Made by a program: the position numbers and the translations under genes | Shown here: positions 1-34,316 of the stretch, piece by piece | How positions within the stretch are numbered: the stretch's first letter is position 1 | Layout of the letters: each line of letters starts with the position of its first letter | The notes under the pieces: generated by a model | What the model saw: the letters and a program-made list of their open reading frames with translations, nothing else | The model's database searches: none | What the model was told of the DNA's origin: nothing | Origin: a virus | Length of the DNA: 34,316 nt | Virus record (IMG/VR): IMGVR_UViG_3300030117_000808 | Coordinates: 1 to 34,316 of that record | Direction: 5' to 3' (one strand)

Positions 1-213
1 GTTGATATGGCTTCTGATTCTTGGTTATCAAAAAACATAAGACCTTTAGTTCTTATATTTTTAGTAGTATCAACAGTGTTAATGATATTTATTGATGCTG
101 GTGTTATTGCTTTTGAAGTAAAAGATACTTGGGTGGACTTATTACAATTAGTATTAATAACTGTGATCGGTGCTTACTTCGGTGGTAGATCACTAGAAAA
201 AGTAAAAAAATAA
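1..213 (+). CDS. Holin-like small membrane protein, probably 5'-truncated
   Basis: The visible part has two hydrophobic segments, at about residues 12-35 and 43-60 counted from the ATG at base 7. They are separated by a short loop with charged residues, and the protein ends in a basic tail (EKVKK). Small two-pass membrane proteins of this kind in phages are usually holins, which open the inner membrane at lysis. The frame stays open to the first base (GTT GAT before the ATG). Proteins of this type that I remember have a longer charged N-terminal part before the conserved SDSWLSKNIRPL segment, so the true start is probably outside the window and the ATG at 7 internal. The stop overlaps the next start as TAATG. 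The holin role is inferred from topology and family resemblance; no endolysin lies next to it. Confidence 0.6.
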   Translation, partial: VDMASDSWLSKNIRPLVLIFLVVSTVLMIFIDAGVIAFEVKDTWVDLLQLVLITVIGAYFGGRSLEKVKK

Positions 214-542
214 TGGGATTAAATTCAACAGAAGTATCTTATAGTTTTGGCCAAATGGGTAGTGGTTATCTAGACGATACAGGCGCACTAACACCTCCTA
301 CTGGAAGTGTTATAGTAGCTATACAAATAGTATCTGCAGCTAAATTTACTACACTAACTGCTGACACAAGTTTTAGCGAAGTAGCTTATATTGGTACAGC
401 TAGTCAAGTAACTGCTAATGGGGCAAATAGTGAAGCTATAGCTGCTGCAGATGAGTTTCCAACTGGTATGACTATAGTTGGAAGATGGACAGCTTGTACG
501 TTAGCAGCAGGTAAAGTAGTAGTTTATTACGGCCCAGCATAA
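213..542 (+). CDS. Small conserved phage structural-type protein (109 aa)
   Basis: This is a 109-residue protein rich in Gly, Ala, Thr and Val, with alternating hydrophobic patterns typical of beta strands. It has no signal peptide and no membrane segment. It starts MGLNSTEVSYSFGQMGSGYL and ends with a GMTIVGRWT segment followed by a short strand. I recognise the pattern from marine phage contigs, where such proteins sit among structural genes, but the exact role is unknown; a decoration, tail-tip or fibre-accessory protein is possible. Its start overlaps the upstream stop by one base (TAATG), and its own stop overlaps the LamG gene start the same way. The three genes are therefore probably translationally coupled. 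Confidence 0.6.
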   Translation: MGLNSTEVSYSFGQMGSGYLDDTGALTPPTGSVIVAIQIVSAAKFTTLTADTSFSEVAYIGTASQVTANGANSEAIAAADEFPTGMTIVGRWTACTLAAGKVVVYYGPA

Positions 543-1342
543 TGTTAGGTATAGGTATTAATGTGATTATGAGTAGACCTATAGCTCTACCTAATAGATC
601 GCTTTCATTTGATGGTACAAACGACTTTGTAGATTTTACATCAGCTGAATTTCAAACAGCTCTATCTAATGGAGATTTTAAAGGGTCTGGTAGCGTATCT
701 ATATGGGTTAGGCTTAATCTTACAAGTACTAACGCTCAACTATGGGACTTTGCTTTAGATACAAACAATCGTATACAATTACAGTATAAGCATAGTGGTA
801 ACGAATACAACTTTACATTTAAAGGTGGTGGTACTGGCAAAACAGCCGTAGAGAGACCTGGTGTATCTCATGAAAACGATGGTGACTTTCACCATATAGT
901 TTGTACTTGGGATAAAGGGGATGCCAACGAAATGAAAATATATGTTGATGGTACTTTAGGTGCTACTACAGCCCTAGCGTCAGTAGCACTGTCTGGAGAT
1001 TTTGATGATACTGCTGATAGTACGGTTGGTCCTGATGGAACTGGTGGCGTAGAAATATTATCAGGTACTTCATTTAATGGTAGTGCTGATTTAAACGCAT
1101 TTTTAGATGACTTTGTAATATATAGCGATGTATTATCATCTACAGAAGTAGAATCCCTTTACAATAGTGGTAAATCAAACCCAAGTCTTTACGCAGAACT
1201 AAACAATAGAATAGCGCATTGGAAGTTTGACGAAGGCTCTGGTAATACGGTAACAGACTCAATAAATGGTTTTGTAGGTAGTCTTGGTACTGGAGCTACT
1301 GCGCCTACATTTAGCGACAATAATGCCGCTGAAAATTCATAA
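542..1342 (+). CDS. LamG / concanavalin A-like lectin-fold protein, likely adhesin
   Basis: Residues about 18-217 look like a LamG (Laminin_G_3) jelly-roll domain. The marks are the opening SLSFDGTNDFVDF, the strand GSVSIWVRLNL, the HHIVCTWDKG core strand and the IYVDGTL hairpin near residue 140. A second, shortened opening motif (HWKFDEGSGN, from about residue 226) follows at the C-terminus, like the first strand of another LamG unit. In phages such domains are found on tail fibres, tail tips or capsid decorations and bind glycans. The start overlaps the previous stop (TAATG); an ATG at 569 (residue 10, MSRPIALPN) is an alternative. Binding of a host or particle polysaccharide is inferred. 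There is no evident catalytic triad, so I favour binding over hydrolysis. Confidence 0.75.
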   Translation: MLGIGINVIMSRPIALPNRSLSFDGTNDFVDFTSAEFQTALSNGDFKGSGSVSIWVRLNLTSTNAQLWDFALDTNNRIQLQYKHSGNEYNFTFKGGGTGKTAVERPGVSHENDGDFHHIVCTWDKGDANEMKIYVDGTLGATTALASVALSGDFDDTADSTVGPDGTGGVEILSGTSFNGSADLNAFLDDFVIYSDVLSSTEVESLYNSGKSNPSLYAELNNRIAHWKFDEGSGNTVTDSINGFVGSLGTGATAPTFSDNNAAENS

Positions 1343-1360
1343 TAAATTAAATTAAATAAA

Positions 1361-1579
1361 ATGAAATTAATTAGAAAAATAACTGTAGGTAAAGACTACA
1401 AAGAAAATGCTATGCATTACGCTGTAAACCAAGAAGTGTATGGCGGTCACACTATATGTGATATAATAGAAGAAAAAGATAAATACTCTATTTATATTAG
1501 AAAAGGTAAAGAAGTTTTGCCGTGGAAAGACTTTAATAAAAATATGGCTGTATCTGTTGAATATAACTTAGAGTATTAA
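1361..1579 (+). CDS. Conserved hypothetical small phage protein (72 aa)
   Basis: This 72-residue soluble protein has mixed charge and ends AVSVEYNLEY. It has no membrane segment, no cysteine cluster and no domain I can name, though I recall similar small proteins next to terminase genes in marine phage genomes. The start follows an A/T-only leader (repeats of TTAAA), consistent with the other genes here. Its stop overlaps the next start as TAATG, so it is probably coupled to the GroES-like gene. Function is unknown. The position in front of the chaperonin-like and terminase genes suggests a role in head assembly or packaging, but this is only context. Confidence 0.55.
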   Translation: MKLIRKITVGKDYKENAMHYAVNQEVYGGHTICDIIEEKDKYSIYIRKGKEVLPWKDFNKNMAVSVEYNLEY

Positions 1580-2169
1580 TGAAAGCGCCTTTTGACTTTG
1601 TTATAGAGCCAAAAGGTAATAGATACAACAATACTAAAAAAGTTGGTGATAAAAATCTTATATTAAATACAGAGATATTTAACCATCAGTTTATAAACAG
1701 AGAAGCTATTGTTAAATCTGTACCTACAGCTTTTAAAACAGAAATAAAACCAGGAGATACTATTATAACACATCACAATGTATTTAGACGTTGGCACGAT
1801 GTTAAGGGTAGAGAAAAAAATAGTAGAAGTTATTTTAATGAAAATACTTATCTTGTAAAACTAGATCAAATATTTTTATACAAAAGAAATAATAAGTGGC
1901 GAGCTACAGATGGATATTGTTTTGTACAGCCAATAAAACAAAGAGATAAACTAAGACCAGGTGAAGAAGAAGAGTGTATAGGTATAGTTAAGTATACTGA
2001 TGGTGTCAATAATATTGACGATCTTGTAGGTTTTACACCTTTTTCAACTTACGAGTTTATTATAGACGGAAAACGTTTATATAGAGTTATGAATAAATTT
2101 ATTACAATTAAATATGAATATCAAGGAGACGAAGAAGCTTATAATCCAAGCTGGGCACAGAGCAGTTGA
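1579..2169 (+). CDS. Possible GroES-like co-chaperonin / beta-barrel protein
   Basis: This is a 196-residue soluble beta-rich protein. Residues 57-60 (KPGD) with the following strand, and a later strand YLVKLDQIFL at 91-100, resemble the core strands of the GroES barrel: a pattern of KxGDxVxxx, a loop, then YLxxxxxDI. Between them lies HHNVFR (65-70) and a basic loop. The second half, about 131-190, repeats a similar layout (IGIVKYTDG, VGFTPFSTYEF, IIDGKRLYRV), which could be a second barrel half. Phage co-chaperonins such as T4 gp31 help GroEL fold the capsid protein, and a place beside the terminase and capsid genes fits that. It is longer than the roughly 95-110 residues usual for this group. 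Its last 56 bases overlap the next gene. The family call is tentative; it may simply be a conserved phage protein of other function. Confidence 0.45.
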   Translation: MKAPFDFVIEPKGNRYNNTKKVGDKNLILNTEIFNHQFINREAIVKSVPTAFKTEIKPGDTIITHHNVFRRWHDVKGREKNSRSYFNENTYLVKLDQIFLYKRNNKWRATDGYCFVQPIKQRDKLRPGEEEECIGIVKYTDGVNNIDDLVGFTPFSTYEFIIDGKRLYRVMNKFITIKYEYQGDEEAYNPSWAQSS

Positions 2170-2389
2170 AGAGTTGATTAACGTTGCTAAAGAAAAGATT
2201 ATTACAAACACAGACGATGACGTTAGTGCTGATAGATTAAAAAATGCTGCCGCTACTAAAAAGCTAGCTATATTTGATGCTTTTGAAATTTTAAACCGTA
2301 TACAAGAGGAAGAAAGTTTATTAAACAACAAAACTTTGGATAAAAAAGAAACAAGTTTTAAAGGTTTTGCAGAAGGTAGATCAAAATGA
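2114..2389 (+). CDS. Candidate terminase small subunit (91 aa)
   Basis: This 91-residue mainly helical protein has a central helix-rich stretch (VSADRLKNAAATKKLAIFDA) followed by an acidic helix (FEILNRIQEEE). It lies directly before the large terminase and overlaps it by four bases (ATGA), the usual place for the small subunit that recognises viral DNA and starts packaging. Its start lies inside the end of the previous gene, 56 bases upstream of that stop, in another frame. Size, helical content and position support the call; I see no clear helix-turn-helix, so the assignment rests mainly on context. The ATG at 2114 follows an A/T-rich leader like the other genes. An alternative is a small conserved packaging accessory protein. 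Confidence 0.5.
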   Translation: MNIKETKKLIIQAGHRAVEELINVAKEKIITNTDDDVSADRLKNAAATKKLAIFDAFEILNRIQEEESLLNNKTLDKKETSFKGFAEGRSK

Positions 2390-4605
2390 TGTACGAGCAA
2401 AATTTATTTAAAATTGTAGAACCTGTAAAGAAAACAACAATCACACGGTTGAACCGTGGTAAAAAATGGAAATATGGATATGATAAAGAACATGATATTG
2501 TGGTTATATCAAAAACTGGTCAGATTGATGAAATTATTGAGTTGCAAGGTTTGCGAGTGGGCTTGCCGTTGCGACCAAAGAGCGTGCACACTAACAAAAG
2601 ACAAAAGTGGCAAAAAATAAAACAACCAGAAGAATTATCTAAACTTAAAAATATATTTGACTGGAGATCGTACCCAGAAGAATTAAAACCTAAGTGGTAC
2701 GATTATATAGACGAGGAGTTCAAACGTAGAGATGAGGGCTTTTGGTTTATGAATAATAGCAAGCCAACGTATATAACAGGTAGTCATTATATGTATTTAC
2801 AATGGAGTAAAATAGACGTAGGGGCTCCAGATTTTAGAGAAGCAAATCGTTTGTTTTTTATATTTTGGGAAGCTTGTAAAGCTGATAACAGATGTTATGG
2901 TATGTGTTATCTTAAAAATCGTAGATCTGGTTTTAGTTTTATGTCATCAGCAGAAACAGTTAATTTAGCAACACTTGCGAGTGATAGTAGATATGGTATA
3001 CTATCTAAAACTGGTAATGATGCTAAAAAAATGTTTACAGACAAAGTTGTTCCAATATCAGTCAACTATCCTTTCTTTTTTAAACCAATACAAGATGGTA
3101 TGGATAGGCCTAAGTCTGAACTTGCTTATCGTGTACCTGCAAGTAAGTTTACGCGTAAAAAAATTACTGCTAATGAAAAGCAGGAAGACTTGGTTGGACT
3201 TGATACTACTATTGATTGGAAAAACACAGGTGACAATAGTTATGATGGAGAAAAGCTTAATTTACTAGTACACGATGAAAGTGGTAAATGGGAAAGGCCT
3301 GATAATATATTAAACAACTGGAGAGTTACAAAAACTTGTTTAAGACTAGGTAGTAAAATAGTAGGCAAGTGTATGATGGGATCAACATCAAATGCTTTGG
3401 AAAAAGGTGGGGATAACTTTAAAAAATTATACAATGCATCAGATGTTACTAAACGAAATCGTAATGGACAGACAAAGTCTGGTTTATATTCTCTGTTTAT
3501 CCCAATGGAATGGAACTACGAAGGATTTATTGACGAATACGGACATCCAGTCTTTGATAGTCCAGATACAGATGCTATCGGACCAGATGGTGAATTAATA
3601 GATATAGGTATAATAGAACACTGGGAAAATGAAGCTGCTGGTTTAAAAGATGATCACGATGCTTTAAACGAATTTTATAGACAGTTTCCAAGAACTACAG
3701 AACATGCGTTTAGAGATGAGACTAGAAACAGTATATTTAACTTAGTAAGGCTATATGACCAAATAGATTATAACGAAGGATTAGGAACATCCTCTGTGAT
3801 TTCTACAGGTAATTTTCAATGGGTAAATGGAGTTCAAGATACACAAGTTATATTTTACCCAGATAAAAACGGTAGATTTAAAATAAGTTGGGTACCTCAA
3901 AACCACATGCAAAATAGGATTATACTCAAAAATGGTATTAAATATCCTGGAAATGAACACATGGGCGCTTTTGGTTGTGATAGCTACGATATATCAGGAA
4001 CTGTAGACGGTAGAGGTTCTAATGGTTCTTTACACGGTTTAACTAAGTTTAGTATGGAAGACGCTCCTCCTAATCAGTTCTTCTTAGAATATATTGCTAG
4101 ACCACAAACAGCAGAAATATTTTTTGAAGACGTTTTAATGGCTTGTATATTTTATGGTATGCCATTGTTAGCAGAAAACAACAAGCCTAGATTATTATAT
4201 TATTTTAGGCGTAGAGGTTACAGAGGTTATTCAATGAATAGACCAGATAAAGCATGGAATAAATTATCTGTAACAGAAAAAGAAATAGGTGGTATACCTA
4301 ATTCAAGTGAAGATATAAAACAAGCCCATGCAGCAGCTATAGAAATGTATATACAACAATACGTAGGAGATGTAGGTAATGGTAACTGGGGTAATATGTA
4401 TTTTAATAGAACATTAAATGATTGGGCTAAATTTGACATAAATAAAAGAACAAAGTTTGATGCTACTATAAGTAGTGGTTTAGCTATAATGGCTTGTAAT
4501 AGACATTTGTACGCTCCTAATGCTAAAATAGAAAAACAAAAATTAAACTTAAATATAGCTAAATATTCAAACAATGGATATTCATCAAAATTAATTAAAA
4601 AGTAA
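2386..4605 (+). CDS. terL: Terminase large subunit (packaging ATPase/nuclease)
   Basis: This 739-residue protein is the motor that pumps DNA into the prohead and cuts it. The ATPase half shows a basic Walker A-like loop, KNRRSGFSF at residues 177-185 (an unusual RRSGFS version without the classic GKT), a Walker B HDE at 296-298 preceded by the strand LNLLV, and a coupling motif GST at 332-334. The C-terminal half contains a candidate RNase H-type nuclease strand, FGCDSYDISG, with acidic residues D532 and D535, followed by later acidic residues. The length and the long N-terminal extension fit the large terminases of crAss-like and marine Bacteroidetes phages. It overlaps the preceding small gene by ATGA and is followed one base later by the portal gene, a standard packaging operon. 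Confidence 0.9.
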   Translation: MMYEQNLFKIVEPVKKTTITRLNRGKKWKYGYDKEHDIVVISKTGQIDEIIELQGLRVGLPLRPKSVHTNKRQKWQKIKQPEELSKLKNIFDWRSYPEELKPKWYDYIDEEFKRRDEGFWFMNNSKPTYITGSHYMYLQWSKIDVGAPDFREANRLFFIFWEACKADNRCYGMCYLKNRRSGFSFMSSAETVNLATLASDSRYGILSKTGNDAKKMFTDKVVPISVNYPFFFKPIQDGMDRPKSELAYRVPASKFTRKKITANEKQEDLVGLDTTIDWKNTGDNSYDGEKLNLLVHDESGKWERPDNILNNWRVTKTCLRLGSKIVGKCMMGSTSNALEKGGDNFKKLYNASDVTKRNRNGQTKSGLYSLFIPMEWNYEGFIDEYGHPVFDSPDTDAIGPDGELIDIGIIEHWENEAAGLKDDHDALNEFYRQFPRTTEHAFRDETRNSIFNLVRLYDQIDYNEGLGTSSVISTGNFQWVNGVQDTQVIFYPDKNGRFKISWVPQNHMQNRIILKNGIKYPGNEHMGAFGCDSYDISGTVDGRGSNGSLHGLTKFSMEDAPPNQFFLEYIARPQTAEIFFEDVLMACIFYGMPLLAENNKPRLLYYFRRRGYRGYSMNRPDKAWNKLSVTEKEIGGIPNSSEDIKQAHAAAIEMYIQQYVGDVGNGNWGNMYFNRTLNDWAKFDINKRTKFDATISSGLAIMACNRHLYAPNAKIEKQKLNLNIAKYSNNGYSSKLIKK

Positions 4606-4606
4606 T

Positions 4607-7024
4607 ATGAGAAGTTATACAAATTTTCCAAGCCAAATAGTAAGTGATTTAGAAAAGTCAACAGCAGAATATGGTTTAAAAGTTGCTAAGGCTATAGAAA
4701 ACGAATGGTTTGGTACTAATAATAATTACTACGGTCGTAATAGATATGCTCATGACGTAAATAATTTTCATAAGCTAAGACTATACGCTAGAGGTGAACA
4801 ATCAATACAAAAATATAAAGATGAGTTATCTATAAACGGTGACTTGAGTTATTTAAACTTAGACTGGAAACCAGTACCTATAATACCTAAGTTTGTAGAT
4901 ATTGTAGTCAATGGTATGACAGAAAGATTATTTAATGTTAAAGCATTTTCACAAGATCCACATGGTGTACAAAAAAGAACTAAATACGTAGAGTCTATAT
5001 TAAAAGACATGAATACTAGAGAGTTTAATAACATGGCTCAAAACATGATGTCGATGGATCTTTACGAAAATAAAAAAGATGAAATACCTGAAGATAATGA
5101 TGAGTTAGCTTTACACATGCAGTTAAATTACAAACAAGCTGTAGAACTAGCTAATGAGCAAGCAATAAATGTTTTGTTAAAAGGTAGTAATTACGATTTA
5201 ATAAGAAAAAGACTTTATTACGATTTAACTGTTTTAGGTATAGGAGCTGTAAAAACAACTTTTAATACTTCTGAAGGCGCTACAGTAAACTACGTAGACC
5301 CTGCTAATTTAGTTTATTCACATACTGAATCACCTTATTTTGACGATGTGTATTATGTAGGTGAAGTTAAAACAATAACTATTAATGAGCTTGTAAAGCA
5401 GTTTCCACATTTAACACCAGAACAATTAAAAGAAATAGAAAGTAGTAGCTATGCTAATTCTAATAGAGGCACTAAATACAATTCTTATAATTCTGATAAA
5501 GATAAAAATAAATTAAGTGTATTATATTTTAACTATAAAACTTTTAATTCAGAAGTTTACAAATTAAAAGAAACGCCAACTGGAGCAGAAAAGATAATTG
5601 AAAAAGATGATACATTTAATCCGCCTCAAGACATGGAGGGTAACTTCGGTAGACTAGATAAAAAAGTAGAGTGTTTGTATGATGGTGCTATAGTACTAGG
5701 TACTAATATACTTTTAAAGTGGGGTAAAGCAGAAAATATGATGAGACCTAAAAGTGATTATACTAAAGTTAAAATGAACTATAGTATAGTTGCTCCTCGT
5801 ATGTATGAAGGTAGAATAGAGTCTTTAGTAAGCAGAATAACTGGTTTTGCTGATATGATACAATTAACACACTTAAAACTACAACAAGTAATGTCACGTA
5901 TGATACCTGATGGTATTTATTTAGATGCCGATGGTTTAGCAGAAATAGATTTAGGTAATGGAACAAACTATAATCCACAAGAAGCCTTAAATATGTTTTT
6001 CCAAACAGGTAGTATTATAGGTAGATCATTTACAGGAGATGGTGACCCTAATCCAGGTAAAATACCTATACAAGAAATACAGTCGGGTAGTGGTGCTAAG
6101 ATGCAGAGTTTAATTGGTACGTATAACTATTACTTACAAATGATAAGAGATACTACTGGTTTAAATGAAGCTAGAGATGGTAGTACTCCAGACGAGAGAG
6201 CTTTGGTAGGCGTACAAAAAATGGCGGCTGCAAATAGTAACACAGCGACTAGACATATACTAAATGCCGGTATGTTTTTAACTGCAGAAACTTGTGAAGC
6301 TTTGTCCCTTAGAGTATCTGATATATTAGAATACTCACCAACAAAAGATGCTTTTATACAAGCAATAGGTGTACATAATGTAGCTACGTTAGAAGAAATA
6401 TCACAGTTACATTTATACGATTTTGGTATATTTTTAGAGTTAGAAGCTGATGAGTTTGAAAAACAATTATTAGAAAACAATATACAAGCTGCTTTAGCTC
6501 AAAAAACTATACAGTTAGAAGATGTTATAGATTTAAGAGAAGTAAAAAATGTAAGATTAGCTAATCAATTGTTAAAACTTCGTAGAAAAAAGTCTATGCA
6601 ACAGCAACAGAAAATGCAACAAGAAAATATGAAAGCACAAGCTGATGCTCAAGCACAAGCTCAACAAGCAGCTGCACAGGCAGAAATGCAAAAGCAACAA
6701 ACAATAGTTCAAAGTCAAATACAACTAGAACAAGCTAAGGCCAAGTTAAAACAACAGACTTTACAAGCTGAAGCAGAAGTTAAAAGAAGTTTAATGGATC
6801 ATGAGTATGAAATAAACATGAAACTTAAAAATGCTACTCATAGAAAAGATAAAGAAAGAGATAATATTAGAGAAAATAGACAGGATAGTAGACAAGCTAT
6901 GGGTAATCAACAAAAACAACAGTTAGAAAAAACAAAAGCTCAAGCAAAAGAAAAACCTTTTGAGTCTGCTGGTAACGACGTTATTGGTGGAGGTATGAGG
7001 TTAGGTGCGTTTGAGCCACAGTAA
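4607..7024 (+). CDS. Portal protein
   Basis: This 805-residue protein follows the large terminase and precedes the scaffold and capsid genes, the classic portal position. Portals form the dodecameric DNA channel at one head vertex. The N-terminal half contains the conserved-looking block YLNLDWKPVPIIPKFVDIVV (about residues 84-103). The middle has the stretch with RMYEGRIESLVSRITGFADM, typical of the long helix and stem region. The region from about residue 655 to 770 is very rich in Gln, Ala, Lys and Glu and should form a long coiled coil, like the barrel or crown of large podovirus portals. The length is similar to crAss-like and marine podovirus portals and longer than T7 gp8. There is no frameshift and no sign of truncation. 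Confidence 0.88.
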   Translation: MRSYTNFPSQIVSDLEKSTAEYGLKVAKAIENEWFGTNNNYYGRNRYAHDVNNFHKLRLYARGEQSIQKYKDELSINGDLSYLNLDWKPVPIIPKFVDIVVNGMTERLFNVKAFSQDPHGVQKRTKYVESILKDMNTREFNNMAQNMMSMDLYENKKDEIPEDNDELALHMQLNYKQAVELANEQAINVLLKGSNYDLIRKRLYYDLTVLGIGAVKTTFNTSEGATVNYVDPANLVYSHTESPYFDDVYYVGEVKTITINELVKQFPHLTPEQLKEIESSSYANSNRGTKYNSYNSDKDKNKLSVLYFNYKTFNSEVYKLKETPTGAEKIIEKDDTFNPPQDMEGNFGRLDKKVECLYDGAIVLGTNILLKWGKAENMMRPKSDYTKVKMNYSIVAPRMYEGRIESLVSRITGFADMIQLTHLKLQQVMSRMIPDGIYLDADGLAEIDLGNGTNYNPQEALNMFFQTGSIIGRSFTGDGDPNPGKIPIQEIQSGSGAKMQSLIGTYNYYLQMIRDTTGLNEARDGSTPDERALVGVQKMAAANSNTATRHILNAGMFLTAETCEALSLRVSDILEYSPTKDAFIQAIGVHNVATLEEISQLHLYDFGIFLELEADEFEKQLLENNIQAALAQKTIQLEDVIDLREVKNVRLANQLLKLRRKKSMQQQQKMQQENMKAQADAQAQAQQAAAQAEMQKQQTIVQSQIQLEQAKAKLKQQTLQAEAEVKRSLMDHEYEINMKLKNATHRKDKERDNIRENRQDSRQAMGNQQKQQLEKTKAQAKEKPFESAGNDVIGGGMRLGAFEPQ

Positions 7025-7055
7025 CATTAATTAATTAATTATATAATATTTTATT

Positions 7056-8240
7056 ATGGAAGAAAACAAAAACACAACAGATACTCCTGTTGAGCAACCA
7101 AAAGTTGACAACGAAGTAGAAAAAATTAAGGTTAAGAAAAAACCTAAAAAGAAAAAATTTCAAGAGCCTTCTGACGGTGTAACTAAAGTAGACCTTAAAG
7201 ATTTAGTTGAAAAAGCTGAAGATATAGTTAAGGTAGATTTAAACAAACCTGTAGAAGAAATAAAAGCTCCAGAACAACCTGTAGAAGAAAAAACAGAGGA
7301 AACTAAAGTAGAAGCTCCAGTTGTAGAAGAAATAACTGAAGAAGAAGTAAAAGTTAAAGAAGCTCCAGCGCCTATTAAGGTAGAAACACCTAAAGCGCCA
7401 GAGCAGCCTAAACTACCAGAAAACGTAGAAAAGCTAGTTAACTTTATGAAAGATACAGGCGGAGATATAAATGACTATGTAAAGTTAAATATAGATTATT
7501 CTGATATGGATAATTTAACTTTATTAAAAGAATATTATAAAACTACTAAACCTCATTTACAAGCAGATGAAATTGATTTTATGATGGAAGATCAATTTTC
7601 TTATGATGCAGAAGTAGATGATGAAAAAGAAGTTAAAAGAAAGAAACTAGCGTTAAAAGAGCAAGTTGCCAACGCTAAAACTGAGTTGGAACAGTTTAAA
7701 TCCAAATACTATGATGAAATCAAAGCTGGCTCAAGGTTAACGCCTGAAGCTAAAAAAGCTATGGATTTCTTCAACAGATATAACGAAGAGTCTGAGAAAA
7801 CTCAAAAAATCAAAGAAGAGGCTACTTCAGTATTTTTAAATAAAACTAACAATGTGTTTAATGACGAGTTCAAAGGTTTTGAATATAAAGTTGGGGACAA
7901 GAGATTTAGGTTTAATGTTAATAATGCTGATAAGGTAAAACAAACACAAAGCTCACTTGATAATTTCATAGGAAAGTTTCTTAATGAAAAAGGTCAAATA
8001 GAAGATGCTGGTGGTTATCACAAGGCCTTATACACTGCAATGAACTCTGATGCTATTGCAAAACATTTTTATGAACAAGGTAAAGCTGACGCTATGAAAG
8101 ATAGTGTTGCTAAAGCTAAAAACATAAACATGGACCCTAGACAACAACATAGTGGCGATACTATTGGAGGAATTAAAGTGAGAGCATTAGGTGAGGATTC
8201 TAGTGACTTTAAGTTTAAAATTAAACGAAAAAATAACTAA
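7056..8240 (+). CDS. Scaffold-like head assembly protein
   Basis: This 394-residue, very charged protein sits between portal and capsid genes, the standard place for scaffold. Residues 1-125 are low-complexity and probably disordered: a basic run (KKKPKKKKF, around residue 28) followed by many Pro/Glu/Val/Lys repeats of the type PVEEK and VEAPVVEE. The rest is predicted helical, with a long Lys/Glu-rich segment near 185-220, and it ends in a basic tail (FKIKRKNN) like the capsid-binding end of many scaffolds. The gene follows a 31-base AT-only leader with TTAA repeats. Sequence scaffolds are poorly conserved, so the call rests on position, composition and basic C-terminus. No protease domain is visible. 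Confidence 0.7.
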   Translation: MEENKNTTDTPVEQPKVDNEVEKIKVKKKPKKKKFQEPSDGVTKVDLKDLVEKAEDIVKVDLNKPVEEIKAPEQPVEEKTEETKVEAPVVEEITEEEVKVKEAPAPIKVETPKAPEQPKLPENVEKLVNFMKDTGGDINDYVKLNIDYSDMDNLTLLKEYYKTTKPHLQADEIDFMMEDQFSYDAEVDDEKEVKRKKLALKEQVANAKTELEQFKSKYYDEIKAGSRLTPEAKKAMDFFNRYNEESEKTQKIKEEATSVFLNKTNNVFNDEFKGFEYKVGDKRFRFNVNNADKVKQTQSSLDNFIGKFLNEKGQIEDAGGYHKALYTAMNSDAIAKHFYEQGKADAMKDSVAKAKNINMDPRQQHSGDTIGGIKVRALGEDSSDFKFKIKRKNN

Positions 8241-8257
8241 ATTAAAAATTAAAAATT

Positions 8258-9769
8258 ATGGCAATTAATCCAGGAAATAATTTGAATAGTGTGCCTTCTT
8301 CAAGAAAGCAAACACTATCTACAAATTATATCGATTTTACATCTGATACTACCGCAGGGTGGGCTCAGCAATACTTGCCTGACTTAATGGAGAAAGAAGC
8401 TGAAGTTTTTGGAAACAGAACTATTGGTGGTTTTCTTGAGCAAGTTGGTGCAGAGGAGTCTATGACTTCAGACCAAGTTATTTGGTCAGAGCAAGGTAGG
8501 TTACATTTAGCTTACCAAGCTACTTTACAAAGTGGAACAAACCAAGATGGTGGTACAAATGATGGTGGTGAGATCAGAATTACTAAAGACATCGATGGTG
8601 TAGCTGTTACTAACAATAGTACAGACTTTAATCACGGTATTAGAGTTAATGATATGATTTTACTAGCAGATTCACAAGCTACTTTACCATGTCTTGTAAC
8701 AGCTGTTTCAGCAAATGGAGATGTTTCTATTACTCCTTATGATGCTGGAGGTTCTACAACTACAATTAATGCAGCTGCTGGTATTACTTGGAGCTCTGGT
8801 GGTGACGCGTTAAGAGTATTAGTTTACGGTTCTGAATTTAAGAAAGGTGATAACTACAATGGTTCTGATACTAGAGGAGCTAACGAGCCTTCATTCAAAA
8901 CTTTCACTAACAAGCCAATCATAATGAAAGACTACTATGAGATCTCTGGATCTGATGCGTCTGCTATTGGTTGGGTTGAAATATCTGGTGAAGACGGTCA
9001 ATCAGGTTACTTATGGTACTTAAAAGCTGAAGGTGACACTAGATCAAGATTTACTGACTACATGGAGATGGCTATGCTTGAATCAGTTAGAGCTTCTACT
9101 ACTGCTGCTAACACTGTAGTTGATACTCACTTACAAGCTAACGCTGGTACAGAAGGTTTATTTGCTGCTATCGAAGATAGAGGTAATATTACTACTGGTG
9201 TAACTGGTGTTAACGCTGCTACTGATTTAGCTGAGTTCGATGCTATATTAGCTGAGTTTGATAATCAAGGAGCTATTGAAGAAAACATGATGTTTATAAA
9301 CAGAGCTACTGCTTTAGCTATAGACGATATGTTAGCTTCTATGAACTCTTACGGGGCTGGTGGTACTTCTTACGGAGTATTTGATAACGAAGAAGACATG
9401 GCGTTAAATTTAGGTTTCTCTGGATTCAGAAGAGGTTCTTATGACTTCTACAAGTCTGACTTTAAATACCTAAATGACAAAGGTACAAGAGGTTCTATCA
9501 ATGCTGTTGATACTGCTAATGCAATTAGAGGTGTCATGATACCTGCTGGTGTATCTTCTGTGTATGACCAAACTTTAGGTAAAAACTTAAAGAGACCATT
9601 CTTACACGTAAGATATAGAGCTTCTCAATCAGATGACAGACGTTTCAAAACTTGGACTACTGGTTCTGTTGGAGCTGTTACATCTGCTTTAGATGCAATG
9701 CAAATTCACTACTTATCTGAAAGATGTTTAGTAGTACAAGGTGCTAACAACTTTATGTTAATGAAGTAA
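8258..9769 (+). CDS. Major capsid protein
   Basis: This 503-residue protein lies directly after the scaffold-like gene and is followed by a strong terminator, the usual setting of the most abundant virion protein. It probably has the HK97 fold, as in other tailed phages. There is a flexible N-terminal arm (about 1-60), an inserted beta-rich part (about residues 90-200, with GGTNDGGEI and ITPYDAGG), a long helical region near 265-345 and a C-terminal axial-domain-like region. Codon use leans more to C-ending codons (TTC, AAC, TAC, GAC) than in the neighbouring genes, especially in the second half, as expected for very high expression. The leader is two copies of an ATTAAAA unit without a Shine-Dalgarno. 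I cannot prove the fold from sequence alone, but the context is convincing. Confidence 0.88.
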   Translation: MAINPGNNLNSVPSSRKQTLSTNYIDFTSDTTAGWAQQYLPDLMEKEAEVFGNRTIGGFLEQVGAEESMTSDQVIWSEQGRLHLAYQATLQSGTNQDGGTNDGGEIRITKDIDGVAVTNNSTDFNHGIRVNDMILLADSQATLPCLVTAVSANGDVSITPYDAGGSTTTINAAAGITWSSGGDALRVLVYGSEFKKGDNYNGSDTRGANEPSFKTFTNKPIIMKDYYEISGSDASAIGWVEISGEDGQSGYLWYLKAEGDTRSRFTDYMEMAMLESVRASTTAANTVVDTHLQANAGTEGLFAAIEDRGNITTGVTGVNAATDLAEFDAILAEFDNQGAIEENMMFINRATALAIDDMLASMNSYGAGGTSYGVFDNEEDMALNLGFSGFRRGSYDFYKSDFKYLNDKGTRGSINAVDTANAIRGVMIPAGVSSVYDQTLGKNLKRPFLHVRYRASQSDDRRFKTWTTGSVGAVTSALDAMQIHYLSERCLVVQGANNFMLMK

Positions 9770-9780
9770 GCATTTATATT

Positions 9781-9809
9781 AAGGAGTTGGGGCTAGTCCC
9801 CAACCCCTT
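9781..9809 (+). terminator. Hairpin terminator after the capsid gene
   Basis: A perfect 7-base-pair stem GTTGGGG/CCCCAAC (9786-9792 with 9798-9804) closes a five-base loop. With one A-C mismatch it extends by four more pairs (AAGG with CCTT) to a 12-position stem. It is followed by a T-rich stretch (TTTATTTATTAATTTTATT). It lies 12 bases after the capsid stop and about 30 bases before the next start. This fits a rho-independent terminator or attenuator that lets capsid mRNA accumulate over downstream genes. Confidence 0.8.
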
Positions 9810-9838
9810 TATTTATTAATTTTATTATATATTATATT

Positions 9839-10642
9839 ATGGCAAAGAAAAAACAAACTAAAAAGGTGGAGGCACCTGTTGTTGAGGCGCCAGTCGCTAC
9901 AGCATCAAAACCTAAAAAAGATACTTGGGAAATAAAAGATAGAACTTTTTATTTAAAAAGAAACATGAGACCTTTAACTTATATTATTAAATCTACAGGG
10001 CTTTACTGGTTTGACGAAGAACAAGGTTATGAAAGAGAAATAAAATATTGTGAAAACCAAAGAACTTGTTTTGTAGATGAAATGAAAGGTGATCAAAAAT
10101 TATCTCATGTTGTATTTAGAAACGGAGCTTTATTCGTCCCTAAAAACAAAGTTATATTACAAAAGTTTTTATCATTATATCACCCACAAAGAGATAAATT
10201 ATATTACGAGCATAAACCGGTAGTAGATGCATCTAATGAATTAGATTGGTTAGAATTTGAAGTTGCTGCTTTACAAGCTGCTAGTAATCTAGATATAGAT
10301 TTAGCTGAAGCTGTTATGAGAGCAGAAATAGGTTCTGAAGTGTCTAAGATGAGTTCTAAGGAACTTAAAAGAGATTTACTACTATTTGCTAAAAGAAACC
10401 CTCAATTGTTCTTAGAGTTAGTTACTGATGACAATATACAATTAAGAAATTTAGGTATAAAAGCCACAGAAGAAAATATACTTAGATTATCAAGTGATCA
10501 AAGAACATTTAGCTGGGCATCAACTGGTAGAAAATTATTTACAGTACCATTTGACGAGCATCCATATTCAGCTTTAGCCGCTTGGTTTAAAACTGACGAA
10601 GGTATGGAAATATATACAAATATTCAAAAAAGATTAAATTAA
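9839..10642 (+). CDS. Head-associated conserved phage protein (267 aa)
   Basis: This 267-residue protein opens with a basic, Ala/Pro/Val-rich flexible tail (MAKKKQTKKVEAPVVEAPVA), then a folded region from about residue 28 (WEIKDRTFYLKRNMRPLTYI) and a helical C-terminal half rich in acidic residues. There is no membrane segment and no catalytic motif that I recognise. I recall similar proteins after the capsid gene in marine phages, where they are taken for head or neck components, but a specific role is not established. The N-terminal VEAPVVE stretch also occurs in the scaffold-like protein (around residue 86), although the codons differ. It lies between the capsid terminator and a UACG hairpin, so it may be expressed as a separate small transcript unit by read-through. 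Confidence 0.55.
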   Translation: MAKKKQTKKVEAPVVEAPVATASKPKKDTWEIKDRTFYLKRNMRPLTYIIKSTGLYWFDEEQGYEREIKYCENQRTCFVDEMKGDQKLSHVVFRNGALFVPKNKVILQKFLSLYHPQRDKLYYEHKPVVDASNELDWLEFEVAALQAASNLDIDLAEAVMRAEIGSEVSKMSSKELKRDLLLFAKRNPQLFLELVTDDNIQLRNLGIKATEENILRLSSDQRTFSWASTGRKLFTVPFDEHPYSALAAWFKTDEGMEIYTNIQKRLN

Positions 10643-10648
10643 TCAAAC

Positions 10649-10685
10649 TGTAGAGCGGTCGCCCTACGGGGCGATCGTAACTACA
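10649..10685 (+). promoter_or_regulatory. Very stable RNA hairpin with UACG tetraloop
   Basis: Bases 10655-10664 pair with 10669-10678 (ten pairs, two of them G-U) around the loop TACG, closed by C-G. In RNA this is the cUACGg member of the exceptionally stable UNCG tetraloop class. An outer five-pair stem (10649-10653 TGTAG with 10681-10685 CTACA) extends it through a small internal loop. It is a GC-rich island in AT-rich DNA, between the stop at 10642 and the start at 10699. The downstream flank is A-rich, not T-rich, so it is not a classic intrinsic terminator. Transcript stabilisation, processing or attenuation are the likely roles. Confidence 0.75.
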
Positions 10686-10698
10686 ATAAAAAAATATT

Positions 10699-11424
10699 AT
10701 GGCAATAAGTATAGATACAGTATATCAAAGAGTTTTAGCAATTGCTAACAAAGAACAAAGAGGTTATATAACACCTCAAGAATTTAACTTATTAGCTAAC
10801 CAAGCTCAAATGTCTATATTTGAATCTTATTTTTATACAAAAAATCAAAGAGATAGACTGGAGCCAAATAGAAGCTCTGAGATAGATGAAACAGACATAG
10901 CAGAGCTATTGGACTTTAAATTAAGGCCATTTACTTCATTACAAACTGTTAGTAGTGGTGTTACTCTACCTACAACAGTAACCGTAAGTAGCGTTGCTTA
11001 CGATATATTCCACTATGGTAACGTATTTTTTAATAATCAAGTTTGTCGTAAAGTTTCTATAAATGAAGCTGAACGTATGAAAAGATCTGTAAGACATATT
11101 ATAGATACCGATCCTTTTTATGCTGACAATAAAGATGCTGATATATCTGTGTTTGCTGGCTCTAGTTCAGCAAAAACATCTGGTGTTACAGTAGAGTGTA
11201 TTAGAGTTCCTAAAACAGTTAACTGGACTTACACCGTTGTTAATGAACAAGCGTTACATAACTCTTCAGCTTCTGATTTACAAAACTTTGAATTACACCC
11301 ATCAGAAAAAGGTACTTTAGTATTTAATATATTACAATTAGCTGGAATAATAATTGATAAGAAAGAGCTTATGGCTGTAGGACAAGGTTTAGCTAGTCAA
11401 GAAAAAACAGAACAAAATAAATAA
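10699..11424 (+). CDS. Neck / ring protein 1 type (head-to-tail connector)
   Basis: This 241-residue protein begins with a pattern I recognise from crAss-like and marine Bacteroidetes phages: IDTVYQRVLAIANKEQRGYI, then TPQEFNLLANQAQ and a Tyr/Phe-rich helix. In those phages it is a neck or ring protein that stacks below the portal. The middle (about 75-180) is beta-rich and the C-terminus is helical with a charged tail (EKTEQNK). There is no membrane segment. It starts 14 bases after the UACG hairpin and its stop is two bases before the next start, so it is co-transcribed with the second neck protein. The exact ring level cannot be read from sequence. Confidence 0.65.
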   Translation: MAISIDTVYQRVLAIANKEQRGYITPQEFNLLANQAQMSIFESYFYTKNQRDRLEPNRSSEIDETDIAELLDFKLRPFTSLQTVSSGVTLPTTVTVSSVAYDIFHYGNVFFNNQVCRKVSINEAERMKRSVRHIIDTDPFYADNKDADISVFAGSSSAKTSGVTVECIRVPKTVNWTYTVVNEQALHNSSASDLQNFELHPSEKGTLVFNILQLAGIIIDKKELMAVGQGLASQEKTEQNK

Positions 11425-11426
11425 AA

Positions 11427-12332
11427 ATGGGAATATTAAGAACAGATCAAGAGGCTTACTACGCTTCAGGTGGTGATCACGGTAATTACCAAAGTGTAAG
11501 TTTGCTAGATATTATAAATACTTTTAAGGCTACCTATGTGGGTAAGGGTAAGATATGTGAAAATTGTACAGATCAAGATATAACTTTTTTTGCCACTAGA
11601 GGTATGCAAGAATTAAGTTATGATACTTTAAAATGTTTTAAAGACTGGGAAATAGAAGTACCAGCTACGCTAGTAATGGTCATGCCTGTTGATTATGTTA
11701 ACTATGTTAAACTTTCTTGGAGTGACGCTAGTGGTATAGAGCATATAATATATCCTACTAGATATACTTCTAATCCTAGAGATATAACAACAGCTGTAAA
11801 TGATGATGGTGGATTTACTACAGGTAGTGCAAATACAGACGTTGCTTCAGATGAATCTTCAACTACATGGGAAAATTATAAAAGCTCTACAGTTTCAGAA
11901 CAAAATGATGATTATGAAGATGATACGTACTGGCCTAACTTAGGAGGTAGATTTGGTTTGTCTCCTGAAAATGCTCAAGTAAACGGTAGTTTTTATATAG
12001 ACGAAGACGCTGGTAAATTTCATTTTAGCTCTAACTTAGCTGGTAAAACTTTAATATTAAAATATATTAGTGATGGTTTAGTTACTAACGCATCTAACAC
12101 TGCTTTAGATTTAAGCGCTACAAAAATACACAAGTTTGCAGAAGAGGCTATATATAAATATATGGCTTATGGATTACTAAGCGCTAGAACAGACGTAAAT
12201 GCTGGTATATTAGGTTTGTTAAAAAAAGAAAGATTTGCAGAGCAAAGAAAAGCAAAGTTAAGATTATCTAATTTAAAAATAGGTGAATTAACTCAAATAA
12301 TGAGAGGTAAGTCTAAGGTAATAAAACACTAA
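11427..12332 (+). CDS. Neck / ring protein 2 type (tail adaptor)
   Basis: This 301-residue protein is probably an adaptor in the neck, comparable in role to the gatekeeper/tubular proteins of podoviruses. Visible features are an N-terminal helix with LLDIINTFKATYVGKGK (residues about 26-42), a CENC pair just after it, then a helix (FFATRGMQELSYDTLKCF) and a beta-hairpin region with VMPVDYVNYVKLSW. The last part is a helical domain (IHKFAEEAIYKYMAYGLLSA) followed by a basic tail. The VDYVNYVKLSW block is a pattern I know from phage connector proteins in marine contigs. A stretch at about 135-185 (GSANTDVASDESSTTWENY) looks like an inserted acidic loop. The call rests on position and these patterns. 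Confidence 0.62.
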   Translation: MGILRTDQEAYYASGGDHGNYQSVSLLDIINTFKATYVGKGKICENCTDQDITFFATRGMQELSYDTLKCFKDWEIEVPATLVMVMPVDYVNYVKLSWSDASGIEHIIYPTRYTSNPRDITTAVNDDGGFTTGSANTDVASDESSTTWENYKSSTVSEQNDDYEDDTYWPNLGGRFGLSPENAQVNGSFYIDEDAGKFHFSSNLAGKTLILKYISDGLVTNASNTALDLSATKIHKFAEEAIYKYMAYGLLSARTDVNAGILGLLKKERFAEQRKAKLRLSNLKIGELTQIMRGKSKVIKH

Positions 12333-12336
12333 TTAA

Positions 12337-15300
12337 ATGCCGGAAATTAAAAGAAACTTTAGTAAATCTAAAATGAACAAAGATCTTGATGAGAGACTTG
12401 TTCCACCTGGAGAGTATAGAGATGCTAATAATATAGAAATAAATACTTCTGAAAGTGATAACGTTGGTACTGTACAAAACGTTTTAGGTAACACGGCTCT
12501 AACAAGTATTTTTCACAATAATGCTGTTTGTGTTGGAGGTATAGCTAACAATAAAACAGATAAGATATATTGGATGGTCGACGCTAGTATTGGCCAAAAC
12601 ATAAAAAAAGATTATATCGTAGAGTGGGATGTAGTTTCTAAAACTTTTAAATATGTTGTTGTAGATATTTACGAAGTTAACACGACAGCATCTGCTACAG
12701 CCACAGCTTCTACAGAAGTTTTTGTACCTAAAGTATCTAGTATAAGTGCATATAATAATACTGGTATTAGAAAAGACATGACTTTTATTGGTGGTACAGC
12801 TGATGAGAGTGATGATGTTTTAGTAACAAAAATAGAGTTTGATTCTTCTAGTGATAGTTGGAAAGTAACGTTATCTAAAACTGTTACCATTAGTAACTCT
12901 AGTACAATAAAATTAAAAGCTAAAAGAGTATTAAACTTTTTTGGCGGTGATAGTGATAACCCTGTTAGATATATAACTGGAATAAACGTTATAGATGATT
13001 TATTGTTTTGGACAGATAATGTTACAGAACCTAAAAAAATAAATATAACAAGGTGTATACAAGGTACAGGTGGTTTAGTAGAGTTAAATGTTACCGATCC
13101 GTCTGCAGTATTTTTCGGTGATACAGATCATATACATACTAGATTAGTTTCACAAACAGATGGTTATAATAACGAAGTTATAACTAATTTTGCTGGCACT
13201 AGAGTAGAGTATTTACAAGAACAGCATTTAACTGTTTTAAGAAAAGGGCCTTTGGTAATGCCATATTTAGAAATGTCAGATACCGAAAGTAGTAGAGGTA
13301 ATATAACAACTACAGTAAATATAGCTTTTTCAGATTCTGTTACGTTAGAAATATTTGAACCTAGCCCAACTATAAGAAACATAACATTCGCATCAAACGT
13401 TGATTATAGAGTTGGAGATGTTGTTATGCTTACAAATGATAATAATGCACCTGCGAGTTCATTTACAGATCACGAGGTTAGAATACGTATAGAGTCTATA
13501 CCTGTGACAGCAGCACCAAATACTGGTCCTTATGGATATTCTATATTAGCTATAAATACTAATGATGTTAGTGATCAGCCAGAAGATTATTTAGTTAGAT
13601 TAGAACAAAAGAAACCTATGTTTGAAATGGACTTTGTTAGATTTGGCTATAGATATAAATATGCGGATGGTGAATATAGTGTGTTTTCACCTTTTACAGA
13701 ACCAGCCTTTTTACCAGGACCGTTTGAATATGCTTCAGATCAAGGCTATAATCTTGGTATGACTAACAGATTAAGAGAGTTAAAAATAACTGACTTTGTT
13801 CCAGAAGCTTCTCAAAGAGGCGCTGATATAGTTGAGATAGATATACTGTTTAAAAAAGAAAACTCAAACGCAATATATACTGTTACAACTATAAAACAAA
13901 CAGATATACATTGGCCAACAACAATAAAGGGTAGAGGTGAGTATGTTTTAGAAACAGAACTTATACATGCTTTAGTAGAGTCTAACCAGATACTAAGACC
14001 TTGGGATAATGTACCATTAAGAGCAAAAGCTCAAGAAATAACAGGTAACAAACTTGTTTATGGTAATTATGTACAAGGTTATGATATGGTTTCTTATGAT
14101 GACAAGACAGGTGTTAATACAGAGTTAGTTCCAAAAATAGAAACGTCTTTACAAAGTGAAGACACAGCAGCAACTGACTCTCCAAAAAAATCTACAAAGA
14201 CACTCAGAAAGTATCAAGTTGGAGTTGTGTATAGAGATGAGTATGGTAGAGAAACACCTGTTTTTCCTGGTGATCCAGATAATAGTGTTGTTAAAATAGA
14301 AAAAGAACAATCAACAAAGTCAAATAGAATTAAAGCAAGGTTGACTACGCCACCGCCATCTTGGGCTAAATCGTGGAAATTTTTTGTAAAAGAAACTTCT
14401 AACGAATACTACAACTTAGCAATGGATAGATGGTACAATGCAGAAGACGGTAATGTTTGGCTCAGTTTTCCATCTGCAGAAAGAAATAAAGTACAAGAAG
14501 ATACATTTTTAATTTTAAAGAAACAACATAATAACGACAAGGCTGTAATTGAAAAAGCTAGATATAAAGTTATAGCAATAGAAAACGAAGCGCCTGATTA
14601 TATAAAGACAGAGGTTAGTACGTTAGGTTCTATGGAAAACACAAACAACAATACTATATCAGCTACCAGTACAGCTTTTCCATTTGTAGATACAAACTTT
14701 TTTCATGTTGACGACAAAGACGAGTTTGTTAAAGAATTTTTTCCTGATAGTGCAACAACTTCAGATCCTATAGATGAAGACTTTAAGAACAACATGAGGA
14801 GTGGTTATGTTTATTTAAGATTTGTAGGACCTAGTAAAAAAAGTAAGTATTACAGATTAACAAATATAACAACTCAAGACACTACTGTTTCTGGTGGAAC
14901 ATTTAGTGCTACACTTACGTCTTTCAAATTAAGAATAGATAAATCGTTTGGAGAAGATGTTAGATTTTTAGCACCAACACAAGCTGTTGGTAGTATAATT
15001 TCTGGTATAAACCTTGAAATGGTTGTTAAAAAACCAAAAAACAAACCTGAGTTTGATGGTAGGTTTTTTGTTAAGGTATATAAAGATTTAGTGTTAGAAG
15101 AAAATATATTAAGAAATACAAACAACCCAGAAGATGAGCAATGGATGGTCACAGACGTAATGCAGTCTTATTATATAAACTATGATAATATTGATGAAGA
15201 CCAAAACTCTGCTGGTAGTTTCCCGTTGATGACAGCAAATGGAAATAGCAATGGAAACGCTACTTATAGAATAACGCCTAAAAGTAAAACAAACTCCCAA

Positions 15301-17769
15301 GTGCAAAGTACTGCTGCTAGTGCTAGTTTAAACCACACTAAGAAAAACACTAGAAGATGGTGGACAGCTTGGGGCTCAGGTTGGTTTATTGATAGTGCTA
15401 TAACAGCCAACGAAGATTATATGTTGTCTGGGGGTTCGGATTTAAAAGCAGTTGGAGAAAATAATCCAACGCCAGTTGCACAAAGATATAAAGATATAGC
15501 AGATGGTTCACACGGTATATTTGACCCTTCTACAGTAGGTACAGCCTATGGAATTGATAATCCATTTAACATATCAGGACCAGGTAAATGTATTTCTATA
15601 TCTTGGTCTGGTATATACGAACAAGATGGAGACATAGGTAAGGAAGACGCTAATAATAATGATATTTTTGATATAGGCGGGGCTGTACATCCAGAATTAA
15701 ACGAGAACGTTACTAATCTAACAAAGAAAGGTCAAAGGTTTAGATTTGCAGACGATCCAGACCAACAAGTATATACTATAAAACATGTTAGTAGATTAGA
15801 AAACAGATATAATTACGATGCTAGGCAAGGGTCAGGCGCAATAAAAATGTTTAACAGAGCTCACAATAAACGTATTACATTTAAAATATTTGTTGAAAAT
15901 GAAAACGGTAACGGTATTGGTGTAGATGGTCAGCAATATAGTCCTATAGTATCAGACCCTTCAGGTAATAATGCTTATACAGCTGCTTCTTCTACTAACG
16001 CTATAAACATAGAGTTTATACAGCCTTGGAGTGAAGATGATCAAGTTCCTTTTACTTCTAATCCCGCTGTATGGGAAACAGAACCAAAAGATCGTACAGA
16101 GCTAGATATATATTACGAAGCATCACAAGCTTATCCTATTAATCTAGACTTTACAACCAACGAGCAGTTTGTAAAATATGGTTCTGTAGTTGGTAACGAA
16201 ACAAACCCTATAACAAACTCACCTACAGTCACAGACTGGAGCGATTTGGAAATTACACTAAGTGATTCTATAGATGTTAATGCAACATCTTCTTTTGGTG
16301 TTGTTACTGGTGATATACTAACATTTACAACACCAGACGGAGGTGTTACAAGATTAGAAGTTGATGGTACGGCTACAGGTATAACAGTTGGTACTACTTT
16401 AAATACAAATAAGGTAACAATAAAAAATACACCTCATGAACAGGTTGTTACCCTACCTTATTACAATTGCTATTCTTTTGGTAATGGTGTTGAGTCTAAT
16501 AGAATAAGAGATGATTTTAACGAAAGCTTTATAACTAACGGCGTTAAAGTATCTGCTGTTTTAGCAGATAGATATAAAGAAGAAAGAAGAAAAGCTGGTA
16601 TGATACATTCTCAAATATTTAATTCTACTAGCGGTATAAATAGATTAAACGAATTTATTCAAGCATTACCTATAACTAAAGATTTAAACTCTAGACATGG
16701 CTCAATACAAGTTATGCGTAGTAGAGGTACGGACATACTAGTTATAACAGAAGATAGATGTTTTAATGTTCTTTCAAATAAAGACGCGTTATTCGCTGCA
16801 GATGGCAACGCTAGTGTAGTGTCTAAAATGAAAACATTAGGTACAGCAACACCTTTTCAAGGTGATTTTGGAACAACAAATCCAGAGTCGCTTGTTCTTG
16901 ATAGATTTAGAGCTTATTTTGTAGACAGAACTAGAGGCGCTGTATGTAGACTTTCTCAAAATGGTATCACACCCATATCTTCAATGGGTATGCATGATTG
17001 GTTTGTTGATAATTTAAAAGTTGGCCCAGTAGATAAAAGTGGCGATGGTGTTAACGACCAAGATAGAACAATACCTATTGTAGTTGGTAGTTATGATGAT
17101 AAGAAAGGTTTATACAATGTAACTATAACTCATAAGTTTACACCTATTAGAGGCGTAGCTTTTCAAAGTTATGATAACGATAACTATACTATAAGTTATA
17201 GTGAAAATGCAAAAGGTTGGGTTAGTTTTAAATCTTTTGTACCAGAGTTTGGGTTAAGTATAAATAAAGGTTATTATACTTTTAAACAAGGTGAATTATA
17301 TTTGCACCACGATAATCAAATTAGAAATAATTTTTATGGAACGCAGTATACCTCAGATTTTACAGCTATATTAAACGATCAACCTAGTTCTATAAAAAGT
17401 TTTAATACTATAAACTATGAAGGCACACAAGCTAAAGTAGCTCAAAATACTACAGCTGATGGAGACGGTGAGTATTATAACTTAACAGCAAAAACAGGTT
17501 GGTACTTAGATACTTTTACTACAAACGAGCAGTCAGCTACTTATACTGCTAAAGGTAGAGAGTTTAAAGAAAAAGAAGGTAAGTGGTATAATTATTTAAG
17601 AGGAGCAGAAACTACACTAGCAGAACTAGATCAACAAGAGTTTTCAGTACAAGGTATAGGAGAGCAATCTGCTATATCAGGTGATGGAAATACAAATACA
17701 TTTAAAATAACATTAGAAAACAGTGATACCGGTTCAGATGGTAGCACTTGGGACTCTACACCAGATTAA
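12337..17769 (+). CDS. Very large tail nozzle / muzzle-type protein (1810 aa)
   Basis: This 1810-residue beta-rich protein starts with FSKSKMNKDLDERLVPPGEY followed by RDANNIEI and VGTVQNVLGN, a recognisable opening of phage tail nozzle-type proteins. The C-terminal third has the characteristic run GSIQVMRSRGTDILVITED, then a V-L-S-N-K-D strand, NPESLVLDRFRAYFVD, and RLSQNGITPISSMGM (about residues 1450-1555). This fits the beta-propeller folds seen in podovirus nozzles (T7 gp12) and crAss muzzle proteins. Residues 1566-1576 (DKSGDGVNDQD) look like a calcium-binding loop. It is about twice as long as T7 gp12, so extra domains are inserted between the two conserved ends. It follows the neck genes by four bases and ends three bases before the next gene. 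Confidence 0.72.
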   Translation: MPEIKRNFSKSKMNKDLDERLVPPGEYRDANNIEINTSESDNVGTVQNVLGNTALTSIFHNNAVCVGGIANNKTDKIYWMVDASIGQNIKKDYIVEWDVVSKTFKYVVVDIYEVNTTASATATASTEVFVPKVSSISAYNNTGIRKDMTFIGGTADESDDVLVTKIEFDSSSDSWKVTLSKTVTISNSSTIKLKAKRVLNFFGGDSDNPVRYITGINVIDDLLFWTDNVTEPKKINITRCIQGTGGLVELNVTDPSAVFFGDTDHIHTRLVSQTDGYNNEVITNFAGTRVEYLQEQHLTVLRKGPLVMPYLEMSDTESSRGNITTTVNIAFSDSVTLEIFEPSPTIRNITFASNVDYRVGDVVMLTNDNNAPASSFTDHEVRIRIESIPVTAAPNTGPYGYSILAINTNDVSDQPEDYLVRLEQKKPMFEMDFVRFGYRYKYADGEYSVFSPFTEPAFLPGPFEYASDQGYNLGMTNRLRELKITDFVPEASQRGADIVEIDILFKKENSNAIYTVTTIKQTDIHWPTTIKGRGEYVLETELIHALVESNQILRPWDNVPLRAKAQEITGNKLVYGNYVQGYDMVSYDDKTGVNTELVPKIETSLQSEDTAATDSPKKSTKTLRKYQVGVVYRDEYGRETPVFPGDPDNSVVKIEKEQSTKSNRIKARLTTPPPSWAKSWKFFVKETSNEYYNLAMDRWYNAEDGNVWLSFPSAERNKVQEDTFLILKKQHNNDKAVIEKARYKVIAIENEAPDYIKTEVSTLGSMENTNNNTISATSTAFPFVDTNFFHVDDKDEFVKEFFPDSATTSDPIDEDFKNNMRSGYVYLRFVGPSKKSKYYRLTNITTQDTTVSGGTFSATLTSFKLRIDKSFGEDVRFLAPTQAVGSIISGINLEMVVKKPKNKPEFDGRFFVKVYKDLVLEENILRNTNNPEDEQWMVTDVMQSYYINYDNIDEDQNSAGSFPLMTANGNSNGNATYRITPKSKTNSQVQSTAASASLNHTKKNTRRWWTAWGSGWFIDSAITANEDYMLSGGSDLKAVGENNPTPVAQRYKDIADGSHGIFDPSTVGTAYGIDNPFNISGPGKCISISWSGIYEQDGDIGKEDANNNDIFDIGGAVHPELNENVTNLTKKGQRFRFADDPDQQVYTIKHVSRLENRYNYDARQGSGAIKMFNRAHNKRITFKIFVENENGNGIGVDGQQYSPIVSDPSGNNAYTAASSTNAINIEFIQPWSEDDQVPFTSNPAVWETEPKDRTELDIYYEASQAYPINLDFTTNEQFVKYGSVVGNETNPITNSPTVTDWSDLEITLSDSIDVNATSSFGVVTGDILTFTTPDGGVTRLEVDGTATGITVGTTLNTNKVTIKNTPHEQVVTLPYYNCYSFGNGVESNRIRDDFNESFITNGVKVSAVLADRYKEERRKAGMIHSQIFNSTSGINRLNEFIQALPITKDLNSRHGSIQVMRSRGTDILVITEDRCFNVLSNKDALFAADGNASVVSKMKTLGTATPFQGDFGTTNPESLVLDRFRAYFVDRTRGAVCRLSQNGITPISSMGMHDWFVDNLKVGPVDKSGDGVNDQDRTIPIVVGSYDDKKGLYNVTITHKFTPIRGVAFQSYDNDNYTISYSENAKGWVSFKSFVPEFGLSINKGYYTFKQGELYLHHDNQIRNNFYGTQYTSDFTAILNDQPSSIKSFNTINYEGTQAKVAQNTTADGDGEYYNLTAKTGWYLDTFTTNEQSATYTAKGREFKEKEGKWYNYLRGAETTLAELDQQEFSVQGIGEQSAISGDGNTNTFKITLENSDTGSDGSTWDSTPD

Positions 17770-17772
17770 TAT

Positions 17773-19800
17773 ATGGCAAATTGGACAGTACAACCTAACA
17801 CTACAGCACAAGCAGCTGGAGCTACAGGAACACAAACATTAGATTTAACAATAGTACCAAACGCAGGTTTTGTTATTAGTGCTAGTAATTTTAAAATTGG
17901 AGGCGCTAGTACAAGTGGTAGTAATATATGGACAGGTGGTAATGTAGACTCTGGAATTAGTCAAGTACAATTTATAGACACAGGCACAGCTGGCACACAA
18001 AGCAATACTGTTACAGCTAGAGTTACATACAGTTTTACTATGCCATCAGCTAACAAGACTATAAAAATAGACATTGATGAAATATCAACTACTACAAACT
18101 TAAATAGATTTGTATGCATGAGATCTCAACATTTTGCAGAAATAGATGAGAACGCTAATAACAAACATACAGTAACTACTACAAGCGAAACAGGTATAAC
18201 ACAAACTAATAACTCTTCTGGAATTACAAACGGACTTGTAGATCACACACATCAAGGAACCGTAGTTCAAGGAGTTGCTTACCCAGGTAGTTTGTTGTTT
18301 ACAAAAACATTTACAGCTAATACCACTAATGGATATTATTACGATGCCGTACCTACATTTAGTTTTAATTTTGGTGGTACTGATTATTCTTCTTATTTCC
18401 ACGTTATACAAGAGACGCCAACACTTAACGCTGATGGAGATATAACTCAAGTGGCATTTAAAGTTTATTATGAACCACCAGTTGGTATACCTGGCTTAGA
18501 CCCAGATCCAGTGTCTGGAGCTACAGATAGCGCTAGAGCAAGTGCTATGTGTGAGTTAGGCCAAGTAATAACATTCAACCATATATTAAGGCAAAATAGA
18601 TCATCAGCACCTGGAAACAAACCTAAAATAACTCATTTCATTATAGATCAATCACCAATAGATCCTAACGGTGAAACTAGAACTCTTCAAATTCAAGGTG
18701 AGCCTTTTGCTCAATATTCAATTACAATAGTTAGTTCTGACTCTGGTAAAACTTATGATTTTTTAAACAACCCTTCTCCAGCATCAGGTTCTTTTACAGC
18801 GGCCGCTACTACATCTTCTACAGGTAGTGCTTTAGGTTATGATCAACTAGGAACTATTGGCGCGCCTGTTGCAACTATAAACTTTCCAGCAGTTACAAGT
18901 AACACAACTTATGATTTTTTTATTACGCCACAACCTACCACTACAACTGAACCTGGTATACCAACCGCTTTAAACGATCTTGAAATAAATCAGTTTGTAA
19001 ATGTAGATGTTTCATTAGGTTTTGACGATAGCGCTAATGAGTTTAACGATGGTACGTTACCAACGCCAGTAACGTTAGAAACTAGAGCAGCTCAAAGCTA
19101 TCCAGACAAACCGCTAACAAGAGCATTTGAGTATAATATAACACCTGCTATGACTAATAGCGGTTCTTCTGCTGTAACACCTAACAGCACACCTGACTTT
19201 ACTTTAGACACTCTAGCTAACTTACAATTAACAGTAAGTGGTAATCCAACCAGTACAAGTTTTGATATTACAGGTAGTACCGCTGGTGTAAAGACCGGAT
19301 CGGTTATAAATATTGTTACAACTAAAGTTGTTTCGGTAGAAGTTGATGAAAGCGATTTAATATTTGTAAAAGACGCTATAACTGATACAAGGAACAACGC
19401 TGATAACATTGTTGGTGGCCTTGTAATGAAAGTCACTGGTTCTGGTATTTCAATGGACCCAAGAGTAGACCACGCAAATCCTGACGGCTCAATAAGTTTA
19501 GATCAACCTGTTACTTTAGCTAAGGGAACAACACTTACATTTACAGCAGATCAAGATTTAATAGTCTCTAGTGTGACAGACGCTAATACAATAGTAGCTA
19601 ATTCCAGTATGGATAATATTAAAGATGGTAAACAAATAACGCTTGCTACTGGTAGTGATGATGTAGTAGCTCATATACCAGATGGTGAAATTTCACAAGA
19701 TGGTTCTAACGTTAAAATAGCAGGTACGCTTCATTTAACTCAAGCGCCTACATCAGATAAAACAGTTAGATTAGATTTAGATAAATTAATAGATATATAA
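17773..19800 (+). CDS. Beta-rich tail or fibre structural protein (675 aa)
   Basis: This 675-residue protein is very rich in Thr, Ser, Asn, Gly and Val and poor in charged helices, as in tail-fibre or tail-appendage proteins built of beta-sandwich repeats. The first 100 residues (LDLTIVPNAGFVISASNFKI, then ANKTIKIDIDEI) look like one beta-sandwich. Proline-bounded segments around 250, 390 and 430 may be linkers between modules. The last part (about 560-675) has alternating strands such as SISLDQPVTLAKG. There are no membrane segments and no enzymatic motif. It starts three bases after the muzzle gene and its stop is directly followed by the next start. Two rare GC-only palindromes (GCGGCCGC and GGCGCGCC) lie in it at 18799 and 18859. 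Function is inferred from composition and position. Confidence 0.55.
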   Translation: MANWTVQPNTTAQAAGATGTQTLDLTIVPNAGFVISASNFKIGGASTSGSNIWTGGNVDSGISQVQFIDTGTAGTQSNTVTARVTYSFTMPSANKTIKIDIDEISTTTNLNRFVCMRSQHFAEIDENANNKHTVTTTSETGITQTNNSSGITNGLVDHTHQGTVVQGVAYPGSLLFTKTFTANTTNGYYYDAVPTFSFNFGGTDYSSYFHVIQETPTLNADGDITQVAFKVYYEPPVGIPGLDPDPVSGATDSARASAMCELGQVITFNHILRQNRSSAPGNKPKITHFIIDQSPIDPNGETRTLQIQGEPFAQYSITIVSSDSGKTYDFLNNPSPASGSFTAAATTSSTGSALGYDQLGTIGAPVATINFPAVTSNTTYDFFITPQPTTTTEPGIPTALNDLEINQFVNVDVSLGFDDSANEFNDGTLPTPVTLETRAAQSYPDKPLTRAFEYNITPAMTNSGSSAVTPNSTPDFTLDTLANLQLTVSGNPTSTSFDITGSTAGVKTGSVINIVTTKVVSVEVDESDLIFVKDAITDTRNNADNIVGGLVMKVTGSGISMDPRVDHANPDGSISLDQPVTLAKGTTLTFTADQDLIVSSVTDANTIVANSSMDNIKDGKQITLATGSDDVVAHIPDGEISQDGSNVKIAGTLHLTQAPTSDKTVRLDLDKLIDI

Positions 19801-19801
19801 T

Positions 19802-20176
19802 ATGCCAACAGTAGTAATAACATTTGGAAGTAACAATGGTAACTTTAGTTTTAATACATCTTTGCAGGTGGGTGATATAGCTTATTACGTGCCTACTACA
19901 ACTGTAAAAGACTTTAAAGTTGGTACACAAGCTAACATTGTAGAGATAGGTAATATAACAGCTATAAACCACGTTAATAGAACAATTGATATAAACACAT
20001 CCTTACAGACTCAAAATTTACCTAGTAATGGTAACTATATATTTTTCGGAAAAGACAATAGGGTTAATCTAAGCACTGTTTTAGGGTATTATGCTAGTGT
20101 TAAGTTTGTAAATGATTCTACGTCTGCCGCAGAATTGTATACTATTAGTAGTGATATATTTGTAAGTAGTAAATAA
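19802..20176 (+). CDS. Conserved small virion structural protein (124 aa)
   Basis: This 124-residue beta-rich protein contains LQVGDIAYYVPTTTV (about residues 20-36) and ends with LGYYASVKFVNDSTSAAELY and ISSDIFVSSK. I recognise this C-terminal pattern (GYYAxVKFxNxSxxxAEL, ending SSK) from structural genes of many marine phages, including T4-like ones. It is there regarded as a conserved small virion component, but its role is not known to me. It starts one base after the stop of the 675-residue gene. A 46-base AT-rich gap (20177-20222) with no clear signal follows before the cupin gene. Confidence 0.6.
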   Translation: MPTVVITFGSNNGNFSFNTSLQVGDIAYYVPTTTVKDFKVGTQANIVEIGNITAINHVNRTIDINTSLQTQNLPSNGNYIFFGKDNRVNLSTVLGYYASVKFVNDSTSAAELYTISSDIFVSSK

Positions 20177-20222
20177 TTTGCAAAAAGTGTAACTATATCA
20201 CTATAACAAATTAAATTTAATA

Positions 20223-20711
20223 ATGAGTAAATACGAACTACAAGTAGTTTTCGATAATACGCCTGTAAAATCATATAAAGATAAGGTTAAATATATAGAA
20301 GATTATTTAATTAGCGTTGCTGACAATGATGTAGTTGTTGGTAATGGAAAAGAAATAATATATCCTGAGCATTTATGGGAATATAAACATACTTTTGCGG
20401 ATGGAGTATATATTAGAGAAATGAGAATGAAACAAGGTCAATTAGGATTTTCGGCTATACATAAACATAGCTATGGTTTCTTTTTATTATCTGGGATATT
20501 ACAATCTTCAAAAGAAGATGGAGTAGAAGAGTTTGTTGCTCCATGTTATATAGTCTCACCAAAAGGAGCAAAAAGAATAGTCTACGCCGTAGAAGATTGT
20601 GTGATAGTAACCGTGCACGCAAATCCAACAAATACAGAAGACTTAAATGAATTAGCAAAAATAAATATAGTGTTCAATTGGAATGAATACGAAGAATATT
20701 TAAAGAAATAA
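20223..20711 (+). CDS. Cupin-fold protein
   Basis: This 162-residue protein contains a single cupin barrel at about residues 60-135. Motif 1 is visible as G75, H80 and H82 (GFSAIHKHSYGFFLLSG), and motif 2 as PKG at 113-115 and H132 with N134 (VTVHAN). The three histidines could bind a metal. The Glu that usually follows the HxH in motif 1 is replaced by an aromatic/glycine stretch (YGFF), so this is a variant site. Cupins cover many enzymes and sugar or ligand binders, and the substrate cannot be read from sequence. The gene lies between tail structural genes and internal virion genes, so it may be a virion component or act on host metabolites or surface sugars. It is followed three bases later by the next gene. 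Confidence 0.75.
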   Translation: MSKYELQVVFDNTPVKSYKDKVKYIEDYLISVADNDVVVGNGKEIIYPEHLWEYKHTFADGVYIREMRMKQGQLGFSAIHKHSYGFFLLSGILQSSKEDGVEEFVAPCYIVSPKGAKRIVYAVEDCVIVTVHANPTNTEDLNELAKINIVFNWNEYEEYLKK

Positions 20712-20714
20712 ATT

Positions 20715-21383
20715 ATGATGCATATAAACAACATGATGAGCCCTCATACACAGATGCAAAGATCCTGGGGATTAGTAGCTGTAGCTGCAATAGGAGCAAC
20801 CGTAGAGGGGGTTAAGGCTATAGGCGCCAACAAGAGAAGAAGACAGGCTATGAAAGAAAACGAAAAGGCCAAGGCAAAAATGGAAAGAGATAAAGAAAAG
20901 TATTTAAACATGCCTGTTACTAATCCATATTTAGACAAAGAAAATGTATATGAAGATCTAACTGTTAATACACAAGCAGCTGATTTTGCAGCAGAACAAA
21001 ATCAACAAGGTTTAGCTAATACATTGTCTAACATGAACCAAGCGGCAGGTGGTTCTGGTATAGCTGCTTTAGCACAAGCATTAGCTGGACAAAGTGCTAT
21101 TGCAAATCAAAAAGCCTCTATATCTATAGCTGAACAAGAAAGACAAAATGAAATGAAAGAAAGAGCTCAGGCTGATAATATAGATAATTTAGAAAGAAAA
21201 GGTAATCAGTATGTAGAAAACATGCAAAGAAATATGGCTAGAGAAGCTTTAGGTTACACTATGGCTGATGTAACTGGTACTAATGCTGATATAAAACAAG
21301 CAACAACAGATATGAATCAATCTATAACTAACATAGGTACAAACGTTGCTTCTGGTGCTAAAGCTTATGGGGCAACATTATAA
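20715..21383 (+). CDS. Internal virion / ejection protein (T7 gp14-like in style)
   Basis: This 222-residue protein has a hydrophobic Ala/Gly/Val stretch near the N-terminus (GLVAVAAIGATVEGVKAIGA, about 19-38), a basic helix (KRRRQAMKE), then an Asn-Pro-Tyr motif with YEDLTVNTQAADFAAEQNQQ. A glycine hinge (AAGGSGIAALAQALAGQSA) follows, and then a long Gln/Ala/Glu-rich helical part. This layout is common among marine phage proteins thought to sit inside the head and be ejected ahead of the DNA, comparable to T7 gp14. It starts the three-gene set of internal proteins with the next two genes. The start has three nearby ATGs; I took the first, three bases after the cupin stop. The role is inferred from pattern and context. 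Confidence 0.62.
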   Translation: MMHINNMMSPHTQMQRSWGLVAVAAIGATVEGVKAIGANKRRRQAMKENEKAKAKMERDKEKYLNMPVTNPYLDKENVYEDLTVNTQAADFAAEQNQQGLANTLSNMNQAAGGSGIAALAQALAGQSAIANQKASISIAEQERQNEMKERAQADNIDNLERKGNQYVENMQRNMAREALGYTMADVTGTNADIKQATTDMNQSITNIGTNVASGAKAYGATL

Positions 21384-21401
21384 AATTATAAACAAATAAA
21401 A

Positions 21402-22664
21402 ATGGCAGACGAAAATGATTTATTAGCAGAAGACACTAGAGCTGGGATTGGCGCTAGCGACCTGCTAAATATGTATAAAAATTTAAAAGTAGACCAAGCT
21501 AAATTAAATAGTACTAGCGGTTGGGATATTGTTAGTAACACTTTAACTAGTGCTGCTAGAGCTGGAGCTAATATTGCTGAACAAAGAAGAATAGAAAGAG
21601 AGCAAGAAGCAGCAGAAATAAAAGCTTATGAAGATCAGTTTGCTAACAATATATCTGTTATAGCAGAAAATGCTGGTAGTCTTGGTACAGAATACTACGA
21701 TGTTACTTTTCAAGCAGCTAAAGAAATGCAAGAAAGATATAACAAAGCAGTTCAAGACGGTGATAAAAACGCACAGAAAAAAATACAAATGGAGTTAAAG
21801 GCTTTATCTACACAAGCAGCTTCATTAAAAGAAACTTTAAATATAGCAGCAGAGCTTAGCAACGGTGATATGTTATCTAACGGTATAACTAAAGAACAAA
21901 AAAGAATAGCTGCTATATGTACTAATCCTGCTAATTTAATTCTTACTAAAGATGGTTATAAATGGAAAAATCCTGATTATGATCCTAATGTTAAAGGTTC
22001 TAAAGAGTTTTTTACCTCATCAGACCTTGATGCTTCTTTAGTAGCTAGAGATGATAAAACTTCTGAAGCTTATATATCATATGAAAATAGTTTGAACCAA
22101 GCTGGGTATAATTATATAAACGGCGTTGAAGGTGCTACTGACTTTGATTTTAATAGAATACAAACTAAAATAGCTGATGAATATATTAATCAAGAAAACA
22201 TAATGTCTATAATGCATGATGACTTTAGAAACAGTGGTAGTAGTACAACGTTTGCAAACAGTGTTCGTGGTTATTTAGATGACATGGGAGATAATATGTA
22301 CATACAATTAGGTATAGATGTTAATGAAGATGGAAAAATAACACCAGAGGACTTTGATACAGAAGAAGATAAAGAAATAATTATAGATGCTATAACAAAT
22401 AAAGATAGTAAGTTTTATAACTATGAAAACTCTAAAAATATAGTATCTCAATTTTTAACAATGCATGCTAAAAAGAAATTTTATGGCAATTCAAATCCTG
22501 ACCTAAAACCAAGAGATGGTGAAACTGCTGAAGAGTTTAAACAAAGAGGTGGTATACCTGGTAGGTACATGGGTAACGCTGACACTGGTTTTATATATAG
22601 AGTGATAGACGGTGTTGGAGTTTTTACCAATGTGTTAGAGGAACAAGAACTTGAAAATTTATAA
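21402..22664 (+). CDS. Internal virion-type protein with EF-hand-like loop (420 aa)
   Basis: This 420-residue, mostly helical and charged protein stands between a gp14-like protein and the giant protein, as T7 gp15 lies between gp14 and gp16. The first 150 residues are Ala/Glu/Gln-rich and probably coiled. Residues 306-317 (DVNEDGKITPED) match the 12-residue EF-hand/dockerin calcium loop, with D at 1, N at 3, D at 5, G at 6, I at 8 and D at 12. A Pro/Gly-rich segment (about 365-390) follows it, and the last part is a beta-containing tail. There are no membrane segments. The start follows an A-rich leader 18 bases after the previous stop, and its stop is four bases before the giant gene. The function as an ejected tunnel or virion protein is inferred. 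Confidence 0.55.
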   Translation: MADENDLLAEDTRAGIGASDLLNMYKNLKVDQAKLNSTSGWDIVSNTLTSAARAGANIAEQRRIEREQEAAEIKAYEDQFANNISVIAENAGSLGTEYYDVTFQAAKEMQERYNKAVQDGDKNAQKKIQMELKALSTQAASLKETLNIAAELSNGDMLSNGITKEQKRIAAICTNPANLILTKDGYKWKNPDYDPNVKGSKEFFTSSDLDASLVARDDKTSEAYISYENSLNQAGYNYINGVEGATDFDFNRIQTKIADEYINQENIMSIMHDDFRNSGSSTTFANSVRGYLDDMGDNMYIQLGIDVNEDGKITPEDFDTEEDKEIIIDAITNKDSKFYNYENSKNIVSQFLTMHAKKKFYGNSNPDLKPRDGETAEEFKQRGGIPGRYMGNADTGFIYRVIDGVGVFTNVLEEQELENL

Positions 22665-22668
22665 TTAA

Positions 22669-25600
22669 ATGAAGAAAAGCTCAGCATTAAAACATACTGG
22701 TGACGGTCATATACTTTTTAACGAAGAAGAACATAAAAAAGCTCATGGCGGACAAATTACTGACAATCAAGAACCATCGCAACCCGACTGGTTAGTTGGT
22801 TATGATGAGGTTAAAAATTTAAAACCTCCTTCTTTTAAAAAGCTAAGTATGGAGGACAAGAAACGTATATACGTAAAGCTTAAGTCTATGGGTTATGGTA
22901 TGGACATGGTTAAAAAAGCTATAGCCTTACAAAATAAAAATAGGTATAATTCTTATGTTAAAAAACACGCTGCTTACGCTGCAAAATGGAAAGCTTACGA
23001 AGAGTCAGAAAACAAACTTTTAGATTTATCAGTTAAACAAGATGTTGATCGAATCAATTATAATAAAAAAGATGAGTTTAAACTTACGGACGATCAAATA
23101 AAATTAATAAAAGAAGAAAAAAAGAAAAGTAGGCTTGAGACTGGTCAGTATGTTGATTACGTTGAGACATACGAAGATGAAAATGGCAACATATACAAAA
23201 CAAGTGATTTAGAAAATAGAGAAGATTTACCAGATGGTAGTACTACAATAATGACAGAAAGAGAGTACGACCATAAAAAAGATCTTAGTAAAAGAGTTAG
23301 AAAAATTAATCTTGTTGATGCTAGTGATCTTCAAAGAGATGCTGACGATGCTATTGTAACTATTCAGTCTAAGATAGATGGTATAAATAACAGCGGTAGA
23401 CTACCAGAAGGTTATCGTATAGAAGTAGAAAGTACTTGGGAGTCTGATAAAGACTTTGGTTTAATAATTGATACAGACGTTTTAAATTTTAAAATTTTAG
23501 ATGCTGATGGTAACCAAGTTGGAACTGATTATAATGTGAGTACAGATATAAACGCAAACTCATTTGATCCAAATCACAGTTCTTTTAAACAAATGGAAAA
23601 AGTTAATTCTTGGGTTAATAATAATTTAGAAAAAGAATATGTTAGAAGCACTCAAGACGTAAAAGAAATAGAAGCTGGTCAATATTATTATTTAGATGGG
23701 CTTGGTAAATATTCTTACGGCGAGATGGTTAACATGTGGCAAAAAGAAAACTTTGAAAATGGAGTTATATTTACAGAAGAAAATCAAGAACAGCTACATA
23801 AAAGTTTCCAAAACTTTATATATGAAAAAACAGGCACTAGTTTAAGTACAAAAGATATTGAAGAAACAAGTAAAAAAGAAGAGTTTTTAAGTACTTACTA
23901 CAAAACACCAGAAGGTAGAACCGAAAATGTTCTTTATAGTTTACAGGAACTAGCCAATGCAAGTGAAGAAGAGACTGCTAAAAGCCTAAACGCCTTAACG
24001 GGTATTAACGCTAGTTATGTAGACTGGGATGCTGACGACCAAGTTAAAGTTTTAATGAATGGTAAAACGTTTATAATAGACCCTAAGTGGTATGACTCTG
24101 GCGACGCTGAAGAGCAAATGGCTAATTTAATATCTGAATATAAACAAACTTTAGAAAACAGTCCAAAAGATTTATTAGCTAACGAACTAACTCAAAATAT
24201 AATTTCTAAAAACGTTAGAGGTCTTTTTACTGGTAAAGACAAAACTTTTGGTGTCAAAGGAAATGATTTCATAAAAAACCAAATCTACTTTAACGGTGAG
24301 GCTAGTTTTAGCATGCCAACTGAAGATGGTCAAGAAGATTTTGTTGTTAAAAAAATAAATGACAATAAAGTTTCAATAACAGATTCAAATGGAGAAATAA
24401 CAGAAATAGATTTAGATTTATCTTTAGCTACTACTGGTTCTGAAATAAGAAATGTTACTAAAGAACAACCTGTTGTTTCTAATGAAATATTGTTTAAATA
24501 CTTTTCTCAAAAAGTTGGAAATATAGATGTTAATAATTTTGATAATCAAGAAAAAGTTTCTCCAGTTGAAAAAGTTACAAGTAAGTTGTTAGAAGACTAT
24601 AGAAAAAAAGCAAAACAAACTTTTGATGATTCTAAAAAAAATACTAGTGTATATAGCGATGATGATCTTTTTAATCAAATTGTTTCTGGCACTGATACCG
24701 ACAGTTTGCGCCTCCGTAGCCTACCTGATAATTATCTCTTTTACTCTGAGAGAGATATTAGAAACTCTGTAGGTACAGAAAAAGAATTAGAATTAATTAA
24801 AGGTATAAACCAAAAATTTTTAGAAAGCGGCGACATAAGCTTTACTATATCTGATTCTAATGGAGATAAAATTGATATATTCCATACCTTAGAAGTACTG
24901 GGCAAAGAAAGAAACATATCTAAAGAAGATATAAATCTTTTGAAACAATACGTTGTAAAAGATGATTTAGATTTAAGTAGTATTATATTAAGAGAGGAAG
25001 TTGGAGGAGGATATTATTTAAACAGAAAAGATAACTGGAAAGAATCAAGAGTTGACAAGATTAAAAACTTTAATTCAAGAGAATTTTTAGAATATGCTGG
25101 TGGTGCTGTTGATGAAAATAGCGCTATAGCTTTAGCTGAAATACTAGACGGTGTAACTAACGAAGAAAGTGAATACTACAAAAACTTTCAAACGTTAATA
25201 GATGCTAAAGACAACTTAAATTTACAAAAAGAATTTAAAACAGATATTGAAGATGTATATCGTCAGGGTCAATTAAACGGTAATTATAATTTAGTTACAG
25301 GTGCTGATGTAGTAAGATTTTTTAGTGAATCATCTATTTTAGAAACTCAAAGAGAGCTAGAGGTTAGTGAACTTAGACATAAATCAGAGTCTGAAAAAAC
25401 AAAACAAGAGTTTCAAATTGTAGCAAAACAAATGTTGCAAGATGGTTGTTATTTAGAAGTTGACAAGCATAATAATTATATTGTTAAAGGAAAAGGTGAT
25501 ACTAAAAAATGGCAACAAAGAATTAATGACATAGAAGATTTTACTGTAGAGTCTCAAGAAAGACATAATAACCTTATAATAAATAGTAAATCTAATTTAT

Positions 25601-28600
25601 TATATAAACAAAACGGTAGGATTAGAGAGCAGGGCGAGCTTACTACAGCTCAAAAGTTACAGCAAGCACAAATGTTTAACGACGCTAGTACAAAGATGTA
25701 TGGTTTTTTTGGTACTTTATCAGGAAACGCACAAAATGCTTTTGAAGATATGGCGATAGCTGTACCTATGATATTTGGTGTTGAGGCTGCTTATGACAAT
25801 TATAAGTCTCGTCAAAGAGCACAAGAAAAAATACTACCCACTAGAATGGATTATGCAGAAGCCGTACAGAACGAAACGAAAGCAGAGTTTATGGGGCAAG
25901 TAATAGGTGAGCAAGCCGCTAACACTCTTTTAGCTTTTGGTACTGGTGGAGCTGGTTTATTAGCTACCTCTGTAATTTTTGGTGTTTCAACAGCCGCTTC
26001 TAGTTTAGGACAGGCTGACATACAAGACGATGTTGCTACTGATGCAATGATGAATTTGTATGAAATTAAAAAGCTACACGAGAACGGCATTATATCTGAC
26101 GCTAAATTTGATAAGTTACATCAACAATACACAGAAGTTTACCAAGACAGTTATCAGCCTTTATGGCTTCAATATACTAACGCTGCTGTAAAAGGAGGTC
26201 TTGAAGGTCTTATAATGAGTAAGGTTGGTACTAAAATAAATGCAATGAGCATATTTGCACAACCAACAACCCAGTTAGGTGTTAGGGCTACGATGCAGAA
26301 TGCTAAAGGCTTTTTGTCAAAAGCTCTTATTGGAGGTACATATGTTGGTGGTACTATTTTAAAGCAACAAGGTGGTGAAATATTAGAAGAAGTTGCAGCT
26401 GAAGTAACTCAAGGTGTGTCAGATTTTATTTTTGATGATCTTGTAACCGCTGTAGCATATAATAAAGAAATTAATTACGACACTCTAAAAGAAACATTTT
26501 TTGGTATAGATGATGTTATAGTTTCTACATTATTAAACGGTGGTACAACTTCATCTCTCGGTGTTGGTGGTACGTTTTTGTATGACGTTGCTACTAATGC
26601 AAATAGTGAATTTGTAGATGGAGTTGCAAAGTATCAAAGCAAAGCAATTGAAATACAAGAAGAGTTAAAGAAATTGTCTGATATAACCGGTGCTGATAAA
26701 ACTAAGTTTGAAAACCTGCAAAAAGATTACGGTAACTTAATGATGGAGATAGACCAAGCTTATAGAGGTGCTAGTAATGATTTAGTTTCATTGGCTCAAA
26801 AAAGTAAGATTGAAACTGCTGATCACATAGTAGATGCTCTTACGCTTAATCAAATACACCAAGAAGCAGGTATAAGAAACCCTAATTCTAAATATTACAC
26901 GCAAGATCGTATTGAGTCTAAAATAAAAAGAGTACTTGGTAAAGACGGGCTTAATAATTACAAAGAAACGAAAAAAAGAATGAGTGATAGGTTGAAAAAC
27001 GTTTCTTATGATAATAACTCTATACTTAATTTGTTTGGAGAGCGCGGCCAAAATATGCATGATAGGTTGATGAAAGATAAAAGAAATACTACCTATATAA
27101 ATGCTGACAATAGAACTAAAGCAGCTATTATAGCGCAGCGTCTTCAGCAAGAGACTGTTGATAATTTATTTGATCAGTTTGAAAACAACGCTTCTCCTGC
27201 ATTTAAAGAACAAATTAAAAAAGTTGTAGAGAAAAGAACTAAAGGTAAAAGTCAACTAACAAAAGATAAAGAATATAGAAGAATAGTAGAAGGTATTACT
27301 AGACAAACATACGCGGAGCGTAGAGCTTTAGAGGTGCGTATAGATTCTGACAGAGCTAATATGAGTGGAGTGTTAGAAGATATAGCAGGTTTAACTGGTG
27401 ATCAAATAGATTACATAGGATTAGACATAGATAAAATTCAAGAAGAAATGCCTAGCGCTTTAAAAGAAGAGTTTGAAGCTGCTTCAGAAGAACTAGAAAA
27501 CGCTAGATCAGCAGAGCAAAGTAAAGCAGCACAAGAAAGACTTCAAAAAGCTAGTCAAAAAAATTATGCTTACGTACAAGATTCAATAGCTAGGTTTCTA
27601 ATAAACGAAACAAACGGCATGATAGACATGCAACAAGCACAAGAGCAAGCTATGCATTTTATGGCTGGTGACACTCAAGGTCTATTAATGCCTAATGGTA
27701 AATACATAGTAACAAACGAAGCAATGGCTAAAGCGGCTGTAGCTCAAGGTAGATTAAATGCTAACACAGTTTATTACCATGAACCTACTCATGCTACAGA
27801 TAACTTAGCTTTTCAAGGTGCTAACGAACAAGAGACAAGAGCAAATATAAATAAATATGCTGAAAATTTAGAGGCTTGGATGTCTAAAAATATGCCAGAA
27901 GTTCACGAAGCAGCTATACAACGTTTGATAGATAATTACGGTTTTGACGACGGTAAAACTTTAATGGAACAAGATAATGATTTAATTAGAGATGAGTACA
28001 CTAAAGTTGTTCAAGACGAGATTAGAACACAAATGAATAAAAGGAACTTTGCTGGTTTAAAAGATTACGATAGCAAACTTGATAACTTTGTTAACAAAAG
28101 AGGTAAAACTACAAGACCTAACTTTTTATTAGCTACAAATATAAACACGCCTAATAAAGCTGCTAATTATTTAGCTAGATTTATGTACTCTGCAAATAAA
28201 GGTGAGCTTAGTAGTCAGGCTAAAAAATTAATAAAAGGTAAAAAAATAGTTGATAGATCAGAAACACAACAATCTAAATTAGCTAAAGAGTCTACAGATT
28301 TACTGTCTACTCAAAATAGAGATCAGTTAGTAAATGAAGTAAATGATTTGTATAATGAATATGAAACTGCTAACGAAACTCGTAAAAATGAAATTAAATT
28401 TGAAATAGCACAGAAATATAGAGGTATGGCTGAGGCTAGATTCGACGCTAATTTAAAAACCGCGCCTAGTGAAGGAGCTAGAAATAATTTACTAACAAAC
28501 AAAGAAGACATAGTAAATGATATGCTTTACGATCCTGGAACAGAAGACGCTAAGTCAAGATCTGTCATAGGTATGGTAGAAGATTTTAAAAAAGAAAAAC

Positions 28601-31600
28601 AAAAGTATGGTAATTTAGCGGCTTATATTAATACTCTGTTTAAACGAAGATCTTTAGAGGCTTTTGTAAAATATGATGATGCTTACCAAAGTCAATTTGA
28701 TTTTGCCGATAGACAAGTAGAAGCTGTACAAGAAGAAGTTGACGTTGATTTAGGTACTAAAAAAATATCTACAGGTGATATTGTTTTAAATGAAGCAATT
28801 GCAGATAACGATCCTAATCCAGTAGTAGGACAAAAAGCAGAGCAACATACTCAAAATGTACAAGCTATAGCAGCAGAAGATGCTAGTGTGTATGAAGGTA
28901 AAAGTTTTAAAGATGTAAAAGACTTAGACGTTAAATCTACTGTTGAAATGATGGTAGGTAATGATGACGCTGTTTTTGTAGATGACGGTTCACCTGTTTG
29001 GCAAACTAAGCAAGGTAAAAAAATACTAGGCACTTCTATAGTAGATTCAATAGTAAAAAAGTTAAATAACAACGCTAACTTAAATGCACAAGAAATAATA
29101 GTTATACAAAAGTTTATTCGTAGACACACGGACTTAAATCCTGCTGCTTCTAATTTATTATGGAAAGCAATGCCAGAAGGTCACGAATTAGACGTTGTTA
29201 ACGACCAAGCTAGACCAGGTAAAGCAACTGGTATTAATAGAGTTTTGTTAGCATTAGGATATACTAAATCAGAAAAGCGTATAGGTAACGGTTACCCACA
29301 ATACAAAAAACCAATAAGTTCTGTAGGTCAAAATGATTTTAAAGGGTGGTTTGGTATTAACCCTAGAAACGAACCTGACTTTGTAGGTAGAGAAGCTAAT
29401 ATTAGTGATACTATAAAAGCATTTATAAGACTTTATGGAGGTGTAACTACCAAACAAGCTATTAAACAGTATTTAGCAGACACGGGTACTGATGTAACTA
29501 AGAACAGATTATCTTTTGAAAATGGTATGTCAGGTATATTGTATAGTAAAGTTACAGCTCAAAACCTAGATAAGTTTCCTAACCTTAGAGAAGCTAATGT
29601 AAACTTTATAGAGTTAATGGAACAAAGTTACGGTTTTGATGTTTATATGCCTACAATGAAGTACGGTAAAAAATCAGCTGTAAATAAACTGTACGATCTG
29701 GGTAACAAAACAAAGCTACAAGAAATGATGACTGAAGCTGGCATACCTAATGAGCTTCAAAATGATTATTATAATGAGTTATTTGGTGATACTGGCCAAA
29801 TAAAAAACATGGCTCAAATAAAAAGAGCTAAACAGTTAGCTGGTGACAATTATGTAAACATGCCTTCTTTCTTAGCTTTGATGGACGGTAGAGTAGACGA
29901 TTATACATTGCAAGCTGAAGTACAACAGATATTAGGATTAGATAGTTCTATAATAGATGCTATGACAAACGAAGATATTGTTAATGCAGCTAGAGACCAC
30001 ATCAAACAAATGTCTATATTTTTTGCTGGTAAAAACAATATTCCGCTTACTAAAAAGTTTTGGCAAGACACGAGTAAAGACGTTGAATTAAAAACAAAAT
30101 TTATTCAATACATACTAGATATGTCAGGTGCTTATTCACCTGCTGGTCAAATAGGTAATAGACTTTTAACAATAGTAGAAGAAGGTAAAAATGCATACAA
30201 GTTATCTGAAAAAGATATTACTAAAATATCTGATAATAGAAAAATGGTAACCGAAGGCATGGGTGATTATATAGCTTTAATAAATAACATTGTGCCAGGT
30301 GTTGATATTATACCTACCAAACTAGCTTCTAAAAGTGGATCGCAACCTGCTGGAAAAAGAGTTATGAATGGTGTTACTAGAAAAAGAACTTCTATAGATA
30401 ACACTGCGTTAAGAAAACTTTATCCTGGTCTAGCTAAAACTTATTCTGAAAAAACAGCTGCTATTAAAAAAGAACTTAGAATAGATGCTAATGGTAACGT
30501 TATTTTAACTACAGATAAAGCTCGTCAAGAACAAGCTGATCGTTTTAGAGAAGCTTATAAAAATAGTTTTGAAGCAAGTTTAAATAGATTAGTATCTCAA
30601 GACGATAGCTATAGTCTTAGCGAGTTTCAAGTTTGGTTGGCTGGTGAAAGTTCTGGTATGAATGCTTCAGGTAGAAGAGGAGCTTATTTGTATGGTATAT
30701 CTATGGATATATTTAATGTAGCAGACAAAAACTTAGGAACAGACTTTGAGTATGACCACGCTAAACCTAATAATACTTTAATGATTAGGAGTGCTGAACT
30801 AGCTAAACAGGTTATTAATGGTGACATAAGTATTAACGAAGCTATGAAACAGCTAGACGTTTTTTACGAAGACTATCATGTTAATGCTATACCTAAAGAA
30901 ATGGACAAAGCAATTAAAACAGCTGGCCTACAATCTTTTATTGACGGTAAATACCAACCAGGTAATCCTGTTTTAGACTTAGGTTGGTCAAGTAGATTAT
31001 TTAATAACTTGGTTAAGTTTGATCCGCGTTTAAGACCTATACTAGTAGTGTCTGGTAAAGATGCTGGTAAAGTTATAGGTAACGACTATGTATTACCACA
31101 ACATAGAATCAACGCTGAAAATACTGTACCAGTAGAAATGTCAGCTGGACAATACAGTAAGTCTAAACAAATAAATAAAGCTGTTTTAAACTCAAGAGCT
31201 ATAAATTATAAAACAGAGTCAAGAGGTATGAGTGCTTTTGATTTTGATGAAACTTTAATTGACAAAGGAGAGAATACTATTATTGCAACAAAAGGAGATA
31301 GTGTAGTAGAAATTAGTTCTGGTAATTGGCCTTTAGAAGGACCTAAGTACGCCGCTGAAGGTTATGAGTTTGACTTTAGTGACTTTATAAACGTTAAAGG
31401 TGGTGTTGAAGGACCATTGATGCAAAAGTTTAGAAATAGAATAAAAAAGTATGGTATTGAAAATAATTATATACTTACAGCTAGACCACAAGAAGCTGCG
31501 CCAGCTATTAAAGCTTGGTTAGAAACTCAAGGTATAAATATGCCTATAGAAAATATAACTGGTTTAGGTGATAGTACTGGTGAGGCTAAAGCTCTTTGGA

Positions 31601-34086
31601 TAGCTAATAAATTTTCTGAAGGTTATAATGACATATACTTTGTTGATGACGCGCTACCTAACGTAGAAGCTGTAGCTGATATGATTGACCAACTAGATAT
31701 TAAAGGTAAATCTGTTCAAGCTAAAATACAATTTAGCAAAACTATAGCGCCTAATATGGATAACATAATAGAAAACTCTATTAACGCTAACTTAGAACTT
31801 AATAGGATAATAGAACAAACTACAGGTATTGGTGCTGAAAAACGTTTTTCTGATGCTCAAGCTAAAATAAGAGGTAGTAAAAAAGGTAGGTTTGGATTCT
31901 TTGTACCACCATCAGCAGAAGATTTTAAGGGCCTAATGTATAGATTACTTGCTAAAGGTAAGGAAGGTGAACGTCAAATGGCTTTCTTCAAAAAAGCTTT
32001 ATTTGATCCTTATAATAGAGGTTATCAAAGTTTAAACTCTGATAAACAAAGTAGACAAGAACAGTACAGATCTTTATTGAAAAATATACCTGGTATTAAA
32101 AGTGATTTAAAACAAAAAGTACCTAACACAGAGTTTACTGTAGAACAAGCTGTAAGAGTTTATTTATGGAATAAAGCTGGTTTTGAAATACCTGGTTTAT
32201 CAAAAAGAGATCAAGCTACTTTGTCTAAGTATGTTAGAGATAATAATAATTTAGTTGCTCTTTCTGAAAACCTTAGTTTAATAATGGGTCAAGAAGAGGG
32301 TTATGTACAGCCTAATGAATTTTGGTTAGTTGAAGGCATATTAAGTGACTTGCAAAAAGTAAACAACGAAATAAGTAGAGCAGATCATTTAGCTGAGTTT
32401 ACTAAAAACAGAGAAGAAATGTTTGGTACTTGGGACGTTAGAACTAAAAAATTAGTTGGCCCTAATATAAATAAATTAGAAGCTGCTTTTGGTACAAATT
32501 ATAGAGATGCCTTAGAAGATATACTATGGCGTATGGAGTTTGGTAGTAAAAGAGAGGCTGGTAAAAATAGATTAGTAAATAGATTTAATAACTGGGCTAA
32601 CCAATCAGTTGGTGCTATTATGTTCTTTAACATGAGATCTGCTTTATTACAAACTATATCATCTGTTAACTATATTAATTGGTCAGATAATAATCCATTA
32701 AAAGCGGCTGCTGCGTTTGCTAACCAAAAACAATTTTGGAAAGACTTTGGTATGATATTTAATTCTGACATGTTAAAGCAAAGGCGTGCTGGTAACCAAA
32801 GAGGTATCAATGAAGCTGAGCTTGCTCAAGCAGTTGCTGGTTCTAAAAACAAAGCTAAAGCAGCTTTAAATTGGTTACTAACAAAAGGTTTCTTACCTAC
32901 ACAAATAGCAGATAGTTTTGCTATTGCTAGTGGTGGTGCTACGTTTTATAGAAACAGAGTTAATGCATATTTAAAACAAGGTTTAAGTCAACAGCAGGCA
33001 GAATCACAAGCGTTTAGAGATTTTCAAGGAGTAACAGAAGAATCACAGCAGTCTTCAAGACCTGATATGATTTCACAACAACAAGCTTCACCGCTTGGTA
33101 GATATATATTAGCTTTTAAAAATACACCTATGCAGTATGCTAGGCTTATGAAAAAAGCTTTTTTAGATTTAAAAAATAATAGAGGTGATTGGAAGTCTAA
33201 TGTTAGTAAAATAATTTATTATGGAGCTGTACAAAATTTAATATTCAACGGTCTGCAAGCTGCGTTAGGAGCAATGATAGGTGATGATGAAGACGAAGAA
33301 GACAAAACAAAACAGCAAGAAAGAATTATTCAAGGTATGATTGATTCTGTTCTAGGTGGTTTAGGTTTAGGTGGTAATGTTGTTATGACGATTAAAAATA
33401 CTATAATGGAGTATTTAAAGCAGAGAGAAAAAGGTTGGAATGCAGATCACACTTATACTATACTTAGGCTTATAGGTTTATCACCAACTATAGGTAGTAA
33501 ACTAAGAAAAGTTTATTCTGGTATACAAACAGAAAAGTTTAATGAGGATGTTATAAAAGAAATGAGTTTGCTAGATATAGATAACCCTGCGTATAGTGCT
33601 ATTGCTAACATAATTTCTGGTGTTACTAATATACCTTTAGATAGACTTGTTAAAAAAGTAGATAATATAGATGCTGCAATAACAGAAGATATATCTGTTA
33701 TGGAAAGATTAGCATTATTATTAGGTTGGAATACTTGGGATTTAGGTATTGAAGACCAAGATATAATAGCTGTTGAAGAAGAAATAAAAGAAAAAAAAGA
33801 CAGCGAAAGAAAGAAAAAAGAAAAGAAAAAAGAAAAAGAAAGAAAACAAATAATAAACGAGGCTAAAGAAAAAGAAAACAAAAAGAAAAACGACGGCAGA
33901 TGTATTGCTATAAGTAAAAGCGGTAGTAGATGTAAAAACGAAGCTATAGCAGGTGGTTATTGTACTATACATGCTAAAGTAGAACAAGGAGAAACAGAAG
34001 TACAGTGCAGTAAAATTAAATCTAACGGTGAAAGATGTAAAATGAAAACCAAAGCTAAAAGTGGTTTGTGTTACTATCATGATTAA
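22669..34086 (+). CDS. Giant polyvalent internal virion protein (3805 aa)
   Basis: This single uninterrupted gene of 3805 codons has the hallmarks of the large polyvalent proteins that phages package and eject. Regions in order: a basic/helical N-terminus; charged mixed domains to about residue 1000; glycine-rich hydrophobic stretches near 1085-1110, 1215-1230 and 1283-1305; coiled-coil helices about 1310-1640; a zincin-like motif HEPTH at 1704-1708 after a strand (NTVYY); an EYDHAKP motif at 2694-2700; and a HAD-phosphatase set (D2858 and D2860 in DFDETL, LTAR at 2936-2939, D2993-D2994). A conserved-looking virion domain follows at about 3285-3570, with PTQIADSFAIA, GGATFYRNR and NTPMQYARL at 3485-3493. 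After a Lys/Glu linker (3702-3744) come two Cys3His units: C3745, C3755, C3765, H3768 and C3780, C3790, C3801, H3804. It is probably ejected into the host with the genome. Confidence 0.8.
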   Translation: MKKSSALKHTGDGHILFNEEEHKKAHGGQITDNQEPSQPDWLVGYDEVKNLKPPSFKKLSMEDKKRIYVKLKSMGYGMDMVKKAIALQNKNRYNSYVKKHAAYAAKWKAYEESENKLLDLSVKQDVDRINYNKKDEFKLTDDQIKLIKEEKKKSRLETGQYVDYVETYEDENGNIYKTSDLENREDLPDGSTTIMTEREYDHKKDLSKRVRKINLVDASDLQRDADDAIVTIQSKIDGINNSGRLPEGYRIEVESTWESDKDFGLIIDTDVLNFKILDADGNQVGTDYNVSTDINANSFDPNHSSFKQMEKVNSWVNNNLEKEYVRSTQDVKEIEAGQYYYLDGLGKYSYGEMVNMWQKENFENGVIFTEENQEQLHKSFQNFIYEKTGTSLSTKDIEETSKKEEFLSTYYKTPEGRTENVLYSLQELANASEEETAKSLNALTGINASYVDWDADDQVKVLMNGKTFIIDPKWYDSGDAEEQMANLISEYKQTLENSPKDLLANELTQNIISKNVRGLFTGKDKTFGVKGNDFIKNQIYFNGEASFSMPTEDGQEDFVVKKINDNKVSITDSNGEITEIDLDLSLATTGSEIRNVTKEQPVVSNEILFKYFSQKVGNIDVNNFDNQEKVSPVEKVTSKLLEDYRKKAKQTFDDSKKNTSVYSDDDLFNQIVSGTDTDSLRLRSLPDNYLFYSERDIRNSVGTEKELELIKGINQKFLESGDISFTISDSNGDKIDIFHTLEVLGKERNISKEDINLLKQYVVKDDLDLSSIILREEVGGGYYLNRKDNWKESRVDKIKNFNSREFLEYAGGAVDENSAIALAEILDGVTNEESEYYKNFQTLIDAKDNLNLQKEFKTDIEDVYRQGQLNGNYNLVTGADVVRFFSESSILETQRELEVSELRHKSESEKTKQEFQIVAKQMLQDGCYLEVDKHNNYIVKGKGDTKKWQQRINDIEDFTVESQERHNNLIINSKSNLLYKQNGRIREQGELTTAQKLQQAQMFNDASTKMYGFFGTLSGNAQNAFEDMAIAVPMIFGVEAAYDNYKSRQRAQEKILPTRMDYAEAVQNETKAEFMGQVIGEQAANTLLAFGTGGAGLLATSVIFGVSTAASSLGQADIQDDVATDAMMNLYEIKKLHENGIISDAKFDKLHQQYTEVYQDSYQPLWLQYTNAAVKGGLEGLIMSKVGTKINAMSIFAQPTTQLGVRATMQNAKGFLSKALIGGTYVGGTILKQQGGEILEEVAAEVTQGVSDFIFDDLVTAVAYNKEINYDTLKETFFGIDDVIVSTLLNGGTTSSLGVGGTFLYDVATNANSEFVDGVAKYQSKAIEIQEELKKLSDITGADKTKFENLQKDYGNLMMEIDQAYRGASNDLVSLAQKSKIETADHIVDALTLNQIHQEAGIRNPNSKYYTQDRIESKIKRVLGKDGLNNYKETKKRMSDRLKNVSYDNNSILNLFGERGQNMHDRLMKDKRNTTYINADNRTKAAIIAQRLQQETVDNLFDQFENNASPAFKEQIKKVVEKRTKGKSQLTKDKEYRRIVEGITRQTYAERRALEVRIDSDRANMSGVLEDIAGLTGDQIDYIGLDIDKIQEEMPSALKEEFEAASEELENARSAEQSKAAQERLQKASQKNYAYVQDSIARFLINETNGMIDMQQAQEQAMHFMAGDTQGLLMPNGKYIVTNEAMAKAAVAQGRLNANTVYYHEPTHATDNLAFQGANEQETRANINKYAENLEAWMSKNMPEVHEAAIQRLIDNYGFDDGKTLMEQDNDLIRDEYTKVVQDEIRTQMNKRNFAGLKDYDSKLDNFVNKRGKTTRPNFLLATNINTPNKAANYLARFMYSANKGELSSQAKKLIKGKKIVDRSETQQSKLAKESTDLLSTQNRDQLVNEVNDLYNEYETANETRKNEIKFEIAQKYRGMAEARFDANLKTAPSEGARNNLLTNKEDIVNDMLYDPGTEDAKSRSVIGMVEDFKKEKQKYGNLAAYINTLFKRRSLEAFVKYDDAYQSQFDFADRQVEAVQEEVDVDLGTKKISTGDIVLNEAIADNDPNPVVGQKAEQHTQNVQAIAAEDASVYEGKSFKDVKDLDVKSTVEMMVGNDDAVFVDDGSPVWQTKQGKKILGTSIVDSIVKKLNNNANLNAQEIIVIQKFIRRHTDLNPAASNLLWKAMPEGHELDVVNDQARPGKATGINRVLLALGYTKSEKRIGNGYPQYKKPISSVGQNDFKGWFGINPRNEPDFVGREANISDTIKAFIRLYGGVTTKQAIKQYLADTGTDVTKNRLSFENGMSGILYSKVTAQNLDKFPNLREANVNFIELMEQSYGFDVYMPTMKYGKKSAVNKLYDLGNKTKLQEMMTEAGIPNELQNDYYNELFGDTGQIKNMAQIKRAKQLAGDNYVNMPSFLALMDGRVDDYTLQAEVQQILGLDSSIIDAMTNEDIVNAARDHIKQMSIFFAGKNNIPLTKKFWQDTSKDVELKTKFIQYILDMSGAYSPAGQIGNRLLTIVEEGKNAYKLSEKDITKISDNRKMVTEGMGDYIALINNIVPGVDIIPTKLASKSGSQPAGKRVMNGVTRKRTSIDNTALRKLYPGLAKTYSEKTAAIKKELRIDANGNVILTTDKARQEQADRFREAYKNSFEASLNRLVSQDDSYSLSEFQVWLAGESSGMNASGRRGAYLYGISMDIFNVADKNLGTDFEYDHAKPNNTLMIRSAELAKQVINGDISINEAMKQLDVFYEDYHVNAIPKEMDKAIKTAGLQSFIDGKYQPGNPVLDLGWSSRLFNNLVKFDPRLRPILVVSGKDAGKVIGNDYVLPQHRINAENTVPVEMSAGQYSKSKQINKAVLNSRAINYKTESRGMSAFDFDETLIDKGENTIIATKGDSVVEISSGNWPLEGPKYAAEGYEFDFSDFINVKGGVEGPLMQKFRNRIKKYGIENNYILTARPQEAAPAIKAWLETQGINMPIENITGLGDSTGEAKALWIANKFSEGYNDIYFVDDALPNVEAVADMIDQLDIKGKSVQAKIQFSKTIAPNMDNIIENSINANLELNRIIEQTTGIGAEKRFSDAQAKIRGSKKGRFGFFVPPSAEDFKGLMYRLLAKGKEGERQMAFFKKALFDPYNRGYQSLNSDKQSRQEQYRSLLKNIPGIKSDLKQKVPNTEFTVEQAVRVYLWNKAGFEIPGLSKRDQATLSKYVRDNNNLVALSENLSLIMGQEEGYVQPNEFWLVEGILSDLQKVNNEISRADHLAEFTKNREEMFGTWDVRTKKLVGPNINKLEAAFGTNYRDALEDILWRMEFGSKREAGKNRLVNRFNNWANQSVGAIMFFNMRSALLQTISSVNYINWSDNNPLKAAAAFANQKQFWKDFGMIFNSDMLKQRRAGNQRGINEAELAQAVAGSKNKAKAALNWLLTKGFLPTQIADSFAIASGGATFYRNRVNAYLKQGLSQQQAESQAFRDFQGVTEESQQSSRPDMISQQQASPLGRYILAFKNTPMQYARLMKKAFLDLKNNRGDWKSNVSKIIYYGAVQNLIFNGLQAALGAMIGDDEDEEDKTKQQERIIQGMIDSVLGGLGLGGNVVMTIKNTIMEYLKQREKGWNADHTYTILRLIGLSPTIGSKLRKVYSGIQTEKFNEDVIKEMSLLDIDNPAYSAIANIISGVTNIPLDRLVKKVDNIDAAITEDISVMERLALLLGWNTWDLGIEDQDIIAVEEEIKEKKDSERKKKEKKKEKERKQIINEAKEKENKKKNDGRCIAISKSGSRCKNEAIAGGYCTIHAKVEQGETEVQCSKIKSNGERCKMKTKAKSGLCYYHD

Positions 34087-34134
34087 AAATAGCGAAAAAC
34101 AAGTAATCTTATAAAAATAAAGTATACTAAAAAA

Positions 34135-34316
34135 ATGGCAAAAGAATTAAATGAAGACACTAGCTTTAAAATAAGTATCAAGACATTAGGTGGTATAGCT
34201 GCTTTAATAGCAACTTTAGTAGGCATGTGGTTTACATTACAAGCTGATATTGCTGAAGCAAAAGAGTTACCAGCACCACCAGATCCTGAGGTTACACGTA
34301 TGGAATTTGATATGAA
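34135..34316 (+). CDS. Small membrane protein, 3'-truncated by the window end
   Basis: An open frame begins at the ATG at 34135 after an A-rich leader and runs off the window with no stop, giving 60 complete codons. It begins MAKELNEDTSFKISIKTLGG and has one hydrophobic segment (about residues 19-36, GGIAALIATLVGMWFTLQ). A soluble part rich in Glu and Pro follows (AKELPAPPDPEVTRMEFD). The layout, a short cytoplasmic start, one membrane pass and a periplasm-facing helix, suits a spanin-like or lysis accessory protein, and I recall close relatives near holin genes in marine phages. The truncation hides the C-terminus, so the lysis role is only a suggestion. The 48-base AT-rich gap before it shows no clear terminator. 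Confidence 0.6.
   Translation, partial: MAKELNEDTSFKISIKTLGGIAALIATLVGMWFTLQADIAEAKELPAPPDPEVTRMEFDM

Follow-up and report, generated by a model that had tools for sequence, protein, structure and literature searches.

A giant polyvalent-type protein of a podovirus with a constant C-terminal domain, a HAD phosphatase domain, an HExxH site and exchangeable modules

The window analysed here is the whole 34,316-base virus record, a single metagenomic contig that is possibly a fragment. It comes from a podovirus, whose host is probably a member of the Bacteroidota. The preliminary description, made from the letters alone, had pointed out a single gene of 3805 residues, and the reading frame is indeed uninterrupted: it opens with ATG and runs through 3805 codons without an internal stop (Table 1). 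Upstream, besides the genes for the terminase large subunit (TerL), the portal and a protein at the capsid position, PHROGs recognised more structural genes. The genes lying between the portal gene and the giant encode proteins of 394, 503, 267, 241, 301, 1810, 675, 124, 162, 222, and 420 aa. No other prohead protease was found among the genes scanned, the window being a fragment. Three further genes were noticed in passing. A small protein at the left edge (1-213) has two hydrophobic segments and a holin-like look; a 266-aa protein (542-1342) carries a concanavalin-A-like/laminin-G domain (PF13385, E 6.5e-18) and is possibly involved in host surface binding; and a 162-aa protein (20223-20711), similar to cupins on visual inspection, has homologues in the corresponding position of L010, L012, L013, and L048.

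Table 1. Coordinates of the giant gene, of its parts and of neighbouring genes in the window (aa, residues of the giant)
Feature	Position	Strand	Remark
Terminase large subunit (TerL)	2386..4605	+	phrog_6681, E 2e-172
Portal protein	4607..7024	+	phrog_6547, E 4e-141
Virion structural protein, capsid position	8258..9769	+	phrog_13704, E 4e-94
420-aa protein directly upstream of the giant	21402..22664	+	
3805-aa giant polyvalent-type protein	22669..34086	+	last gene of the structural block; 48 relatives
N-terminal part, aa 1-912	22669..25404	+	no relative detected
Module aa 913-1115	25405..26013	+	only in L004, L010, L012, L013, L048; iterated profile search, E 4e-69 or better
Zincin-like module, aa 1627-1879	27547..28305	+	common to L004, L010, L012, L013, L048
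HEPTH (HExxH), aa 1704-1708	27778..27792	+	later invariant Glu at aa 1776 (27994-27996)
Module aa 2131-2293	29059..29547	+	L001-L003, L018, L020, L021, L030, L033-L035, L044
DHAKP, window form of the (E/D)HxxP motif	30754..30768	+	~350 aa before the C-terminal domain
HAD phosphatase domain, aa 2852-3035	31222..31773	+	D2858, D2860, T2937, K2974, D2993-D2994
Constant C-terminal domain, aa 3037-3698	31777..33762	+	alignment of family, predicted model
Zinc unit 1 (DUF5763-like), aa 3745-3771	33901..33981	+	Pfam
Zinc unit 2, aa 3780-3805	34006..34083	+	Pfam

A scan of IMG/VR with residues 2001-3805 retrieved 48 relatives of the giant. As this query included the C-terminal domain, the presence of that domain in all 48 is partly by construction. 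In 45 aligned sequences, its ~660 residues showed a mean column identity of 52%, which bears out the conserved C-terminal domain proposed earlier, and single-ORF proteins of about 2000-4100 aa with the same domain were found on more than 40 other contigs. The combination and order of domains had been regarded as unusual. It is not unique, since the zincin motif, the HAD domain and the C-terminal domain follow each other in the same order in most of the 48 relatives. In one of them (L042 6036-12061), the giant is split into ORFs of 1307 and ~700 aa with a few bases in common, the latter corresponding essentially to the C-terminal domain alone; this may be a sequencing frameshift. Where bacterial genome records yielded relatives, these were contigs binned from metagenomes; many of the bins are of Bacteroidota, and those of other phyla may reflect binning errors.

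The C-terminal domain had no sequence match in the PDB (by profile search), Pfam or PHROGs, and tblastn of the giant against 50,697 phage records gave no match either. In an AlphaFold2 (AF2) model of residues 2842-3700, of middling confidence (mean pLDDT 72.6, pTM 0.57), the domain was all-helical. When compared with BFVD, the C-terminal model matched four direct relatives at 35-47% identity, as well as parts of many tailed-phage proteins (E 1e-12 to 1e-4, mostly 10-16% identity). Several of the latter are annotated as PolyVal ADP-ribosyltransferase, MuF C-terminal or large polyvalent protein-associated. Because of these structural matches to tailed-phage proteins so named, the family appears, on the strength of predicted models, to form a branch of the polyvalent proteins that has diverged in sequence.

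Just before the C-terminal domain, a HAD domain was present in the window and in 40 of the 48 relatives, and absent in about eight. A HAD-phosphatase motif set had been proposed from the sequence, and it was upheld by both alignment and model. Indeed, all catalytic residues of motifs I (DxDxT), II (T/S), III (K), and IV (DD) were invariant in 30 aligned sequences, despite variation in the surrounding sequence, and the spacings between motifs were near constant (78-80 and 52 aa). Structure comparison of the model with VIA-align gave Z scores of 8-10.7 to many HAD folds over model residues ~8-183. Pnkp1 (Z 10.7; 129 residues, 2.8 A) and T4 polynucleotide kinase/phosphatase (Pnkp; Z 10.6; 127 residues, 3.1 A) headed the list, tied with NagD (Z 10.3) and phosphoserine phosphatase (Z 10.0), so that no one HAD subfamily stands out. 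Profile searches of the PDB gave no convincing match for this domain; matches to ResA were rejected as a 40-residue local similarity (E 0.03-0.3). The HAD domain is probably an active phosphatase acting in the host cell. The likeliest single role that we can name is the healing of 3'-phosphate ends of nucleic acid, weakly favoured only because Pnkp heads the tied structural list and some relatives add a kinase; the domain may instead be a nucleotidase or a protein phosphatase.

This kinase lies within the HAD domain itself. In seven relatives (L015, L017, L021, L023, L030, L038, and L045), motifs I and II are separated by an insert of ~199 residues, which contains a Walker A motif and corresponds to a P-loop kinase of the zeta-toxin/AAA_33 type. 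Pfam recognised AAA_33 (best E 2.6e-13) and Zeta_toxin (best E 2.4e-9) in seven members of the family in all. Profile matches of the insert in the PDB were weak and included shikimate kinase, zeta toxin and Pnkp1, and its stand-alone relatives are ~220-aa proteins of Pelagibacter and Methylophilales phages. On the tree of the C-terminal domain, the kinase insert required at least three changes and the absence of the HAD domain at least two. L026 carries a different insert at the same site. The window's own HAD domain has no insert, and the window protein has no kinase.

The zincin-like motif was likewise borne out. Exactly one HExxH occurred in 45 of 47 N-terminal parts in the family (L027 and L040 have none), whereas in shuffled sequences the number of proteins containing any HExxH averaged 0.71 and never exceeded 3. 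In 34 aligned zincin segments, the only invariant columns were H, E, H and a later E, which would provide the third zinc ligand. An AF2 model of the module (pLDDT 74.7) placed both motifs on helices; structure comparison returned generic helices only in the PDB and nothing significant in BFVD, and a profile search of the PDB gave no convincing match. Peptidase_M78 was matched by four relatives (best E 5.7e-5). We thus describe the module as a putative zincin from the conservation of its motif. Separate confident matches for peptidase, HAD and zinc domains had been named as what would lend support. Single-sequence Pfam and PHROG scans gave neither peptidase nor HAD above noise; these two became visible only with family alignments and structure prediction, and prediction by domain delivered a matched fold for the HAD and an unmatched one for the zincin.

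Zinc units fared better, falling just under the cut-off. The tandem arrangement described at the outset corresponds to two DUF5763-like stretches in the window (E 9.1e-6; 25.5 bits vs a Pfam gathering score of 26.3). Such units were found in 17 family members, usually paired and at the C-terminal end. The hydrophobic Gly-rich stretches also listed in the preliminary description were weak, as only one 19-aa segment (aa 1088-1106) reached a mean hydropathy of 1.6.

Apart from the HExxH site, the N-terminal two thirds showed near-complete variation across the family, and no relatives of N-terminal parts were found in scans that reach close relatives only. Many relatives also have an (E/D)HxxP motif ~350 aa ahead of the C-terminal domain, with little else conserved there. 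The nearest relatives of the window copy differ along its length. Its identity to L001-L003 is 75-77% across the C-terminal domain and 82-84% across the HAD domain, and upstream in the giant the only stretch in common with them is aa 2131-2293. L004, L010, L012, L013, and L048 match aa 913-1115 and the zincin module, their C-terminal domains being just 53-58% identical. Both the gene at 20223 and that at 21402 are found in L010, L012, L013, and L048, and not in L001-L003 within the fetched flanks. The simplest reading of these changing affinities is that the window copy is recombinant, with a putative junction inside the giant gene at about aa 1880-2130.

Among annotated phages, TerL and portal place the window closest to MW202828 (63% in TerL), to the elemo phages of Flavobacterium (46%) and to Cellulophaga phi38:1/phi40:1 with their relatives. 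In annotated coordinates, the elemo block encodes about 339, 457, 249, 240, 286, 1493, 135, 205, 449, and then 3694 aa, and the phi38:1 block about 400, 446, 266, 232, 283, 1324, 132, 200, 549, and then 1691 aa; the structural block of MW202828 ends with a 3859-aa giant. For the phi40:1 gene at the giant's place, the annotation as a virion protein is stated to be "based on experimental MS/MS proteomics analysis". The window giant had no significant sequence similarity to these cultured-phage giants. Neither did hhalign of its C-terminal domain give a significant match to elemo gp18, phi38:1 gp101 or the MW202828 giant, the last being the best (E 0.0015 at probability 17%), and a scan for relatives of the MW202828 C-terminus retrieved none. 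As the giants are not significantly alike in sequence, the MS/MS evidence from phi40:1 carries over by gene position only. Gene order thus suggests that the window protein is packaged in the virion. On the side of the cultured phages, the giants of MW202828 (L050 744-12320) and elemo (gp18, L051 33719-44803) have HExxH motifs of their own, by eye; elemo gp18 also matched DUF3293 (E 1e-12), and the MW202828 giant matched nothing above the Pfam cut-off.

On balance, we think that the giant belongs to the polyvalent proteins as defined by Iyer et al. 2017 and is packaged in the virion, combining a constant C-terminal chassis with a processing zincin, exchangeable modules and a HAD phosphatase probably active in the host, a reading that we hold with somewhat better than even confidence. 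It draws on the position at the end of the structural block, the invariant HAD residues, the conserved HExxH...E, the BFVD fold matches and the module changes on the tree. The constant C-terminal domain would be the chassis that places the giant in the virion and would probably carry it into the cell with or ahead of the DNA. The metallopeptidase in mid-chain would then cut the giant into working parts, and the HAD phosphatase would work in the newly infected cell, the healing of 3'-phosphate ends being a weak step of the scheme. The variable N-terminal part and the terminal zinc units would be the exchangeable modules. A large polyvalent-type protein had been suggested at the outset; this stands as regards the HAD domain, the HExxH site, the zinc units and the conserved C-terminal domain of a probably virion-associated protein, the zincin being recognised by motif only. 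The anti-host or genome-protecting action also suggested then is hypothetical.

A distinctly less probable possibility, which we nevertheless take seriously, is that the giant is mainly a structural internal protein of an ejectosome or DNA channel, like crAss cargo or T7 core proteins, its size and helices building a conduit and its enzyme-like domains being minor or used in assembly only. The late-gene position and the all-helical model of the C-terminal domain would fit such a conduit, as would the precedent of the crAss cargo proteins, which are large, helical and ejected (PMC10172136). Yet a purely structural role needs no catalytic residues, whereas those of the HAD domain are invariant amid varying sequence, and the HExxH...E persists in an otherwise variable N-terminal part. 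More doubtful still is the reading that the giant is a cleavable carrier of an injected end-healing or anti-defence enzyme: its constant C-terminal loading domain and the zincin would deliver exchangeable warheads, the commonest being a HAD able to take a nested kinase between motifs I and II, and the enzyme would repair nucleic-acid ends cut by host nucleases before phage gene expression. Finally, zincin and HAD might act in head maturation, processing virion proteins in the producing cell rather than working in the next host. We consider this unlikely: the gene does lie among head and tail genes, and no other prohead protease was seen in the scanned part of what is a fragment, but its known polyvalent relatives have been argued to work during invasion (PMC5512222), maturation offers no obvious task for a phosphatase and the HAD domain is dispensable in several relatives. 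That so long an ORF, read from a single metagenomic contig, is an assembly or chance artefact is ruled out for practical purposes by the independent contigs with ORFs of similar size and by cultured phages, which have genes of 3694 and 3859 aa in this position.

If the giant, as a polyvalent virion protein, enters the host, its HAD would be among the first phage enzymes active there. The family has the look of a natural chassis for delivery, its enzyme modules being swappable and its HAD having gained or lost a nested kinase several times; it spans dozens of environmental phage contigs and was missed by Pfam and PHROGs. Packaging is directly testable, since the cultured phages of Flavobacterium and Cellulophaga also have a giant gene in this position.

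Those cultured phages offer a positional parallel. Like phi40:1 gp101, elemo gp18 and the MW202828 giant, which are annotated as structural, the window protein is very large and encoded by the last gene of the same structural block, but it has no significant sequence similarity to them. One crassvirus stores large helical cargo proteins in the virion, which are thought to be ejected partly unfolded (PMC10172136). The giant resembles the Crassvirales cargo proteins in being a large, helical protein of a Bacteroidota podovirus, with presumed storage in the virion and ejection; in contrast, the cargo proteins carry annotations as RNA polymerase-associated or channel proteins, and no sequence link was found. 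With the N4-like virion RNA polymerase, as described in PMC5512222, it shares a size of about 3500 aa, a virion position and an HExxH domain in the chain, but Pfam found no RNA polymerase domain in the giant's family. An RNA polymerase identity, which the size would suggest, is supported by no domain match. The likeness to T4 Pnkp and Pnkp1 lies in the HAD fold and in the pairing of HAD with a P-loop kinase in the window's relatives; unlike in Pnkp, the kinase sits inside the HAD; by profile it lies no farther from zeta toxin than from Pnkp, and other HADs tie in the structure comparison.

Polyvalent proteins are encoded near late genes, have zeta-like kinases among their domains and zincins proposed to process them, and are predicted to be delivered (Iyer et al. 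2017, PMC5512222). As in these, many unrelated domains are joined here in one chain at a late-gene position: a single ORF combines a HAD phosphatase fold, DUF5763-like units and an HExxH...E site, the latter a peptidase by motif only. The predicted C-terminal fold resembles proteins labelled PolyVal ART, MuF-C or LPD, and a zeta-like kinase occurs in the window's relatives. No Pfam polyvalent (PolyVal) or LPD domain was recognised by sequence in the giant or its family. Unlike in the described polyvalent proteins, the central enzyme here is a HAD phosphatase; neither "haloacid" nor "phosphatase" appears in the main text of PMC5512222. Collectively, the polyvalent kind is already known; what is new is a sequence-divergent variant of it, with a constant C-terminal part and exchangeable modules.

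Follow-up and report, generated by a model that had tools for sequence, protein, structure and literature searches.

Short-tailed phages inject proteins thousands of residues long. The virion RNA polymerase of phage N4, with about 3,500 residues, is carried as cargo in a podovirus virion and ejected from it, and has both an HExxH motif and a large C-terminal domain (PMC12633501). Phage polyvalent proteins are very large, adjoin virion genes, and combine several unrelated domains, including a zincin motif and nucleic-acid-binding parts such as Rho-N/SAP HeH domains in some of them (PMC5512222). Neither "zinc finger" nor "zinc ribbon" occurs in the text of that survey. Among zinc-binding domains, the CCCH fingers of Mcm10 bind both single-stranded and double-stranded DNA (PMC5333062). 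DUF5763 (PF19067) is a family of unknown function, and a literature search on it found no paper. Here, we describe a giant phage protein that shares features with each of these systems and ends in two CCCH units.

The giant protein and its relatives

The window, a stretch of viral DNA analysed over its full 34,316 nucleotides, encodes on its + strand a terminase large subunit (2386..4605; phrog_6681, E 2e-172), a portal protein (4607..7024; phrog_6547, E 3.7e-141), and two virion structural proteins (8258..9769; phrog_13704, E 4e-94; and 12337..17769, 1,810 aa; phrog_14478, E 4e-131). The virion-structure module ends with a giant ORF of 3,805 aa on the same strand (22669..34086). Flavophages were the best matches of the large terminase, and the best reading of the source virus is a flavobacterial podovirus-like phage whose host is a sea bacterium. 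A tRNA search of the window returned none. A giant-protein gene also closes the virion module in the isolates elemo, MW202828, phi38:1, and phi19:3, and occupies the same place in Tenacibaculum phage Gundel_1.

Coverage by relatives delimited a conserved C-terminal core at residues of about 2832-3700 (31162..33768, + strand), which is common to proteins differing in both their N-termini and their tails. Similarity to four relatives (L003, L004, L005, and L023) breaks near 31166-31222. The core starts with a HAD-phosphatase-like domain (31234..31698, + strand) with motifs DFDET and FVDDALPN, and this segment matched phrog_415 (polynucleotide kinase) at E 2.9e-4. Upstream, a zincin-like HExxH sequence, HEPTH (residues 1704-1708; 27778..27792, + strand), was recognized by motif only, and a Pfam search of the segment containing it gave no match. 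Pfam found no convincing domain over the remainder of the protein. The window protein is similar to the N4 polymerase in its giant size and HExxH motif, but neither Pfam nor PHROG matched an RNA polymerase in the whole protein or its segments, a search that remote domains could escape. It resembles polyvalent proteins in size and position, and may do so in its mixture of domains, zincin-like motif, and putative nucleic-acid-binding part; it differs from them in having a conserved C-terminal core with an exchangeable end.

In searches against named giant proteins and phages, the core was found in Gundel_1 gp074, annotated as a structural protein of a phage with a podoviral virion (PMC8776804), and otherwise only in one faecal phage contig. 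BLAST and HMMER gave no match between the core and the giant proteins of elemo, MW202828, phi38:1, phi19:3, or Panino, and hhalign gave at most a weak register match (E 0.024 for MW202828 and E 0.012 for Panino). We therefore rejected direct homology of the core to these giants.

The C-terminal CCCH doublet

The first-pass annotation had proposed two tandem Cys3His units at the extreme C-terminus, and the translation of 22669-34086 reproduced their spacing exactly. Unit 1 (residues 3745-3768; 33901..33972, + strand) reads C-x9-C-x9-C-x2-H and unit 2 (residues 3780-3804; 34006..34080, + strand) reads C-x9-C-x10-C-x2-H. The ligands are cysteines 3745, 3755, 3765, 3780, 3790, and 3801 and histidines 3768 and 3804, the latter being the penultimate residue of the protein, as had been noted. 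The 43-residue Lys/Glu linker described ahead of the units was likewise confirmed (residues 3702-3744; 33772..33900, + strand): it contains 16 Lys and 11 Glu, and its end is predicted to be helical. Only the shared pattern needed correction, from C-x(5-6)-G-x-R-C-K to C-x6 in both units, each of which does have G-x-R-C-K. The fingers carry a modest net charge of +5, which counts against nucleic-acid binding. An antisense frame (33742-34080) is also open over the tail region, while the coding evidence lies on the + strand. The two units are 37.5% identical; a recent duplication within the protein gains no support, as identity between units of one protein (37%) equals that between units of different proteins (37%).

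Six of the seven cysteines in the entire giant protein are ligands of the two units. Shuffling the whole protein produced even a single unit in 0 of 5,000 trials, and shuffling its last 75 residues produced two units in 3 of 20,000, which together with the cysteine count indicates that the doublet did not arise by chance. Rather than being unconserved in relatives, the first seven ligands (C, C, C, H, C, C, C) were invariant among 34 related tails whose mean column identity was 42%. The final His was at least 90% conserved, with its position shifted in L039, L046, and L081, and unit 1 shrinks to CxxC in L028 and L029. Ligand codons vary synonymously among relatives (TGT/TGC for Cys and CAT/CAC for His), and pooled pN/pS in the finger region was 0.34, a sequence-based signature of purifying selection. 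Two scans with the tail alone recovered 152 viral loci, and at 147 of them the tail lies 1-2 residues before the same giant protein ends. That the cysteines are functionless, whether chance or relic, is vanishingly improbable given the shuffles, the invariant ligands, the selection, and the recurrence of 147 tails in the same place; we found nothing in its favor and consider it refuted by conservation. Because of this ligand conservation, the doublet almost certainly binds zinc.

The suggested likeness to DUF5763 tails held up in profile searches. The family model matched the 70-aa tail at E 1.1e-9 and 38.0 bits, relative to a Pfam curated cut-off of 26.3 bits. Scores also exceeded this cut-off with the 108-aa tail (36.6 bits) and with unit 1 in a genome search (27.1 bits), while the full-length giant protein fell slightly below it (25.5 bits). 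CCCH spacing and the G-x-R-C pattern are common to the family and the window tail, which differs in that the unit is doubled and ends a giant phage protein.

AlphaFold predicted a confident fold for the 80-aa tail (pLDDT 90), with a helix at residues 2-13 and no beta barrel. When the tail profile was compared with PDB sequences, the top three hits were all Mcm10 (E 0.03-0.16). The Pfam model of the Mcm10 finger (zf-primase, PF09329) matched 26 of the 34 related tails, the best at E 4.5e-11, but the window's own tail scored 15.7 bits (E 0.013), below the curated cut-off of 28.8 bits. Foldseek with the tail model ranked Mcm10 chains 1, 2, 3, and 5 of 350,542, albeit at weak, non-significant E-values (E 2.6-9.5), and the entries 3h15 and 7y01 matched in this way are complexes with ssDNA. 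In VIA-align, the model reached a Z of 2 with none of 10 chains. Judged by sequence and predicted structure, the fingers most resemble the DNA-binding CCCH finger of Mcm10, and finger 1 of that protein (PDB 3ebe, 3h15, and 7y01) appears to be the nearest solved relative, which makes the earlier proposal of nucleic-acid binding plausible. Whereas the Mcm10 finger is eukaryotic, single, and located beside an OB-fold, the window tail is from a phage and doubled, and directly before its unit 1 we found no OB-fold but the Lys/Glu linker, helical in its modelled part.

Exchange of the tail among relatives

As anticipated in the first-pass annotation, the tail is present in some relatives only. Of 76 scorable relatives, 34 have a CCCH doublet, 7 a single CCCH unit, 11 SAP/HeH-like repeats, and 24 other tails that are mostly short and basic. 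The short replacements are for the most part net positive, but the tails of L068, L076, and L080 are acidic or uncharged, which counts against a general nucleic-acid-binding role. Placing tail type on the core tree required at least 13 switches. YqbF_HeH (PF21488) matched three of the alternative tails at 13.7-15.2 bits, below its cut-off of 27. A SAP/HeH-like tail resembled 2hjq in Foldseek (E 2.7, probability 0.87, with 42 columns superposed at 0.8 A rmsd) and by structural alignment (Z 5.4, rmsd 1.8, 47 aligned), as well as the SAP structure 2rno (Z 6.7, rmsd 3.5, 67 aligned). The SAP/HeH fold is unrelated to that of the CCCH tail, and the tails that resemble it occupy the same C-terminal slot. 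The C-terminus of the giant protein is therefore a swappable functional slot. Because the replacements in relatives are short basic tails or a different fold of DNA-binding appearance, the swappable end suggests a detachable nucleic-acid "handle".

The patchy distribution and the DUF5763 match would fit capture of the tail from a Bacteroidetes host gene with a DUF5763 tail, as would three short ORFs from viral contigs (L256-L258), whose products look like lipoproteins and end in a similar unit. Nevertheless, such an origin is unlikely. Scans able to detect close relatives only found none of the tail in 84,980 prokaryote genomes and none with E <0.1 in a plasmid collection; among viral contigs the tail is nearly confined to this giant protein, where it is diverse and long established. 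A similar scan of a phage collection reached just E 0.4 at best. DUF5763 was above cut-off in 0 of 395 genomes from the phylum of one MAG, which is uninformative on Bacteroidota.

Possible roles of the tail

We lean towards the reading that the tail is a zinc-stabilised, nucleic-acid-binding CCCH module on a virion-carried and probably injected giant polyvalent protein. Under this reading, a finger pair of the DUF5763/Mcm10 type, held on a charged Lys/Glu linker, would most likely bind nucleic acid with no strong sequence preference, thereby tethering the giant protein. In relatives, the same slot holds a doublet, a single unit, SAP/HeH-like repeats, or a different tail that is usually short and basic. 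Tethering could be to the packaged genome, such that the protein leaves the head together with the DNA, or to DNA inside the new host cell, where its enzymatic parts (the HAD phosphatase and a possible metallopeptidase) might act.

A CCCH unit alone is no proof of DNA binding, because a similar unit also ends L256-L258, which are short, apparently secreted proteins and whose units are unlikely to bind nucleic acid. Their presumed location outside the cytoplasm is consistent with the fingers being a zinc cap, either purely structural or for binding protein, that makes no nucleic-acid contact and instead docks the giant protein on the portal, head, or a host protein or blocks C-terminal proteolysis. 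The extremely fixed distance to the C-terminus and the reduction of unit 1 to CxxC point the same way. However, a zinc cap leaves unexplained why the replacements are SAP/HeH-like or short and basic, the match to Mcm10, and the occurrence of a CCCH unit before the small terminase subunit within one protein (L094). We regard it as somewhat unlikely. The CCCH unit also matched phrogs of HNH-endonuclease and terminase small subunit.

The same terminase fusion, along with the location of the gene among head and packaging genes, could indicate that the giant protein works only late in the producing cell (e.g., in assembly), with its tail on DNA during packaging and no carry-over. This is quite unlikely: the Gundel_1 homologue is annotated as structural, and the great length of the protein, its enzymatic domains, and the example of N4 all favor packaging (PMC12633501). 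Hence, the 3,805-residue protein is probably carried in the virus particle.

The combination is a new architecture built from known modules. More tentatively, the giant family may have three parts: exchangeable cargo in the N-terminal 2,800 or so residues, a conserved C-terminal core for delivery, and a replaceable tail whose DNA tethering has been reinvented many times. If true, this would be a modular injected effector system coupled to the viral genome through its tail slot. The finding bears on how injected giant proteins stay in the head and travel with DNA, and tail swaps on one conserved core offer a ready-made natural experiment. Should all tail types bind DNA, genome tethering would probably be the rule of packaging or delivery; a DUF5763 unit would then gain a function, and the Mcm10 finger a relative in a bacterial virus. 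As the N-terminal 2,800 residues are likewise exchanged, the family hints at a large reservoir of effectors that phages deliver.

A conserved two-finger tail

The giant protein (ORF 22669..34086, + strand) is 3,805 residues long and carries two Cys3His units within its final 61 residues (33901..33972 and 34006..34080; residues 3745-3768 and 3780-3804). Translation reproduced the spacing described by the first-pass annotation, C-x9-C-x9-C-x2-H then C-x9-C-x10-C-x2-H, with the last His as penultimate residue, and the 43-residue Lys/Glu linker upstream (16 Lys, 11 Glu). The proposed shared pattern, C-x(5-6)-G-x-R-C-K, was present but with a corrected spacing of C-x6-G-x-R-C-K in both units. Six of the protein's seven cysteines sit inside the units, and 5,000 shuffles of the whole protein produced not one single unit. 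The suggested likeness to DUF5763 was borne out by a Pfam match (E 1.1e-9, 38.0 bits; cut-off 26.3 bits), and AlphaFold modeled the tail confidently (pLDDT 89.9).

Searching with the last 561 residues found 79 relatives. In the 34 doublet tails, the six Cys and the first His never varied, and the last His was kept in at least 90%. The last His was moved in L039, L046 and L081, giving C-x4-H, and the first loop was reduced to CxxC in L028 and L029. Ligand codons varied synonymously (TGT/TGC and CAT/CAC) and pooled pN/pS was 0.34 in the finger region, 0.28 in the conserved core and 0.41 in the linker; together these results show coding constraint. The tail is real and conserved, and by all sequence criteria zinc-binding.

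Exchange of endings at the C-terminal slot

Among relatives, the motif LGWNxWDLGI of the conserved core (residues about 2832-3700) precedes four kinds of ending. As anticipated, only some carry the tail: CCCH doublets occur in 34 and single CCCH units in 7, 11 have HeH-like repeats and 24 have none of these. Most of the 24 endings are short with a net positive charge, but those of L068 and L076 are acidic and that of L080 is neutral. In four further sequences a contig end cuts off the tail. The HeH-like C-termini (L025, L032, L035, L037, L043, L047, L048, L063, L065, L067, L070) repeat '..DQVNMLIDLGLSxKxIKxLKYEEDRVKKIIxLE', modeled as HeH/SAP-like domains. A core tree built without the tail required at least 13 changes of tail type, and at least 7 between CCCH and not-CCCH, these counts being approximate on a quick tree with long branches.

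Scanning IMG/VR with the tail alone returned 152 loci, some on contigs also among the relatives. In 147, an ORF sharing the same core carried the unit at its very end, 1-2 residues short of the C-terminus (115 doublets, 32 singlets). At the loci from the 561-residue search, the unit model had no match in any further ORF.

A mosaic gene in a structural module

Four relatives (L003, L004, L005, L023) matched well only from about residue 2832, at about 75-77% protein identity, and were unrelated or distant upstream. The breakpoint lies near 31166-31222, with the C-terminal 970 residues 75-77% identical and the 22669-31160 part replaced. Since the match of close relatives is confined to the C-terminal part, the N-terminal approximately 2,800 residues were evidently exchanged too. 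L011 aligned over 3,191 columns at 40%. The core begins with a HAD-like domain (31234-31698), whose phosphatase motifs weakly resemble phage polynucleotide kinase, and a HEPTH motif lies at residue 1704. Both features are reminiscent of polyvalent proteins and of N4 virion RNA polymerase, which carries HExxH (PMC12633501).

In the window, an IMG/VR virus record of 34,316 bases, the giant gene follows genes for terminase, portal and two structural proteins, one a virion structural protein and the other 1,810 aa long. This order agrees with flavobacterial phages elemo, Cellulophaga phi38:1 and phi19:3, and MW202828, whose module also closes with a giant gene, mostly annotated structural; direct homology between the window's giant protein and theirs was not detected. 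The core is present in gp074 of Tenacibaculum phage Gundel_1 (profile i-E 4.5e-14, from a search of two sequences), a 2,482-aa 'structural protein' with no Cys and a short basic C-terminal tail. Gundel_1 virions are podoviral (PMC8776804). A human faecal phage contig, L111 (MT836673.1, 3-8219), encodes a 2,739-aa ORF that shares the core and is Lys-rich at its end, and therefore the family extends to gut phages. Right after the giant ORF, 34135-34316 holds the beginning of another gene, truncated at the contig end; its product probably spans the membrane once, and it is possibly a lysis gene.

Nucleic-acid binding as the probable role

The three best matches of the tail profile among PDB sequences were Mcm10 (E 0.03-0.16), and Pfam zf-primase matched 26 of 34 tails (best E 4.5e-11). 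Foldseek placed Mcm10 chains at ranks 1, 2, 3 and 5 of 350,542 with non-significant E-values, and VIA-align found no match to the tail model at Z 2. Mcm10 CCCH fingers bind DNA, finger 1 doing so with an OB-fold (PMC5333062). The unit also matched phrogs of HNH-endonuclease and terminase-small-subunit, and at L094:7353-8225 a CCCH unit precedes a small terminase subunit in one protein (PF05119 E 5e-9, DUF5763 match weaker). The alternative HeH-like tail model (pLDDT 91) resembled YqbF HeH and SAP domains, a fold reported in polyvalent proteins (PMC5512222).

Small lipoprotein-like ORFs on three viral contigs (L256, L257 and L258, about 2399-2578) end in one similar CCCH unit with a weak DUF5763 match, and therefore such units need not bind DNA. 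The absence of Mcm10's OB-fold partner also speaks against binding. With moderate confidence, the tail is most likely the nucleic-acid-binding end of a virion-carried giant protein. The chief functional argument is that different modules with nucleic-acid-binding associations appear to converge on one slot. What is new is the architecture and the swapping of endings, the finger family itself being already known.
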